From: Hymenobacter volaticus
GTDB lineage: Bacteria; Bacteroidota; Bacteroidia; Cytophagales; Hymenobacteraceae
NCBI RefSeq assembly: GCF_022921055.1
Contig: NZ_CP095063.1
Location: 248,001 to 312,000, forward strand
Direction: 5' to 3'
Length of the DNA stretch: 64,000 nt
Shown: positions 1 through 64,000 of the stretch, piece by piece
How the letters are laid out: every line of letters starts with the position of its first letter
Numbering within the stretch: position 1 is the stretch's first letter
The notes under the pieces: generated by a model
What the model saw: the letters and a program-made list of their open reading frames with translations, nothing else
Database searches by the model: none
Told to the model about the DNA's origin: nothing
Program-made: the position numbers and the translations under genes

Positions 1-967
1 CGTACAGCAATTGCGCCAAGCTATCCAGATTATTTACGTGTCCTTCGGGCCAGATCATGCCGTGATTAATTTCGTTGCCAATCTGTACCATTTCCGGCTC
101 CGTCCCCTGGTTTTTTAGCTGCTGCATCACGTAGTGAGTATAGGTCTGCACCGAATCCTTCAAAGCAGAGAAATCTTTGCCGGCCCAGGCCACCGGTTTG
201 TTTTGCTGCTGCGGGTCGGCCCAATAGTCGCTGTAATGAAAATCGAGTAACAATTTCATGCCGGCAGCCTTTACCCGTTTGGCCATTTGCTTGGTATGGG
301 CTAAGTCACAAAAGCCGCTCTTGGGTGAATAGCCTTTGGGTTGGGCCGGGTTATTAAAAATTCGTAGCCGCACGTAGTTGAAGCCATGCTCCTTTAAGAT
401 GGCAATGGCATCTTTCTCTGTGCCTTGGTCGGTGAATTTTATGCCGCGGGCCTCCAGCTGGGGCAAAAAGGAAATATCGGCTCCCAGTATTTTATCGGTA
501 GTGGTTATGGCCTTATAACGGTCGTTGGTTACGAGGTGGGGCTTGCCCGGCCGAATCATATGTATTTCGGTGGCACCCACGGTTAAACTATCGGCTTTCG
601 CTTGAAATTTTATAGGAGTGCGGGTGGTACCGGCTTTTACAATAAGACGAGTTGTCCCACTTAAAGTGGTTTGCCAAGTGCTATCCGTTTTCTGCAGGCT
701 TCGCGCTTTGATTCCATTGATGCTGACAAGATGGGCGTCACCAACAAGTTTGTAGGTAACTGGTCTCGTAACGCCAGGTACCTCGTTTCCTTTGCTGTCA
801 ATAATCTTGGCCGTTATCAATACTTCGTCTTTCCCATTGGCCAACATGGTGGTTTTATAGGGAGTTACCTGTATTTCAGTTGGCTTAGCACCCTGGGCTT
901 GCCCATCGTTGGAAGAAACGATAAGCACCAGCCCGGTACTAGTTAGAAATTTAAAAAGATTGTTCAT
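1..967 (-). CDS. GH53 arabinogalactan endo-beta-1,4-galactanase, 3'-truncated by window edge
   Basis: Not closed in the window: it starts with ATG at 967 and reads without a stop to base 2 (322 codons). Residues 1-25 are a secretion signal ending near DGQAQG. Residues about 28-115 form an Ig-like beta domain (KTTMLANGKDEVLITAKI, then DSKGNEVPGV) of the type often joined to Bacteroidota glycosidases. From about residue 150 the chain is GH53-like: GADISFLPQLEARG, NYVRLRIFNNP, LLLDFHYSDYWADP, and QIGNEINHGMIWPEG, where the Glu of GNE is the family acid/base. GH53 enzymes cut beta-1,4-galactan of type I arabinogalactan; the signal implies export. The nucleophile region lies outside the window. 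Family call is firm; the exact substrate is inferred. Confidence 0.9.
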   Translation of the reverse strand, partial: MNNLFKFLTSTGLVLIVSSNDGQAQGAKPTEIQVTPYKTTMLANGKDEVLITAKIIDSKGNEVPGVTRPVTYKLVGDAHLVSINGIKARSLQKTDSTWQTTLSGTTRLIVKAGTTRTPIKFQAKADSLTVGATEIHMIRPGKPHLVTNDRYKAITTTDKILGADISFLPQLEARGIKFTDQGTEKDAIAILKEHGFNYVRLRIFNNPAQPKGYSPKSGFCDLAHTKQMAKRVKAAGMKLLLDFHYSDYWADPQQQNKPVAWAGKDFSALKDSVQTYTHYVMQQLKNQGTEPEMVQIGNEINHGMIWPEGHVNNLDSLAQLLY

Positions 968-1442
968 CGGCGCGCGCTACTTAGGGCCACTAGTAATTCC
1001 AAGGGCTGAGGCAAGCAAAGGTTAACAAAGTAGTCAACATAGCGAGACGAAGTCGTGGATAGACGTCCGTGAAGTCTCTATGATCGAAAAACGGCGCACA
1101 GTGAGCAACTGAGCATAGAGGATGGCTTGCGAAACGCAGAGCTATGCCCCAGCGGCCAGTCCGTACGTGACCCTTACTGCGAAAGTATTGCGGCACTCTT
1201 AACTTCTTGGTGTCAACCCCCTTGGTAGTAGAAGCTGCCCACCGTACGAAGGAGTGACTAAAGCAGGTCGCTCAATGAAAGCCCACTTTGCGCAGGCCTT
1301 TCTGCGGATTACCCGTGCTGCTTTGGGCCGGAAGGCACGGTAAAGATTGTGAGGTGACGCCGCACGCGTCGATTAACGTTTGGCCCTAGAAAACGGCGGA
1401 CGCCCTTCGCTGGGCTAGCTCCCTTCCTCCAAAGCCAGCCGC
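968..1442. other. Intergenic stretch, no supported gene
   Basis: About 475 bases between the start of the GH53 gene and the end of the metallophosphoesterase gene. Short open frames are present but have no start context, family resemblance or sensible composition. Presumably holds the GH53 promoter, but I could not identify one. Confidence 0.5.
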
Positions 1443-2344
1443 TTAATACGTGACGTAGCGTTCCGTGAACTCACCCCCGGCGTACAGGTCGATCAACCCA
1501 TAGCCGGGAGCGGTTTCGCGCAGCTTACCTTTCCACCACGCTCCGCTGACAGCCCCGTTGCAGAGATAGGTGATGTCATTGTAGACCACTTTGTCGCGCA
1601 GGTGCAGGTGCCCGCTCAAACAGAGTTTAACTTGCGGATGCTGGTAGAAAAGGTTGATTATTTTCGCCGTATCGGTGTGCATGTCGCCCCGAGCATCTGC
1701 CAGCGGTTCACGATGTCGTCCTGAATCATGAGGCTCGCGGTTAAAATTGGAATATGGGAGAGCACCAGAACCGGTGTGGTGCGGGGGGTGGCGGCAAGTT
1801 CCGCTGCCAACCAGGAGAATTGTGCCTCACCTAACTTGCCAATGTACCAGGTCTGGTCAATATCAAGATGCACGCTGTCGAGCACGATAAACTTCCAGCC
1901 ACTTTGGGTGAAGCTGTAGTAGGGTTTACCTAAGTGGAGCTGATCGAGGGCGTATTGTTTGCCGTAGGTGGCTTGCCCTTGACTGTTTTCGTACCACCAG
2001 ATGTCATGGTTACCCAAGCAATACTTTACCGGCACGCTGCACTCGGCCTGTTGAAGCTTACGCGTCAACTGCCACTGCTCGTTGATCGAACTCAGGTTCT
2101 CCTTGTTCATATCGAAGACAATATCGCCTCCGTTCAAAATAAGATCGACTTTGGGGGTTTGCTGCTGCACATGGTGCAGGCACTGCACGAACTTGGCCGG
2201 GGCGCCGAACTCGTCTTTGAGGTGAATATCGGTTAAATGGGCAATCCGTAACACCGGTTGCTGGGCGGCAGGGGTCGGGTTAGAATGGATAGCAGGGGCA
2301 GCTAGCATGCCTCCCAGGCTTTTCAGGGCAACTCTTCTTTCCAT
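1443..2344 (-). CDS. Secreted metallophosphoesterase (frame broken at 1687-1690)
   Basis: Calcineurin-like phosphoesterase that would hydrolyse phosphoesters with a dinuclear metal centre. The ATG at 2344 gives MERRVALKSLGG, a twin-arginine-like export signal; a start eight codons upstream is less likely. Metal-binding motifs appear in family order: LTDIH, LNGGD, GNHD, LSHIP, and, only after the frame break, SGHLH. The two halves lie in different frames; adding one base to the GGGG run (CCCC at 1687-1690 on the plus strand) joins WQMLG to GDMHTDTAKI and gives about 300 residues, normal for the family. Physiological substrate unknown. Confidence 0.85.
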
Positions 2345-2442
2345 GAGGCAGCGGATAACTATAGGCAAATGGCCTAAGCCTTAAGCAAACATAGTCGACA
2401 AACGCTATATGGTTTGAGGCCATCGGATAAGGACATCATAAA

Positions 2443-2495
2443 GGCCGGTTAGTTGGTTATCTCCTTCAAGCAAGAAGATAACCAACTAATCGGCC
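2443..2495 (-). terminator. Long hairpin downstream of the 2535-3118 gene
   Basis: Arms 2443-2462 and 2476-2495 form a 20-bp stem with a single G-T mismatch and a 13-base loop. It lies 40 bases past the stop of the minus-strand gene at 2535 and upstream of the metallophosphoesterase start, so it probably ends that transcript. No T-run follows directly. Confidence 0.65.
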
Positions 2496-2534
2496 CACAC
2501 TGTCTGCCGGTAAAGTGACCAGCGTTCTGGTTTG

Positions 2535-3118
2535 CTAAGCTGCCGCTGCTTTGCGGCGTTCGGCTTCGGCCTTGACGGCAGCCTTAAAGCCCTCATGGCC
2601 GTGCAACTCCGTAAAGGCTTTCCAGACCGTGCCCGGGGCGTCCCCGTTACGCAAGCGAGTCAGGGCTTCGCTGAGTTGTTCGGGGGCGGCTTCGACTTCG
2701 GCCGGTGGGGCAGAGCGGCTGTTGCTTTTGCTTCGGCCGTCAATTGCTCGGATTCTTCCTCTCCGAAGAAGCCGTGTTGGTAGAGGCCCGTGAGCTTAAG
2801 CACCGCCCGGCTCAGGGCTCGCTTCTCGGCTGTCTCGGCAAAGTAGCTGTTCTTGCAGTTCTCGGGCACGGCGCTGCCGTAGGTCTCAACTGTGGCTTCG
2901 TCCATCGTGGCAACGGCTTTGATGACGGCGTACTTGGGTTCGAGCTTTAGGGCCTTGTAGCGCACCTGAATGCCATAGTGGGCTTGGACCTTCTCGATGC
3001 CGGAGCGGGTGAGGATGGTATAGTGCTGATGCTGAAACACATCTTCCTTAATCAGGCCGCACTCTTTGTAGAGGCTGTTGAGCTTGTCGGCTTTGGTGGC
3101 GGGGGCTGATTTAGCCAT
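2535..3118 (-). CDS. Conserved protein resembling phage/ICE recombination-associated proteins (frame broken at 2707-2710)
   Basis: The first 137 residues include AVIKAVATMDEATVETYG, KNSYFAETAEKRALSRAVL and LTGLYQHGFFGEEE. I associate this kind of sequence with Bacteroidota proteins of mobile elements that may relate to ERF/Rad52-type annealing proteins; this is recollection, not proof. The uninterrupted frame ends in a proline-rich tail at 2660. Adding one base to the GGGG run at 2707-2710 instead continues through APAEVEAAPEQLSEAL and TVWKAFTELHGHEGFKAAV to a stop at 2535, giving 194 residues with a plausible helical C terminus. No integrase or other phage gene lies nearby. Function unknown. 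Confidence 0.6.
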
Positions 3119-3502
3119 CGTAGTCTGGTGGGTATCGGGATAAGGAGAAGGAGCTTGCGTGGGCGCGGGGTGGCGTACTGCCTACGGGAGGCAGGTTGCG
3201 GCGTTGCCCTCCGAGCAGTAAACTAACAAAAACCAACGAGCCTGCCAGGCAGAGTAGAGGGAAACTCATTACCGCGGTAGGTTGTGCGGAAGCCCAAGAC
3301 GAATACGTTTTTTATTCTAGCAGAAGCGCCGCGGGAAATAAGCTAGTATATCGCTTAGGACAACGTCGTGTGGGCGGCGTTTATCATTCGCTCATCTTGC
3401 TCCTAACCATCTCGAAAGTCAGCCAAGGCTAGCATCTCAATTCTGGTTAGCTTAGCAAGCCCACCTTGTTCTATTTTCAGACCATTCTCTTCTGCCCGTT
3501 CC
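3119..3502. other. Divergent intergenic region, no gene
   Basis: 384 bases between the divergently oriented 2535-3118 gene and the GH92 gene. It must carry the promoters of both, but no clear TTG/TAnnTTTG pair stands out. Confidence 0.5.
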
Positions 3503-6500
3503 ATGGATACGACCCGCATGGCAAACACACTTTTTTGGTTGGTTTCACTGTTCCTTGACGCAGTAGCCCCTGCGCAGGCGCAGAAAATGGGGAAAGTCAT
3601 CTGGCAAGTAGGCAAGGCCGATCAAACTGGGGCGGAGTTTGCCTTGGCACCGAACGGCTTTCGGAAATTTGTGGGCCAGGATTTTGGCTACGAAGACAAG
3701 TTTTTCTTCGTTGGTGCTTCCAAAGAGCAGCAAGACTTTCCGTATGTGTTGCCCGGCCCGGTAGACACGTGGGGCGGTACCTGGAGCACGGCTGGCTGGC
3801 GCACCAATCAAGTGAACTTGGCTTTTACGCTTAAAGAAGTGCCGGCCGCCGGCAGCTATAAGTTGGTTGTTCGCCTGGCGGATTATGCAAAAACGTTTTT
3901 GCCACTCCTCAAAGTGAGTCTCAACAGCCAAGAAAACCTGATACAACTCACCGCCGTTGGCTTCGACGTTCGCCGACAACGGCAACCCACGATGACCGAA
4001 AAACTGGTCGATACGGCCGCTATTAGCGGCCGTTTAGTTGCTGCCACCCCGAAAACCATCGAAATTCCAATTCAACCGGGAGTACTGCAAAAAGGGGGCA
4101 ACTGCGTTACTATCTCGGTAACAGAAGGCTCCTGGATTCTCTTCGACCAAGTAAATCTGCTCGGTCCAGCGGGCGTGCGTGTACAAGCGCCTCAGCAGTT
4201 GTTTGTGCGCAGCGTCACCCCGGCTTCCTACGAACTGGCCGCTAACGGGCAGCGCCAGCAGCCATTGTTGGTGAGCGTAGAGCATATAAAAGGCACCCCC
4301 ACCCTGAGAGTGCAACTAGATAACCAAACCATTTTCCGCGAGACGGTAGAACAAGGAGCGTACGAGTTCGAAGCGCTGATGCCAGCCGTGACGACAAGCA
4401 AACAAAGTCGTTATACCATCCGCGAAAACGGGAAGATTATCCAGGAAGGCATAGTGAACCGTGCTCCCCAGCGCGTACAAACTCTGGCCGACTACGTCGA
4501 CACGCGGATGGGCACGGCCCATTCTAGGTGGATGATAGCGCCGGGGCCATGGATGCCCTTTAGCATGGTAAAAATGAGCCCCGATAACCAAAACAGTGGT
4601 TGGCAAGCCGGGTACCAGCCCACCTATGAGAGCGTGGGCACCTTCAGCCACGTCCACGAATGGACCATGGCCGGCCTCGGCATTTTTGCCACTAATGGCA
4701 AGCTTCAAACCACCATTGGCGATGAACGGCATTTGTCCGCCGGGTACCGCTCTCGGGTCAACAAAAAGACGGAACAAGCGCCGATTGGCTACTACAAGGT
4801 GGAGTTGGCCGATTATGGAATCAAGGCGGAAGTCACGGCCACCACTCGCTGTGGGTTTGAGCGGTTCACTTTTCCCACCGACCGCGACAGCGCCCGCGTA
4901 TTGCTGGATTTCCATATCCCGGCTGAGTACGACTATCAACTCAAGGAAGTGAAGGTGACCAAAGTCAGCGCCTACCGCATAGAAGGTGCTATTCACCAGT
5001 TTTCGCCCGGCGTGTGGAGCAACGATGCTTCGCAGGACTACACGCTGCACTTCGTACTGGAATTTGATCAACCCATCAAACGGCTTGGCGGCTGGCTAGA
5101 CGACCGGAGGCAGTACGGCGATACTTTCGCCGCGAAAGACGTGAAAGAAGCCGGCTTGTTCGCTGAATTTGATGCGGCGCAACACCCGGTGGTGCAGGTG
5201 CGGTCTGGCCTCTCGCTGGTTAGCATTGCGAATGCTCAGCAAAACCTGCAAATGGAAGTAATAAAGCCCTTTGGTTGGCGCTTCGAAGCCGTCCGCCAGC
5301 ATCAACTCGATACGTGGAACGAGCTATTCAACCGCGTGCGCATCACGACCACTAATCGTCTGGAAAAGAAGCGTTTCTACAACGCCTTGTACCGGTCCAT
5401 TTGCAGCCGCAACACCTGGAGCGATACCAATGGCGAGTGGCGCGGCACCGATGGTCAGGTACACCAACTACCGCACCAAGACGACGTAGCGCTCGGGTGC
5501 GATGCCTTCTGGAACACGTTCTGGAACCTGAACCAAGTGTGGAATCTAGTCACGCCGGAGTGGAGCAGCCGGTGGGTACGGTCACAATTGGCGCTTTACG
5601 ATGCGTATGGTTGGCTGGCCAAGGGTCCGGCCGGCATGAATTACGTTCCGGTGATGGTGGCCGAACACGAAATTCCGCAGATGGTAGCGGCCTACCACAT
5701 GGGTATCCGTGACTTTGATGCCAACAAGGTGCTGGCGGCGGCCATCAAAATGCAAACGACGCCGGCGCAGAAAGTCTTCACGGGTTTTGCGGGCAACCGG
5801 GATTTAGTTGCCTACGAGCGCTACCACTACGTGCCCGCGGACAAAGGCCGCTTTTCCAATTCTCTGGAATATTCATTTGATGATTGGACAGTAGGACAGT
5901 TAGCTAAATCGCTGAATAAACCCGACGTGTACCAGAAATTTAATGCGCGCGGGTATTGGTGGCAAAACACGATAGACAGCACCGGCTTTAGCCACTTGCG
6001 ATTGAGTGATGGCAAGTGGACCACCGGATTTGACCCGTTCCGCAGCGGTGCCAACGAGGAGTACGTGGAAGGCAATGCCTGGCAATTAACGTTCTTCGTA
6101 CCACAAGACGTGCGCGCGTTGATCGACAAAGTAGGCCGAAAAGCCTTTGTTGAGCGTTTGGAGTGGGGCTTCCAAGAAAGCGAGCCGTGGCGCTACAATG
6201 GCCTAAACGACCAGTACTGGAATTACCCAGTGGTGCAGGGTAATCAGCAATCCATGCACTTCGCTTTCCTATTTAACTGGGCAGGCAAACCGTGGTCCAC
6301 TCAAAAATGGAGCCGTTCCATCATCGACCGGTATTATGGCTTCGGCGAGAGCAACGCGTACTTAGGCGACGAAGACCAGGGGCAAATGAGTGCGTGGCTG
6401 GTGATGGCCGCAATGGGCTTGTTTCAAACGGACGGTGGTAGCAATGCCACGCCAGGATACGAGATTGGCAGTCCGCTGTATCCTAAAGTTGAAATCGAGT

Positions 6501-6709
6501 TAGGTCACCGCTTTGGGCGAGGCAAGAAGTTTACCATCGAAGCGAAAGGAGTTTCCCGCCGCAACTTATACGTGCAGGCCGCTACGCTCAACGGCAAGCC
6601 ATTGACCTCCTTCCAGTTTCCGGCAACTGAACTGCTACAAGGTGGCTCGCTAGTACTCACCATGGGCCCGCGGCCCAATGAGTTGTGGGGAATAGTGCCC
6701 AACAAGTAG
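3503..6709 (+). CDS. GH92 exo-alpha-mannosidase with N-terminal PL4-like beta domain
   Basis: GH92 enzymes are calcium-dependent inverting alpha-mannosidases acting on alpha-mannans or N-glycans. A signal peptide (MANTLFWLVSLFLDAVAPAQA; ATG at 3518 may be the true start) is followed at residues 30-205 by a domain beginning VIWQVGKADQTGAEFAL and containing DTWGGTWSTAGWRTNQVNL, resembling the lyase/carbohydrate-binding domain of PL4-type proteins. After a linker, GH92 starts near residue 325 (LADYVDTRMGT, GTFSHVHEW), with GCDAFWNTFWNLNQVWNLVTP, GPAGMNYVPVMVAEHEIPQM and the active-site segment GDEDQGQMSAWLVMAAMG. At 1068 residues it is about 300 longer than a plain GH92 because of the extra domain. 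The frame is intact. Mannosidase call firm; the N-terminal domain's role is inferred. Confidence 0.92.
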   Translation: MDTTRMANTLFWLVSLFLDAVAPAQAQKMGKVIWQVGKADQTGAEFALAPNGFRKFVGQDFGYEDKFFFVGASKEQQDFPYVLPGPVDTWGGTWSTAGWRTNQVNLAFTLKEVPAAGSYKLVVRLADYAKTFLPLLKVSLNSQENLIQLTAVGFDVRRQRQPTMTEKLVDTAAISGRLVAATPKTIEIPIQPGVLQKGGNCVTISVTEGSWILFDQVNLLGPAGVRVQAPQQLFVRSVTPASYELAANGQRQQPLLVSVEHIKGTPTLRVQLDNQTIFRETVEQGAYEFEALMPAVTTSKQSRYTIRENGKIIQEGIVNRAPQRVQTLADYVDTRMGTAHSRWMIAPGPWMPFSMVKMSPDNQNSGWQAGYQPTYESVGTFSHVHEWTMAGLGIFATNGKLQTTIGDERHLSAGYRSRVNKKTEQAPIGYYKVELADYGIKAEVTATTRCGFERFTFPTDRDSARVLLDFHIPAEYDYQLKEVKVTKVSAYRIEGAIHQFSPGVWSNDASQDYTLHFVLEFDQPIKRLGGWLDDRRQYGDTFAAKDVKEAGLFAEFDAAQHPVVQVRSGLSLVSIANAQQNLQMEVIKPFGWRFEAVRQHQLDTWNELFNRVRITTTNRLEKKRFYNALYRSICSRNTWSDTNGEWRGTDGQVHQLPHQDDVALGCDAFWNTFWNLNQVWNLVTPEWSSRWVRSQLALYDAYGWLAKGPAGMNYVPVMVAEHEIPQMVAAYHMGIRDFDANKVLAAAIKMQTTPAQKVFTGFAGNRDLVAYERYHYVPADKGRFSNSLEYSFDDWTVGQLAKSLNKPDVYQKFNARGYWWQNTIDSTGFSHLRLSDGKWTTGFDPFRSGANEEYVEGNAWQLTFFVPQDVRALIDKVGRKAFVERLEWGFQESEPWRYNGLNDQYWNYPVVQGNQQSMHFAFLFNWAGKPWSTQKWSRSIIDRYYGFGESNAYLGDEDQGQMSAWLVMAAMGLFQTDGGSNATPGYEIGSPLYPKVEIELGHRFGRGKKFTIEAKGVSRRNLYVQAATLNGKPLTSFQFPATELLQGGSLVLTMGPRPNELWGIVPNK

Positions 6710-6776
6710 GAGCTTTACGGAGTAGTTTACCCGTGAGAATACTCTATGAATTCCAGGCTTCGACTTGCGTTCTTTA

Positions 6777-6811
6777 CCCCGATAATCAGACACAACGGGA
6801 GTAAATCGGGG
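6777..6811. terminator. Possible weak terminator between convergent genes
   Basis: CCCCGAT at 6777-6783 and ATCGGGG at 6805-6811 can pair across a 21-base loop in the short gap between GH92 (plus) and the acyltransferase (minus). No T-run follows, so this is weak. Confidence 0.3.
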
Positions 6812-6819
6812 CTGAATTC

Positions 6820-8049
6820 CTACCCTTGCTGGCTACGGGTTGCGGGGAGTTGCCTACTCGCTTGATTTCCAGCCTTACCGATGTTGGCAACAATTTCACT
6901 CTGCCCGGCAACAACCGTTTTCTGCTTCATTCCAAACAAAACCCGGAGCACTGCTGAGTGGTAAATTATTGCGTATAAAAGCAAGGTACCGCCAAAGGTG
7001 CCCAGCGCGATGACCAAGAAGCTAACAGCGTTGGGGACCGACCATTGCAGCACGTAGTAGCCGAGCGCAATAAGCACTGTTTGGTGCAGAATATAGAACG
7101 GGTACACGGCCTCGTTGGCGCGCTGTAGCAGGGGGGAATTGCGGTTAAGATAGCGCCGACCAAATCCAACGCAAATCAGGATCCAGCACCAGCAGTTGAT
7201 GCCTTGCACGGCCCGCTTGATTGCTCCGCCCAAGAGGGGGTAGTAATAATCGTCGCCCCAATAATTAAAGCTGAAGGCGGCCAAGCCTAGTAGCAGAAAT
7301 AGGTAGCGCTGCCGCTCGGCTGCCTGCCAGAAGCCCGACAAAGGACCAAGCAAATAGCCGTAGCTGAAGAGCGTGAGATAGAAGGAAAAGTTAAACCAGT
7401 CCGAAATCAAATTGCGGTTATCGGCCCAGTAAGGCCGTAAAACGAGTTGGATAAAGACGAGCGGCAGCGCGAACAGTAGCAGGCGGCCCGGTCGCTGCAG
7501 CCACTGGTTTAGGAAAGTAAGCGCGCCTTGGGCGGCCGGCTTGCGCAGCTGCAGAAACAAGGGTAAGCTCACCAGCGAGAAAACCAGTAGGTAGGCAATA
7601 AACCAAAGGTGGTTCCAAGTGAAATTGCCGTGCGGATATACCCCTTCAAAGTAATGAGGGTAAAAATCGAGCAAGGAGCTATAGGTTGCGCCTTGCGTTA
7701 GCCGCTCGTAGTACACCTGCGGCACGACCACGACCACCATCCCGAAGGCGAGCGGCAAAAGCAGGCGCAGCAGCCGCTCGCGTACAAATTGGCTTGCAGT
7801 GCGGCGGCCGAGGGCGAAGGTGACGCCGACCCCGGAAATTACAAATAGCAGGGGCATCCGCCACTGGTTCAGGAAAACCATCGGCAACACCAAACCCGCA
7901 CTCTTCGTCGAACTCTGGATATGGAAGTCCCAGCCGACGAAAATCATACCTGTATGATAGAAAATCAGCAAGGAGAAGGCGAGCACCCGGAGCCAATCAA
8001 GGTCATAGCGGCGAAGGGTGGGAGGAGGGTAAGCAGGAACGGAGTACAT
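6820..8049 (-). CDS. Membrane acyltransferase, acyltransferase-3 family
   Basis: Integral membrane protein of about 409 residues with roughly ten hydrophobic segments. It starts well with MYSVPAYPPPTLRRYDLDWLRVLAF; the open frame extends upstream to 8115 but that leader looks spurious. Family hallmarks: RYDLDWLRVLAFSLLIFYHTG, with the conserved His of the first helix, and QWRMPLLFVISGVGVTFALG. Members O-acylate sugars of surface polysaccharides, peptidoglycan or periplasmic glucans; the substrate here cannot be read from sequence. It stands alone, convergent with GH92 and downstream of the AraC-type regulator, which could control it. Confidence 0.85.
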   Translation of the reverse strand: MYSVPAYPPPTLRRYDLDWLRVLAFSLLIFYHTGMIFVGWDFHIQSSTKSAGLVLPMVFLNQWRMPLLFVISGVGVTFALGRRTASQFVRERLLRLLLPLAFGMVVVVVPQVYYERLTQGATYSSLLDFYPHYFEGVYPHGNFTWNHLWFIAYLLVFSLVSLPLFLQLRKPAAQGALTFLNQWLQRPGRLLLFALPLVFIQLVLRPYWADNRNLISDWFNFSFYLTLFSYGYLLGPLSGFWQAAERQRYLFLLLGLAAFSFNYWGDDYYYPLLGGAIKRAVQGINCWCWILICVGFGRRYLNRNSPLLQRANEAVYPFYILHQTVLIALGYYVLQWSVPNAVSFLVIALGTFGGTLLLYAIIYHSAVLRVLFGMKQKTVVAGQSEIVANIGKAGNQASRQLPATRSQQG

Positions 8050-8177
8050 AGTCAGTAGGGCCGTAAGTGAAACAAGGCCCAAACCTACTTGTAGCTCTTT
8101 TCTTTGGCGACACACCTTGCCAACCAGGCGGACTACCTTGCGAATCCGGACGCGGCGGCGTCTGTCATCCTGCCTTT

Positions 8178-9384
8178 TTATTGCGCTAAGGCGCTTTTTC
8201 GGAACTGCGACGGTGTAGTCTGAGTGCTCTTTTTGAAAGCGGCGTTGAACGCGGACTTCGAATTGAAGCCGGCCGCAAACCCGATTTCCTCTAGCTTTAG
8301 GTGCGCAGTATCGGGACTTTGGAGCTGGCGTTTCACTTCCTCGATGCGGTAAGTATTGATGAAATCAAAGAAGTTTTGTTGGCACTGCTCGTTGATAACC
8401 TGCGAGAGGTGGTGCGGGGGTAGGTGCAGGTCAGTGGCCAACTCGGCTAGTGACAAGTCGGGACGGCGGTAGGGTGTGGAAGCCGTCATCAGGGTACGGA
8501 GGCGAAGCAGAATGTCGGTGGTCGCCTCGGAACTCAAAGCGGTTTTCTCATATTTCTTGCGCGGGGCCGCGGGCTCTGTTGCTGATTCTTCGGGGGGAGC
8601 CTGCAAGGTCAGCAGCGTGGATCGACTGATGGCCCGGCCGCTCATGCCGTAAAACAGTAAAGAAATAAGCAGGGCCACCCACACATCGCCCGCATCGTTG
8701 ACATCGCCGGTGGAGAAGTGATAATAGGTGGTTGTCGCCACGTACACGAGCAGCAACAGGCCAAGCCCCAGGCCTAAGCGCTTAAGCCAGCCGAGGGCGG
8801 GTGCCCCATGGGTGGGGCGGGCGGCCTGCTGTTGCTGATAAGTGAGCAACAGGCGCAACTGAAGCCCCCGTAGAGCAGGAGGTAGCCACCCAGCACAATG
8901 TAGAAAGCGGCGTAGAACTGGGTGTAAGTGGCAAACCACCAGAAGTTATGCAGCGCCTCGGGAGCGGCGGGGTGAGGTTGGTGAAACGATTCGGCGACGG
9001 TGCGCAGCTTCCAGGCATTGCTCTGGGCAAAGAAAGGCACCAAGTAGACGGTGTGCGCCACGGCGGGTAGAAATAGCAACAGGTAGCGCGGCCGCCAGCG
9101 AAATGCGGGCTTGATCAGGCTGCGGGCATAGAGGTAGAGCAGGGGCGATACCACAAAATTGAGTGGCTCGGTAAGGCTCACGAAAAAGGGCACCAACTGG
9201 ATGTAGCCGGAGTAGCACAAAAGAATCTCGACAACCAGTAAGGCCAGGCAAAACACCGCTAGCCCAACAGGCGGTTGCTAAGCCGCTCTCCTTGGGACGA
9301 AAAAAAGAACATCCCACTTAAGAACAGTCCCTGCGCGGCCCCGAGGAGAATCACAATTGACCATATATTGAGAAAGGGAGACAT
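8178..9384 (-). CDS. Membrane-anchored AraC-family regulator (two frame breaks)
   Basis: Repaired, this is a 402-residue protein: a membrane N-terminal half and a C-terminal AraC-type DNA-binding domain. ATG at 9384 gives MSPFLNIWSIVILLGAAQG. Single missing bases at 9263-9265 (CCC) and 8875-8879 (CCCCC) split it into three frames; with them restored, about seven hydrophobic helices read continuously (LGLAVFCLALLVVEILL, FYIVLGGYLLLY, LGLGLGLLLLVYVATT). The DNA-binding part is clear: LSLAELATDLHLPPHHLSQV, then LEEIGFAAGFNSKSAFNAAF. Such proteins are common in Bacteroidota and presumably couple a membrane signal to transcription. Ligand and targets unknown; the acyltransferase just downstream is a candidate. 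Confidence 0.82.
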
Positions 9385-9876
9385 ACACCAGCAGAGCAAG
9401 AAAATCGACCGCAGGTATGCGGTCGGGCAGCAAAGAATAAACCGCGGAGGCGAGGGTCAAGCAAGCTAAATTTAAAAGTAATTCAGATTTCCCATGTCAG
9501 CTCCAGCCGATCTGCTTGCCTACTAACCACCCAGGTCGGGCGCCACTCGTCTCGCCCATAGTAGCCTAATAGCGCAAGTCAATTCTTCGTCCTCGCATGA
9601 GTAGCCTTTTCGTACTACCATTACCGGCACTCACTGACCGCTGCAAAGAAAAGCGGATAGAGACTTACCTCTTTGGCGGCAAAGGGGTTGACCATTTAGG
9701 CTTGCTCGACAGGCAACGGCTCGAAGCACAGTGAAAGCAGGCACCCCGCAGATACCAATGCCTTTGACAAATCAAATGGTAACATGCGGCAATACCCAAG
9801 CAAGAAGCCACTTAGTCTTAGGCAACGGGAAGTATTGCCTACTTCAAGGTCCGGCAACTGCGCATTATAACGAAGG
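9385..9876. other. Intergenic stretch, no supported gene
   Basis: About 490 bases between the AraC regulator start and the GH18 stop. I see no convincing open frame, strong hairpin or promoter motif. Confidence 0.5.
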
Positions 9877-10983
9877 CTAGCGGGCAGCTTGGTATAAGTA
9901 ATCCAGCAGGCCGTGTTGAGGCTTGTCGCCGGTCAGTTCCCAAAACATGATGCCGCCGAGGTGTTTGGCGCGGACATAGTGGGTTTTCAGTTGAATGGAT
10001 TTCTCGTTGTCGAAGGAGGCAAACTCCTGGCGGCGGGCACTGTAGGCGTACGGGGCCTTGGCTACGTCGTCCCAATACGAAACGAAGCCCCGTGTTGCCG
10101 ACAGACTGTCGGCAAAATCCTTGTAGTTAAAGGTCTGCTTAAATTTTCCGGCTTGCTCCAGCCCCTGGTTCCGGGGCGGAACGCCGCTAAACACCCGGGC
10201 GTAAAAAGCCGCGCCAACAACAATCTTGCCCGGCGCCACACCCACCGAATCGAGGAAGCGCACGCCGTTGTCGATGGAGGGTACTTGCTGCGTAGTGGAA
10301 TACAAAGGGGTGTGGTGGCCCGTGGTAGTGCTGTAGCCGTTGACTAAGTCGTAGCTCATCAGGTTGACGCGGTCAACCAAGGGCATCACGGCCGGCCACT
10401 CTACGGCGTGGCGGAGGTAGTCGGGAAAACCGCCGGCAGCGAAGCTTATTTCGTAGTTTTTGCCGAGCGTGGTGCGCAGGGATTGTACCAGCAAGGTGAA
10501 GTTGTGGCGGTCTTCGGGCGCAAAACGGTGGCCGGGTGGACCGGCAACAGCCGGGTATTCCCAATCCAAGTCAATGCCGTCGGTGTGGGTGTCAGTAAGC
10601 ACTTGCTTGACGGAAGCCGCAAACTCGTTGCGCCCTTGGGCGGTAGCAAATACCTGTGAGCAGGTTTCGCAGCCGCCCCAGCCGCCCAACGAAAGCATCA
10701 CTTTCAACTGGGGGTTCTGGCTCTTGAGGGCTACGAGCGCAGCCACCGTGGCTTTATCCTTGGGGTTGTCGAAGGCAAAGGCCGTGTTTTTTAGGTGCAG
10801 AAAGCTGTAGATAATGTGCGTGAGCTTGTCGGTCGGATATTGCCGAAAGCCAGTAGCATCGCCGGCGTAGTAGGCAATAATGGCCATGCGGGGCGCGGCA
10901 ACAGTAGAAGCAGGACGAATGGGAAGCAAAGCCGTGCTCCCCGCCGCGACAAGCAGCAGCGCTAGGTACAGAACATTTCTCAT
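9877..10983 (-). CDS. Secreted GH18 chitinase
   Basis: Hydrolyses beta-1,4-N-acetylglucosamine polymers by the GH18 substrate-assisted mechanism. ATG at 10983 gives MRNVLYLALLLVAAGSTALL, a signal peptide; an upstream in-frame start at 11007 adds eight poor residues. The TIM-barrel begins MAIIAYYAGDATGFRQYP and carries the SLGGWGG strand and the catalytic DGIDLDWEYP (D-x-x-D-x-D-x-E complete), then RVNLMSYDLVNGYS and GGIMFWELTGD. At 368 residues it is a single catalytic domain with no binding module. It is not in a visible operon; the gene downstream on the same strand is the AraC regulator, about 490 bases away. Confidence 0.93.
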   Translation of the reverse strand: MRNVLYLALLLVAAGSTALLPIRPASTVAAPRMAIIAYYAGDATGFRQYPTDKLTHIIYSFLHLKNTAFAFDNPKDKATVAALVALKSQNPQLKVMLSLGGWGGCETCSQVFATAQGRNEFAASVKQVLTDTHTDGIDLDWEYPAVAGPPGHRFAPEDRHNFTLLVQSLRTTLGKNYEISFAAGGFPDYLRHAVEWPAVMPLVDRVNLMSYDLVNGYSTTTGHHTPLYSTTQQVPSIDNGVRFLDSVGVAPGKIVVGAAFYARVFSGVPPRNQGLEQAGKFKQTFNYKDFADSLSATRGFVSYWDDVAKAPYAYSARRQEFASFDNEKSIQLKTHYVRAKHLGGIMFWELTGDKPQHGLLDYLYQAAR

Positions 10984-11098
10984 AGAACAGGCCGCCAACA
11001 GGTACAATCAAGCTTGCCCGAAGATAGGAGGCTAGCGCTAAATAGCGGCGGGTTTAGCTATGTAGAGAATTACCCGCTTTCATTACAAAGCGCTCCAC

Positions 11099-12033
11099 TT
11101 AGCGCCGGGCCTTCCGGGTCTGCAAAGCTTCTAATAGGGGGCGTATGCCGGCAAGCAGTCCTTGGGTCGCTGCTCCAGTGGAGTCCAAGCTGGGGTCGAG
11201 AATAGTTAAGTCCAGACCCACAACGTGGGGCGACGTCAGTAAGGGAGAAGCAGCGCCACTAGTTCCGCGTAAGACAAGCCCCGGGTTGAGGTGAGTCTAC
11301 GGCAGGCATGAGCGTGCTGTCGAGTACATCCACGTCGAAATGAATCCAAAACCCATCGAGTTTAGCGGATCTGACGTGGTGAAGAAAAGCCTGTGCGCAG
11401 GCGTGTGGCCCCAATTTCCGGACGGTCGCCAAGTCGGTATAATGAATAGTCGAGGCCGCCATTGCGGCTAGGTAGGCTTCGTCTTCGTCGCGGTTGCCTA
11501 CGCACCACGCGTGCTCGGCCCGCACGTAAGGACTTAGACCACCCAGATTGGTGAGTTGAGTTGGACCACGGCCCGTTACGAGAGCTAGGTCCATACCCGC
11601 GGCCCCGCCCGAGGCCGATAACCCGGGCCAAGCATAATCCGTGTGGCCATCCAGAAAGAACAGGCCGTACGTGCCAATTTGCTTTAACCCCAGCATATTC
11701 CCTATCAAGATGCTACAGTCGCCCCCAAGCACCACCGGGAAGATGCCCTCTTGCACTAGGCCCGCTACGCAGGCCGCCAACTGCAGCGAATAGTCGGCAA
11801 TGGCTTTCGCGTTGCGCACCCCAGTCTCTGGGTCCAAGGAGCCCACGTAAGGGGGCGCCGGCACCGTATGAACCTGCTCCGGGCTAACAGGTCGTGGAAG
11901 CCCAATGTTTGAGCCACGCGGGCAACTGGTATACCCCCGGCACGACACCAGGCACCAGTTCTTGTAAGCCTAAATTGCTTGGCGCCTCCACTAAGTTGAT
12001 TCGCAGCGGTGGCATTATAGCAGACCTGTTCAT
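11099..12033 (-). CDS. Arginase/agmatinase-family ureohydrolase (three frame breaks)
   Basis: Repaired length about 312 residues, typical of the family, which hydrolyses guanidino compounds at a dinuclear manganese site. ATG at 12033 gives MNRSAIMPPLRINLVEAPSNLG. Metal motifs: VVLGGDCSILIG (Cys where His is commoner), FFLDGHTDY, and HFDVDVLD. Missing bases at 11901-11903 (CCC), 11279-11282 (CCCC) and about 11241-11245 scatter it over three frames. Restored, the end reads PQPGGLSYAELVALLLPLLTS and VVGLDLTILDPSLDSTGAATQ to a stop at 11099. The DGH triplet replaces the usual DAH. Whether the substrate is arginine, agmatine or another guanidine is undecided. Confidence 0.78.
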
Positions 12034-12639
12034 AGCGAGGGTACATAAAAGTTGATGCTTATTAATAGGCGCAGACCAGCTGTATGTATTTGTGATAACG
12101 CTTAACAAGTTGCTATCTACCAATTCTACAATTTTAGTGACGGACAACCTTTTATCAATGCCCAAATTCAGGGTCCTGAAATAGATGCCACGCTGATGAA
12201 ATAAGTTAACTAGGTGAAATGACATGGCTGCGACTACGCTTCAGACGAAAGCAGTGTGCAACAAGTATTATATCGTCTTCCCGCCGTCAACTAAGCAATT
12301 CCTATTTCCCTGCTCGGTTCTAATTCGAGTCGTGATAAAGATGCTTTACCTACTGCAACTTGGCTTCGGGTAAGCACCTTTATTTAGTTGTATTCTTAGT
12401 GAATGCCGATACTTCTTCTCGTAAGTAGTTGCCAGTCGCTTGGGGTGGCGGCCTCACAACCGACAGTGCCGAGTCTCTTGAAGAAATGGGTAGGAACTAA
12501 AAAATTAATGTGCCGATACTCAACAATAAAATGCTCTGGCAGTCCGTATTTCTACTTTCTTATTGAGAAGGCCCTCAAGTTTATTTACTAGCACGAGGGA
12601 CAAGCAACAGTAACTATTCTTTATTTCCAACTACCCCTT
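12034..12639. other. Intergenic stretch, no supported gene
   Basis: About 600 bases. A 62-codon open frame at 12403-12591 has a hydrophobic start but no family resemblance and poor composition; I leave it out. Promoters for the flanking divergent genes should lie here. Confidence 0.45.
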
Positions 12640-13235
12640 ATGACTACCTTACACTGTAGCATCGCCTTGCTACTGTCGGTCCCCCTGGCAAGTGTGGCGC
12701 AGCCCGCCCCGTCCGATTCGGCCCCCGCTCCCCGCCACCTGTTCACGTTGCATACGCTCCGTATTAAATCGCCTTTTATTCCGGCGCTGGGGTATGAGGT
12801 GCCGGTGTGGTCCCGCTGGGGGTGCGCGCTAGCCTGGGTGCCACCTACAACAGTAATCGGTATCGCTCCGACTACTATGACGCCATGGGAGTTTTAATCG
12901 CGGGCACCGCCCACTACCGCTACACTACCTTGTACACGGACGCCTCGCTTAACTATTACCTGCAAGCGCGCAAGCCGACTTTCGTCGGGTGGTTTGTGGG
13001 CGTGGGCTTTATAGCAGCCTATGCCTATCGTCGGGTGACAAATGATAACCCTCAGTACCCTACGCGCACATCGCATGACGTGGCGGTGCGGCCTTTGTTG
13101 CGAGGTGGGCGGCACTGGGCGCTGGGGCAGCGCTGGCTCCTGGATACCCATGTGGCGGTGGCAATATCGAGTTATCCAACCCAGCGGATAGCTCTTAATG
13201 AGTTTATAGGCGTAGGAGCGGGCTATCGGTTTTAA
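12640..13235 (+). CDS. Small outer-membrane beta-barrel protein (frame broken near 12809)
   Basis: ATG at 12640 gives a signal peptide ending SVPLASVAQPAP. The chain then shifts frame near 12809-12810: PALGYEVPV in one frame, VPLGVRASLGATYNSNRYRS in the next. One added base joins them as YEVPVWVPLGVRAS and gives 198 residues. The rest shows alternating amphipathic strands (YRYTTLYTDASLNYYLQ, GWFVGVGFIAAYAYRR, LLDTHVAVAISSYP) and ends GVGAGYRF, the aromatic C terminus usual for barrel assembly. Role unknown; no operon partner. Confidence 0.7.
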
Positions 13236-13524
13236 CTCGTGCTTATACTCTCCGCTGTGTAGGATAGTGTTCCAACAGACATCTGTATGAGGAAGGATAT
13301 GGTGTGCATCTCTCTTTACTTTGTGCTCATCAGTCGTGCACGAGAAATGACTGATACGAATTAATCTGCGCCGGTTAAGAGACTTAACTAATGGCTACTG
13401 GCCGTAAACCGACTGCAAGTAGGTGCTCGGTGCGAACAACGAAAGCTTCATCTTCTCGAGAGCAGTGCTGCGGCCTGGTTTGCGACAGGCTGGGCTTACT
13501 ATTTGAACCTACTGCATTACCCTC

Positions 13525-14064
13525 ATGGAACAAGTAAAATGGTTTGAACGCGAATTCGCCCCTTTTGCCGACCCGCGCCTGCTACCATCGTTGCTGGAGC
13601 GGTTAATGGGCACTCCAGCCCGGTTAGAGGAAAAACTGGCTGGCATTGCCCCGCCGTGGCTAACCCTGCGGGTAGACGGAACGTGGACCATTCAGGAGAA
13701 TGTGGGCCACTTAGCCGACCTAGAGCCGCTGTGGCTGGGCCGCTTGGAGGACATTGTCAGCGGCGCGGCCGAGCTGCGTCCCACTGATTTAACTAACCGA
13801 GCCACTACGGACGCCAATCACAACGCGACGTCCCTGCCAGCGCTGCTCTACAGCTTCCGACAGCAGCGGATGCGCACCGTGCACCGCCTGCAAGACCTGA
13901 ACGGGGAAGTTCTAAACTGGTCGGCGCGGCACCCCCGCCTGCACACGCCGATGCGGCTGCCGGATTTGTTTCTGTTCGTGGCCGAACACGATGATCACCA
14001 CTTAGCCCGCATCAGCGAACTGGCCCGCCGGCTGAGTGCTCTCGACTCCGAAAGTGCGGTTTAA
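13525..14064 (+). CDS. DinB/YfiT-family putative metal-dependent hydrolase or transferase
   Basis: 179-residue four-helix-bundle protein. The DinB metal-site pattern is visible: a His in the first half (WTIQENVGHLADLEPLW) and the paired His in EHDDHHLARISELARRL. Proteins of this superfamily include thiol-S-transferases and dehalogenase-like enzymes, many uncharacterised; no substrate can be assigned. Convergent with the Gfo/Idh gene across a hairpin at 14083-14124, and not in an operon. Confidence 0.85.
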   Translation: MEQVKWFEREFAPFADPRLLPSLLERLMGTPARLEEKLAGIAPPWLTLRVDGTWTIQENVGHLADLEPLWLGRLEDIVSGAAELRPTDLTNRATTDANHNATSLPALLYSFRQQRMRTVHRLQDLNGEVLNWSARHPRLHTPMRLPDLFLFVAEHDDHHLARISELARRLSALDSESAV

Positions 14065-14082
14065 TCCCTTTGAATGCCGTTC

Positions 14083-14124
14083 TGGCGCAACCAACAGGTA
14101 TAGCCATGCCCGTGGGTTGCGCCA
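14083..14124. terminator. Hairpin between convergent DinB and oxidoreductase genes
   Basis: TGGCGCAACC at 14083-14092 pairs perfectly with GGTTGCGCCA at 14115-14124 across a 22-base loop. It sits between two convergent genes and may serve both. Confidence 0.55.
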
Positions 14125-14196
14125 AGCTTACGTTAACATAACGAATTGAACAGGGTGAAAACGACAATAAAGTCGGGCACCTTAGCACCTACTTTG

Positions 14197-15314
14197 CTAC
14201 GTCAAGGCTACTTTCTGCCCACTCTTAGCCGCCTTATAAATCCCATCCAGCACCCGTAGGTCTTTGCGTCCTTCTTCGCCGGAAATATGGGTTGGCAATG
14301 GCTTATTGGCCAGCAGGCAGGAAGCAATGCCATCCAACTGGGCAGCTTGTTGATTGATAACTGGGAAATGAAATGCGCCCTGGCTGCTGCGACCTGTAAA
14401 AGGTCCGTAACTCAGACCCGGACTGAGTTCAAAGAATCCATTATCAGCGGAAGCAAAAAACCGGTCGATGTTGCAGGTTGCTGTCGCCGTGGAGGTGCAC
14501 ACGGCACCACTAGGAAAGTAGAGTTGCCAGGTGATAGACTCTTCCACTTCGGTAAACAAATTCGGCAGGGTGACGGGGCCAAACTGCGCTGTCACAGCGA
14601 CCGGTTCTTCCCCGAGCACGTAGCGGCTGCTTTGCACGCAGTACACGCCTAGATTCATCAATGGGCCGCCCCGGCCAGGGCTTTTTTCAAATGCCAATCC
14701 TCGGGGATAATGTCCGCTAAGCGGTACCCCAAAGACGCCTCCATCAAACGAACTTGCCCGAATACCTTTTGCTGACCAAGCCGTTGGAGTTCAAGGTGGT
14801 TTGGTTCGTAGTGCAACCGATAGCCTACCGCTAACTGCACGCCGGCCCGCTTACAGGCGGCAATCATATCCTGGCAATCCTGCTCAGTTAAGGCCATAGG
14901 CTTCTCGACAATCACGTGCTTGCCAGCCTTGGCCGCTCGCAGCGTAAATTCCTTGTGCAGCGCATTGGGCAGGGTGATGTAGACAAGGTCAATGTTTTTA
15001 TTGGCCAGGATTGTGTCAAAGTTCTGATATGAGTACACATTCTTTTCCGGGATATTATACTCGCTTTTCCAGCGGGCCGCCTTGGTTGGGGTGCCCGTGA
15101 CAATGCCGGCAAGCTGGCAGTACTGGGAAACTGCGAGGCCCTCACGGATCAGGTTGGCATACCGGCCTAGCCCGCACAGAGCCACCCGAAGCTTTTTGCC
15201 GGTATACGGTACAGCTTTCGTTTGCGCGTACAATGCACTGGAAGGCAGTAGCAGCGAGGCTCCAAGGCCAAATCCAAGTTGCTCAACAAACCCACGCCGG
15301 GACACTTTTTTCAT
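14197..15314 (-). CDS. Tat-exported Gfo/Idh/MocA-family oxidoreductase (frame broken at 14669-14672)
   Basis: NAD(P)-dependent sugar oxidoreductase resembling glucose-fructose oxidoreductase. It starts MKKVSRRGFVEQLGFGLGASLLL, a twin-arginine signal, which fits export of a folded, cofactor-loaded protein. Rossmann motif LRVALCGLGRYA, then DLVYITLPNALHKEF and the family HVIVEKPMALT (catalytic Lys of EKP). One missing base in CCCC at 14669-14672 breaks the frame after KKALAG; restored it reads AGGGPLMNLGVYCVQ and gives 372 residues. It lies upstream of, but convergent in function with, the GH3/GH29 block on the same strand. The sugar oxidised is not known. Confidence 0.85.
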
Positions 15315-15498
15315 GTTAGTTGGTAAGGATAAAGAAGTGCAATGAACACATCAAATAGAAGGCAACATGCCCAAGGGCCGCGCCCTTAGCTAACGGGCGA
15401 GAGTACGGTATTCGCGTTTAGCAGTCGCTTTTTTGTGCTGATATTTATCGACAGGACCCCCAACTGTTCGATTGACTTTCTCGCCAGTCCTTACATCG

Positions 15499-17884
15499 TT
15501 ATTGCACGTTCTCCACCTTCTGAGCGACGTTGAACTGCGCTTGAAGCCGAATATCTTCCGACGAAGCGCCGATCAGCACGGTAAAGGCGCCCGGCTCCAC
15601 CACCCATTTCAAGTTGGTGTTCAGTAGCATTAGATCTTCGGCCGTTAATTCGAAAACCACTTCCTGCTGCTGCCCGACGGGCAGCGCGAGCCGCTGAAAC
15701 TTCTTCAGCTGCAGGGCCGGGGTGACCACCGAGCTAACTTCATCGCGCAGGTATAGCTGCGCGACTTCGTCGCCGGCGCGGGTCCCAGTGTTTTTGACGG
15801 TGAAGCGCACTGTTACCTGCACGGCCCCGAGTGCTCGGCGGTACTAACGCGCAAGGTGGAGTACTCGAACTTGCTGTAGCTCAGGCCATGCCCGAAGCTG
15901 TAGAGCGGTTTGGCGCTGGTTTCGACGTAGTCGTGCTTGGCGGGGCGCTTGGCGTTGTAATACACTGGTAGTTGCCCGACGTGTCGGGGCACCGAGATGG
16001 GCAGGCGGCCGGCGGGGTTGTAGTCGCCGAACAGCACGTCGGCCACGGCGTGGCCGCCTTCCTGGCCGGGATACCACGCATCTAGCATAGCCGGCACGTG
16101 GGCTGCCATCCAGTTCAGGTTTAGCGGGCGGCCTTTGATAAGCACCACGACTACCGGCGTGCCGGTTGCTACTACGGCTTGGAGCAGTTCCTGCTGCTTA
16201 CCGAGTAAATCGAGCGTGGCGCGGTCGTAGCCTTCGCCGCTTTCCATGTCGCTGAGAGGCTGTCCGCCTTTGGCGGCCGTGACGGTAGCTGCTCCTGTGC
16301 TCTGGTAGTCGGTTTGGAAGTCGCGGGCGCTGGAGCCGCCGAGCACCACCACGGCCACCTGCGCCCGGCGGGCCGCCGCTACGGCCTCGGCAATATTCGC
16401 ATCGGTAGTATCCCGAATGGCGCAGCCTTTGGCGTAGAAAATCTGCGTAGCCGGCGACACCTGCGCGCGAATTCCTTCGAGCACTGTCACGATGTTGCTT
16501 TCGGGTTGGGGCGCGGTGTAGTCGCCGAGCTGGTTGTAGATATTGTCGGCATTCGGGCCGATGACGGCCAGGCGTTGCAGGGTTTTGGCGAGGGGCAGCA
16601 GATTTTTTTCGTTTTTCAGCAGCACAATTGATTCCTGCGCTACCTGCCGGGCCAGCTGCACATGGGCCGGGTTTCTCACCAGCTTAGTTGCTTTTTTAGG
16701 GTCCACGTAAGGATTCTCGAACAGACCTAGGTCGAACTTCACCCGCAACACTCGGCTTACGGCGCGGTCGAGCGCCTCCATGGAAACTAGCTTTTGCTGA
16801 TGGGCAGCCAGCAGTGCCTTATCGTAGCCGTAGCCGCTCAAGTCGTTGTCCAGGCCGGCGTTGAGGGCCAGGGCCGCTGCCTCGGCCGGGGTAGCGGCTA
16901 CGTGATGGCTGCCTACCAGCCCCGATATGCTTCCTAAATCGGATACCGTAAAGCCCTGAAAACCCCACTGCTTACGCAACACGTCCGTCAGCAACCACTC
17001 GCTGGCCGAGCAGGGCACGCCGTCGATAGAGTTGTAGGCCGTCATGACGGATAAGGCACCCGCTTTTACCGCCGCCCGAAACGGTGGCAAAAAGCTCTGG
17101 TTCAACTCGCGGTAGCCAGGGCTGATGCTGCCCCCGTTATGGCCCCCTTCCGGTACGCCGTAGGCCGTGAAATGCTTCAACGTCGACACTACATTGAGCC
17201 CGCTTTTCAGGCTAGTACCCTGGAAACCCTGCACCATCGCGGCCCCCATCTGCCCGTTGAGCACCGGGTCTTCGCCGTAGGTTTCCTCGACCCGCGACCA
17301 GCGCGGCTCGCGAGCCAAATCCAAGACCGGGCCGTAGCCGATATGAGTGCCCTGCACCCGCGCCTCGCTGGCAATAACCGAGGCCATGCGCCGGATGAGG
17401 GCGGGGTCCCAGGTACTGCTCTGCCCAATAGAGGTCGGAAATACGGTGGTGCCGATGGCCATGTGGCCGTGAGGGCACTCCTCGGCCAGCAGCAGCGGAA
17501 TATGCAGCCGCGTATGCTCGACGGCGTACTTCTGTAAGGCATTGGTGGCTTCAGCCGCTTGCAAAGGATTCAGGCCAGTTTTCAAGGTCTTCTTCGTCCA
17601 CGGGTCGGCGCGCAGTGTGGCCCATAAAGCGCCAATGTGGCGCTCGTCTATAGCTTTTTTGCCTGCCGCGCTGATGTCAACTCGTCGCTCGTCTTTCTGA
17701 TACATTTCCCAGCCGAGCAGCGTGGAGAGCTGCCCGACCTTTTCCTCGACCGTCATGCGGGCCAGTAGGTCCTGCACCCTCGCTTCGGTGGGGCGAGGCG
17801 GTCTTGGTAGAGGGGTTTGGGCGCCTGGGCCACGGCAACGGTGAAATTGAGCCAGCAGAGCCCAAGCGCTAGATAGGTGGTCAT
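15499..17884 (-). CDS. Secreted GH3 beta-glycosidase, BglX-like (two frame breaks)
   Basis: Repaired length about 795 residues with the usual GH3 order: signal peptide (MTTYLALGLCWLNFTVAVAQA), TIM barrel, alpha/beta sandwich and C-terminal Fn3-like domain. Catalytic nucleophile is the Asp of FTVSDLGSISG (WGA is commoner after the Asp). Other motifs: GYGPVLDLAREPRWSRVEETYGEDP, STLKHFTAYG, VMTAYNSIDGVPC, and in the last third LFGDYNPAGRLPISVP and PLYSFGHGLSYSKFEYS. Missing bases in GGGG at 17790-17793 and CCCC at 15835-15838 detach the signal peptide and the Fn3-like end. Family members are exo-acting beta-glucosidases or beta-xylosidases; specificity here is open. Just downstream of the GH29 gene, 36 bases apart, so probably co-transcribed. 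Confidence 0.9.
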
Positions 17885-17920
17885 ATGAGCGAGACGTAGA
17901 AAAATGATGGTAAGCTTAGC

Positions 17921-19365
17921 TTACTCGGCCGTAAAGGCAAAAACCAGTGCCGGATAGGTTCCTGCTTGTTGGGTTAGGTCGGCAGGCAGCGTAAGCTTCA
18001 CTTTGTCTCCTACGCGCGTCCACTGCACGGCCTTGCCCGTTTGCAGGAGTTTTAGCTGGCTGCCTTTTCGGGAAGGTTGCCGGTCCATTCCAGGGTGGCC
18101 GGCGCGGGTTGGTTTTCGGGTAGGCAGGCAATGGCGTAGCGGGTGCCCTTTTTGCCTTGGGTGAAATAGGTGCTGCCATCCTGGAAGCGGGCGGTAGCAC
18201 GGGTGTTATAAATGGCCTCGCCGTTCACGTCCAGCCACTTGCCTATGGCCGCTAACCGCGTCACGGCTTCGTCGGCCAGGGTGCCGTCGGGCTTGGGGCC
18301 GACGCCGAGCAGCAAACTGCCGCCTTTGGCGACTACCTCTACGAGCGAGTGAATAATCTTGGTAGGCGACTTGTAGGTGTCGTTCGGCACGTAGCCCCAA
18401 TTGTTGGCCAACGTCAGGCAGCTTTCCCAAGGGTTGGCCAGCGGCAACTCGGGTACGTGCTGCTCAGGAGTTTGGTAGTTCTCGTAGGGGCCGTGCACGG
18501 TGCGGTCGACCATGAGCAGGCCAGGCTGGGCCTGCCGGGCCATAGTAGCAATGCGCAGCATATCCACCTCCTGGCTGAACTCCGGGATGGGCGCGCCCCA
18601 AGAGCGTACTTCCGCGTTCACGGTTTCGCGGGGCCGCACCCAGCCGCCGTCGAGCCACAGAATATCCATCCGGCCGTAGTCGTGCATTAGCTCGCTTATT
18701 TGGTTGTAGGTGAAGCTCTTGTACTGCTGCCACCGCCACGGATACTTCTTGATGTCGTAGTTGACGTTGCGGTTAGGCGTGGCGTACTTCGGCCACCAAA
18801 ACTGCGGTGAGTGCCAGTCGGGTTTCGAGAAGTACGCCCCAATCATAAACCCTTGCTGCCGAAAGGCCTCGAACACGTACTTGGCCACGTTGGCCCGCGG
18901 ATTATCGCGGAACGGTCCGTTGGTGATCTTGAAATCCGATTGCTGGGTGTCGAACATACTGAAACCGTCGTGGTGCTTGGTGGTAAACACCAGATAGCGC
19001 ATGCCAGCTTTTTTCGCGACGGCCGCCCATTGGTCAGGATTGAACTTCACCGGGTTAAACTGTTGGCTTAGTCCCCAATACCACTTTTTGTAGTCTTCGT
19101 AGGCCACGGTACTGTCGCGCGTCACCCAATCTTCCGAGCACAGCTGCCACGACTCGATAATACCCGGCACGGCATACAAACCCCAGTGCAAAATCAAACC
19201 AAATTTCTGGTCGCGCCAACGTTCTAGCTTTTGCTTAACTAAGGGATCAGTAGGGGCTTCGTACTGCGTCGATTGCTGGTGAATACCTTGCTCTTGGGCG
19301 CGCCCCGATTGTACACTAGCGGCGGCTAGTATGAAGAAGGCGAGGGCAGCTTTTTTCACGTGCAT
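17921..19365 (-). CDS. Secreted GH29 alpha-L-fucosidase (frame broken at 18063-18068)
   Basis: Retaining exo-alpha-L-fucosidase. Signal MHVKKAALAFFILAAASVQSGRAQ, then the GH29 barrel: FGLILHWGLYAVPG, YLVFTTKHHDGFSMFDTQQS, and the nucleophile Asp in MDILWLDGGW. KGGSLLLGVGPKPDGTL marks the end of the barrel, followed by a beta-sandwich. The frame stops at 18052 after LPEKAAS; one added base at 18063-18068 continues as LPEKGSQLKLLQTGKAVQW and ends LVFAFTAE at 17921, for 481 residues. First gene of a likely two-gene unit with the GH3 enzyme, consistent with stripping fucose and then beta-linked sugars from the same oligosaccharide. Confidence 0.92.
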
Positions 19366-20295
19366 AGGCTGTTTAAGTTAAACCTGGCCCCACTACCGGG
19401 AGCCTATTTTACTTGCCGGCCAAGTCTGGTAGTGGAAAAATCAAGGCTTTGGCCGCGGCAAGGTAATTAGCATGCGTACCTGTTTTTCACTCTGGAGCCT
19501 CTTCGCGGTAGCATCCCCAATCAATAAACACAGGATAATAGAAATAAAACCGAGCCGCTGACCTTACGGGCAAGGTGATCAGTATTGAAATATCTCTCGC
19601 AACTGGTCATACATTTCTTGCGCCTTAACTGTGGACAGTATACTTAGCGGTGCGGTGCGCCAAGCAGTATTTATCTATCGACCCGATAGAATCAAGCGCT
19701 ACGTATTTTTTCTTGCTTTTGAGAATGCACTCCACCTAGTAGGATAGTCGCGGCGGGTGGTATTTACCGCTGCCTTAGTAACTGTGCGCAGGTAGGCAAG
19801 GCATAGCAAATAGGTGGACTTAGCACCTAGGCTCTTGATACAGTTTAGTTCGCAAAACAACAATCAAGAAAGTAACCGCTTATCTCCATAGGCATAAGCA
19901 GTAAGTAAAATCTCAACCGTAAACTTGGCGTGCAGAGTAATGCGCACTGCGATAATTGATTAGCGAGTGTTGTGAGTAGCCCCTATAACAGGTGTGCGCA
20001 TAGGAGTATCAGCCCACCGTGTAAGCTGGCTACCCAGTTAATAACTTAAAGAAGGCAGTAAACCAAATGAGCTGAAATAGACGAGGGCCACGCCCACTGC
20101 TGGATGTTGCCCCTCTAACACCTTCTCCGGCCTGGGAAGATTGCTCGGGGCGAAGATCAGGGTTTGTATTCAAATATTGCAAATGGCTTTAAAATATTAT
20201 AATACAGAGACGGTTGTGTATTGATGAAGTAGCTTTTTCGCATGTGTTATCGTATGATATGCTTATGTTTAATCTCTGTTAATCACTTTATTGCT
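19366..20295. other. Long intergenic stretch, no supported gene
   Basis: About 930 bases upstream of both the GH29 gene and the small gene at 20296. No frame here has a start with family resemblance. It becomes visibly AT-rich from about 20160 onward. Confidence 0.45.
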
Positions 20296-20556
20296 ATGAT
20301 AAAGTATTCTCATTTTCTTGTTCCTATGCTGCTGTTAAGCTTCTCTTTGGCAGGATATGCCCAAACGGCCCCTACACCGAAAGGGAAAACTCTATCTACT
20401 ACACCGGCAAGTAAAGCACCTGCGCTGGATACAACGAAAACAATGGCGTCCAACGGCCTCTATCTGTTGAAGGATACAGCAGCATTTAACCGCAAACTTC
20501 GCTGTTCCAGTCGTCCCTCATCTCTCCCAATACCTACTAGACCTATAAAAAAGTAA
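20296..20556 (+). CDS. Small secreted protein of unknown function
   Basis: ATG at 20296 gives MIKYSHFLVPMLLLSFSLAGYAQ, a good signal peptide with an A-x-A-type end; an upstream in-frame ATG at 20242 would add a weak leader. The mature part is about 63 residues, rich in Thr, Pro, Lys and Ala, ending in a basic tail. I recognise no family. It is convergent with the haloperoxidase-like gene, with 53 bases between stops. A frame break near the end, as in its neighbours, cannot be excluded. Confidence 0.5.
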   Translation: MIKYSHFLVPMLLLSFSLAGYAQTAPTPKGKTLSTTPASKAPALDTTKTMASNGLYLLKDTAAFNRKLRCSSRPSSLPIPTRPIKK

Positions 20557-20609
20557 GGTGGAGGTAAGTTCAGTTATTTGGTGACCCGTCCTAACTCACC
20601 ATGCTAGGG

Positions 20610-22023
20610 TTATTGAGGAAGCATTTTGGTCGATGGTCGATAGCCGAGACGATGCACAACCAACAAGCCAACTTTGCTACCCTGGAGCTGACCTTGCCGG
20701 ATAGCATCGGGGAAATGTATGCCCCGTAAAGCCGCGACACGGCTGCTTCTTGGGCAGCTTGCCGAAAGGAAGTGAAATGCCGGGGCGGCAGCCCAAACAC
20801 CCGCTCGGTGGAGTCGAGATAAGCATAAGTCGGCCCGAAATAGTGTTCGAGCACTGTTGCCGCGGCCGTTGAGATGACGGAGTGACCACTTAAATATTCT
20901 GGGAATGGCGGGGTTTGGAGTAGCGGCTTCCATTCAGGGTCGAGATAGCGGCGAATCACTGTTTCGGGCCGAATCCGGTTGCTATGGTATTTCTCTTTCC
21001 AACAGCAAATGAACGCATCGGTGAGGGTGAGCGCCAGCACAGCGTGGATTTGCAAGCTACGGTTAAACGAGAAGTGGCTCTGATGGCAAGCCAAGCCGGC
21101 AATTTTCATCCAGTGCGCCCCCGGCGACATTTTCTTGAGCCCAACTTGTAAGTGCCCCTGGTCTTGCAAAGCAAAGGGTTACAGTCCCAAAAGCTGGCAA
21201 TTTGCCGTTGCTCCCGAGTAAGCGTGTTGCCTACCTGGCGTACGCTGTCCATGAGCTGATAAAAGCCAGAGCCCTTGCTAGGCGAGAACGCGAGCGGAGG
21301 AGCCGGCGCAAATTGTCCTGCCGAATCCAAGAAAAAGGGTCGAATAGAACTGAAGTACGGCTCCACGGCCGCGAAGAAGCCGGGTGGGGTAGGGTACCAA
21401 TAGCCTTCGCCCTCGGTAGGGGCGTAGCGCGGCAGGTCGCTGATGCGGTAGTACTTATCTTGCTTGGCATAGGCGAGCACCGCTTGCGCAACCTGCTGAG
21501 CGTATTGCTGCGAGGCCGTGACTACTGCCGCGGGCATACCTCGATGCCTGCACTCCTCCAGCAGTTCTTGTTCGCGAGCTTGCAACGCTACGCCCGAGGG
21601 CTGTAGCTTGCTCGCTGTCTGGAGGGTGGCTAACAGCGCTGTAAGCTGGGCAGAGTACACCTTTCCCGTCGGCCTAGGAACAGTAAGCGGAACGTGTAGG
21701 CGGCTAGCCATCGAGGGGCAGGTGGAGTCATTTTGCGCCAGCACCTCGTTGCCCGCTAACAGGGCGTAGGCAAAAAAACGAGCGGCCAGCGGCGGATTGG
21801 TGACGTCGTGCATCATTAGCTCGTTCATCTGGTCCACTACCAACCCAATCCGGTCAGCGGTAGGCTCGTAGTCGGTCGGCGTCGGGCGCCGGCAAGATAA
21901 CCACCCGACGCTAGCGACCAGAAGTAACACGCTCAGCAGCAAACGAATTGATGACAACGAGGAGATAATCACACAGGTAAGGGAGTAGGGACTATTCAAC
22001 TTTGCGGGCTTTGGCCGCCTCAA
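20610..22023 (-). CDS. Vanadium-haloperoxidase-like PAP2 lipoprotein (two frame breaks)
   Basis: Repaired length 471 residues. Residues 28-44 are a lipoprotein signal (LLLSVLLLVASVGWLSC), so it is probably anchored in an envelope membrane. The C-terminal half carries the PAP2/vanadate-binding signature: KYHSNRIRP (K-x6-R-P), PEYLSGHSV, and SRLYGGIHFPDA. Missing bases lie near 21173-21178 and in CCCC at 20722-20725; the last motif exists only once the second is restored. Members either oxidise halides with bound vanadate or hydrolyse phosphate esters; sequence alone does not decide. Its start overlaps the end of the 21992-23715 gene by 32 bases, so the two are translationally linked and belong to the SusC/D operon direction. 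Confidence 0.82.
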
Positions 22024-23715
22024 TAGCTTGGGCCACTTGCTCGCGGTACTTGTCGAACGTGTCGTCGGCGAAGGTGATTGTCGGGATGGGGCGCTGACTT
22101 ACTGCCACAGTTCGGGTTTTGCTGAAGCCGTACTCGTGCACGCCCGTGCTGCCCGAACCCGGGGCCGGGGTGCTGAGGTGGTTATAGCTATCGACGTAGG
22201 AGTAGAAGCCGGCCGGGTAGAGTGGGTAGCGCGGCACTTGGGTCAGGGGAAACGCGCTCATCAGGGCATCATAGTGCATTTCGGCAATAGGCAGCACGCC
22301 GGGGTGGCGCTGGGCCAGGTCGGCCACGAGCCGACGGGTACCCTCGTACATATCGGCTTTTGGGTTGTTTTCCCAAAGCCCGGCTATGTCCATGAAATAG
22401 GAATCGAGGTGATAGTTGGTGAGTACTTTATCGATCCGGTTGCGCAGGTAGTTGCGCCACGAGGCCACGCCCACATTCATGACGGGCATCCAGCCGTCGC
22501 CGTGCCGGTCGTTGTCCCAATCCACCCAGTTCAGGTCCCAGTTGTCGCCGTCCACGTGTTGAGTGGCGGCGTCGGCAAACTTCTTGAACTCCGGCAGTTT
22601 GCGGTTGGCCGAGTTGGTGCCAAACATGGCCGAAAAGTGAAATCCCAGCTTGTGACCTTCGTCGATAAGTTGCCGGAAGCCCTGGTCGCCGCCCATGCGC
22701 GGGTCGGTTTGATAGAGCGGATAGTTCCAGTAGTAGCGCCCATCCCAACCGGGCAAAAATACCAGCACGTTCTTGGGCTCGATTTGCGTAGCTATCCACC
22801 GCAAAATGGTAAGCTGCTTGGCGTAGTCGTTGAAAATGAATCCGGTCCAGTGGGCGCCGTGCAGGGCCACTACCAATTTAGTATCGCGCGCCCAAGCCGG
22901 CATGTCGGGTCGGGTGGCGTAGGCCGGAATACGGTAAGCCTGGGCTAGCTGGTCGAAGTGGGGCTTGGCAATGGCCTCGTACGTTGCGGCGGCTCCAATA
23001 CGCCACTGGCAGCTCTGCACCCGCTTGCGCCGCTCCCAGCCGGCCTGCTCGTAAATCAGCTCGGCGCGGTAACTATCGGGGCCGGGTTGTAGGAAAAATC
23101 GGGCCGGGCGCACTTCTGTCTGCCGGGCCGATAAACCGAAAAAACCTCCTTGGGGCTGCTTGATGATGATGAGCGGGGTGGAAAGTTGCCCGAACAGCTG
23201 GGGGTACTCGAACGTGTTTTCGTCGTCGTGCGGGTCCGTGAAGTTGGCGCCGGCCAGCGACAATTCCCCCGCGGAATACCCCGCACCACAGTGCTAATAG
23301 ATTTGATGGGCTGGTTCATCTGGGCCGATACGCGCCACTCCACGCTGCCATCGGGGTTGCGCTGGAGTTCGGCGGTGAGCTCCCCAGCCGCTTTTTCCTG
23401 CCCACCGGCCCAGGTAAAGCCTTGGCACAAATAGCGGAGTCGGTCGCCGGAACGCTCCAGCCGCGTGCGGGCCGGGTCAATGGCGTAAGTGTTCTCGAAC
23501 GTCTGCACCCGAAAGCTGAACTGGAAGCCCGCAAGCTCGGCTGAGGGCTCAGGCCACGCAAAGCTGAACTTCATTTCGCCCTTGCCCTTGGACGGGCTGT
23601 ACACGCCGTCCAGGGAGGTGAGCGGAATCAGCTCATTCTGGGCTTTAACGGGTTGGATTAACACCCCTAACCACCCTAGAGTAGCCAACAAAAGCTTATG
23701 CGTAAAACCTTGCAT
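21992..23715 (-). CDS. Predicted secreted glycosidase, DUF6259-like (frame broken at 23266-23270)
   Basis: Signal peptide from ATG 23715 (MQGFTHKLLLATLGWLGVLIQ), a beta-rich N-terminal region of about 200 residues with FQFSFRVQTFENTYAID and GSVEWRVSAQMNQPIKS, then a probable TIM barrel: VVALHGAHWTGFIFNDYAKQ, NVLVFLPGWDGRYYWNYPLY, DPRMGGDQGFRQLIDEGHKLG, HLDSYFMDIAGLWENN, VLPIAEMHYDALM. Acidic residues in YFMDIAG and IAEMHYD are candidate catalytic groups. One missing base in CCCCC at 23266-23270 breaks IPRGELSLAGANF. Repaired length 574. The resemblance to DUF6259 proteins is from memory; the glycosidase role is inferred from fold and from position in the SusC/D locus. Confidence 0.65.
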
Positions 23716-23795
23716 GCTGTCTGGTGAAAATAAGATAGAAGCGCAACTGGCCAGCAAAGCACTATTATAACTCTGGAAGAAAATTTCAGACTATT

Positions 23796-26700
23796 CTAAT
23801 GCTTTTTAAAAGCATAGGCCTGTAACTCCTGGTTGTTGCGCCCTACTAAAAGCACGCTACCGAGCTGGGTGAAGCTGCGCACGTCTCCTTGCACCCGCAA
23901 ACCCGATTGCCGTTGCGATACCGCCGTGAAGTTACCCCGGCCGTCGCCGCGCAGTAGCAGCCCGTAACCCGCATCGTTGTTGCCGAAACGGATGCGGCAG
24001 TGGGTGCTGTTGCCACCAAGCAATAAGTCAGGGTGACCATCGTGATTGTAGTCGAGGGTGGTAAGGGCGAAAACGGGGGTGTACTGCGCTTCTAAGGGCA
24101 GGGGAGCCAAGCGGTACCTTGCTTGCGAGGTACTCAGCAGACACGCCGTTTGCAGGTAGTTAGCCCGCAACACGTTTGCGTTTTTCAACTCCGCAGCCTG
24201 AAAGATGTTGGTCAGCTGCGCGTCGGCGTAGCTCCGGTAATTCGGAAAACGCGTGCGCGTCATGCTGAGCTGGTCCAATAACTCATCGCGCGACACGAAG
24301 GGGTAGCTTTTGCCTTGCACGTACATGCACAAGATCGGGTCAACGGCCCCGTTGTCGTCGAAGTCTTTGTAGTACAGTTCGGCGGGTTGTTGGTTGGTGG
24401 CTCGGCACTGCGTGTTAAGGCCCATATTGCCGATCACAAGGTCAGGACGATTGTCTTGGTTGAGGTCGGTTACCAATAGCTTGTTCCACCAGCCCGATAA
24501 CTTGCCGGGCAGGTAGGTAGTGGTTTCATCGGTTAGCTGTCCGTTGTGGTTGATCCATACTTGTACCGGCAGCCATTCGCCGACCGTCACCAAGTCAGGG
24601 TGCTGGTCCTGATTCAAATCCACCCAGGCGGCATCCGTAACCATACCTAGCTGCCTTAGGGTGGGAGCTAAACTGGCCGTCTGATCGTGAAAGCGGCCGT
24701 GCCCGTCGTTAACTAACAGATAGCTGGTTGGCGGCTCGGGGTAGCGGCCCGGCGTCACGCGGCCCCCAACAAATAAATCGGGTGAGTTATCGCCGTTCAC
24801 GTCGGCTACCCGCACGCAGCCGGTACTGGTGGGCATGGCGGGCAAACTACCTGCGGGACTTTTAGTGAAGTTGCCGCGCCCATCGTTGAGGTAAAGCCGG
24901 TCTTGCAGGAGCGCATCTCCGGGCAAGAAATTGTCGTACCCGCCGCTGGCCACGTAAAGGTCTAAGTCGCCGTCGCGGTCCACATCCAGGAAAGCCGCGT
25001 CGGTGTCTTCGTGTAGGTAGTCCGCTTCCAGGGCTGGTTGGGGCAACTCAGTGAATCGTCCCGCCTTTTGCTGCACGTAGACGCGGCTCCGGTAACCCGA
25101 AGCGCCTCCCATAAACACATCGGGCCGGCCGTCGTTATTTACGTCGGCCTGTACCAAGCACGGGCCGCTGTAAGACAAGCTGTTAACCAGCAAAGGCTGG
25201 CGTTTGAAATCATTGACGTTGTTTTCCGTTGCCACGGCGGCAATCGGCGGAGTTACCGCGGTAAACACAGGGTCCGCCGTCTGTTTATTGGCTAACTCCG
25301 GCGCGCTAGCGTCCGCTTCCCGCAGTACCAGCACATGGCCTGCGGGCACGGAGCGCACCACCTGCTGTTGCCCGCTAGGCCACGTCACCCGCACCGAATC
25401 AATCTGACGCCGCTGGCCCAGGCCAAAATGCAGCACCGGCGACACGCTGGATTGGTAACCGCGCCCAACTAGTTGTTCCTGCGTCTGCGTGACGTTGCCG
25501 GTGTAGAGCTGCACTTTGGCCCCAATACCGAGGCGGTTGGCTCCAACTCCTGCCAGTTGCACGGAAAGGCCCCGGTTTGCGGGTTTCTTCTCCGCGGTAT
25601 TGCGGTAGAGGAAGGCGGGTCCGTTTAAGTTGTTGACCACTATATCCAGGTCGCCGTCGTTGTCGAGGTCGGCGTAGGCGGCACCGTTGCTGTTCGCTGG
25701 TTCGGTGATGCCCCACGCGGTGCTGGCGTTGGTGAACGTCGCGCCCCCGGTGTTGCGGAAGGCGTAGCCCACCACGTTCGAGGAAGGCATCTTGCGCACC
25801 AAGTCCAGCAAGTTCTTGCGCTGCACGTCGCCCTGGCGGTCGTGCAGAAAGTCGCCCATGTACTTAAGAAAGTCTAGGTTGGTGTAGTCGTGCAAAAAGC
25901 CATTCGTAAGAAACAGGTCCTTCCAGCCGTCGTTGTCGTAATCGGCTACCAGGGGAGCCCAGCTCCAATCCGTATTGGAAACACCCGCGAGTTGCCCTAT
26001 TTCGCTGAAGGTGCTGTTACCATTGTTGAGGTGCAGCATGTTGCGCATGTACTGCTTATGCAAACCAGCTTCGTTTCGAATGCGAAACAGCTCGTAATTG
26101 TCGCTGGCAAAGAGCAGCTTCTGTCGCCGGTTGTCTTCAGGCAACATGTCGAGCGTGCAAACGTCGGCGTAGCCGTCGTTGTTGAGGTCGGCCGCGTCGT
26201 TGCCCATCGACGACAAGGACGTATGCCCCATCTGCTGGCCGAGCTGGTCGGTGAACGTGCCGTCGTGGTTGTTGATGTACAGGTAATCAGGGGCCAGGTA
26301 GTCGTTGGAAAGGTAGATGTCGGGCCAACCGTCGTTGTTGAGGTCGGCCACCGAGGCGCCGAGCGCAAAGGTCAGCCGCGTATTCAGCAAACCGGCCGCC
26401 GTGGCTACTTCCCGAAACCGGGGCAATTCTCCTGGTCGGGCGCCTTCGTTGCGGTAGAGCTTAATCCCCGTTTGCGCGTCGGGCGTGCGCATTAGTTGCT
26501 TGATGTAGAACTCGTCGAGGTTCTCGAACCGACGGGGGCTGTGGTTGAGCAGCAGCATGTCCAGGTCCTGGTCTTTGTCGTAGTCGAAAAAAACGGCCTG
26601 GGTGCTATAGGCCGAGTCGGCCAGCTCGCACGCCGCTGCTTGCTCGCGGAAATGGGGTACTCCTTGTTGGTCGTTTCCGAGGTTGAGGAACAGCTGATTT

Positions 26701-27149
26701 CGACGGAACTGGCCTGGCAGGTCGCCCGATCGGCACACGTAAAGGTCGAGGTGGCCGTCCGCGTTGAGGTCCACCATCGTGACGCCCGTTTTCCAGCCGA
26801 GCGGCAGCGCCACACCAGCCGTGGCCGTTACGTCCTCGAAGCGCAGGTTGCCTTTGTTGAGGTACAGTTTGTTGGCGCCTTTATTGGCCGTGAAATAGAT
26901 ATCATCTAAACCATCGCCATTCACATCACCGAGCGCCACCCCGCCGCCGTTGTAGGTGTATTCGTAGACCAGCACGTTGGTTGTTTCATCCTCAACTAAA
27001 TCGTTGCGAAACGTAACGTGGCTTTGCGTGGCGGGCACCAGTTGAAAAAGGGCGTCTTTGTTTGCCGTCATTCGCTGCTTTTGCTGGCACCCAGCCAGGC
27101 ACCACCAAGCGAGCAAAAGAGCAGCAGAACGCAAACGCCAAACACGCAT
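23796..27149 (-). CDS. FG-GAP/VCBS-repeat lipoprotein with ASPIC/UnbV domain
   Basis: 1117-residue lipoprotein (LLLAWWCLAGCQQK) built of beta-propeller repeats. Calcium-binding-type loops recur: DVNGDGLDDIYF, DLNADGHLDLYV, DYDKDQDLDMLL, DLNNDGWPDIYL, DLDNDGDLDIVV, DVNNDGRPDVFM, DVDRDGDLDLYV, DLNQDQHPDLVT. Between the two propeller-like halves, about residues 525-620, is an ASPIC/UnbV module: LGIGAKVQLYTG, LVGRGYQSSVSPVLHFGLGQ, VTWPSGQQQ. The frame is intact. Such proteins often accompany SusC/SusD pairs and are thought to sit on the cell surface and bind glycans or partners; no enzymatic role is established. It lies 80 bases upstream of the predicted glycosidase on the same strand. Confidence 0.9.
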   Translation of the reverse strand: MRVWRLRSAALLLAWWCLAGCQQKQRMTANKDALFQLVPATQSHVTFRNDLVEDETTNVLVYEYTYNGGGVALGDVNGDGLDDIYFTANKGANKLYLNKGNLRFEDVTATAGVALPLGWKTGVTMVDLNADGHLDLYVCRSGDLPGQFRRNQLFLNLGNDQQGVPHFREQAAACELADSAYSTQAVFFDYDKDQDLDMLLLNHSPRRFENLDEFYIKQLMRTPDAQTGIKLYRNEGARPGELPRFREVATAAGLLNTRLTFALGASVADLNNDGWPDIYLSNDYLAPDYLYINNHDGTFTDQLGQQMGHTSLSSMGNDAADLNNDGYADVCTLDMLPEDNRRQKLLFASDNYELFRIRNEAGLHKQYMRNMLHLNNGNSTFSEIGQLAGVSNTDWSWAPLVADYDNDGWKDLFLTNGFLHDYTNLDFLKYMGDFLHDRQGDVQRKNLLDLVRKMPSSNVVGYAFRNTGGATFTNASTAWGITEPANSNGAAYADLDNDGDLDIVVNNLNGPAFLYRNTAEKKPANRGLSVQLAGVGANRLGIGAKVQLYTGNVTQTQEQLVGRGYQSSVSPVLHFGLGQRRQIDSVRVTWPSGQQQVVRSVPAGHVLVLREADASAPELANKQTADPVFTAVTPPIAAVATENNVNDFKRQPLLVNSLSYSGPCLVQADVNNDGRPDVFMGGASGYRSRVYVQQKAGRFTELPQPALEADYLHEDTDAAFLDVDRDGDLDLYVASGGYDNFLPGDALLQDRLYLNDGRGNFTKSPAGSLPAMPTSTGCVRVADVNGDNSPDLFVGGRVTPGRYPEPPTSYLLVNDGHGRFHDQTASLAPTLRQLGMVTDAAWVDLNQDQHPDLVTVGEWLPVQVWINHNGQLTDETTTYLPGKLSGWWNKLLVTDLNQDNRPDLVIGNMGLNTQCRATNQQPAELYYKDFDDNGAVDPILCMYVQGKSYPFVSRDELLDQLSMTRTRFPNYRSYADAQLTNIFQAAELKNANVLRANYLQTACLLSTSQARYRLAPLPLEAQYTPVFALTTLDYNHDGHPDLLLGGNSTHCRIRFGNNDAGYGLLLRGDGRGNFTAVSQRQSGLRVQGDVRSFTQLGSVLLVGRNNQELQAYAFKKH

Positions 27150-27506
27150 AGTAAGAGAGGGCGGTAATTATTGGTGAGAAAAGAGAGCAGGAACGTAACT
27201 GCCAGAGTGGTGCTCTTAGTAAAGCTGGTGGGCGTAAGCAGTTTTAAGTTGTGCATTCCCCTTGCTTCAGCACTTACAATCGTGCAACACCACCCAGCAA
27301 TCCAATCAAATTCCCACAAAAGTTGGTCTGCTGCTGAAAAGCGGCGCCCGCATTACGTGCGTTCTAGCGCTTGATTTCTGCTCTATAGAAAATCAAGCGA
27401 AGACGCTGCGGACGCCGGGTGATACTGCACGTTGTGAGGCGCAAGCCCATGGCCATGAAAGGTATAGACTTGCTGAGCTAGTAGATTAAAGGTGCCCAAG
27501 TGCCAG
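27150..27506. other. Gap between susD-like gene and FG-GAP gene
   Basis: 357 bases, the only sizeable gap in the 20.6-34.4 kb gene run. It may hold a second promoter for the downstream genes. The only feature I noted is half of the CAATCGATTG operator (ACAATCG at 27277-27283), whose other half does not match. Confidence 0.45.
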
Positions 27507-29132
27507 TTAGTAGCCGGGGTTTTGCTTTAAGTTGGCGTTGGTGTTGAGCACGTTTTGCGGGATGGGCATCAGGGTGCGGTAGTCGCCGTTGGGCACGTGC
27601 GACAGCCACGACTTCTTGGTATAGATGCCGAATCGTATCATGTCTTGGCGGCGGTGACCTTCGCCGGTGAATTCCCAGCCAAGCTCGTCCAGGAACCGCC
27701 CATATTGAATGTCGGAGCCGCCTTCCACCGGGCTCACCACGTTGTTGCGCGCCGGGCCGTATTGGTAGGAACTGCCCTTGAGCAAGTCGGCCGCCGTCAC
27801 TGTGGCTTTGGCCGGGCTGGTGAAATTGCGCTGCCGTACCTGCGTTACCAGCTCGGCGGCGGGCGCGCCCATCCCCAGGCGCAGCATCGATTCGGCCTTC
27901 ATCATCAGGATGTCGGCGTAGCGGAACAACGGAAAATCGTTGCTTAAATCAACCCGGACGCCTTGTTTGATTTCGAATTTGCCGACCCGGAAGCCGTCCA
28001 CCTCCGCCGAGTTGTCGATGCCTGGCAGCGTATTGGTGAAAACCAACGGCTTGCCGGTGTAGGCCCCGAACACGCCTACTAGTGGCGCGCCCGTGGAAGA
28101 GTACTGTTGACCCTGAATCCACCCCTGCTTGAGGCGATTGTCATCTGGGTCGTAGGTGTTGATGAACTGTGGAATGGCGCAGATACCCCCGCCCCACATA
28201 CTGGCCTGCGCATTGTAGGTGGCTTGGTTTTGTGGCTGCAGGGTTTGCATGTGAATGCGGAAGCCCGTGGCGTACACCTCGTCGAAGGGAATAGCAAACA
28301 CGATTTCTTTGGAGCCCTCGTTCTGCGTTTTGAACACGTTGGCTTGAATCGGTTCGAGCGAGTACTTGCCGGAGCTAATTACGGCGTCGCAGGCGGCAAT
28401 GCACTTCACCCACTCGGCTTGCCCAGTGTACACCTGCGCGTTGAGGTACATCTTGGCCAGCAACGCCTGCGCCGCCCACTTGTTGCTGAATCGGCCGTAC
28501 GTGGTGGCGTCCGCTACGTCGCTGAGCAGGGGCAAGGATTCCGTAACTTCTTTGACAACGAAGTCATACACTTGCTTGCGGGTGTTCTGCTCGGGCAAAA
28601 AGCCAGCCGGCACATCAAACCGTTCCACAATCGGCACGTTGCCAAACAAGTCGCACAGCATGTAGTAGTACGAGGCCCGCAACACGCGCAGTTCCGCCAC
28701 GAGTTGCTCTTTGCCCGTCGGCACCGGTACCTGGCCCGACTCCACTTGGTAGAGGATGCGGTTGCAGTTGGTGATGCCGGCGAACGATTGGGTCCAGGCG
28801 TCGCGCGGGGTGGCATCCAGAGCCGTCCACTTGTGCTCGTGCAGGCGCCGGAACGAGCCATCGTCCACCCAGCCGTTGGGGCGGGCTGGCGTCACGGTTT
28901 CGTCGGTGGAGGTTTCGTTGATGCGGTACACCCCGTTGAACTCCAAGTACAGGGGCCGCCACGTGTTGTAAGCGGGACCAATCAGGGCCAGCAAATCCTG
29001 CGAGGTGGGCGTGAACTGATTGGTGACAATCTGATTGTAGCTCTCGTCGTCGAGTTTGGTGCAGGCGTTGAATAAAGTGAGGGCGGCCGTTGCCAGCAAG
29101 CTAACGCGCAAAGACTTAGCAGTGGTTTTCAT
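27507..29132 (-). CDS. SusD/RagB-family glycan-binding lipoprotein
   Basis: 541-residue outer-membrane surface lipoprotein with lipobox TLFNAC. Family landmarks: an N-terminal helical region (LLALIGPAYNTWRP, AWTQSFAGITNCNRILYQVE), AELRVLRASYYYMLCDLFGNVPIVE, YDFVVKEVTESLPLL, SNKWAAQALLAKMYLNA, and a C-terminal FPLFRYADILMMKAESMLR followed by DELGWEFTGEGHRRQDMIRFG. SusD proteins cap the SusC channel and deliver oligosaccharides. Its start is 16 bases from the susC stop, so the pair is co-transcribed. Substrate is inferred to be an arabinose-containing glycan from the GH127 neighbour. Confidence 0.96.
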   Translation of the reverse strand: MKTTAKSLRVSLLATAALTLFNACTKLDDESYNQIVTNQFTPTSQDLLALIGPAYNTWRPLYLEFNGVYRINETSTDETVTPARPNGWVDDGSFRRLHEHKWTALDATPRDAWTQSFAGITNCNRILYQVESGQVPVPTGKEQLVAELRVLRASYYYMLCDLFGNVPIVERFDVPAGFLPEQNTRKQVYDFVVKEVTESLPLLSDVADATTYGRFSNKWAAQALLAKMYLNAQVYTGQAEWVKCIAACDAVISSGKYSLEPIQANVFKTQNEGSKEIVFAIPFDEVYATGFRIHMQTLQPQNQATYNAQASMWGGGICAIPQFINTYDPDDNRLKQGWIQGQQYSSTGAPLVGVFGAYTGKPLVFTNTLPGIDNSAEVDGFRVGKFEIKQGVRVDLSNDFPLFRYADILMMKAESMLRLGMGAPAAELVTQVRQRNFTSPAKATVTAADLLKGSSYQYGPARNNVVSPVEGGSDIQYGRFLDELGWEFTGEGHRRQDMIRFGIYTKKSWLSHVPNGDYRTLMPIPQNVLNTNANLKQNPGY

Positions 29133-29148
29133 GATAAGAGCAGGCGGG

Positions 29149-32100
29149 TTAGAAGGTTAGGTTGGCACCAAGCGTGAAAGTGCGTACCGTCGGGTACTTG
29201 TCGCGTTCATCGTTGCCGGCCGCCAGGCCGATGCGGTTCACTTCCGGATCAATACCCGAGTAGCCCGTGATGGTGAAGGTGTTCAGCGTTGAGACATACA
29301 GGCGCATGTTCTTGACGTGCTTCACCAAGTTCGGCTTGAAGTTGTAGCCGAGGGTGATGTTGTCGATCTTCCAGAAGTCGCCGTCCTCGATGTAGTAGCT
29401 GTTGTACTCCAGGGGCATGCTGGTGGCCAGCACCGCCTTGTCGAACACCTTGTCGTAGGCCGTGCTGAGGCGGTTGTACTGCGTTACGCCAGTGTTTTCG
29501 TAGTACATGCGCTGGAAGTTCAGAATCTGGTAGCCGAACGCGCCGCGCATTGTGATGCCTAAGTCCAGGCGCTTGTACTGGAAGTTGTTGTTCCAGCCGG
29601 CATAATACTTAGGCAAGCCGTTGCCGAGCACCTGCTTGTCGTCTTCGCTGTGCGTGAATTGGCTGTAGGGCAGCCGCTCACCCGATTTGTTTTCGTAGAT
29701 CCATTGCCCGTCATCGGTTACGTCCACCACTTTGTAGCCGTAGAAATCCCCGAGTCGTTTGCCAACTTCCACCCGGTGCGTGTAGGTTTGGATGGGTTCC
29801 CCGGTGTAGCCGGTGGTAAAGAAGTTGTTGGTGAGCGTGTAGAGGTCGTTGGTAAGCGAGACGAGTTTGTTGCGGTTGGTTGAAAAGTTGAAACTGGAAT
29901 TCCATACAAAACTCTTGGTTTGCACGGGTATCAAGTTGAGCAGTACCTCGAAGCCCTTGTTTTCCATGGAACCCACATTGGCAGTGGTGGTAGTGAACAA
30001 GTTGGGCGGCGAGGGCACCTGGTAGTCGTAAAGCAGGCCGTTGGTGCGCCGGATATAGTAGTCCAACGTACCGCCGATGCGCCCTTTAAAGAAAGAGTAA
30101 TCGAGCCCGACGTTGGTTTCGTGTTTTTCCTCCCAGCGCAACGACGGGTTGGGGTTGCTTACCGGGCTCAGGGCCTGTACCCATGTGCCGTTCGATAGGA
30201 AGTAGCCAGTATACCCCAACCGGGCCACGCCCAGAAAGGAAGAATTCGGCGCCGTACCTGTTACCCCGTAGCCAGCCCGCAGCTTCAAGTCGTCGAGGAA
30301 GGTGGCATCCTGCAGGAAATTCTCTTGATTGATGCGCCAGCCCACCGACACGGCCGGGAAGGTACCCCAGGGCTGTTCGGCCCCGAGAAAGCGAGACGAG
30401 GCCTCGCGGCGCACGCTAGCCAGCAGCAGATACTTTTCCTTGTAGTTGTAAGTGACGCGACCGAAGAAGCCCACCAAGTTCCACTGGTTTTTGTCGCTGT
30501 ACATCGGCGCGCGGCCTAAGCGCAGAGCATTACCGATGCCGATGTTGTTGTACGTAAACAGATCCGTAGGAAAGTCCCAGTTCGACTGGTAGTAGTTCTC
30601 GGACGTGTTCTGCTGATAGCTGTAGCCGCCGAGCACCGACACGCGGTGCTCACCGAAGCTGCGGTTGTAGGCCGCCGTCAATTCCGCTAACTTCTCGACT
30701 ACCTGCGTGGTGCCGCGGGAAGCGTAGCCGTTCAGGCCGTCGCGCAGGGTAGAGGGGTGCTGCTTGGTTTCCGAGTAACCTCGCACTTGGTTGTAGCGCG
30801 TGTTCGAGGTCAGGGCTTTCAGCTGCAAGTTGTCGATGGGTTCCCAGGCCAGGCTCCCGTTCAAGCGCGTGTTCTGGTAGGAGTTCTGCCCATCCGATTC
30901 GTAGAGGCGCGAAAGCGGATTCTCGTAGTTGAACAAAGACAGCTGCTGCGCGTACGTGCCGTCCGGGTTGTAGATCGGCGCGGTAGGGTTACGAATAACG
31001 GCTTGCCGGTAGGTGTAGCCATTGAAAGCGCGACCCTCGCCGAAGTTGCCACCGTCCGGAATGCCGAAGTTGCCGCCGTCCACCGTTGCCGTGTAGCGGT
31101 TGTTGCTATTGAGAATTCCGAGGTTAACCTTTACCCGGCCGTCGAACATGGCGTGGTTGATGTCGGCGCGCCCAGTGAACGTGCGGTTGTCGGACTTCTG
31201 GAAAATGCCCTCGAAGTAGCGGTAGTTGCCGTTAATCAGGTAATTGGTTTGGGCATTGCCACCCTTAAACGTCACGTTGTGCACGTGAATCAGCGGTTTT
31301 TGGCTGATTTCCTTGATCCAGTCGGTGCTGCTGCCCTGGTCGGTGAAAGCGACTCCTTCCCCAAGCCGCTGCCGATATTCGCTGGCCGTAAGCATTTCGG
31401 GGCGGCGCGCAATGCGCTGGGTGCTCACGTAGCCGCTGTACTCGATGGTAGGGTCAATGTTGCCTTTCGGGCGGCGCGTGGTGATAAGAATCACCCCGTT
31501 GGTGCCCCGCGTGCCGTAAATAGCGGCCGCCGAACCATCCTTGAGCACGTCAATCGACTCGATATCTTCCGGCGCTACCGTGTTCAGCGTACCTGGTATA
31601 CCGTCGATGAGCACGAGCGGCTGAGTGCTCGAATTCAGCGTTGCTGTACCGCGCAGTAGGATCTGGCTGTTGGCCGTCGGGTCGCCGCTGGGGCTACTTA
31701 CGGTGAGGCCCGCCACCTTGCCTTGCAACAACTGCCCAGCATCCTTGGTCGCGCCCTTAATGAAGCTCTCCTCCTTTACACTAGCTACCGAGCTAGTAAG
31801 GTCGGCGCGCCGCTGGGTGCCGTAGCCCACCACCACGACGTCGCCAAGTGCTTTGGTATCGGGTTGCAACGTTACGTTGATAACGGTGCGTCCTCCTACG
31901 GTTATTTCCTGCGCCGTGGAGCCCACAAAGCTGAAAACCAGCACCGCGTTGTCGGGAGCCGTTAGCGAATAATTGCCGTCGGCATCGGTCTGCGCCCCGC
32001 TCGTAGTGCCTTTTACGACCACGTTTACGCCGGGCAAAGCTGCCCCTTTGTTGTCAACCACCCGGCCTTTGATTGGTCCGTCGGCTTGAAAAACAAGCTT

Positions 32101-32202
32101 GAACCCGGTAGCGGCCAAGCTTTCCCTGGGCATTGCTACCGCCAACCCGCAAAGAGAAGCAGCCAGCACCAAGCTATTAGCGTGAGGTAAGGGAATTTTC
32201 AT
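29149..32202 (-). CDS. SusC/RagA-family TonB-linked outer-membrane transporter
   Basis: TonB-dependent oligosaccharide importer. ATG at 32202 (MKIPLPHANSLVLAASLCGL) is preferred over the frame's upstream extension to 32292, which runs through the operator at 32260. Order: signal, carboxypeptidase-D-like domain (IKGRVVDNKGAALPGVNVVVKGTTSG), plug (GDVVVVGYGTQRRADLTSSVASV; VLIDGIPGTLNTVAPEDIESIDVLKDGSAAAIYGTRG holds the family motif), then a long barrel ending VRTFTLGANLTF. 1017 residues, normal for SusC. The first partner in the operon is SusD. Energised by TonB-ExbBD encoded elsewhere. Confidence 0.96.
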   Translation of the reverse strand: MKIPLPHANSLVLAASLCGLAVAMPRESLAATGFKLVFQADGPIKGRVVDNKGAALPGVNVVVKGTTSGAQTDADGNYSLTAPDNAVLVFSFVGSTAQEITVGGRTVINVTLQPDTKALGDVVVVGYGTQRRADLTSSVASVKEESFIKGATKDAGQLLQGKVAGLTVSSPSGDPTANSQILLRGTATLNSSTQPLVLIDGIPGTLNTVAPEDIESIDVLKDGSAAAIYGTRGTNGVILITTRRPKGNIDPTIEYSGYVSTQRIARRPEMLTASEYRQRLGEGVAFTDQGSSTDWIKEISQKPLIHVHNVTFKGGNAQTNYLINGNYRYFEGIFQKSDNRTFTGRADINHAMFDGRVKVNLGILNSNNRYTATVDGGNFGIPDGGNFGEGRAFNGYTYRQAVIRNPTAPIYNPDGTYAQQLSLFNYENPLSRLYESDGQNSYQNTRLNGSLAWEPIDNLQLKALTSNTRYNQVRGYSETKQHPSTLRDGLNGYASRGTTQVVEKLAELTAAYNRSFGEHRVSVLGGYSYQQNTSENYYQSNWDFPTDLFTYNNIGIGNALRLGRAPMYSDKNQWNLVGFFGRVTYNYKEKYLLLASVRREASSRFLGAEQPWGTFPAVSVGWRINQENFLQDATFLDDLKLRAGYGVTGTAPNSSFLGVARLGYTGYFLSNGTWVQALSPVSNPNPSLRWEEKHETNVGLDYSFFKGRIGGTLDYYIRRTNGLLYDYQVPSPPNLFTTTTANVGSMENKGFEVLLNLIPVQTKSFVWNSSFNFSTNRNKLVSLTNDLYTLTNNFFTTGYTGEPIQTYTHRVEVGKRLGDFYGYKVVDVTDDGQWIYENKSGERLPYSQFTHSEDDKQVLGNGLPKYYAGWNNNFQYKRLDLGITMRGAFGYQILNFQRMYYENTGVTQYNRLSTAYDKVFDKAVLATSMPLEYNSYYIEDGDFWKIDNITLGYNFKPNLVKHVKNMRLYVSTLNTFTITGYSGIDPEVNRIGLAAGNDERDKYPTVRTFTLGANLTF

Positions 32203-32259
32203 ACGCAAAGTGTTAAGAGAAAAGTTTGAAGCGCGGGAGAGCTGCCCGTCAGCGTAAGA

Positions 32260-32273
32260 CACAATCGATTGTG
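32260..32273. promoter_or_regulatory. Predicted LacI-type operator upstream of susC
   Basis: CACAATCGATTGTG, a perfect 14-bp palindrome with a central CG, lies 57 bases before the susC ATG at 32202. The core CAATCGATTG recurs at 34569 and, with one change, at 34669, the gap that holds the divergent LacI-type gene. Even palindromes with central CG are typical of LacI-family operators; binding is inferred. Confidence 0.7.
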
Positions 32274-32372
32274 CAACCAAAATTGACAGCACGCAGGCTT
32301 ATAAAGGGGGTTTCTAGTTGCAAGGTACCGGACCCATCGGCTCTGGCACCTAGCTTGTTAGAGTGCTATTCT

Positions 32373-34412
32373 TTATTTATTGACTACCACTTCGGTTGCT
32401 GGCTGGCTAACCAAGTCCACGTCCGTCACGCGCTGCGGAAACCACACGGTCATCTCGCCTTTGCCGCGATTGGCCCAGGCATAGTAGGGGATAGCCGTTA
32501 GCTTCTGCTGCACGGTGCTAACGGTGTTGTTGGCGGCATCCACTTTCACCGCCGGTACGGTAGCGGTTAGCTCCACCACGCCGTTGAGCACGGCGGGCTG
32601 GTAGGAAGCGGCGAAGGTGGTGGCAGTCGGCACAATCAAGTTGCTGGTTTTGCCTTCATTGTCTTTCCACTCGGCGCAATACATAACTGGTCCGCGTTGC
32701 AGGGCTGCTTTAGCCAAGTCGTCTTTCACCTTGGGGTTGGCGACTACCTGGCGGACTTCCATAGGCAGCGTCACATCGACCACGTCGTTTTTGCGCCACT
32801 TTTTGGCTAACATGGCGTAGCCGTTCTTTACCGTGTACGGTATAGGTTTGCCATTGATCTTGATAGCGACTTTCTCCTTGGACGGCGTCGCAAACGTGTA
32901 CAAGTCCGAAGGCATGGCCTCGTTGCGTGCCCAGCCCGGAATCCGCACCAACAAATTGAAATCGGTGGTAGCAGTCGGGTTCACGGTGAACTTCAGGCCC
33001 CCATCCCAGGGATAGTTGTTTTGCTGAGTAAGCTGCACCTTCTGCTTGTTGACGAGCAAGTCGGTTTCACCGCTCACAAACAGATTGACGTACACGTTCT
33101 GGCCTTTTTGGGCGTACACGTAGCCGGGCAGCGAAGGAAACAGGCGGGCGAGGTTGGTAGGGCAGCACGAGCAATCAAACCAGCCCGCCCGCTCCGGCTC
33201 AGTTTGCGCGAAGCTGAAGCTGTTCTTGACCTGCATGGCGTTAGAGTAAAAGAACGACTTGCCATCGAGGCCCACGCCCGAGAGCAGGCCGTTGTAGAGC
33301 ACCTTCTCCATGATGTCGGCGTACTTAGCTTCGCCGTGGAGCTGGAACATGCGCTGGTTCCAGTAGATGTCGGCTACAGAGGCGCAGGTTTCGTTGTAAG
33401 CTGTGTTGTTGGGCAACTCGTAGTTGCCCCCGAACCGTTCGCCGCCGGGCACCGCGCCCGTCCCGCCCGTCACGTAGAATTTCTTGCTCACCATGTTGTT
33501 CCAAATGCTGTCCACGGCGGCCAGCATGCGCTTATCGTTGGTAAGGGCGGCTACGTCGGCCATGGCCGAGTACAGGTATTCGGCGCGAACGGCGTGGCCA
33601 ATGGCTTCGCGCTGGTCGTACACCGATTTATCGTCTTGCCAGTACTGCCCGTTTTTCCACACGTCTTTGCTCTTGGCGTCGTAGCCTTTGTATTGGCCGC
33701 GCTGCTCGAGAAAGAACTTGGCCGTGCTTAAATACTCGGGCTTGCTGGTTACGCGGTAGAGCTTCACGAGGCCCATTTCTACAATCTCGTGGCCCGGGGC
33801 TACGCTGCGCTTGCTCGGCCCGAACACCGAGCACACCAGGTCGGCATTCTTGAGGGCAATATTCAATAAGTTCTTCTTGCCGGTGGCCTGGTAGTGCGCG
33901 ACGGCGGCTTCGTAGAGGTGACCTGAGTTATACAGCTCGTGGCTGAGCTCCCGCTCTTTTTCCCAGCGTTCTTTGCCAGCCCACGCGTGCGGATGCGCCG
34001 GATCGATGGTGCGGGCCGTGTAGAGGTAGCCATCGGGCTCTTGCGCCGCGGCCACTTTAGCTATCAACGCATCCACATAGGCTTCGAGCTTCTCGTCCGG
34101 GTACAAGCTCATCGAATACGATGCTCCTTCGATGGTCTTGTAAATATCGGTGTCGTCGAAGGGGAAGGTGGTAGCAAACTTGCCCGACTTAGCCGCGGCC
34201 ATTTCAAAGTTCTTCACCCGGTTGGTGGCCTCGCAGCGCTGAAACGACGCCGGGATAGTCACGTCGGTGTTGGTTTTCAGGCGCGGCAGCCAGAAGTTGT
34301 CGGCCAGCTTCACCTTGGTAAACGAAACGGCCTGAATGGGGTAGTCCGCTTGTTGAGCCAGCGCCGCAGTGGTTAAACTAAGCGCCAGGGTGGTGAGGGT
34401 AATTTTGCCCAT
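32373..34412 (-). CDS. Secreted GH127 beta-L-arabinofuranosidase
   Basis: Releases beta-L-arabinofuranose, classically from arabinooligosaccharides on hydroxyproline of plant glycoproteins. ATG at 34412 gives MGKITLTTLALSLTTAALAQQ, a signal peptide. Barrel motifs: WLPRLKTNTDV, FDDTDIYKTIEGASYSM, EPDGYLYTARTI, SGHLYEAAVAHYQATG. The zinc/thiolate site is visible: Glu341 and Cys343 in NETCAS, and Cys416-Cys417 in FDCSCCPTNLAR, matching the Glu and Cys cluster known for the family, where one Cys is the nucleophile. Intact, 679 residues. Upstream of susC on the same strand, with operators on both sides of its promoter region. Confidence 0.93.
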   Translation of the reverse strand: MGKITLTTLALSLTTAALAQQADYPIQAVSFTKVKLADNFWLPRLKTNTDVTIPASFQRCEATNRVKNFEMAAAKSGKFATTFPFDDTDIYKTIEGASYSMSLYPDEKLEAYVDALIAKVAAAQEPDGYLYTARTIDPAHPHAWAGKERWEKERELSHELYNSGHLYEAAVAHYQATGKKNLLNIALKNADLVCSVFGPSKRSVAPGHEIVEMGLVKLYRVTSKPEYLSTAKFFLEQRGQYKGYDAKSKDVWKNGQYWQDDKSVYDQREAIGHAVRAEYLYSAMADVAALTNDKRMLAAVDSIWNNMVSKKFYVTGGTGAVPGGERFGGNYELPNNTAYNETCASVADIYWNQRMFQLHGEAKYADIMEKVLYNGLLSGVGLDGKSFFYSNAMQVKNSFSFAQTEPERAGWFDCSCCPTNLARLFPSLPGYVYAQKGQNVYVNLFVSGETDLLVNKQKVQLTQQNNYPWDGGLKFTVNPTATTDFNLLVRIPGWARNEAMPSDLYTFATPSKEKVAIKINGKPIPYTVKNGYAMLAKKWRKNDVVDVTLPMEVRQVVANPKVKDDLAKAALQRGPVMYCAEWKDNEGKTSNLIVPTATTFAASYQPAVLNGVVELTATVPAVKVDAANNTVSTVQQKLTAIPYYAWANRGKGEMTVWFPQRVTDVDLVSQPATEVVVNK

Positions 34413-34568
34413 AAACAACGAGAAGAAGTTAAGTGACGGCGGAGGGAGGCTGCTAGGTATTCACACCGGGCAGGGAGCAGGGCAGCAAGACCAAGCGAAG
34501 AGCAAGCCAAAAGCACAGGCTTGGACGGGTGCGATTTGTACAAACATATCTTTTAAAAATATACTGCG

Positions 34569-34578
34569 CAATCGATTG
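34569..34578. promoter_or_regulatory. Predicted LacI-type operator upstream of GH127 gene
   Basis: CAATCGATTG, a perfect 10-bp palindrome within GCGCAATCGATTGAGC, located 157 bases before the GH127 start and 219 bases before the lacI-type start. Same core as the site at 32260. Confidence 0.65.
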
Positions 34579-34668
34579 AGCAAAAAAAGCGAAATATTCG
34601 CAGGATTTATAACAGCGAATAAGCCAACACATTAGCGTTTACAGCAAGCCGTCTTATTAGAGACGGCG

Positions 34669-34678
34669 CAAACGATTG
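34669..34678. promoter_or_regulatory. Predicted second operator near lacI-type gene
   Basis: CAAACGATTG differs from the CAATCGATTG core by one base. Its centre is exactly 100 bases to the right of the 34569 site, about ten helical turns, a spacing compatible with looping or cooperative binding. It lies 119 bases before the regulator's start and may serve autoregulation. Confidence 0.55.
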
Positions 34679-34796
34679 TTTAGTATCCATTTACTTGCTA
34701 AGCTCCCCGCTGCCAGTCCTAATGCTAGTGCAATAGAGTTAAGTATGCCTTGCGCTCCCCTTTATATATTGCCTTTCGCGTTAAACAAAGCACACC

Positions 34797-35834
34797 TTGG
34801 GCAAAGGAAAACAAACCAACCAGCCTTCTTTAACTGATTTGGCCAAGCTGCTTGGACTCTCTGTCTCGGGTGTTTCGCGGGCGTTAAACAACGATCCGCG
34901 TATCAGCCAGGCCACCAAGAAACGAGTGCAAGCACTGGCCCAGCAGCTAAACTACCAGCCCAACCACCTAGCGGCCGGACTGCGCAGAGGCAAAAGCAAG
35001 CTGCTCGGGGTTATCGTGCCCTTTATTGACGGCCGCTTTTTTGCCGTTGTTATCAAGGGCATCGAACTAGCCGCCAGCCGAGCCGGCTTCAGCGTCATTA
35101 TTTGTCAATCAAACGAGGACGTAGCCCACGAACGGCAGAATATCGAAACGTTGCTCAGTGCGCAGGTAGAAGGTATTTTGGTTTCTATATCGCGCACCAC
35201 GCATGATTTTGCGCATTTCGAGAAGGTGCAGCAGCGGGGTATTCCCTTGGTGTTCTTCGACCGAATTTTGGTGGGTACCCGCGTGAATGCCGTGGTGCTT
35301 GATGATTATGCGGGGGGCTTTCTAGCAACCCAGCACCTGATCGAGCAAGGATGCCAACGCATTGGGCACTTCGCCGGGCCCCAACAGTTAGGCATTTATG
35401 CACACCGCCGGCAAGGGTACCTCGACGCCTTACGGAAGCATGGGCTGCCTCTGGCTGAAGAGTTCATTGTGTACTGCGACCCCATTGCGCTGGATACGGG
35501 CAAGCAAGCAATGCAAAAACTACTGCAGTTGCCGGAGCGTCCGGACGCCATTTTCTCGGCCAGTGATGCGGCGGCGGTGGGGGCGCTTCAGTTACTGGAA
35601 GAACAGCAGTTACGGGTGCCGCAGGACGTGGCTCTGGTTGGTTTCAGCAACGAAATGTTCACATCTCTCACCAAGCCCTTAATTACTTCGGTTGATCAAT
35701 GCTGCGAGCAAATGGGGCAGGCAGCCGTGCGCTTGTTTCTGCAATTAGGGCAAGAGCCGAAAAGCCAAGCGCCGCAACACGTAGTCTTGCAGCCCGAGTT
35801 GTGCATCCGGGCCTCCTCTCTTCGCAACACCTGA
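34797..35834 (+). CDS. LacI-family transcriptional regulator
   Basis: 345 residues. N-terminal HTH and hinge: PSLTDLAKLLGLSVSGVSRALNN, ISQATKKRVQALAQQLNYQPNHLAAGLRRGKS. The periplasmic-binding-protein-like ligand domain follows: LLGVIVPFIDGRFFAVVIKGIE, GILVSIS, IPLVFFDR, VLDDYAGGFLATQHLIEQGCQRIGHFAG, DAIFSASDAAAVGALQ, VALVGFSNE. The start is a TTG at 34797, since an in-frame stop at 34782 leaves no ATG. Divergent from the GH127-susC-susD run, it is the obvious local regulator, released or activated by a sugar, probably L-arabinose or a related oligosaccharide (inference). Unusual because many such loci use hybrid two-component or ECF/anti-sigma control. Confidence 0.92.
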   Translation: MGKGKQTNQPSLTDLAKLLGLSVSGVSRALNNDPRISQATKKRVQALAQQLNYQPNHLAAGLRRGKSKLLGVIVPFIDGRFFAVVIKGIELAASRAGFSVIICQSNEDVAHERQNIETLLSAQVEGILVSISRTTHDFAHFEKVQQRGIPLVFFDRILVGTRVNAVVLDDYAGGFLATQHLIEQGCQRIGHFAGPQQLGIYAHRRQGYLDALRKHGLPLAEEFIVYCDPIALDTGKQAMQKLLQLPERPDAIFSASDAAAVGALQLLEEQQLRVPQDVALVGFSNEMFTSLTKPLITSVDQCCEQMGQAAVRLFLQLGQEPKSQAPQHVVLQPELCIRASSLRNT

Positions 35835-35864
35835 TCTAATGGTTGGGCTACTTGGCGTTACTGC

Positions 35865-37519
35865 TTAGTCGATCAGCACCCCGATGTAGGCGTTGAAAGT
35901 GTCGACTTCAAAGTTGTCTTTGGTGAGACCAGGGATGCCGAGGGGTTTGAAGGCGGTAGTCGGCGTCACGAAGCGGTACTCGCCGCCTTTTTGGCGCACC
36001 CGCACGGGCATAGTAAAGCCGGGCACATCAGCCACCCACCGCCCCAGAGCCTCGCCCTTGTCGAAGCGCACTTCCAAGGTCGGGATGTTGGGGTGGTGCA
36101 GATACTGCTCGAACATTTTGGTGAAGTCCTGGCCGCTTTGCTGGTTGATGTAGTTGATAACTTGGGTGCCGTTAACGGTTTGGTGGTAGAAGGTTTTGTT
36201 GAGGCCCCGCAGAATCTGCCGCCACTTCTCGTCGTCGTTAATAAGGGTGCGGGTCATGTTCAGCAGGTTGCCGCCCTTGGGGTACATGTCGCCGGAGCCC
36301 TCGTTGTTTACGTTGAACACGCCCACAATGGGGGCGTCGTTGGCGATGCCCAGGCGGGTGCCGTGCACGTATTCCTGGCCGGCTTGCTTGCCGAACAAAC
36401 TTTCCACAAACAGGCTTTCCGAGTAGTTGGTGAAGCTCTCGTGCACCCACATGTCGGCCAGATCCTTGGAGGTGATGTTGTTGCCGAACCACTCGTGCCC
36501 GCTTTCGTGAATGATGATAAAGTCCCACTTCAGACCCCAGCCCGTGCCCGATAAGTCGCGGCCCCGGTAGCCGTTGTCGAACTTGTTGCCGTAGGCTACG
36601 GCACTCTGGTGCTCCATGCCCAAGTGCGGCGACTCGACTAGCTTGTAGCCATCCTCATAGAACGGGTAGGGCCCAAACCAGTGCTCCATGGACTTGAGCA
36701 TGGGCTTCACGTTGGCCGCGAACTGCTGTTTAGCTTTCGGCAAGCTCTCGGGCAGCACCCAATAATCCAGCGTCAGCTTGCCCTTTTCGCCCTGGTAGGT
36801 GTCGCCGAAGTGCTGGAAGTCGCCAACGTTCAGGGCCACGCAGTAGTTGTTGATGGGGCTGGCGACAAACCAATCGAAACGAGTAGCGCCGCCTGGCAGC
36901 TTGGTAGTTTTGCGCAGGCGCCCGTTTGATACGTCTTTGAGTCCTTTAGGCACTGTCACGCTGATTAGCATGCTGTCGACTTCGTCAGCCTGGTGGTCTT
37001 TGGTGGGCCACCAGATGCTCGCTCCCACGACCTGGCAGGCCGAGGCCACCCACGGTTTGCCTTGCTTGTCCTGGGCGTACACCAGCCCCCGTCCCAGGGA
37101 GCCCGCTTCGCCTCGGTGGGGCTACCCGAGTATTGCACCGTAAACGAGTCCTGGGTGCCCTGCTTGATAGGCTGCGGGAAAGTGACGAACACTGCATTCA
37201 CTTCGCGGGTAAACGGTACCGACTGTCCGTGGTACAGTACCTTGTCCACGGCCAGGTTGGCGAAGAGGTCGAACTGCAAGCGCGTGAAATCCTGCGTGGC
37301 CGTGAAGCCAAACAGGTTGGAACCGCTGATAAACTTGCGAGCCGGGTCCAACTTCACGTCGAGGTGATAGTAGTGCAGGTCGTAGCAGGTGCGCAGCGGC
37401 GTGAGGGCCCCGCGCAAGGTATCGGCCCGGGTAAAGGTCGGTGGGGCGGGCGTTTGGGCATGTGCCTGCTCGAGTAAACCGATGCTAACCAGCAGGAGCA
37501 AAGCCTTTTTTAGGGCCAT
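35865..37519 (-). CDS. Secreted M1-family zinc aminopeptidase (frame broken at 37086-37090)
   Basis: Gluzincin metallopeptidase of about 551 residues once one base is added to CCCCC at 37086-37090, which joins APWDGG to LVYAQDKQGKPWV. Signal peptide MALKKALLLLVSIGLLEQAHAQ. M1 landmarks: YHLDVKLDPARKFISGSNLFGF, the substrate loop GMEHQSAVAYGN (GMEN in most members), and the zinc site HESGHEWFGNN with the third ligand Glu in WVHESFTNYSE. Shorter than full aminopeptidase N, fitting the two-to-three-domain secreted forms of Bacteroidota. It lies 51 bases downstream of the GH146-like gene on the same strand, suggesting joint attack on a glycoprotein. Confidence 0.88.
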
Positions 37520-37570
37520 ACGAGAAAGTAAAACTTAGTTGATTGATTTACAGCTTACCTCAGCTACCGA

Positions 37571-39943
37571 CTACTGCTGCACGTTGCGGATGCCGTACAC
37601 CGGGCCGGCGCTGTTTTTCGGCTTGGCTTGGAAAGTAACTTTCACTTGCTGCTTGCCCTTGGTTAGTGCCGGCGGAATGGGGTAAGAAATGTCGTAGAAG
37701 CGGCTCTCCTTGTACTTGTTAAGGTCTTCGGTGGCGATCTTCTCGCCTTCAACCAGCACGTCGAATACACGGCCGCGGTTATCCATGCCCCAATATGTGA
37801 GCAGCAGCGTATTAGCTTTGGTCGGAGCTACTTTCAGGGTGAAGGTCATGTTGCCGCCCTCGTTCACCATGCGCCATTTGCGGCCGTGCTCCTCGCCGGT
37901 TTCGGCCTTCTCGGTGATGGTGAAGTTGTGGTCGCGCTCGGGCTGCATTTCGCCCACGCGCAGCACGTCTACGGTTTGGGCTTCCAGTTCTTGCTGCTTT
38001 TTGCGGGCTGCCTCGTACACGCGCTGCTGAGTGGCCCACTTTTCGGGAGTAAAGACGTCCCAGTACACGGTGTAGTACTCGTTGCCGGTTTGGTTGAAAG
38101 GAATCAAGGGCACGTCGTTGGGCACCCCGAGGCCGGCGGTTTGGAACCGTAGCTGTTTAGCATCCACCGGTTTCACCCAGTCGTTCACGCTGTTGTTGGC
38201 GGTTACGAGCACGGGCACGCCGGTAACGGGCTCCGGCTCGGTGTTGCCGAGCACGCCGGCCAGCAGCGTTGGGCCGTAGAACAGCGCCCGGCGGTCGGGG
38301 TTATCGGGTAGGGCTTCGGTATAGAAGTCGGCGGGCAAGGTCAGCTCCACCCGGTCCTGGGTTTTCCATTTTCGGTCGAGTACGAGGTAGCCCTCCGCAT
38401 CCGGGGTCACGGCTTCCACTTTGCCGTTCACGCGCACTTGTGGGTTCTTGGTCCACTTGGGATGACGTAGGCGCAGCTTGAAGGTCCGGGGCTTAGCAGC
38501 CGTGACCGTAAACGTGATTTGGTTGTTGGCGGGCAGTTGGCTTTCCTGGCGCAGAGTTATGCCTTTCTCCTGCCAGGCTAGCTCTGAGGGAACAAACAAA
38601 CTGACGTATAAGCTACCGTCCGCGCCCTGGAAGTAGATGTTCTCGGCGTACTTCACGTGGTTTTCCATGCCCGAGCCCACGCAGCAAGTAAACGTGTTGA
38701 ACTCGTCGCTGTAGGTTTTGCGGCCCCCCATGCGTAGCGGCACGAAGTAAGTGGTCATGCCGGTTTCGTGGTGCTGTGAAGCCAAGATGTGGTTGTAAAG
38801 CCCCTTTTCGTAGTAATCCATCAACTTCGCCGAGGGCTGCTGGGCAAACAAGTGCTGCGTCAGCTTCAGCATGTTGTAGGTGTTGCAGGTCTCGGTGGTG
38901 TTTTCACTGAGCTTGTCGTTGAGCTTGCGCGGTTCCCCGAGGTACTCATAGTTGCTGTTGCCGCCGGTGGCATAAGAATGGTTTTCGGTCACGGTTTGCC
39001 AGAAAAAGTCGGCAATGGCGGCGTCCTTTCTGTCGCCCGTCAGCTCGTAGCGACGGGCACTGGCAATGGCCTTCGGAATCTGGGTGTTGGAGTGCTTGCC
39101 GGGCAGAATATCGGTGCGGGCGGCCAAGGGGTCGAGGATGCGCTTATCATAGAAGCGGTACGAGAGGTCGAGGTACTTCTTGTCGCCGCTCAAAGCGTAG
39201 GTGTTGGCGAGGGTTTCGGCCATGCCGCCGTACTCGCAGACCAGCATTTCCTGCATTTTCGCTTCGTCGAGGCCCTTGATGGTACTGCCCGTCCAGTCGG
39301 CAATGCCTTGGTTGACAGCGAGGGCCGCTTTGTTGTCGCAGTACAAGTACGCGTCGAGCAGGCCGGCCATGACTTTGTGCACCGTGTACCACGGCGACCA
39401 CGCCCCGTTCAAATCGAACCCGCGCGAGCGAATGTTGCCGCTGGCTACTTCGGTCCATAGCTGGTCTTCCTTTGGAATAGCGCCCACGTAGCCAGTTTTG
39501 CGGGCTTTTTGGCACTCTTCGAGTTGAGCTACGAGGTAGTCCACGCGCTGCTTGAACTCGGCGTTGCCGGTCGAAGCATAGGCCAGCGCGCAAGCCGAGA
39601 GGTAATGCCCCAACGTGTGTCCCGCCAGCCCTGACGATTCCCAGCCACCGTACCGTTTGCCTTTGGCTGGCAAACCGCTATGCTCCCGGAAGTCGGCTAG
39701 CAGTCGGTCGGGTTCTAGCTTTAGTAGATACTTCGCGTCCGCTTGCTCGGCTACTTTGAACGAGCTGTCGAGCAGCTTCACTTGAGCTAGGTTGAACGCG
39801 TAAGCTTTTACCGGCACTTGGGGCTGCACTTTCATCCGCGTATCGTGGGGGAGAGGCAGGTAGGTTTGTGCTTCCGCTACGGGGCCGCTCAAAGCACCTA
39901 GCAGCAAGGACAGCAACCAAGCGCGGGTTGAAAGTAGGGTCAT
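37571..39943 (-). CDS. Secreted GH146-like beta-L-arabinofuranosidase with C-terminal DUF6805-like domain
   Basis: 790 residues, intact. ATG at 39943 starts a signal peptide (MTLLSTRAWLLSLLLGALSG). Barrel: VKLLDSSFKVAEQADAKYLL, YGGWESSGLAGHTLGHYLSA, GAWSPWYTVHKVMAGLLDAY. The active site resembles the GH127 clan: Glu351-Thr-Cys353 in NTTETCNTYNMLKL and Cys420-Cys421 in FTCCVGSGMENHVKY, as in GH146 enzymes from Bacteroides. Residues about 660-790 (RVGEMQPERDHNFTI, LLLTYWGMDNRGRVFDVLVEG, GIRNVQQ) form a beta-sandwich like DUF6805. It differs from the GH127 enzyme at 32373, so the locus has two members of this clan. Precedes the M1 peptidase. Confidence 0.9.
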   Translation of the reverse strand: MTLLSTRAWLLSLLLGALSGPVAEAQTYLPLPHDTRMKVQPQVPVKAYAFNLAQVKLLDSSFKVAEQADAKYLLKLEPDRLLADFREHSGLPAKGKRYGGWESSGLAGHTLGHYLSACALAYASTGNAEFKQRVDYLVAQLEECQKARKTGYVGAIPKEDQLWTEVASGNIRSRGFDLNGAWSPWYTVHKVMAGLLDAYLYCDNKAALAVNQGIADWTGSTIKGLDEAKMQEMLVCEYGGMAETLANTYALSGDKKYLDLSYRFYDKRILDPLAARTDILPGKHSNTQIPKAIASARRYELTGDRKDAAIADFFWQTVTENHSYATGGNSNYEYLGEPRKLNDKLSENTTETCNTYNMLKLTQHLFAQQPSAKLMDYYEKGLYNHILASQHHETGMTTYFVPLRMGGRKTYSDEFNTFTCCVGSGMENHVKYAENIYFQGADGSLYVSLFVPSELAWQEKGITLRQESQLPANNQITFTVTAAKPRTFKLRLRHPKWTKNPQVRVNGKVEAVTPDAEGYLVLDRKWKTQDRVELTLPADFYTEALPDNPDRRALFYGPTLLAGVLGNTEPEPVTGVPVLVTANNSVNDWVKPVDAKQLRFQTAGLGVPNDVPLIPFNQTGNEYYTVYWDVFTPEKWATQQRVYEAARKKQQELEAQTVDVLRVGEMQPERDHNFTITEKAETGEEHGRKWRMVNEGGNMTFTLKVAPTKANTLLLTYWGMDNRGRVFDVLVEGEKIATEDLNKYKESRFYDISYPIPPALTKGKQQVKVTFQAKPKNSAGPVYGIRNVQQ

Positions 39944-40209
39944 GGCCAAGGAAAAAGCAAGGGTGAAGAAAAGAGCAGATCCGTAAGAGGGGCAATGGCA
40001 ATGCCTATGTGCTTCTGCAGGTCAACTCCCTAAACTATAAAATAAGGCACCTATCTAGGATAAAATGGTAGTTTAAAGAGCACAATCTTTAAAAAGCGCT
40101 TCACCTACTAGATGTAGCCGGTAAGTGAAGTAAGCGCTGTATTTCAGGCCGCAACCAGTGATAGTTACGCCCACATAGGATTAAGTAGGGTACCCATATA
40201 CTTTGTGTC

Positions 40210-40559
40210 ATGCACACTCCCCAAGAACTCATTAAACAAGCGTACGCGGCTTTCAACGCGCGCGACATCCCGACGGTCTTGGCCACGCTTCACCCTCAAG
40301 TACGCTGGGCCCGGGCCTGGGAAGGCGACTATGCCACCGGTCACGAGGAAGTGCGCGCTTACTGGCAGCGACAATGGCAGGAACTCGATCCGCACGTTGA
40401 ACCCACGCAAATCATTGAATTACCCGATGGCCGTTTGGAAGTCAGGGTGCAGCAAGTGGTGAAAGACATGCAGGGGCCCTCGTCTTTGAGGGCCTGGTGA
40501 CGCATGTGTACACCCTGCAGCACGGCCTGCTCCAGCAAATGGATATCGCGCCAAGCTAG
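40210..40559 (+). CDS. SnoaL/NTF2-like small protein (frame broken at 40477-40479)
   Basis: Begins MHTPQELIKQAYAAFNARDIPTVLATLHPQVRW, the typical first two helices and strand of SnoaL-like folds, then GHEEVRAYWQRQWQEL. The uninterrupted frame stops at 40500 after QGPSSLRAW. One added base in GGGGCCC (about 40473-40479) continues as QGPLVFEGLVTHVYTLQHGLLQQMDIAP to a stop at 40559, about 116 residues, a normal length. Function not assignable: members include cyclases, hydrolases and binding proteins. Stands alone, followed by a strong terminator. Confidence 0.8.
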
Positions 40560-40611
40560 CTCCTGGCGCTACAGAATACAGCGTTCTGAGTGTACTAGCC
40601 TGCGCAAAAAG

Positions 40612-40662
40612 GCACTAAAAACAAGCCCCGAAAACAGCGTTTTCGGGGCTTGTTTTTAGTGC
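40612..40662. terminator. Perfect 24-bp hairpin terminator, probably bidirectional
   Basis: Arms 40612-40635 and 40639-40662 are exactly complementary with a 3-base loop AGC. A GC core (GCCCCG) is flanked by runs of A on the left and T on the right, so either strand gives a stem followed by a U-rich segment. It lies between the SnoaL-like gene (plus) and the beta-helix gene (minus), ending both. Confidence 0.85.
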
Positions 40663-40753
40663 TGACTATACCAAGCAATACCACTTGGCCAATGACCAGC
40701 AACGAGCTAGTAATTAGAAGCGGAACCAACACTAGCGCAACGGAGACTACTCT

Positions 40754-41961
40754 TTATTCAACTTGGAAGTCGGCTGATGTCAGGGGGCAAGCCGGTAAAG
40801 AAGTGGGGGCACTTGTTGCGTAAATGTTGTTTTGCCAGCAGTTATTACTTCCCGTGCCGTCCCATAGCAAATCGACTGCCGGCAGGGGCAGAACAGGGGG
40901 AGCCGTTCCATTGCGCAGAAGCGTGTTTCTCGCAATTTGCGCGCCATCAGCATCCGGGTTGATCAGCAAAAAGGCTTCTGGGGGATGTGGGCGAGCTCGC
41001 CTAAAAGCCGTGTGCTCACCACGGCAATACCCAGAAAGTTATTGTCTTGCACCCGGTTTTGCGATACGCGGGTATTATCGGTGCCCACGATTAGGATACC
41101 ACAACCGCTGGGCACCACACTCTCAAACCCACCGCCCGGTTCGGCAAAGTTGACGTGGTTGTTGCGGTAAGCCTGGTTTTTTTCCAAGACTATATCTGTC
41201 GAGGTAGTCACTGTCAGGCCCGGGAGCAGCACGACCAGGAAGCCGGCGGTATTATCGTAGGCTACGTTATGACGGGCCACCACGTGAGAGCAATTCTCAA
41301 TCTCCAAGCCGTTGACGTTGGCAAAAGCTCGATTGTAATTCATGCGGATGTTCTCGGACTGCCCGACATAAATACCCGTATCGGAGTGGCCACTCGCCGT
41401 GCAGTACTCGATCAGGCCGTCGTTGCTGAACAACGGGAACAAGCCATATTCTCCGCAATTTATTGTGGTGATGTGGCTGAGCACAAAGTCGTTCACGCGA
41501 AGCAGGAAGACCCCATTCTCTTTAAATCCCCGGAACGTTATGTTATACAGCTCGAAGCCGTCGGCGTTGCTAGGCTCGGGTCTTCTGCCACCCACAAACA
41601 GGCCGTCTTCTTCCGCTCCTGGATTTTCAACAACAACGAACGGACTACCAAACAAGGTGATATTGGGTTTATTGACGTGGAGCGCTTCGCGGTAAGTACC
41701 GGGCAGAATCAGGATCAAGTCGCCTGCCTCCGCTGCATCAAGGGCTGCTTGAATGGAGTGCCCGGGCTTAACAATAATGTCTGGTTTCCGGAGTTTTAAA
41801 TCCGTTTGGTTTTCCTGCGCCTCGACAGTAGGAGCTGCGACGGAAGGCACTTCTTTCTCGCACGCACTGAGCAGGAAAAGAACGAGCACAAATAAGATAC
41901 TCTGCGCTCTACTTCCTAGCCAGCTACCGGTGGTAAGCAGCTTGTAAATAGGTCTTTTCAT
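40754..41961 (-). CDS. Parallel beta-helix lipoprotein (frame broken at 40980-40984)
   Basis: Lipoprotein signal LFVLVLFLLSACEK, then a right-handed beta-helix: IVKPGHSIQAALDAAEAGDLILILPGTYREAL is the usual entry, followed by coils such as NITLFGSPFVVVEN, GFELYNITFRGFKENGVFLL, FVLSHITTINCGEYGLFPL, GIYVGQSENIRMNYNRAFAN, DIVLEKNQAYRNNHVN, GCGILIVGTDNTRVSQNRVQDNNFLGIAV. One missing base in GGGGG at 40980-40984 separates the last 71 residues (FLLINPDADGAQIARNTLLRNG). Repaired length 402. Beta-helix proteins include polysaccharide lyases, epimerases and NosD-like proteins; I see no specific catalytic signature, so function stays open. Confidence 0.82.
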
Positions 41962-42676
41962 GACAGATGATTAAAAGGATTGGCGATTAGTCAGCTGCAT
42001 CAAGTTGACAACCTAATCGGACCCACTACATCCTCTGTCCCGCGTACGCTATGCCACGTTCCGCTTGAAAGCGGAAAATACGTGCATGTGGCTTTTCACC
42101 GGAACAGCCTAGGCAGTAGCACGAGAGGAATTCGAGGTATCAACCAAAGGTGTTTCGCAAGAGAATATTGCGAAGCGTAGATCAGCGGAGCGCACAGGTG
42201 GTGCTGCGCGCATGTCAGGGCCGACGTCCTGTGCCGTTATGTGCAGCTCGGGAGCAACAGCGAATACCGGAAACCTGCTTCATAGGCAAATAGCTTTAGG
42301 TGAAGAGGTTAGAGAAGATAAGGATTTGAACTCAGTTGTGCAATACTCTTACTCTCTCGTATCAAGCAGCGTCGCGTCCTCAAATGCGTCCCGTAGCTGC
42401 ACCACCCGTAATCAATGCAAAAGGAATTCTATAGAGCATGTAATAAGCCTTACTAGAGTAAAACGTTCAAGTGCAGATGACGCTGCTGTGCTCTACGCCA
42501 AAGATTGAGCGGAAGACCGCCGGTAGGCTCCCGTTGTTTGCCGTGGGCGCCGGATTAAATAATCTACAGGAAACCGTTGTTAACGTATCACCGCCTGTTC
42601 TTAGTGGGAGAAAGGAAACAGGCGGGTTCGGTACTAAAAACAACTGTCTACTTAACTAGTTGTGGCGGTTGCAGAG
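41962..42676. other. Intergenic stretch, no supported gene
   Basis: About 715 bases between the beta-helix start and the first short-chain dehydrogenase stop. Short plus-strand frames (41980-42180, 42212-42508, 42471-42659) lack family resemblance and overlap each other. It may be eroded sequence. Confidence 0.45.
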
Positions 42677-43675
42677 CTATTGCGCCGTGTCAAAGGTGAT
42701 GCCGGTGAGTTGTTCGGTCAAGGGCCATAACCGTTTCGCATCGGCGGCATCAACTGAATAAGCCTTCACCCCGGCTGACATTGCTGATCCGGGCGATAAA
42801 CTAGCAACATCTGCATCCTCACAGTATACTCCCCCAATGTTGCTTAATAAGGGACTCGTCGCGCACCAAATCGTGGTTGCGGCCCCTTGTGGTATCGTTT
42901 TTAGCGAAGCAATAACTTCCGGAACACTATTTCCTTGCTCGTCATAGAAGCCAAATCGTTGAAGTAACTCCATAGGGGCTTCTCTGGCCAACTCGGTCCC
43001 CCAAATATTGCCGGGGTGCACTGCATATGCTCGCACGCCAAACGCTTGGGCCCGCTTATCCAATTCCAGTGAAAACAGGTTGAGCGCGGTTTTCGATTGC
43101 CCATACGCGGCCAACGTTTCGTAGTCTCGTTTTTCAAAGTTTGGATCTTCGAAATGAAATGGCCCAAACTGGTGCCCTAGCGAGGAAACGTTGACCACTC
43201 GGGCGCCATTGGCTTGCTTCAATGCCTTCCACAACCGAGCGGTTAGTTGAAAGGGCGCTAGATAGTTGGTGGCTAATTGCGATTCTATCTCTTGGTTGTT
43301 TCGGCGCAAAGGCACGAACATGATGCCGGCATTATTGACCAGCAGATGCAGAGGTCTACCCGAAGCCAAGAACGTTGCCACAAAGGCATCAACGGAGTCC
43401 GGATTCATAAGGTCCAGTTCTGTTACCTCCACGTTGGCAACTCCCGCCAGATTTTCCCGGGCCTTGTCCAGGCTTCGGGCGGGCACGATGACAGTAGCGC
43501 CCGCGTCGGCCAGCGTTTTGGTGGTTTCTAAGCCAATGCCGGTGTAGCCGCCCGTCACGATGGCCACTTTGCCGGCTAAGCTTATTCCCTTGATTACCTC
43601 ACTTGCCGTGGACGTGGCATTGAAGCCCGAACCAAGTGGCGTTTGCAAGGCGCCGTTATCATTGTTTTGTTTCAT
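42677..43675 (-). CDS. Short-chain dehydrogenase, retinol-dehydrogenase-like
   Basis: 332 residues. An N-terminal leader of about 35 residues precedes the Rossmann motif KVAIVTGGYTGIGLETT (TGxxxGIG). Other SDR landmarks: LHLLVNNAGIMFV, VVNVSSLGHQFG, and the catalytic Tyr-x-x-x-Lys in YGQSKTALNLFS, then VHPGNIWGTEL. This matches the WW-oxidoreductase/retinol-dehydrogenase branch that acts on diverse alcohols or aldehydes. Substrate unknown. It lies downstream of the 43819-44589 dehydrogenase on the same strand but separated by a strong terminator, so probably has its own promoter. Confidence 0.88.
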   Translation of the reverse strand: MKQNNDNGALQTPLGSGFNATSTASEVIKGISLAGKVAIVTGGYTGIGLETTKTLADAGATVIVPARSLDKARENLAGVANVEVTELDLMNPDSVDAFVATFLASGRPLHLLVNNAGIMFVPLRRNNQEIESQLATNYLAPFQLTARLWKALKQANGARVVNVSSLGHQFGPFHFEDPNFEKRDYETLAAYGQSKTALNLFSLELDKRAQAFGVRAYAVHPGNIWGTELAREAPMELLQRFGFYDEQGNSVPEVIASLKTIPQGAATTIWCATSPLLSNIGGVYCEDADVASLSPGSAMSAGVKAYSVDAADAKRLWPLTEQLTGITFDTAQ

Positions 43676-43762
43676 TTATAAGTACTTGATTAAAGAAAAG
43701 GTTGCTTCTACAAACCTTGGCTACTTTGTTTTAAAGTTCACTTGCCAAGCTTAGAGCCATAA

Positions 43763-43813
43763 ATCAAACAGCAGGGTGCCAAGAACTCGAATGCCGGCAC
43801 CCTGCTGTTTGAT
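43763..43813 (-). terminator. Strong 18-bp hairpin terminator after the 43819-44589 gene
   Basis: Arms 43763-43780 and 43796-43813 are perfectly complementary with a 15-base loop. It starts six bases past the stop codon of the dehydrogenase gene on the minus strand and separates it from the next gene. Confidence 0.8.
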
Positions 43814-43818
43814 AATCC

Positions 43819-44589
43819 TTATTTCATTAAACTGATATTGGTCATCCCGCCGTCGGAGAGGATTTCCGTTCCGACCACGAAGGAAGAGTCGTCAGAGGCC
43901 AGGAAAACCGCGGCTTTTCCCATATCCGAGGGGAGCCCCATTCGGCCTACAGGAATCAAGTCTGTCCAAACTTGTTTGACTTGTTGTAACTGCTCCGGCG
44001 GTACTATTTTACCGAATACTGGAGTGTCAATAGATCCGGGCGACAAGGTGTTTACCCTGATTTTTCTTTCCAACAAGTCGAGCGATAACCCTTTAGCCAA
44101 AGAGATAACCGCTGCTTTCGCCGCGGAATATACTGTCATGCCCGGGGCAGCCCGGTGGGCGGCGCTGGAACCAATGAGAATGATGGAAGCCCCATCGTTG
44201 AGATAAGGAAGTGCTTTTTGAACCGTGAAATAAGAACTCTTCAAATTCAGGTCCATATACCGGTCGTAGTTGTCTTCGGTAATCTCCGTGATGGCGGCCA
44301 TGGGGCTGCCATCGACGATGCCGCCCGCATTTACCACCACCGTATCAATCTTACCGAACCGCTCAAAGGTGTCTTTGAAAATCCGTTCGAGGTCTTCCAT
44401 TTTGGTTACATCGCCTTGGATGCCGATAAAGCCGGAGCCAAGCTCCTCAACAGCTTGGTTGAGGGTTTCTGGATTTCTTCCGGTGATGGTGCCAACGGCC
44501 CCTTCAGTATGGAAGGCTTCAGCAATACCGAAGCCAATGCCACTATTGCCGCCCGTTACCACGGCGACCTTGTTCTGTAGTTTGCTCAT
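43819..44589 (-). CDS. Short-chain dehydrogenase (classical SDR)
   Basis: 256 residues, the classical SDR length. TGGNSGIGFGIAEAF (TGxxxGIG), TVVVNAGG in place of the usual NNAG, ILIGSSAAH, and YSAAKAAV (Tyr-x-x-x-Lys). Ends GTEILSDGGMTNISLMK, the usual SDR C terminus. The first seven residues, MSKLQNK, match those of the 45164-45921 dehydrogenase, and the upstream DNA of both is nearly the same, showing shared origin of at least the promoter and start. Likely regulated by the HxlR protein at 46028, whose operator-like repeat lies upstream of this gene. Substrate unknown. Confidence 0.9.
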   Translation of the reverse strand: MSKLQNKVAVVTGGNSGIGFGIAEAFHTEGAVGTITGRNPETLNQAVEELGSGFIGIQGDVTKMEDLERIFKDTFERFGKIDTVVVNAGGIVDGSPMAAITEITEDNYDRYMDLNLKSSYFTVQKALPYLNDGASIILIGSSAAHRAAPGMTVYSAAKAAVISLAKGLSLDLLERKIRVNTLSPGSIDTPVFGKIVPPEQLQQVKQVWTDLIPVGRMGLPSDMGKAAVFLASDDSSFVVGTEILSDGGMTNISLMK

Positions 44590-44617
44590 TGTTCAATTCT
44601 ATTGGGATTGTGCGCTG

Positions 44618-44651
44618 CAAAGCTAGAATCGAAAGGTTACTTTTAGCAACT
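44618..44651 (-). promoter_or_regulatory. Predicted promoter of the 43819-44589 dehydrogenase
   Basis: On the minus strand, TAGCTTTG (plus-strand 44618-44625) fits the Bacteroidota -7 element TAnnTTTG, and a GTTG (plus-strand CAAC at 44647-44650) lies 21 bases upstream as the -33 TTG. The -7 element ends 29 bases before the ATG at 44589. The 45164-45921 gene has the same TAGCTTTG at the same distance. Confidence 0.6.
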
Positions 44652-44668
44652 TTGTATCTAAAAGTAAC
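44636..44668. promoter_or_regulatory. Perfect 11-bp inverted repeat, predicted HxlR operator
   Basis: GTTACTTTTAG (44636-44646) and CTAAAAGTAAC (44658-44668) are exact inverted copies around an 11-base spacer. The left arm overlaps the predicted -33 region of the dehydrogenase promoter, so a bound dimer would block transcription. HxlR proteins bind such dyads as dimers; pairing with the HxlR protein at 46028 is inferred from position and from the matching block in front of that gene. Confidence 0.6.
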
Positions 44669-44700
44669 AGTAACTCCCAGGTAACCTGGTAACTTAGGCT

Positions 44701-45163
44701 ATACCAACCGTCTGAACCAACATGGGCATATTGTTCTTTGACAAGCCGCTGCTCATCCAGGCCACACCACTTACCGGCGGCACAGGTAGGCCCTTTTATG
44801 AGGTAGGGCGAAGATTAGGTATAGTGGGAGAAGCCGTTGCTCAGCGTTTTGCTACTGTCTTAAATACCAAAACACGTACGCTAGTACCGTATGCAGCACT
44901 AGGAAGAAAGGCTGGTTTTTTGAGGCAATGTTCGAGCCGAGGCACAAGAGGGAGTGGTGGCTAGAAATTCAGCTTTAAGTGAAACGGCAACTAGATTAAC
45001 TTAGTCTTTCCGATGTGTGGGAAAGATACCTTTGCGATGATAGAGGTAACAGTGGAACGTGACATCGGCAATTGGTAAGCGCCCGATAGTTCGCCAAGCT
45101 TGCCTGCAAAACTTTGAGGAACGTCCTACTTGAATCAGGCAAGCGAAAGTCACGCTGCAGGTA
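44701..45163. other. Gap between two dehydrogenase genes, possible lost regulator gene
   Basis: By analogy with copy 2 of the promoter block, an hxlR-like gene would be expected to start here. Only weak similarity to the first codons of the real hxlR remains (ACCAACCGTCTG against GCCAACCCCGTC). An 80-codon frame at 44722-44964 has no recognisable family. The last 163 bases look coding only because of the broken frame of the 45164 gene. Confidence 0.45.
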
Positions 45164-45921
45164 TTATAGACCGTAAATGCCCCGGAAACTGATAGCTTCT
45201 CGCCTGTAATCCAACCGGCATCGTCAGAAGCCAGAAAAACGGCCACCTTAGCAATATCTGCTGGCTGACCCGTACGACCGAGGGGAGTAGTAGACACTAA
45301 GTGGGTTTCCATCTCGCTCCCAATAAAGCCGCCACTGCGCGAGCCTTCCGTTTCCACGATACCGGGCAGGATAGAGTTGATGCCAATGTTGCGGCCACTG
45401 AATTCCTTGGACAAGGCCGTGGTCATGGCATCCAAGGCGGCTTTGGAAGCTGAGTAAACCGAGCCGGTGGGCAGTAGTGTTCTACTTGCCTCGGAACTGA
45501 TATTAATGATGTTGCCGCCGGCTGGCCCAAACTGTTTTACCGCCGCCTGGATGGTAAGCAATGAGCCCAACACGTTGAGGTTGAAATGCTGATGGAAAGT
45601 GTCTACTGTAACTTCTTCAATGGGAGCATATTGGTAAATACCCGCGTTGTTAACCAGGATATCCACGGCGCCGAACGCCGCGTTGGCTTCGGCAAACAGC
45701 CGGATTACTCCCACTTCATTCGCCACATCGGCTTGCACCGAAATAGCTGTGCCGTCATTATTCGTGATGGCTTGCACTACTTCGTCGGCCCCAGCCTTGC
45801 TGGAGGCGTAATTCACCACTACTTTGGCTCCTTCGGCTGCAAAATAGGTAGCAATAGCCGCTCCTATGCCTTTAGAGGCCCCCGTAACGACGGCGGCCAC
45901 CTTATTTTGTAGCTTGCTCAC
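45164..45921 (-). CDS. Short-chain dehydrogenase (frame broken at 45180-45183, apparent C-terminal extension)
   Basis: Classical SDR: AAVVTGASKGIGAAIATYF, VDILVNNAGIYQ, IINISSEAS, YSASKAALDAM. It starts with GTG at 45921 (MSKLQNK). As written the frame runs on to 45001 and gives 306 residues with a Cys- and Arg-rich tail unlike any SDR. Adding one base to CCCC at 45180-45183 changes SVSGAF to SVSGGIYGL followed at once by a stop at 45164, giving 252 residues with the normal SGG ending. I therefore treat the tail as an artefact. Divergent from the hxlR gene, 106 bases apart, and probably its main target. Confidence 0.88.
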
Positions 45922-45947
45922 TTTTCAGCTCGGTTAAGAGTTTGAAC

Positions 45948-46031
45948 TGCAAAGCTAGATTTACAAGGTTTATATTGGTAACTTTGTATCGAAAAGTAAC
46001 AGTAACCCCGAGGTAACCAAGTAACTTATGC
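45948..46031. repeat. Duplicated promoter block, copy 2, with divergent promoters
   Basis: Matches 44615-44700. It holds the minus-strand TAGCTTTG element (plus-strand 45950-45957, 29 bases from the dehydrogenase GTG start) and a plus-strand TAACTTTG (45979-45986) suited to the hxlR gene at 46028. The perfect dyad of copy 1 is degraded here on its left side, while GAAAAGTAAC and AGTAAC remain. Confidence 0.7.
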
Positions 46032-46381
46032 AGTGCCAACCCCGTCGCAATGAAGAACACCAAAAGGAAATGCGAGCGGTCCAGGATTCGATGGACGTGC
46101 TTAATGGCAAATGGAAAATCTCCATCATCTCATCTATTTGCTACTACAACAAACGACGGTTCTCTGATATCTTAAATGACGTCGTCGGCATCTCCAACAA
46201 GATGTTAAGCAAGGAATTGAAGGAGTTGGAAATCAATCAGCTGATTAAGCGCACCGTGTTGGACACCCAACCTATAACGGTGCAGTATGAGCTAACGGAA
46301 CACGGCCTGACATTGAAGACCATCATTAACAATTTGACGGAGTGGGGAATAGCTCACCACAAAAAAATATTCGAGCAATAG
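46028..46381 (+). CDS. HxlR-family transcriptional regulator
   Basis: 117-residue winged-helix protein. Typical HxlR order: MDVLNGKWKISIISSICYYNKRRFSDILNDV, GISNKMLSKELKELEINQLIKRTV, VQYELTEHGLTLKTIINNLTEWG. It has a short N-terminal Cys (Cys3), but in HxlR redox sensors the sensing Cys is usually just before the first helix, so redox control is only possible. Divergent from an SDR gene across a shared promoter block, the classic arrangement for a local repressor or activator responding to quinones or aldehydes. Confidence 0.9.
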   Translation: MQCQPRRNEEHQKEMRAVQDSMDVLNGKWKISIISSICYYNKRRFSDILNDVVGISNKMLSKELKELEINQLIKRTVLDTQPITVQYELTEHGLTLKTIINNLTEWGIAHHKKIFEQ

Positions 46382-46433
46382 TCTTAACTGAAGTAGCCTG
46401 TAAGATGAACTGCTAAACTGCCTGAGCATTTGA

Positions 46434-47390
46434 TTACTGAGGGCTTAGTAGCAACTCCATTTGGATGTTGCACCGCTCATAAGGGGAGGGCTGGCCGGCT
46501 ACTGTTTTGCGGAAGCCGAGCTTGTGATACAGTTGTAGAGCCGGAGTTAGTTTAGTGTTGCTTTCCAAGTAGAGGCGCCGAACCCCAAGGCGGCGGGCCT
46601 GCGCAATAGCGGCCTCGCCTAACCGCATGCCTATACCTAAGCCTTGCGCAGCAGGGGAGACGGCCATTTTCGCAAGTTCGAAGCTACCGTCTTCTAGCAG
46701 CAGCAGAGCGCAGGTACCCACAATGCGGTCCTGGTAACGGGCTAGGAAAATGTAGCCTCCCCGCTGCAAAATATACTCCTCGGGGTGATCCAGGGCCTTT
46801 AAATCCGCTGCTTCCACGCGAAAGTAGCGGTCGATCCACTCCACGTTGAGTTGTTTGAAGTCAGCTTGGTATTGGGGCTCATACGCAAGCACTTCCACCT
46901 GAGAGCCCACGCGCGCGTCGCGGATTGCTTTTACTCGGCTGGTAAGGCTTTGTTGAGATAAGGCATATTCCATTTCTTCTAACGCCAGCCATAGGTTGTG
47001 CCGAGTTTCGCTTAGCAAAGCTTCAGAAGCCTCGCGAACATCAGTCACTTGCTGCTGCAGAACGGGCCAAAGGGCCGCGCCTTGTTCCGTCAAAGCAACG
47101 ACGCTACGGCGTTGATCCACTTCCCCGCGTTGTACGCTTACTAGTCCGTGGCGAACCAGTTCTTTCACTACCTGGCTGACAGCAGCGTGGGTCTGCCCAA
47201 TGCGCTCCGCTATTTCGCCTACGTGCCGGTCCGGGGCGCTTGCAACCGTGTAGAAAACCGGAAACCACCGCGGCTCAATATCCACGTGGTACAGGCCATA
47301 GACCTGGCTTGCTTGGCTGGTTATCAGGTCGGTGATGTGTCGTAGCCGGCTGCCTAGGGCACCTGGCCCTACTTCATCAAAGAAATTCAT
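46434..47390 (-). CDS. MarR-GNAT fusion protein
   Basis: 318 residues. Residues 1-150 are a MarR winged helix (SRLRHITDLITSQASQVYG, HVGEIAERIGQTHAAVSQVVKELVRHGLVSVQRG, RSVVALTEQGAALWPVL). Residues 160-318 are a GNAT acetyltransferase: RGGYIFLARYQDRIVGTCALLLLEDGSFELAKMAV, the acetyl-CoA loop SPAAQGLGIGMRLGEAAI (Q/RxxGxG/A), then LYLESNTKLTPALQLYHKLGFRK. This fusion is known across bacteria; the linked domains suggest acetylation or ligand sensing coupled to repression, mostly uncharacterised. Convergent with hxlR, with a 52-base gap. The target gene is not evident. Confidence 0.9.
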   Translation of the reverse strand: MNFFDEVGPGALGSRLRHITDLITSQASQVYGLYHVDIEPRWFPVFYTVASAPDRHVGEIAERIGQTHAAVSQVVKELVRHGLVSVQRGEVDQRRSVVALTEQGAALWPVLQQQVTDVREASEALLSETRHNLWLALEEMEYALSQQSLTSRVKAIRDARVGSQVEVLAYEPQYQADFKQLNVEWIDRYFRVEAADLKALDHPEEYILQRGGYIFLARYQDRIVGTCALLLLEDGSFELAKMAVSPAAQGLGIGMRLGEAAIAQARRLGVRRLYLESNTKLTPALQLYHKLGFRKTVAGQPSPYERCNIQMELLLSPQ

Positions 47391-48050
47391 AATGCAAGTA
47401 TATGCAATTTACGTAAGTCCTTACATAAATTTAAACCATATTTAGGAACATCTGTTTTTCAGGTTCTCCTTAGCAAGTCTGCTACTGTCATTCATCAGGA
47501 TCCGATTGATTAGTTGCAACCAATATGTATTTAGTTTCTACATCTGCATGGTTATTAATCCTAAAGCTCGGGGACAAGTTATATACTGAGGGAAAAGGAT
47601 AATAACATTGTACATGCTATTGCCACATCTACATACTTTATGCGAGTTAGGCATAAGTTGAAAATTACAGTGATTGGTAAAAAATAGCATAAAATGAAAT
47701 AGTATTTATACTTTTTGTACTATATTATACTATGTTTAGATTACGCTTTAACATCCCTATTCTATTGCTTGCCCAAACCATCTGTTTAGACTCAGACCAG
47801 TTCTACATAGTCATGACTTCAACTTTCGACTTATCACAGCTAGTTATTAGATGCAAACTGTAAAGTGGGATGGTAGTACAACGCTCATAATTGATATAAA
47901 TATGCCTGTACCATGTTGATTTCATTGCACTATGCCAAGAAAAATTATATCTTATTAATATTCTTCTAAAAACTTAGATTTTATGTATCCAAGTCGACAG
48001 TAGTGACGTATCTTCGCCACATACTCCTATTATCTTAGATTTCTTTCATA
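47391..48050. other. AT-rich intergenic region without genes
   Basis: 660 bases, visibly richer in A and T than the surrounding coding DNA, especially 47680-47960. No open frame is credible. It separates the divergent MarR-GNAT and sugar transferase genes and should contain the promoter of the latter. Low GC could reflect a regulatory region or an acquired fragment. Confidence 0.5.
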
Positions 48051-48743
48051 ATGAGCACGCTGACTCTCACCTGCGAGCCTACCTCACCAGTAGTCCAGCC
48101 CTTGCTGAACTTTAATGGTTTCAACCACCTGCCCCCCAAACTAGTAGTGCAAGGCTCACGGCGGAAACGCGCCTTCGACTTGGTTTTTGCGAGCCTTGTT
48201 GTCTTGTTTTTACTTAGCTGGCTGATGCCGCTTATCGCTTTACTTATCCGACTCGAATCGAAAGGACCCATACTCTTCAAGCAACTGCGCACCGGCAAAA
48301 ACGGCAAGCCGTTTTACTGCTACAAATTTCGTAGTATGCGCACCAGCGCCGACGCGAATCTCAAGCAGGCTACCAAAGGCGACAGCCGCATCACTAAGGT
48401 CGGTGCGTTTTTGCGTAAGACCAGCTTAGATGAGTTGCCACAGTTTATCAATGTATTGAAAGGGGAAATGTCGGTCATCGGCCCCCGCCCGCACATGCTG
48501 CGCCACACCGAAGATTATTCCAAGGTTGTGCACAACTTCATGGCGCGCCACACCATCCTGCCTGGCATCACGGGCTTAGCGCAGGTATCAGGCTACCGCG
48601 GCGAAACCAAGGAAACCGAGGCTATGGCCAAGCGCGTAGAAGCCGACCTGCAATACATCGAGAACTGGTCGTTTGCTCTGGACCTCAAAATTGTTGGGCA
48701 AACTATTGCTCAAGGTTTGCGGCCCCAAGAGCACGTGTTTTAA
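48051..48743 (+). CDS. Sugar-phosphate transferase initiating exopolysaccharide synthesis (short WcaJ/WbaP type)
   Basis: Transfers a sugar-1-phosphate from a nucleotide sugar to undecaprenyl phosphate at the inner membrane, the first step of polysaccharide assembly. 230 residues, the catalytic-domain-only form: RKRAFDLVFASLVVLFLLSWLM (membrane helix), GPILFKQLRTGKNGKPFYCYKFRSMR, ITKVGAFLRKTSLDELPQFINVLKGEMSVIGPRP (the Asp-Glu pair of the family), ILPGITGLAQVSGYRG and ENWSFALDLKIVGQT. Larger members carry four extra N-terminal helices, absent here. No glycosyltransferase, flippase or polymerase lies nearby in the window, so it is an orphan. Confidence 0.92.
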   Translation: MSTLTLTCEPTSPVVQPLLNFNGFNHLPPKLVVQGSRRKRAFDLVFASLVVLFLLSWLMPLIALLIRLESKGPILFKQLRTGKNGKPFYCYKFRSMRTSADANLKQATKGDSRITKVGAFLRKTSLDELPQFINVLKGEMSVIGPRPHMLRHTEDYSKVVHNFMARHTILPGITGLAQVSGYRGETKETEAMAKRVEADLQYIENWSFALDLKIVGQTIAQGLRPQEHVF

Positions 48744-48755
48744 AATGCTTGAACT

Positions 48756-49031
48756 CTAGCGTGCTTTCACCAGCAACGTGTTAAAAAAATGCGGCTTCAG
48801 CTGCGGCACAATGAATTGTTTGCCGAGCTGAAGCCGCACTGTTTGGTCGGCACTGGTATTGTTCCCAAGTACCACAACCACGCTTTGGTGAGGGTTTTGG
48901 TAAGTAAGCAGATTAGCAACCCATTCCACCGGGGTTTGAGCAGGAGCTAAGAGAGCAAGCAGTAATGAAGCAGGCATCAGTAACAAGCAAAGCCGTCGCC
49001 GAGCAAGAAATGGGAGAGGAAATAGAACCAT
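48756..49031 (-). CDS. GH30 C-terminal-like mini-protein, possibly a remnant
   Basis: 91 residues: a hydrophobic signal (LCLLLMPASLLLALLAPAQ), about ten linker residues, then WVANLLTYQNPHQSVVVVLGNNTSADQTVRLQLGKQFIVPQLKPHFFNTLLVK, which resembles the last beta strands of GH30 glucosylceramidase/xylanase side domains. No catalytic domain is present. It could be an internally deleted GH30 gene or a free-standing secreted beta domain. A terminator-like hairpin lies inside the last third. Convergent with the sugar transferase, 12 bases between stops. Confidence 0.5.
   Translation of the reverse strand: MVLFPLPFLARRRLCLLLMPASLLLALLAPAQTPVEWVANLLTYQNPHQSVVVVLGNNTSADQTVRLQLGKQFIVPQLKPHFFNTLLVKAR
48783..48848 (-). 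terminator. Intragenic hairpin plus T-run on the minus strand
   Basis: TGCGGCTTCAGCT (48790-48802) and AGCTGAAGCCGCA (48836-48848) pair perfectly, extended by CGGCA/TGCCG with one bulged base. On the minus strand the stem is followed directly by seven T (48783-48789), the classic intrinsic terminator form, yet the coding frame continues 27 bases past it. Confidence 0.65.
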
Positions 49032-49407
49032 AAATAGTCAAGTCAACTGGGGAGGAGGGCAGGTTGCCACGGCGCAGCCCTAGAGCTAAGCAGAAAGTTT
49101 AACCGCCTAGTTTGCTCGGGTATGCAAACCAACGGCTATCATCAGACAACCAAGTTGGTACTCACCTGCTACCTAGATGACAGGGAGATAGTTGTTTACC
49201 TAAGGTTCTAGAGGAAAGCTTGCGTTGACCTTACCGGGTACAACTCTTGGCAAACATGTGCAAAGAGGCTGGTGACGAATTTCCACCCGTTAAAAAGCTA
49301 GTTTACCCCGCTTCTCTTACCCACGGGAGCAGGATCTTTACTGCAGATCTTGGTTGAAGTTCACCGCTCACATTCTCCCCGACCAGCCGTTTCGGCGCGT
49401 TTTGCCC
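49032..49407. other. Divergent intergenic region, no gene
   Basis: About 375 bases between the mini-protein start and the GH43 signal-peptide start. The GH43 frame is open upstream to 49354 but that leader is not signal-like. No clear promoter motif recognised. Confidence 0.45.
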
Positions 49408-51555
49408 ATGAGACCACCTTACTCTCTCTTGCTTTTGTTGCTAAACGCCGTGCTGCTAACTGCGCCAGCGGCCCAGGCACAGAAAAAACTGAAGTACAGC
49501 GCCTACCTGTTCGCCTACTTCACCGGCAACGACAAAAAGGAAGAAGCCATCCGCTTTGCGCTTAGCAACGACGGCTACCACTATGTAGCTTTGAACGGCA
49601 ACCGACCCGTTATCAGTTCGGCCGCTATCAGCGAAACCGGCGGCGTGCGCGACCCGCATATCTTGCGCGGAATCGACGGCAAAACGTTTTATATGGTGGC
49701 CACCGATATGGTATCGGCCAATGGCTGGAGTTCCAACCGGGCCATGGTGCTGCTGCGCTCCACCGACTTAGTGCACTGGACGTCGAACGTCGTCAACCTG
49801 CAAAAGAAATACCCCGGCCAGGAAACCCTGCAGCGGGTGTGGGCCCCACAAACCATCTACGACAGCCAGGCCGGAAAGTATATGATTTACTTTTCACTGA
49901 AACACGGCCAGGACCCCGACAAGATCTACTATGCTTACGCCAACAAGGAATTCACTGATTTGGAAGGCGAACCCAAGCAGCTGTTTTTCAGTCCTACCAA
50001 CGGCGCGTGCATCGACGGCGACATTGTGGCCAAAAACGGGAAGTACTATCTGTTCTTTAAAACCGAAGGCCAGGGAGCAGGCATCAAAATAGCCGTGTCA
50101 GATAAACTAACCGGGGGCTACGTGCTGCAAGACCGCTATGTGCAGCAAACCAAAGACCCGGTGGAAGGCGCTGGCACTTTCAAGCTCAACAACTCCGATG
50201 ACTTCATCCTCATGTACGATATGTACACGACGGGCAAGTACCAATTTACGCGCACCCACGACCTGCAAAATTTCACGGTAGTTGACCACGAAATAAGCAT
50301 GAACTTCCATCCGCGGCATGGCACCGTGATGCCCATCACCGACCAGGAAGCAAGCCAACTGGCTACCCGTTGGTTAACCCCTGCGGACGTGCTGCAGCGG
50401 GCGCAAAACCCTACTATCCGCCCGCTCAACACCGTGGTCGATACGGTGAATCGCCAAGTGAAATTTCAAGTCGGGCCGGGCACCAATCGGCAATCGTTTG
50501 ACCCCAAATTCGTTGGTTTCGGGTTGACCGTAACGCCGCGAGGGGCGCAGAACTTCGCCGAGGGGCCTATCAAGTACACAGTGAGTCAAGGTGGTCGGCA
50601 GCAAACGTATTCCGTTTCGGTTGTTGAAACACACAATCCGGCGCTAGGCGGCTACTACGCCGACCCTGCCATCCTGTACGCCGAGAAAACCGGCAAATTT
50701 TACTTGTATCCAACTAGTGACGGCTTCACCAACTGGTCGGGCACTTACTTTAAAAGCTTTTCGTCAACTGACTTAGTGAAGTGGCAAGATGAAGGAGTGA
50801 TACTGGACTTGTCGAAAGACGTGAGCTGGGCCAAGAAAAGCGCCTGGGCACCTTGCATCTTCGAACAAAAGACTTCTACTGGCTACCGCTACGCCTACTA
50901 CTTCTGCGCGGGGGCCAAAATCGGGGTTGCCTTGTCCGATAGCCCCACCGGCCCTTTCGTGGACTCGGGCAAACCCTTGCTCGACCAACTGCCCGCTGGC
51001 GTGAAGGGGGGCCAGCAAATCGACCCGGCCGTGTTTCGAGACCCGCAAACCGCCAAGCTCTATTTGTACTGGGGCAACGGGTATATGGCCGGCGCCGAGC
51101 TCAACGACGATTTGGTGTCGCTCAAGCCCGAAACCGTGCGCATTCTCACGCCCGACGCTACTTTTCGCGAGGGCGCCCACGTGTTTTATCGCAACGGCAA
51201 GTACTATTTTATGTGGAGTGAAAACGACACCCGCGACCCGGAATACCAAGTGCGCTACGCCACCTCCACCTCGCCTCTGGGGCCCCTGACCGTACCGGCT
51301 AGTAATTTAGTTGTTAACCAAGACCCAGCAGCGGGTATCTACGGCACCGGTCACAACTCCACCATTCAGGTGCCTGGCCGCGACGAGTGGTACTTAGTTT
51401 ATCACCGCTTCACGTATCCGCAAGGCATCGGGATGGGCAAGGCCGCGGGTTTCCACCGGGAAGTATGCATCGATAAGCTGGAGTTCAACGCCGACGGCAG
51501 CATCAAGCCCGTGAAACCCACCCACGCCGGCATTCAGCCTGTGAAAATAAAGTGA
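49408..51555 (+). CDS. Tandem GH43-GH43 secreted glycosidase
   Basis: 715 residues from ATG 49408 (signal MRPPYSLLLLLLNAVLLTAPAAQAQ). First five-bladed propeller, about residues 25-320: SAYLFAYFTGNDKKEEAIRFALS, GGVRDPHILRG (Asp base), VWAPQTIYDSQAGKYMIYFS, DGDIVAKNGKYYLFFKTEG, VEGAGTFKLN. A linker domain (TIRPLNTVVDTVNRQVKFQVGPG, KYTVSQGGRQQTYSVSVVE) joins the second propeller: YYADPAILY (Asp base), SAWAPCIFEQKT, IDPAVFRDPQTAKLYLYWGN, REGAHVFYRNGKYYFMWSEN. Known GH43 enzymes are beta-xylosidases, alpha-L-arabinofuranosidases, arabinanases or galactosidases. Two complete catalytic sets suggest two linkages cut in succession. Confidence 0.9.
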   Translation: MRPPYSLLLLLLNAVLLTAPAAQAQKKLKYSAYLFAYFTGNDKKEEAIRFALSNDGYHYVALNGNRPVISSAAISETGGVRDPHILRGIDGKTFYMVATDMVSANGWSSNRAMVLLRSTDLVHWTSNVVNLQKKYPGQETLQRVWAPQTIYDSQAGKYMIYFSLKHGQDPDKIYYAYANKEFTDLEGEPKQLFFSPTNGACIDGDIVAKNGKYYLFFKTEGQGAGIKIAVSDKLTGGYVLQDRYVQQTKDPVEGAGTFKLNNSDDFILMYDMYTTGKYQFTRTHDLQNFTVVDHEISMNFHPRHGTVMPITDQEASQLATRWLTPADVLQRAQNPTIRPLNTVVDTVNRQVKFQVGPGTNRQSFDPKFVGFGLTVTPRGAQNFAEGPIKYTVSQGGRQQTYSVSVVETHNPALGGYYADPAILYAEKTGKFYLYPTSDGFTNWSGTYFKSFSSTDLVKWQDEGVILDLSKDVSWAKKSAWAPCIFEQKTSTGYRYAYYFCAGAKIGVALSDSPTGPFVDSGKPLLDQLPAGVKGGQQIDPAVFRDPQTAKLYLYWGNGYMAGAELNDDLVSLKPETVRILTPDATFREGAHVFYRNGKYYFMWSENDTRDPEYQVRYATSTSPLGPLTVPASNLVVNQDPAAGIYGTGHNSTIQVPGRDEWYLVYHRFTYPQGIGMGKAAGFHREVCIDKLEFNADGSIKPVKPTHAGIQPVKIK

Positions 51556-51629
51556 AGACGACATCCACTTATTCAGCCGACCAAAGGATAGCAAGCACTC
51601 TACCTTGCAGCTCGTTTTGTAAGCGTACT

Positions 51630-51667
51630 ACCCCCGGCAACCGAGAACACGCCTGGTTGCCGGGGGT
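51630..51667. terminator. 13-bp hairpin terminator between convergent genes
   Basis: ACCCCCGGCAACC (51630-51642) pairs perfectly with GGTTGCCGGGGGT (51655-51667) across a 12-base loop. It lies 75 bases past the GH43 stop and 32 bases before the stop of the convergent surface-protein gene. Confidence 0.75.
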
Positions 51668-51698
51668 ACTGTTGCTTTGTTTCAGTGGCTTTAGTGCT

Positions 51699-52796
51699 TT
51701 AGAAGCGTAGCCCAGCGTTGAGCCCTAACCAAGCGCGGGTGTTGGTGCGGCCATGAGTTTCGTTGAACAACTCCAGGTGCCGGCCGCCGAGGCGGGAGCC
51801 ATAGGGTGAACTTTCCGAGGTCCGGTAAGTGGATACCATGACGTTGAGCGTGGGCCCCACGAGTAGGGTGGTACGGCCTGTTGGTGACAAGCGCCACCCT
51901 AACATCGGGCGCAACTGGTTTAAAAGATTAAGCTGCTTGGTCCAGCCCTTCTTTTCGTTTACTTGAAAGGAGAGAACATCCACGCTTAGCGTCAGGCGAT
52001 TAGTGGGTGCTATTTCGGTGCCAAAGCCGTAGCCGAGACCCCAACGGAACTTGTCGCCAAAAGGCTGCGCGCCCACCGCTATGATGTTATAGAATTGGTG
52101 CGAGGCGCCCATTTTATAGGCTGCATTGGTGGTTAGGGCCTCGCTGGTCCAGACTTCGGCCCGGTGATAGCCGTGGCGTACTAAACTCAGGATTCCAATC
52201 GAAGCCCCGGCCACCGAGTCGGCAATGTTGACGGGGGCCAGCTGCAAGCCCTTTACGGTGCGAGCCACGTTGAGCAAGCCAGCGACTTGCACGCCTTGAA
52301 TTTTGCCTGGCGTTACGTTGGCCAAGCCCGCTACCTGGGTTGTAGCAGCCACATGCGGCGCGGAGCCTTGGTAGTTCAGCAAACCTGCCACCTGGGCGCC
52401 CTGCACCGAACCGACTGTGATGTTGGTTAGGCCCGCAAGCTGAGCGCCTTGCGCGGGGCCCCCGACCAGGTTGCCTAAGCCCGCCGCTTGAAGCCCCTGC
52501 ACCGAGTCTAGGTCCACATTAAGCAAACCTCCTAGCTCCACGCCTTTCACTCCGGCCGCGTAGCCGGCCAGCAGGTTCAGCGAAACCGTATTCACGGTAC
52601 GCCCCGCGTGCAAGCCATTCATCCCGAGCGGGGAAACCAGGGTAATTTGAAAAGGCTCCCGCTGGTACGCTTGCGACGTGGCCGGGAAGGCAGACGTAGC
52701 GGACGATGCGGAAGCAGACTGCGCGTGGGCACCGAACGAGGTGGTTGCCAGTAAAGCGGAAACGCAAATAGCGAAGCGGAAAGAAATGTGTTTCAT
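51699..52796 (-). CDS. LA_2272-family-like outer-membrane surface protein
   Basis: 365 residues from ATG 52796 (signal MKHISFRFAICVSALLATTSFGAHAQ). The middle, about residues 80-190, is a run of short repeats of the form G-x-Q-x-A-G-L-x-N: LGNLVGGPAQGAQLAGLTN, VGSVQGAQVAGLLN, TTQVAGLANVTPGKIQGVQVAGLLN. This repeat style matches the LA_2272 surface-repeat family. The C-terminal half looks like barrel strands (RWGLGYGFGTEI, LTLSVDVLSFQV, TTLLVGPTLNVMV) ending AWLGLNAGLRF with a terminal Phe. Function unknown; single gene. Confidence 0.8.
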   Translation of the reverse strand: MKHISFRFAICVSALLATTSFGAHAQSASASSATSAFPATSQAYQREPFQITLVSPLGMNGLHAGRTVNTVSLNLLAGYAAGVKGVELGGLLNVDLDSVQGLQAAGLGNLVGGPAQGAQLAGLTNITVGSVQGAQVAGLLNYQGSAPHVAATTQVAGLANVTPGKIQGVQVAGLLNVARTVKGLQLAPVNIADSVAGASIGILSLVRHGYHRAEVWTSEALTTNAAYKMGASHQFYNIIAVGAQPFGDKFRWGLGYGFGTEIAPTNRLTLSVDVLSFQVNEKKGWTKQLNLLNQLRPMLGWRLSPTGRTTLLVGPTLNVMVSTYRTSESSPYGSRLGGRHLELFNETHGRTNTRAWLGLNAGLRF

Positions 52797-53298
52797 AGAA
52801 AGGTACTGGTTGAGCAAGAATGATTCGGGACCAGCTATTCGAGGTGGGCATAGCTTTCCCGGTAAGCCGTCGGAGTGGGGTTCAACCACGCCAACCGGCT
52901 TTCAAAATTTTCAGTAGGGTGAAAGGAAGAGAGCAGGGCCAACCGCCCGCCAACAGCGAAGTGAAAAGAAAGGGATGCTCAAGCTTACTGCACGCCCTTC
53001 GGTGAAACGTTTCAACCATAAGAGACCCAACCAGGACTTTACCCCCACGCCAACAAGATAAAAAACGCAAATACTTGACTAGCCAACCACTAATGCCTTG
53101 ACCTTCAAATGCTTGTGAAATACTGTTGAAGCAGTGAAGTAGGTGTGGCGAGGGCCCTGGTTATTAAGACCTGCAAAGGTTTCACATGGATATCAGCCTC
53201 TACTAAGCTCGGCCTAGCGCTCTTGCCGCACGGTAGCGCTAGAAAAGCCTTGGTACTGCATCTTTGTGCCTGCGCTTCCTCACGTTACCTTCTGCTTT
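52797..53298. other. Divergent intergenic region, no gene
   Basis: About 500 bases between the surface-protein start and the cyclase start. The cyclase frame extends up to 53266 but the better start is 53299. No clear motif recognised. Confidence 0.45.
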
Positions 53299-54225
53299 AT
53301 GACGCCGCACCTGTATGTGTTGCCCGACCAACGCGACTTACCTATTGCCCCTGGTCAAAGCATTTTGTCGGCTACTCTCGCGCAGGGCATTGCGCACGTG
53401 CACGCCTGCGGCGGGAAAGCCGAGTGCTCTACCTGCCGGGTGCAAGTGCTGGAAGGGTTGGAACGCTGCTCGCCCCGCAATGCCTGCGAGCAGGCGCTGG
53501 CCACGCGCCTAAACTTACCCGATAATGTGCGCCTAGCTTGCCAGACCACTGTAACCGACGGCTATGTGCGCTGCTCACGGCCCATCCTCGACACGCTGGA
53601 TCTGGAATTGACGGCTAAGGAGCTGGAAAACCCAAACCAGCAGCTCGGCCAGCAACAGCGCGTAGCTGTACTGTTCTCCGACATCCAGGACTACACCGTT
53701 TTTGCTGATATTCTGCCTCCCTACGACGTAATTCACATCTTAAATCGCTACTTCGAGGTGATGAGTGAGATTGTGGCAACCCACCACGGCTATATCAGCG
53801 ACTTTATCGGCGACGGGCTCATGGTAATATTTGGGCTAGAGCACCCGGCGACGGCCGTCACGGATGCGCTGGCGGCCGGCCAAGCAATGCTTCGGAGCGT
53901 GGAAAAGCTAAATCCTTACTTGCAGCAAATGTACAACTGCTCGTTCCACGTGCGTATCGGCTTGCACTACGGCGAGGCGGTGGTCGGCCATATCGGGGCG
54001 CGGGGCTTTCGCAAGTTGGCCACCATTGGCGATACGGTGAACGTAGCCGCCCGCATTGAAAGCGCGAACAAGGAGTATGGCACTCATTTTTTGGTGTCGG
54101 AAGCAGTAGTGCAGGCCGCTGGCTCCGCCCTACAAGTAAACCAAGGGTTCCTAACGCCCCTGAAAGGAAAAAAGGGCCTGCACCGCCTCTACGAAGTAGC
54201 TCTCGAATCCGCTTCCATGGATTAG
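53299..54225 (+). CDS. [2Fe-2S] ferredoxin-class III nucleotide cyclase fusion
   Basis: 308 residues from ATG 53299. Residues 1-98 are a plant-type ferredoxin: Cys37, Cys43, Cys46 in ACGGKAECSTC and Cys81 in LACQT are the cluster ligands. Residues 118-300 are a class III cyclase: metal Asp128 (VLFSDIQDYT) and Asp172 (FIGDGLM), and the VVGHIGARGFRKLATIGDTVNVAARIES segment with the transition-state Asn and Arg. The position usually held by the purine-selecting Lys (K-F-I-G-D in many cyclases) is Asp168 here. No membrane helix, so cytosolic. Likely a redox- or iron-sulfur-controlled producer of a cyclic nucleotide; product uncertain because of Asp168. Confidence 0.9.
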   Translation: MTPHLYVLPDQRDLPIAPGQSILSATLAQGIAHVHACGGKAECSTCRVQVLEGLERCSPRNACEQALATRLNLPDNVRLACQTTVTDGYVRCSRPILDTLDLELTAKELENPNQQLGQQQRVAVLFSDIQDYTVFADILPPYDVIHILNRYFEVMSEIVATHHGYISDFIGDGLMVIFGLEHPATAVTDALAAGQAMLRSVEKLNPYLQQMYNCSFHVRIGLHYGEAVVGHIGARGFRKLATIGDTVNVAARIESANKEYGTHFLVSEAVVQAAGSALQVNQGFLTPLKGKKGLHRLYEVALESASMD

Positions 54226-54676
54226 ACCTTGAGGAGCGCGCCAATGAAAGCAGGGCAAAGTGATTTTGCGCATCATACCTTCGTTTACAGCCAGCTTAGA
54301 AGTCCACAGCCTACTTCGCTAAACTACTTCAACTACAAGCGCGCTGCCTGTTATTCCTTCTCCCTCACTGAATTATAGAAGTTTTGGGAGTGCATCCATT
54401 CTATGTTAGGCTGGCCTACCGGGTGCCATAACCTTGGCTTCATTTTAACTTGGCTGCACCCACGATGTCTCAACCCGAGCAGTGCGGAGCTTTGCGGCCA
54501 TTCTAGGCCGCTAGACTACTATATTGACTACAAGGGAGTTGCAAGGAACTCTAAATTCTGCCCTCACTAGAAGTAGTACATAGCTAGTCATCTCAAAGGG
54601 CGGAACAAAGCGAGTTCGCAATAAATGGCAAAGCCCTTCGTGAAAAGGGCAAATGACTCTGTAGCCTTAAAGCAAG

Positions 54677-54877
54677 TTAAACAGCTGCTTTGGCAGAATG
54701 ATTGGCATTGAATGAGCCTATTAGCAAGCCGCCCACTAATACGGCGTGGCCGCTTTGTAAGGCGGCCTTACCTTCAGCATGGGAGACGCTATGGCCGTCG
54801 ATGGTAGCGAAATCAGGAAGATTGTGTTGTGCTTGCGGGTTATGGGCCAAGAAGAATGCGAGGGCAGTGAGTTCCAT
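54677..54877 (-). CDS. Possible small protein, unknown function
   Basis: 66 codons: MELTALAFFLAHNPQAQHNL, then DFATIDGHSVSHAEGKAALQS and GHAVLVGGLLIGSFNANHSA. Composition is protein-like, with a glycine-rich hydrophobic segment near the C terminus, but I recognise no family and see no operon partner. It could be chance. Confidence 0.35.
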   Translation of the reverse strand: MELTALAFFLAHNPQAQHNLPDFATIDGHSVSHAEGKAALQSGHAVLVGGLLIGSFNANHSAKAAV

Positions 54878-54990
54878 TAGGTGCGTGTGGTAGTAGGTTG
54901 ATGGCGTTTATGCCATCAAAGCTCGTGCGTACGCCTACTGAAAAAAAGGAAGATCAGCCTGTATTTGCGACTTGCATTATGCTAAGACTA

Positions 54991-55037
54991 TACCATATAA
55001 ATGGTTGAATTAATGAGCTTACCATTTATAGTTGGTA
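54991..55037. repeat. AT-rich imperfect inverted repeat
   Basis: TACCATATAAATGGT (54991-55005) and ACCATTTATAGTTGGTA (55021-55037) are imperfect inverted copies with two extra bases in the right arm and a 15-base spacer. Could be a regulator site or a weak hairpin. Confidence 0.45.
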
Positions 55038-55446
55038 TATAACAAGAGTTATAAATGAGCTAAATAATGCAAATATGTGACATCAAGCGTCCGAAAATCA
55101 CTAGTTCGGTCCTAAGAAATTAATGGGTATTTGAACCTGCCGGGCACTAGCCCACCTGCAGAAATCAGTGACTTTCCCATGCTAGCACTGCCGCCAAATG
55201 GTAACTAGCACAATGCTTTTTGTATCCAGTTGTCTACCTGTTTGCAAGAATGTCTCATAACGATCAACATACCTTGCAAACCTTTGTAAAGCAGGATTTA
55301 AGGCAACCCTGCTAGCTGCCCGGTGCCTCAGCAGATTCCTGCTTTGCGAAGATTAAGGCTTGATAGTAGCAACTATTTAGTTTGGTGCTTCCGCTTTCCG
55401 CGTGTTCCTTTGCCACCCCGGCCCGTATTCGCGCTCGGGTCCTTGC

Positions 55447-55854
55447 ATGCGCCAAGCTGTTGCCATTCTGCTTCTTTGTTCGCTTTCGGTGCACTGCGCC
55501 GGGCGGCTAGGCATTGTGGCCAATTGGTGGCTCAACCGGGACTACGTGGCCCGCGTGTTGTGCATCAACCGCGACAAGCCGGCCATGCACTGCAATGGCA
55601 AATGCCACCTCGCCAAGCGCCTGCGTGCCGCCGCTGCCACCGAGCAACAACAGCGACCCTTAGGCAGCAAGCAGGCCTTTCAGGAAATTACCCTGTTCTG
55701 CGCGCCGGTTTTTGTGTTGCGGGTACTGCCGCCAGCAGCTTTCCGCAGCGCGTTGCCGCAGTATGCGGTTTTGCATGTTTGCGCCTACAACTGGGACCGG
55801 CCGGGCCCCGACCACCCGCCCGCTGAACAACTGATGAGTACTCGTTTTTCCTGA
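55447..55854 (+). CDS. Small membrane-anchored Cys-containing protein of a TonB/PepSY operon
   Basis: 135 residues from ATG 55447 (MRQAVAILLLCSLSVHCAGRLG, a hydrophobic signal or anchor). The conserved core NRDYVARVLCINRDKPAMHCNGKCHLAKRL carries three Cys and a His (C-x10-C-x3-C-H). I recall the same core (CINRDKP..CNGKCYL) in short Bacteroidota proteins near metal-uptake genes, but no function is established. The rest is low in motifs and ends in a Pro- and Asp-rich tail. It lies 92 bases upstream of the TonB receptor start, in the same direction, and probably shares its transcript. Confidence 0.75.
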   Translation: MRQAVAILLLCSLSVHCAGRLGIVANWWLNRDYVARVLCINRDKPAMHCNGKCHLAKRLRAAAATEQQQRPLGSKQAFQEITLFCAPVFVLRVLPPAAFRSALPQYAVLHVCAYNWDRPGPDHPPAEQLMSTRFS

Positions 55855-55946
55855 GTTCTGGCCTACTCGCCTGAATTGGCTTCGGTGTGCCCATAAGGTT
55901 GCCTGAAACCGCAGCGACCGGCTATTCATCGGTTATTTCCTACTTT

Positions 55947-58328
55947 GTGAAACACTTATTCTTGTTGCCCCTGGCTCTGCTCATGAGCCAGGCGGGCTGG
56001 GCGCAGCGTACCTTGTCGGGGTACGTGTTTGATGCCCTTACCAAAGAACCCCTGGTTGGCGCTACAGTGCGCACCCTTGACAACAGCGCCGGTACCGCCA
56101 CCAACTCCTCGGGCTATTTTGTACTGCCCACCGCAGCCTCCCAGGTGGTGATATCGGCCCTGGGCTACCAATCATCTACGCTCACGCCGCCAGCCACCGA
56201 CCAAACACTACGCGTGGCGCTGAAATCAGCCGTGGAAAACTTGCAAACCGTGGTGGTGACGGCCAGCCGCGAAGCCCAATTACGCACCGAGGCGCCAGTG
56301 GCCATCAGCCAGCTTTCGCCCACCGTTATCCAGGAAACCAAGGCCACCCTCCTGACCGAGTTGCTCAACAAAGTGCCCGGCGTGGTGATGCTTAACTATG
56401 GCAACGAGCAGCACGGCATGGGCATCCGCCAGCCCTTTGGGACCGCCGCCTATTTCCTGTACCTGGAAGACGGCATTCCGCTGCGACCGATGGGGGTGTT
56501 CAACCACAACGCGCTGCTCGAATCTAACTCCCTAGCAATTAGCTCCATCGAAGTGGTGAAAGGGCCGGCTTCGTCGCTCTACGGGCCGGAAGCCGTCGGC
56601 GGGGCCATCAACCTGCTTACCAAACGACCAACCAGTGTGCCCACCCTCAGTGTAGGGCTGCAAGGCGACCAGTACGGTTACCGGCGCGCGCAGCTCGGCG
56701 GGGGCGGGATGCTGACTGCCAAACTCGGGGCGTACGTGAGCGGTTACGTGGCCCGGCAGCGCAACGGCTGGCAAGCGCAGTCTGATTACGACAAGCAGTC
56801 GGTGAGTGGCCGGTTAGAGTACGCTTTGACCAACCATACCCGCCTCACGGCAGCGCTGTCCTATAATCATTACAACTCGCAGACAAGCAGCGCCGTGGAT
56901 AGCGTCGCCTACTACCGCCGCGAGTATTCCTCGACTTCAGCTTTTACATACCGGAAAACCACTGCCTTGCGCGCGCGCCTTACGGCCGAGCACCAGTGGA
57001 ACTCGCGACAGGCTACCACTCTGACCACGTATTTCCGCGACAACAGCGTGGCGCAGAACCCGAGTTACGGCATTCGCTGGAGCAGTGGGGCGGCCACAGC
57101 GAAAGGCGAAGTCAACGTTAATGCCTTCACCAGCTACGGCGTTTTGGCGCAGCACAGCGTGAAATTTAACTGGCTTGGCGCGCGGTTGCTTGGCGGTGTC
57201 AGCTTTGACTACTCGCCCACCCACTACGATGCCCATCAGCTGGATTTAATTGCCCAGCTCCGGCCCGACCAGAAGTCGGTGGCGCAGTATGTGGTGGCTG
57301 CGGACCGGCCCGATTTGCTTGTTGCCGACTATGATGCCGATTTGCGCAACTCGGCCCTGTACGCCCAGCTCGACTTGCACCCCTTGCCCAGCGTACCCGC
57401 CTTGCAGCTAACCCTTGGCGGCCGCTTCGACCGGCTGGCCTTCGACTACCAGAACTACCTCGACCAATCCACCGGTGCCAAGCACTACCAGCAGGCCACC
57501 CCGAAAGCGGGAGTCACCTACGACCTAGGCCACGGCCGAGGGCTGTATGCCAACTACTCGCAGGGCTTTTCGCCGCCCGGTTTGACCACCATTTTTCGGG
57601 CACGACCAAACACGCCCGCCGGAGCCCCCGCCGAGTTCTACTACAACCTAGCCCCGGCGCGCTTCTTTAATCGCGAAATCGGGGGCTGGGCCGCTTTGTT
57701 CGACCACAAAGTGTACGTGGACGGCGCGTTCTACCAGCTCGACGGGCGTCACGAGCTGCTCTCTATTCGGCAGCCCGACAACTCCACTGACTACCAGAGT
57801 GCCGGCAAAACCTTGCACCGGGGCGTGGAATACGGCCTGACGTACAAGGTAACACCGGAATTGTTTTTTCGTTTTGGTGGCACCAATGCCGTGCACCGTT
57901 ACGAGCAGTTCACCCTCAGCGCCAAAGCCACCGATGCCGTGCAGAATGTCAACGGCAAGGACATGCCACAGGCCCCGCGTTGGGTGGCCAACACCGAAGT
58001 AACCTACAAGCCGAAATGGCTACCCGGGCTGCGCTTGGGCAGTGAATATCAGCGCATCAGCTCCTGGTATCAAAACCAAGTCAACACCGTGCGCTACGCC
58101 GACAAAGGATTGTTCGGTGCCGCGGGCGTGAGCGTACTCAATGTTCGCACGGGCTACAACTGGCACGACACGTGGGAGTTGTTCGTAAACGTGCTCAACG
58201 TGACCAACGAGCGGTACGCTACGGCGGCCACCCGCGGCAACGCTAGTACTGACCGCTCCACTTACACGCCCGGCGCCCCGCGCACTGTGTCGGTGGGTGC
58301 CCAATTCAACTTTTCAGGTACGCATTAA
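55947..58328 (+). CDS. TonB-dependent outer-membrane receptor, siderophore/metal type
   Basis: 793 residues. The preferred start is GTG 55947, giving MKHLFLLPLALLMSQAGWAQ; the frame is open to a GTG at 55887, which would bury the signal. Order: carboxypeptidase-D-like domain (RTLSGYVFDALTKEPLVGATVRTLDN), TonB box region (LQTVVVTASREAQLRTEAPVAIS), plug (LLTELLNKVPGVVMLNYGN, SIEVVKGPASSLYGPEAVGGAINLLTKRP) and barrel ending PGAPRTVSVGAQFNFSGTH. The plug motif resembles FecA/BtuB-type receptors rather than SusC. The following PepSY gene suggests ferric siderophore, or possibly copper, uptake with reduction. Confidence 0.93.
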   Translation: MKHLFLLPLALLMSQAGWAQRTLSGYVFDALTKEPLVGATVRTLDNSAGTATNSSGYFVLPTAASQVVISALGYQSSTLTPPATDQTLRVALKSAVENLQTVVVTASREAQLRTEAPVAISQLSPTVIQETKATLLTELLNKVPGVVMLNYGNEQHGMGIRQPFGTAAYFLYLEDGIPLRPMGVFNHNALLESNSLAISSIEVVKGPASSLYGPEAVGGAINLLTKRPTSVPTLSVGLQGDQYGYRRAQLGGGGMLTAKLGAYVSGYVARQRNGWQAQSDYDKQSVSGRLEYALTNHTRLTAALSYNHYNSQTSSAVDSVAYYRREYSSTSAFTYRKTTALRARLTAEHQWNSRQATTLTTYFRDNSVAQNPSYGIRWSSGAATAKGEVNVNAFTSYGVLAQHSVKFNWLGARLLGGVSFDYSPTHYDAHQLDLIAQLRPDQKSVAQYVVAADRPDLLVADYDADLRNSALYAQLDLHPLPSVPALQLTLGGRFDRLAFDYQNYLDQSTGAKHYQQATPKAGVTYDLGHGRGLYANYSQGFSPPGLTTIFRARPNTPAGAPAEFYYNLAPARFFNREIGGWAALFDHKVYVDGAFYQLDGRHELLSIRQPDNSTDYQSAGKTLHRGVEYGLTYKVTPELFFRFGGTNAVHRYEQFTLSAKATDAVQNVNGKDMPQAPRWVANTEVTYKPKWLPGLRLGSEYQRISSWYQNQVNTVRYADKGLFGAAGVSVLNVRTGYNWHDTWELFVNVLNVTNERYATAATRGNASTDRSTYTPGAPRTVSVGAQFNFSGTH

Positions 58329-58381
58329 CTGTTTTTCGGCCGCCGCTGCCAGTGGCAGTTTTCGGCGGTCCTGACTGTTCT

Positions 58382-59938
58382 ATGGAAACTATCATTCCCC
58401 GTCATGCCGCTCCAACCCGTCCGGCTTGGGTGCGCCGTTACGTGCAGCGCAATATCTACCGCTGGCACCGCTTCGTTGGGTTACTTACTCTTGTCCCTGT
58501 TATCTGCTGGACGCTAAGCGGCCTGCTACATCCACTGATGAGCAACTGGTTGCGGCCATCTATTGCCAAGGAAGCACTGCCTCCGCAACCTGCCCCGCGC
58601 CCGACTTGGCCGCTCCAGCAGGTGCTAGCCCAACACCACCTTTCTTCCCTGCGCAGCGTGCGTTTGGTGCGTTGGCGGCAGCAGCCCGCCTATCAGGTGC
58701 AAACGGGTTTGCCCACGGCCGAGCCTCGCTATTTCAGCGCCACTACCGGCCAGGCATTAGCCCCCGATGCCGACCGGCAATACGCCGAGCAATTGGCCCG
58801 CTACTTCACGCAGGATTCCACGGCGCGTTTGCTGGCGGCCGAGCAACTCACGGGCTTCAGTGATGACTACTCTTTTGTGAACCGTTTGCTGCCCGTCTGG
58901 AAGCTGACCTTTGAGCGGCCCGGTGTACGCACGGTGTACGTGGAAACGATGCCCGCTCGTTTGGCCGCCTTCAACAACCCTACGCGGGCCACTTTCCTGC
59001 GTTTCTTTGCGTTGCTACACAGTTGGAGCTGGCTGGAGTTGCTAGCCAACAACACGGTGCGGGTGATAGTAATGCTGCTTTTGTTAGGGATTATCCTGGC
59101 TTCCACCTTGAGTGGCCTGGTGCTATATGGCCTAATGTGGGGCAAATTCCGACGGCCGCGCAACGCGCAGGACCAAGTGGGCTGGCTGCGCAAGTATCAC
59201 CGCGGCGTGGGCTTGGCCGTGGCACTGGTTACTTTCACTTTCGCTGGCAGTGGCGCTTTCCACGTGTTACTCAAACTGCACCCCGATGAGCGGTTGCAAT
59301 TCCACCATGCCCCGGCTATTCCAACGTCCCGCCTCTTAGTTGACGTAACGCAGCTTCCCCTCGACTGGCTACAAGTGCAACAAGTAGGGCTGGTTGAGTT
59401 GAACGGGCAAATCTATTACCAGGTAACAACTCTGCCCGCCGCGCAGCAAAACAATAAGTCAGCAACGAGTGCTAGTACCGGCCTACCCGAGGAAGCGGTG
59501 CGACCTACCCTAGTCACCTACTACAGCGCGACCACCGGGCACATCCTCGCCGACGGGCAGACACAGTACGCAACTTTCCTGGCCAACACGTTCTGGCGGC
59601 AAGCCGGTGGCGGACCTACCCCGGCTATCGACAAAATCGAGTCGGTAACTCATTTCGAAGGGGAATACGGCTTCGTCAACAAACGACTGCCGGTAATGAA
59701 GGTGGCGTACCGAATTCCGCAGCAAACGACGCTGTATGTGGAGCCAGCCACGGGCCGGTTGGCGGCTCGCGTGGAAAACACCGACCGCTACGAAGGGTTA
59801 AGCTTTGCTTTTTTGCACAAGTACCACGCAGTGGGCAGCCTCGGTAAAAACGTCCGCGACGCCATTACCATGCTATCGGCGGTGGGCGTGCTGGCCGTGT
59901 CGGTGCTAGGCTTCTGGTTGCTCGTGAAAAGGAAGTAA
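58382..59938 (+). CDS. PepSY-associated transmembrane protein
   Basis: 518 residues from ATG 58382. Membrane helices with His-containing motifs: NIYRWHRFVGLLTLVPVICWTLSGLLHPLMSNW, FLRFFALLHSWSWLEL, VRVIVMLLLLGIILASTLSGLVLYGL, LRKYHRGVGLAVALVTFTFAGSGAFHVLLKLH, and a C-terminal helix ending VLGFWLLVKRK. Two PepSY-like repeats lie in the periplasmic parts (SVRLVRWRQQPAYQVQTG with YFSATTGQ, and QVGLVELNGQIYYQVTTLP with YYSATTGH). Such proteins are thought to reduce ferric chelates with haem held by the membrane His residues. It follows the TonB receptor by 53 bases. Confidence 0.9.
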   Translation: METIIPRHAAPTRPAWVRRYVQRNIYRWHRFVGLLTLVPVICWTLSGLLHPLMSNWLRPSIAKEALPPQPAPRPTWPLQQVLAQHHLSSLRSVRLVRWRQQPAYQVQTGLPTAEPRYFSATTGQALAPDADRQYAEQLARYFTQDSTARLLAAEQLTGFSDDYSFVNRLLPVWKLTFERPGVRTVYVETMPARLAAFNNPTRATFLRFFALLHSWSWLELLANNTVRVIVMLLLLGIILASTLSGLVLYGLMWGKFRRPRNAQDQVGWLRKYHRGVGLAVALVTFTFAGSGAFHVLLKLHPDERLQFHHAPAIPTSRLLVDVTQLPLDWLQVQQVGLVELNGQIYYQVTTLPAAQQNNKSATSASTGLPEEAVRPTLVTYYSATTGHILADGQTQYATFLANTFWRQAGGGPTPAIDKIESVTHFEGEYGFVNKRLPVMKVAYRIPQQTTLYVEPATGRLAARVENTDRYEGLSFAFLHKYHAVGSLGKNVRDAITMLSAVGVLAVSVLGFWLLVKRK

Positions 59939-59958
59939 GCTAGGTATGCTAACAATAG

Positions 59959-61230
59959 CTATTCCTGGCCTTTGGTGTATTCGCCTTCCAAAAAATACGC
60001 CCCTCGCCGCACCACTTGGGTGCTGTCGGGCATCGAATCTAGGGGCGTGATGGGCACGTCGCCGTAGTGGACTGGCCCGGTTTTCACTTTGTAGCGTTGG
60101 AAATGGTAGCCGTCGGCAGCGGGTCGCACGCGGGCGTACACGTAACTCACGTCGCCGGCCTGGATGACGGCATCTTCGGGCAGGGTGCGCTGGCGGGCAC
60201 CGGCCGTTTGGATGCGGGCGGCTACGTACTGGCCCGGCAGCAAGGTGCTAGCGGCCTCTTCCTGCAGGTGCGCGTGCACCGTAACCGTGTGGGCATCATT
60301 GTCGAAGGCTTTGCCCACGAGGTAAACCTTGGCTCGTTGCTGCTGATCGGCGCGGCTATTGGCGAGTTTGAAAAGCACTGTCTGGCCGGGGTGCACCTGG
60401 GCAATGTCTTTTTCAAACACTTTCAGCTGCAAGTGCAGATCCGACCGGTCCACGACTTCTACCAGCACGTCCTGCGGATTGACAAATTGGCCGGGGTTGA
60501 TGTTCACTGCCTTAACGTAGCCGCCAATGGGACTGGTCAGGGTGACACTGGGCGTGAGCGAAACGGCCCGCAGCCGCTCGGGCACCAGCCCAATCAAGCG
60601 CAGTTGGCCGGCCAAGGCTCGCTCAGTGGCTTGCTCGGTCTGGTAGTCGGCTTGCGCTTGCTGCAAGCGGCGCTTGGCACCCACATCCTCGGCGTCCAGC
60701 TCCTGTTGGCGCGTTAGCTCCTGCTGCAGGAATTGCAGCCGGGCGCGGGCCTGCAAGTACTCTTGCTGTAGCTTCAGGTAGTCGGGGTGGCGCAGCACGG
60801 CAACCACGGCGCCTTTGGCCACGAACTGACCCGGCAGCACCTTTACTTGCTGCACGTACCCACCCATTACAGCGCTGATAGAAGCATAGCTCTGAGGGGG
60901 CACGTCAATAACGCCGTTGGCCGGCACGTCGGAGGTCATGTTCTGGTGCGTAAATCCGCCTAGCGTAATGCCCGCGGCTTGGTACTGCGCCGGGCTGATG
61001 GTTAGTTCGGGCGAGGCCCCGACCCGGGCCGGAGCAGCAGAATCTGCCGCTGGTAACTCGGCCCCAGTTGGGGCGTTGGCGGCTACCGGTTCACTGCGCG
61101 ACTGACAGGCCGGTAGGGCGCCAGTAGCCAGTAGTAGGGCTACCGCAGCTATGTTGCGAGCTGACTGGCAAGTAAATGAAAGGGGAAACAGAACCCGGCG
61201 TATAGGCAACACAAGCAAAGAAAATCTCAT
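59959..61230 (-). CDS. CusB-type periplasmic adaptor of RND efflux
   Basis: 423-residue lipoprotein (lipobox LPAC) of the HlyD/CusB membrane-fusion family. Features in order: SISAVMGGYVQQVKVLPGQFVAKGAVVAVLRHPDYLKLQQEYLQA (first lipoyl half), an alpha-hairpin coiled coil (ARLQFLQQELTRQQELD to ERALAGQL), SPIGGYVKAVNINPGQFVNPQDVLVEVVD (second lipoyl half), then beta-barrel and membrane-proximal domains. Joins the inner-membrane pump to the outer-membrane channel. 31 bases downstream of the CusA-TolC fusion on the same strand, so one operon. Likely a heavy-metal (copper, silver, cobalt, zinc or cadmium) system. Confidence 0.92.
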   Translation of the reverse strand: MRFSLLVLPIRRVLFPLSFTCQSARNIAAVALLLATGALPACQSRSEPVAANAPTGAELPAADSAAPARVGASPELTISPAQYQAAGITLGGFTHQNMTSDVPANGVIDVPPQSYASISAVMGGYVQQVKVLPGQFVAKGAVVAVLRHPDYLKLQQEYLQARARLQFLQQELTRQQELDAEDVGAKRRLQQAQADYQTEQATERALAGQLRLIGLVPERLRAVSLTPSVTLTSPIGGYVKAVNINPGQFVNPQDVLVEVVDRSDLHLQLKVFEKDIAQVHPGQTVLFKLANSRADQQQRAKVYLVGKAFDNDAHTVTVHAHLQEEAASTLLPGQYVAARIQTAGARQRTLPEDAVIQAGDVSYVYARVRPAADGYHFQRYKVKTGPVHYGDVPITPLDSMPDSTQVVRRGAYFLEGEYTKGQE

Positions 61231-61261
61231 GAGAACAGAAAGAAATAAGCCGCCTTAGGAG

Positions 61262-64000
61262 CTATTGAACATCTGGCCCGGCGAGCGACTGCAGAGCAAA
61301 AACTAACTCGTTGTATTGGGTGGCTTGGTCGAGGTAAGCGGCCTGAATCTGCCAGGCCGGCTCGGTGTTCACCACATAGGTGACGTAGTCGATGTCGCCA
61401 GCACGCAAACTTTTCTCGGCGGTGGTAAGAATGAGTTGGGCTTGTGGCAGCGCCGTCTGCTCGTAGTACGCCACCGACGCTTGGGCGCGGGCGAGTTGCT
61501 GGCGCAAACCAACTAATTGTCCCTGCAATTGCGCGGTAGCGTAGGAAAGCTGCGTTGTAGCCGCTTGCTCGGCCACCCGAGCGGCAGCCACCCGGTTTTT
61601 TTGCACGCCACCTAGCAAGGGCAACGACAACCCTACCTGCCCAACGTGGTAGCCACCTTCCTGGTTGATAGTCTGGTTGAAATAGCCCGCCCGCAGGTCG
61701 GGTAAGCGGCGTAGTTGCTCGACTTTAGTTTGCTGCTGACTCACGGCCACTTCCTGCCGAAGCAAGGCTAGTGTGGGGTTAGCGTCGGAGCTTAGGCCAG
61801 CGGTGTCGGCAGCAGTGAACGAAGCCAGCAGCTGGGTGGTGGTGTCAATAGCAATCAGTGTGTTGCCGGCGCCTAGCAGCACGCCTAGTTGCTGGCGCTG
61901 CACCTGAAGTTGCGTACGCAAAGTGGCGAGCCGATTGCGTAGCTCCAGCGAGCGGGCCGAAGCGGATACCTGCTCCAAGCGGTTGGTTTCGCCCGTGCGG
62001 TAGCGCACCTCGGCGGCTCGGGCCGCTCGACGGTAAAGACTGTCTTGGCGGCGCAGCAGGGCGGTGCGGCGGTAGTCGGTCAGCACCTGGTAATAGGCGC
62101 TGCGAATTTGTTGGGTGAGTTGCCGGCGTTGCACCCGGCCGCGCTGCTCGGCCGTTAGCACCTGGCTTTCCAGCAGTTGGCGCTGGGCAGCATACACCAT
62201 AGGCAGCGAAGTTTGCTGAATGATATTCACCGTCCGGTCGTTGAGCGGCCCTTGGATCTTACCGTACTGAAAATCGAGCAACGTACGCGGAATGTCGTAG
62301 CCGGTGCGCGTCAGGGCCCGTTGCCGGCTAACCTCCAATGTCGCGGATTCAACCAGCAGACTTTGCTGCAAACCTGTCTGCAGCGCTTGCACTAAGGTGA
62401 GCGGCGTGCCCGGAGCCGGCAAGAGGGAGTGGGTGGCCGCGGGCATAGTTTGAGCCCGCGCCGAAGATGCTAGCCCGAGCAAGCTTAGGCCCGCGCCCAC
62501 AAGTAGCACACTACGCGCCGCGGAACCCGCTACGGCGTGGTGGGTTGCCGCTTCGGCAGGCTCCTCGGCGTCGGTAGGACTCGGTTCCCCGTCCTTGGTG
62601 AAGAGGGTGTAGAGCACTGGCAGCAATACCAACGTAAGCAGAGTAGCTGAAATCAGGCCGCCGATAACGACCGTCGCCAGCGGCTTCTGCACTTCGGCCC
62701 CCGCCGCCGTCGACAACGCCATGGGGAGGAAACCCAAGGCGGCCACTGAGGCGGTCAGCAACACCGGCCGGAAGCGTTCGGTAGTGGCTTCAAGCACCCG
62801 CTCTCGTACGCTGTCCACCCCAGCCCGAGCAAACTCATTCACGCTGGCCAGCAGCACGATACCGTTGAGCACGGCCACCCCGAACAGCGCAATGAAGCCC
62901 ACGCCGGCCGAAATGCTAAATGGCATGCCCCGCACCCACAAGGCCAGAATACCGCCAATGGCCGCCAGCGGAATACCAGTGAAAATCAGCGCAGCTTGTT
63001 TCACGGAGCGAAAAGACAGGTAGAGCAGCAGGAAAATCAGGCCCAATGCCACCGGCACGGCCACTTGGAGGCGGGCCTTGGCTTGCTGTAAGTTCTCGAA
63101 CTGCCCGCCGTAGGCCAAGGTGTAGCCAGTAGGTAGAGGCAAACTCTGCGTGAGCTTTCGCTGAATATCTTTCACCAAGCTTTCCACGTCGCGGTTACGC
63201 ACGTTCACGCCGATATTGATGCGCCGACGAGCATCATCGCGCGATACCTGAGCAGGAGCGTTGCGGAAAGCCACCGTAGCCACTTCCGACAACGGAATTT
63301 TTCCGCCGCCCGGCAAGTCTACGTACAGGCTGTTCAAGTCCTGTAACCCCCGACGGCTGGTGGAATCGAGGCGCACTACCAGGTCGTAGCGCCGCTCGCC
63401 TTCGTACACTTGCCCGGCCACATCGCCGGCAAACGAGGCGCGCACCAGGGCATTTAGGTCGGCTACGTTAAGGCCATACTGGGCCAGCTTCTGCCGGTCA
63501 TAAAGCACGCGCATCTGCGGCAGCGCCACAATTTGCTCGACCTTTAAGTCGCCCACGCCGGGCAGCGGCCGGATCAGGCTGGCGGCCTGGTTGGCTTTAT
63601 CGTAGAGCACGTCCAAGTCGTCGCCGTAGATTTTGATGCTGATGTCGGACTTCGAACCGGAAATCAGTTCGTTGAAGCGCATCTGAATGGGCTGCTGGAA
63701 TTCGAGCGTGATGCCCGGAATACCCGCCAGCGCCTCATTCATCTTGCTAGCCAATTCCTCGCGGGAGTGGGCCGAAGTCCACTGGCTCTGATCTTTGAGT
63801 ACCACAATCTGGTCGGAGTCTTCCATCGACATTGGATCGGTAGGAATTTCCGAGGTGCCGACTTTGCCCACCACCTGCTCGACCTCCGGAAATTTATCCA
63901 GCAAGATTCGCTGAACTTGGGTGGTGGTAGCAATGGTCTGGGAAAGCGAGCTGCCCGGCTTGATGCCTACATACACAGCAAAGTCTCCTTCGTCGAGCTG
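61262..64000 (-). CDS. CusA/CzcA RND pump fused to a TolC-like domain, 5' end outside the window
   Basis: 913 codons are visible and the frame is open at base 64000. The first part is the later half of an RND pump: LDEGDFAVYVGI, GDLKVEQIVALPQMRV, GTGVN-type helices (ALGLIFLLLYLSFRSVKQAALIF, GVGFIALFGVAVLNGIVLLASVNEFA, RPVLLTASVAALGFLPMAL) and the last helix TLLTLVLLPVLYTLF. From about residue 490 of the visible part comes a segment like a signal peptide (SVLLVGAGLSLLGLASSARAQ), followed by a TolC-family outer-membrane channel with coiled coils (LVQALQTGLQQSLLVESATLEV, QLTQQIRSAYYQVLTDYRR). The fusion supplies pump and exit duct from one gene. Metal ligands of the first half are not visible. 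Confidence 0.93.
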   Translation of the reverse strand, partial: QLDEGDFAVYVGIKPGSSLSQTIATTTQVQRILLDKFPEVEQVVGKVGTSEIPTDPMSMEDSDQIVVLKDQSQWTSAHSREELASKMNEALAGIPGITLEFQQPIQMRFNELISGSKSDISIKIYGDDLDVLYDKANQAASLIRPLPGVGDLKVEQIVALPQMRVLYDRQKLAQYGLNVADLNALVRASFAGDVAGQVYEGERRYDLVVRLDSTSRRGLQDLNSLYVDLPGGGKIPLSEVATVAFRNAPAQVSRDDARRRINIGVNVRNRDVESLVKDIQRKLTQSLPLPTGYTLAYGGQFENLQQAKARLQVAVPVALGLIFLLLYLSFRSVKQAALIFTGIPLAAIGGILALWVRGMPFSISAGVGFIALFGVAVLNGIVLLASVNEFARAGVDSVRERVLEATTERFRPVLLTASVAALGFLPMALSTAAGAEVQKPLATVVIGGLISATLLTLVLLPVLYTLFTKDGEPSPTDAEEPAEAATHHAVAGSAARSVLLVGAGLSLLGLASSARAQTMPAATHSLLPAPGTPLTLVQALQTGLQQSLLVESATLEVSRQRALTRTGYDIPRTLLDFQYGKIQGPLNDRTVNIIQQTSLPMVYAAQRQLLESQVLTAEQRGRVQRRQLTQQIRSAYYQVLTDYRRTALLRRQDSLYRRAARAAEVRYRTGETNRLEQVSASARSLELRNRLATLRTQLQVQRQQLGVLLGAGNTLIAIDTTTQLLASFTAADTAGLSSDANPTLALLRQEVAVSQQQTKVEQLRRLPDLRAGYFNQTINQEGGYHVGQVGLSLPLLGGVQKNRVAAARVAEQAATTQLSYATAQLQGQLVGLRQQLARAQASVAYYEQTALPQAQLILTTAEKSLRAGDIDYVTYVVNTEPAWQIQAAYLDQATQYNELVFALQSLAGPDVQ

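Follow-up and report, generated by a model that had tools for sequence, protein, structure and literature searches.

The gene cluster described here is located in a window of 64,000 nucleotides of Hymenobacter volaticus DNA, i.e. the whole stretch that was analysed, and appears to represent a gene module that recurs across the Bacteroidota. This module comprises the outer-membrane TonB-dependent importer SusC (C), the lipoprotein SusD (D), a large FG-GAP/UnbV lipoprotein (F) and a lipoprotein of the VIPO1-type vanadium haloperoxidases (V), and its gene composition is solid. That the window locus is a copy of it within a GH127-led polysaccharide utilization locus (PUL), in which V would oxidize or halogenate glycans at the cell surface, is a reading which we put forward tentatively, as one that may well be right.

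All six genes of the cluster, which the initial annotation had described as running in one direction, were located on the minus strand. The first (32373..34418) encodes a GH127 glycosidase resembling beta-L-arabinofuranosidases (PF07944, E 9e-109); since it reaches 465 bits against the NCBIfam model for aceric acid hydrolase (NF049879), which has a cut-off of 950, it is named here as GH127 only. GH127 is also present in L239-L242, L244 and L245. The genes for SusC (29149..32292; TIGR04056, 728.6 bits with a cut-off of 368), SusD (27507..29132; PF07980 and PF14322, with an N-terminal lipobox recognized by eye), F (23796..27149), a putative glycosidase-like protein of about 575 aa (21992..23757) and V (20610 to approximately 21972) follow. 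In the SusD tree, the rows closest to the window SusD are those of same-genus loci and of L161. Divergently from the operon, on the plus strand, lies a LacI-type regulator gene (34797..35834) whose matches to NCBIfam models of the LacI/CytR type stay under the curated cut-offs; a divergent LacI gene upstream of GH127 is likewise seen in L241 and L245, and in the Zobellia-like locus L199 a LacI gene is divergent from SusC. Downstream, again on the minus strand, a GH29 alpha-L-fucosidase-like gene (18052..19365; PF01120, E 2e-98) and a GH3 glycosidase gene (15813..17777; PF00933 and PF01915) probably belong to the wider glycan locus, a second GH127 gene (37571..39949, minus strand; PF07944, E 4e-122) is located upstream, and GH92 and GH43 genes are found further out. 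With SusC and SusD adjoining on the same strand and carbohydrate-active enzymes (two GH127, GH29, GH3) co-located, the window locus has the gene content of a SusC/SusD PUL. It shares with such loci the SusC/SusD pair, a LacI regulator and several glycoside hydrolases, but additionally contains genes for a haloperoxidase and for a CRTAC1-like protein of giant size. F occupies the position after SusD, at which PULs commonly have a gene for a surface glycan-binding protein.

Judged by its sequence, V is a member of the VIPO1-type vanadium haloperoxidases. The closest solved relative is an iodoperoxidase, VIPO1 of Zobellia galactanivorans (4CIT, 4USZ), to which a profile of intact V relatives (A1) aligns over its full length with E 1.2e-174; the pieces of the window V match the same profile at E 1e-90 and 2e-83. 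The three motifs K-x6-RP, SGH and SR-x5-H, which VIPO1 has as well, are all present in 159 of 164 V genes with scores of 400 bits or more, a count in which repeated loci were kept. The initial annotation had named a pocket lacking the vanadate-binding Arg and His as evidence against its proposal; the vanadate-binding motifs are conserved across the family. WDEK occurs in 107 of the 164 genes, and the five intact V of the window's genus have WKEK or WQEK instead. V was present in 58 of 296 sampled Bacteroidota genomes. A VIPO1 query detected it in 124 out of 299 genomes belonging to the same family as the Zobellia-like genome. In this latter genome, three F genes directly precede, at a distance of 7 bp, a copy 98% identical to VIPO1, and SusC/SusD lie upstream of them by about another 11 kb. 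Among the matches listed no F-V fusion protein was found, the longest V reading frames measuring 842, 542 and 768 aa. We know of no settled physiological role for the bacterial haloperoxidases of the VIPO1 group.

The window V differs from VIPO1 in being frame-split. Its gene is spread over three reading frames (21106-22023, 20591-21169 and a tail at 20610-20933) with no single intact one, and the glycosidase-like gene over two (23056-23757 and 21992-23263). The PAP2 motif set, previously described as complete after frame repair, is complete across the frames and not within any one of them: the frame 20591-21169 holds K-x6-RP, SGH and, of the third motif, the SR, and the final H of this motif is in the ORF 20610-20933. 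This weakens the claim of activity for the window copy and leaves the family assignment intact; given the broken frames of both V and the glycosidase, the window copy may be inactive or mis-assembled. An intact V of 450-479 aa is encoded in five other genomes of the window's genus (L239, L240, L242, L244, L245), which carry the window's own version of the locus, and the glycosidase-like protein is intact in same-genus genomes too. The 32-base overlap formerly reported for the last two genes follows from a start at the TTG in position 22023. About 20 bases past the glycosidase stop, the GTG at 21972 is a plausible lipoprotein start of V, and the corresponding gaps, by longest reading frame, are similarly short in L239 (8 bases) and L244 (27 bases). 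As a sign of coupling the overlap was rejected; it is probably a start-codon artefact.

According to structure modelling, F is predicted to be a large CRTAC1-like protein with two beta-propellers and a UnbV domain. It has the FG-GAP beta-propeller and UnbV_ASPIC domain of the CRTAC1/UnbV proteins. Compared to CRTAC1 (cartilage acidic protein 1)/ASPIC-UnbV, F has approximately double the length, contains a further propeller at 624-1117 and is, judged from its N-terminus, a bacterial lipoprotein. A lipobox-like motif was detected in 78 of the 158 V and in 104 of the 177 F sequences, compared to about 10% of shuffled ones, so that the predicted lipoprotein anchoring is backed in only about half. 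For the glycosidase-like protein 1077 relatives were retrieved; among the 120 listed, the named ones are nearly all annotated as "hypothetical protein" and two have a precomputed PF19773. The window protein is thereby a relative of numerous PF19773-type hypothetical proteins, which measure about 575-605 aa. An intact, 89% identical copy (P0003) gave no Pfam match, and the best match of the family in a PDB sequence search, of GH13 type, was not significant (E 0.05). The glycosidase identity of the 21992-23757 product, which derives from the earlier reading and a look at the sequence by eye, is hence putative.

The initial annotation had mentioned such genes beside SusC/SusD pairs in other environmental Bacteroidota and had named the lack of a recurrent neighbourhood as refuting its proposal. 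Our survey rules out such a lack: C-D-F-V is found repeatedly throughout the phylum, at a frequency greatly exceeding what a rough estimate gives for chance. Strict C-D-F-V-type patterns were found in 68 of 120 loci. F is located at most 450 bp upstream of V in 78 of the 80 named loci (the best 80), and in the phylum sample it adjoins V in 21 of 40 loci compared to 0.025 expected, a rough figure assuming one gene per 1.1 kb. The scripted adjacency count scored L040 and L041, where the V frame runs into F, as being without F; by eye, F adjoins V in both. Where F lay at the end of a phylum-sample stretch, extension upstream revealed SusC and SusD in 10 of 10 loci, adjoining F in seven and set apart in three. 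Among phylum-sample V of at least 400 bits, 10 of 35 are without F within 5 kb, and among family-sample V below 400 bits none of 7 has F within this distance. These locus sets are non-random: sets A and C (40 loci each) were hand-picked from match rows, set B consists of the best 80 loci, and ten further loci stem from the upper part of the VIPO1-query matches. L045 and L052, which repeat named loci, were dropped from the partner counts and the distance test and kept in the pattern, F-adjacency, F-lineage and V-motif counts; L170 was also left out of one partner count, and L125 comes without upstream sequence.

The F-V pair also occurs in genomes in which SusD was not detected (L187, L189, L190, L191, L195); thus, SusCD is not essential to F-V. 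A fixed six-gene unit throughout the phylum was rejected, because the glycosidase-like gene that separates F from V is part of the version found in the window's genus. This gene was found in 9 of 120 genomes and is absent from this position in L161, and the genes placed between F and V elsewhere include a kojibiose hydrolase GH65 gene (L163) and a GH116-like gene (L179). Open-licence PMC papers yielded no description of the C-D-F-V module, which within this scope is consistent with its earlier designation as undescribed.

F and V are a dedicated pair that is inherited together. Over 65 loci, distances correlate with r 0.90 for F and V and r 0.79 for C and V, neither value being reached in any of 500 permutations; the common species history of the four genes contributes to these correlations. 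V-adjacent F forms a lineage with 15 label changes, compared to a shuffled mean of 68.7 and minimum of 60, the window F being hand-labelled as V-adjacent despite the glycosidase-like gene in between. In 24 of 24 pairs taken from F arrays, the array sibling is more distant from the V-adjacent F than is a V-adjacent F from a different locus. The SusD proteins of the module constitute no single clade, with 15 F-V label changes (shuffled mean 36, minimum 30) in a tree in which those L199-L208 rows with V in the neighbouring stretch were hand-set to F-V.

Concerning the substrate, GH127, GH51 and GH43 in the same-genus loci provide a plant-glycan setting, and in L161 the genes after V encode a BD-FAE-type esterase and a pectinesterase. 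Elsewhere the partners include diverse glycosidases. Partner glycosidases and sugar genes (GH92, GH29, GH9, GH65, xylose genes) vary by lineage, so that no single substrate is indicated, and one common to all loci was not found. A search of 181 loci, the window being one of them, gave GH29 homologues in 12, each of which also bears F and V labels. In 103 sampled operon partners, no H2O2-producing enzyme was seen within the 25 commonest of 149 Pfam families. Beside four loci, a PIN-domain-like gene was seen by eye on the opposite strand.

We infer a possible joint role in which glycans bearing phenols are oxidized or halogenated at the cell surface. A halogenating step linked to glycan import is plausible in view of the recurrent C-D-F-V arrangement, the conserved vanadate-binding motifs and a haloperoxidase as closest solved relative. 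F and V would both reside at the cell surface, with F holding V beside the importer. Supplied with H2O2 and a halide, most likely iodide or bromide, V would oxidize or halogenate glycan-borne groups. The most plausible targets are phenols, for example ferulate attached to side chains of arabinan or pectin in terrestrial habitats and phenolics of algae in the sea. The polymer would thereby be loosened or detoxified, glycosidases would cut it, and SusCD would import the pieces.

V could instead act mainly as a sink, consuming at the cell surface, during feeding, H2O2 from attacked plants or algae together with halide, with halogenated products being incidental. The haloperoxidase class, to which the closest solved relative belongs, uses H2O2 according to an excerpt of PMC13198595, and a passage of a Zobellia study treats vIPO3, upregulated on Ascophyllum, alongside oxidative-stress genes (PMC9296495). 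A sink leaves the dedicated F partner and the co-divergence of V with SusC/SusD unexplained; we consider it unlikely. Less likely still is a defence module co-regulated with the importer, in which V would make hypohalous acid against competitors or signals. This would fit the enzyme class, the recurrence beside importers presumably used under intense competition and the PIN-domain-like genes at four loci. However, only 8 PADLOC models match the 103 partners at E 1e-10, and the sole model with more than one match (six members), named for a CARF/beta-galactosidase fusion, probably reflects GH2 enzymes; no other PADLOC family recurs.

The PAP2-superfamily motif residues are common to haloperoxidases and acid phosphatases. 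V might thus be a phosphatase of this fold acting on phosphorylated glycans or lipids, and the PF01569 match of the window V is marginal, at 27.1 bits just under the cut-off of 27.2. In contrast, the V family is related to 4cit over its full length, and all 12 sequences listed in a PDB search with the V profile are vanadium haloperoxidases or NapH enzymes, which renders a phosphatase improbable and less likely than a haloperoxidase. It remains to consider F and V as unrelated passengers of crowded glycan loci. F is indeed a common SusCD companion without V: it is found beside SusD in 6 of 20 SusD loci, drawn at roughly even steps from the SusD match list, and shares stretch and strand with SusC and SusD in 13 of 20 control loci, picked from genomes without a V match at E 1e-60 (L232 and L233 were later seen to carry a divergent V-like gene). 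Yet V occurs in only 1 of the same 20 SusD loci, F-V adjacency far exceeds the rough chance estimate and is kept without SusD, and V-adjacent F is a lineage of its own, so that this explanation is already disfavoured and very improbable.

We hence prefer the oxidation or halogenation of surface glycans by V. In its broadest form, C-D-F-V would be a distinct class of glycan uptake in which F docks V at SusCD and halide- and H2O2-dependent phenol oxidation serves as a dedicated feeding step in Bacteroidota of land and sea, the Zobellia iodoperoxidase included; this generalization is possible, if rather doubtful. The survey gives the VIPO1 group a genomic setting, with a dedicated beta-propeller partner and often, where SusCD exists, a glycan importer. 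A link between halogenation and glycan feeding is now testable by gene deletion and enzyme assay, and it would bear on the natural formation of organohalogens in soil and on algae.

The locus comprises six genes on the minus strand, encoding a GH127 enzyme (32373-34418), SusC (C; 29149-32292), SusD (D; 27507-29132), an FG-GAP/UnbV protein (F; 23796-27149) with seven FG-GAP_3 stretches and a UnbV_ASPIC domain, a glycosidase-like protein (21992-23757) and a PAP2-type protein (V; 20610 to about 21972). A LacI gene (34797-35834) diverges from this run. The unidirectional six-gene run proposed in the initial annotation was recovered in full, with the qualification that the glycosidase-like gene is broken into two frames and V into three; likewise, all three PAP2 motifs are present in V, being complete only across reading frames. 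The proposed 32-base overlap of the last two genes is probably a start-codon artefact: it hinges on a TTG at 22023, and GTG at 21972 is the likelier start, leaving a short gap as in the same-genus loci L239 and L244. The window locus is a damaged copy. An M1-peptidase-like gene (35865-37519, minus) is apparently also split, into two overlapping frames with a Pfam match in the larger piece only. Taken together, the three split genes hint at assembly indels, although the split genes may instead be pseudogenes.

The same genome has another V-like gene, more diverged and likewise in two frames, at a distance of about 30 kb from V of the window (locus L039, 8381-9864; contig C3, about 238-240 kb). 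Around the locus are genes for GH92 (3503-6709, plus), GH43 (49354-51555, plus) and a second GH127 (37571-39949, minus), which give the window the appearance of a large region devoted to plant glycans. It also encodes a 319 aa protein with an adenylate/guanylate cyclase and a 2Fe-2S ferredoxin domain (53266-54225, plus), and a single 904 aa open reading frame with AcrB-type and outer-membrane (OEP) efflux sequences (61262-63976, minus).

To identify V, a profile was built from 13 intact relatives. It matched the Zobellia vanadium haloperoxidase (PDB 4CIT/4USZ) over its full length (E = 1.2e-174), and all 12 PDB matches listed at E values up to 0.01 were vanadium haloperoxidases or NapH enzymes. 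The pieces of the window's V match the profile at E = 1e-90 and 2e-83. The three motifs occur together in 159 of 164 V proteins of at least 400 bits (repeats kept in); WDEK is found in 107 of the 164, whereas the sequence reads WKEK or WQEK in the five intact relatives from the same genus. An excerpt of PMC13198595 describes the Zobellia enzyme as an iodoperoxidase with a catalytic centre common to the class. Querying with the 4CIT sequence of the CHARACTERISED enzyme retrieved a 98% identical protein in one surveyed genome (G239), whose gene starts 7 bp after the last of three F genes; the C-D-F-V setting thus covers the one VIPO1-group protein with a listed solved structure, or a very near relative. 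With the same query (E up to 1e-120), V is found in 124 of 299 genomes from the family to which G239 belongs.

Recurrence was evaluated in 40 hand-picked loci of the window's family (set A), the best 80 named loci (set B) and 40 loci hand-picked among the matches in a phylum sample of 296 genomes (set C). For V of at least 400 bits, F is found upstream, no more than 450 bp away, in 26 of 33 cases in set A (28 when L040 and L041 are added by eye), in 78 of 80 among the best loci of set B and in 20 of 35 in set C, where F was not found within 5 kb of V for ten; below 400 bits the values are 0/7 (set A) and 1/5 (set C). F is immediately upstream of 21 of the 40 set C V genes versus 0.025 roughly expected from 40 random genes in these genomes. 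SusC and SusD both lie within 9 kb of V in 10/40, a lower bound because F genes ran to the end of the stretch in ten set C loci; for a same-strand SusD within 9 kb, roughly 0.73 would be expected from the 40 random genes. Extended upstream past F, these ten loci all revealed SusC and SusD, adjoining F in seven; xylose and symporter genes intervene in L200 and L201, and in the Zobellia-like L199 the pair lies about 11 kb from F. Strict patterns were found in 68 of the 120 loci of sets A and B (10 and 58, respectively), namely CDFV 53, FVCD 5, CDFFV 4, CDxFV 3, CDxxFV 2 and FFFVCD 1 (x, other gene). Among ten more loci, chosen near the top of the 4CIT-query matches, nine contain all four genes; in L212 C and D lie beyond the fetched view, and other genes separate F and V in L212 and L214. 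The recurrence beside SusC/D pairs proposed in the initial annotation is borne out, and the core of the finding is real and stronger than the sequence alone could reveal.

Of 20 SusD loci sampled at near-regular intervals along the list, six have F within about 6 kb and one has V. For 20 F loci chosen from genomes without a V match, the fetched stretch shows F on the same strand as both SusC and SusD in 13 cases (two with a divergent V-like gene), SusC only in four and neither in three. F is thus commonly a SusCD companion in its own right. Tandem FG-GAP/UnbV genes beside SusC/SusD, with no haloperoxidase in the stretch, were seen at five loci of such genomes (L222-L225, L227). The SusD proteins of the module are clustered, not a single clade (15 label changes versus a shuffled mean of 36, minimum 30).

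Over a tree built from 218 F proteins, the label "next to V" switches 15 times versus a shuffled mean of 68.7 (minimum 60). One clade of 108 contains 98 so labelled, the window's F by hand; its ten other members are those of L040 and L041, where the gene caller missed V, five from same-genus loci in which the glycosidase-like gene lies between F and V, and three from genomes that gave no V match. A further 31 V-adjacent F fall outside this clade. Within F arrays, the F beside V is in 24/24 pairs more distant from its array sibling than from an F that adjoins V at a different locus. Distance correlations, which include shared species history, are 0.90 for F-V, 0.79 for C-V and 0.80 for D-V (65 loci; reached in 0/500 permutations). 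F and V are a dedicated pair. Moreover, the pair occurs in five sampled genomes where SusD was not found, so the core is F-V, to which SusCD is frequently added.

Among 235 operon partners found, 103 were run against Pfam, and the 25 of 149 families displayed include GH2 domains (5 to 6), GH29, ROK, response regulator, outer-membrane barrel and GyrI-like (4 each), GH95 (3), and GH92, GH9, GH26 and GH65 (2 each). Elsewhere, the module is accompanied by genes for xylose isomerase, a xylulokinase-like protein, a symporter, maltose-phosphorylase-type GH65 and kojibiose hydrolase. Partner genes indicate no single glycan. In a PADLOC scan of the 103 partners eight models matched, none recurrently except one, which probably reflects GH2 enzymes. 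Ten loci with F and V (L148, L163, L165, L170, L173, L175, L209, L210, L211 and L215) also encode a GyrI-like small-molecule-binding protein, about 300 aa long.

The glycosidase-like gene occurs in nine of 120 same-genus genomes, the window's included, and seven of the other eight were fetched (L239-L245). Five (L239, L240, L242, L244, L245) keep the order GH127-C-D-F-glycosidase-V, some with added genes, and an intact V of 450-479 aa; SusC is split in L240 and the glycosidase-like gene in L245. In L239 the run also includes a GH51 arabinofuranosidase, placed between F and the glycosidase, and a GH43 that separates D from F. The L241 stretch lacks F, has GH31 and GH43 where F would be, and retains a 90 aa remnant of V, possibly a joint loss of F and V; in L243 the glycosidase-like gene stands alone in the stretch. 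L161, from another family, has C-D-F-V with no glycosidase between F and V; the next genes after V encode a BD-FAE-type esterase and a pectinesterase. Identity to the window's proteins is 56-59% for C, D and F and 47-67% for V. This gene content points to arabinose-rich plant cell-wall glycans in the case of the window's version.

In the open-licence PMC literature, we found no co-mention of haloperoxidase with SusC and SusD, of UnbV with SusD, or of haloperoxidase with FG-GAP. As far as the sections seen extend, an Arenibacter genome paper mentions haloperoxidase and SusD families separately (PMC5064120), an FG-GAP/SusD paper concerns other matters (PMC2668756), and Zobellia papers (PMC9296495, PMC8490876, PMC5613140) and a seaweed paper (PMC12188728) do not describe the module.

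With composition, recurrence, pairing and enzyme family established, the joint role of C-D-F-V is a candidate one. Lipobox-like motifs are found in 78/158 V, 104/177 F, 78/111 SusD and 10/96 SusC (about 5-10% in shuffled sequences), and F and V may reside at the cell surface, where F would dock V and V would oxidise halide. Side chains of arabinan and pectin carry ferulate, and phenols are attacked by haloperoxidases; a phenol-bearing glycan may be the target of V. Competing explanations assign V to the removal of H2O2, to attack on competitors or to phosphatase activity, or treat F and V as passengers. F itself, as a widespread companion of SusCD, deserves a name.
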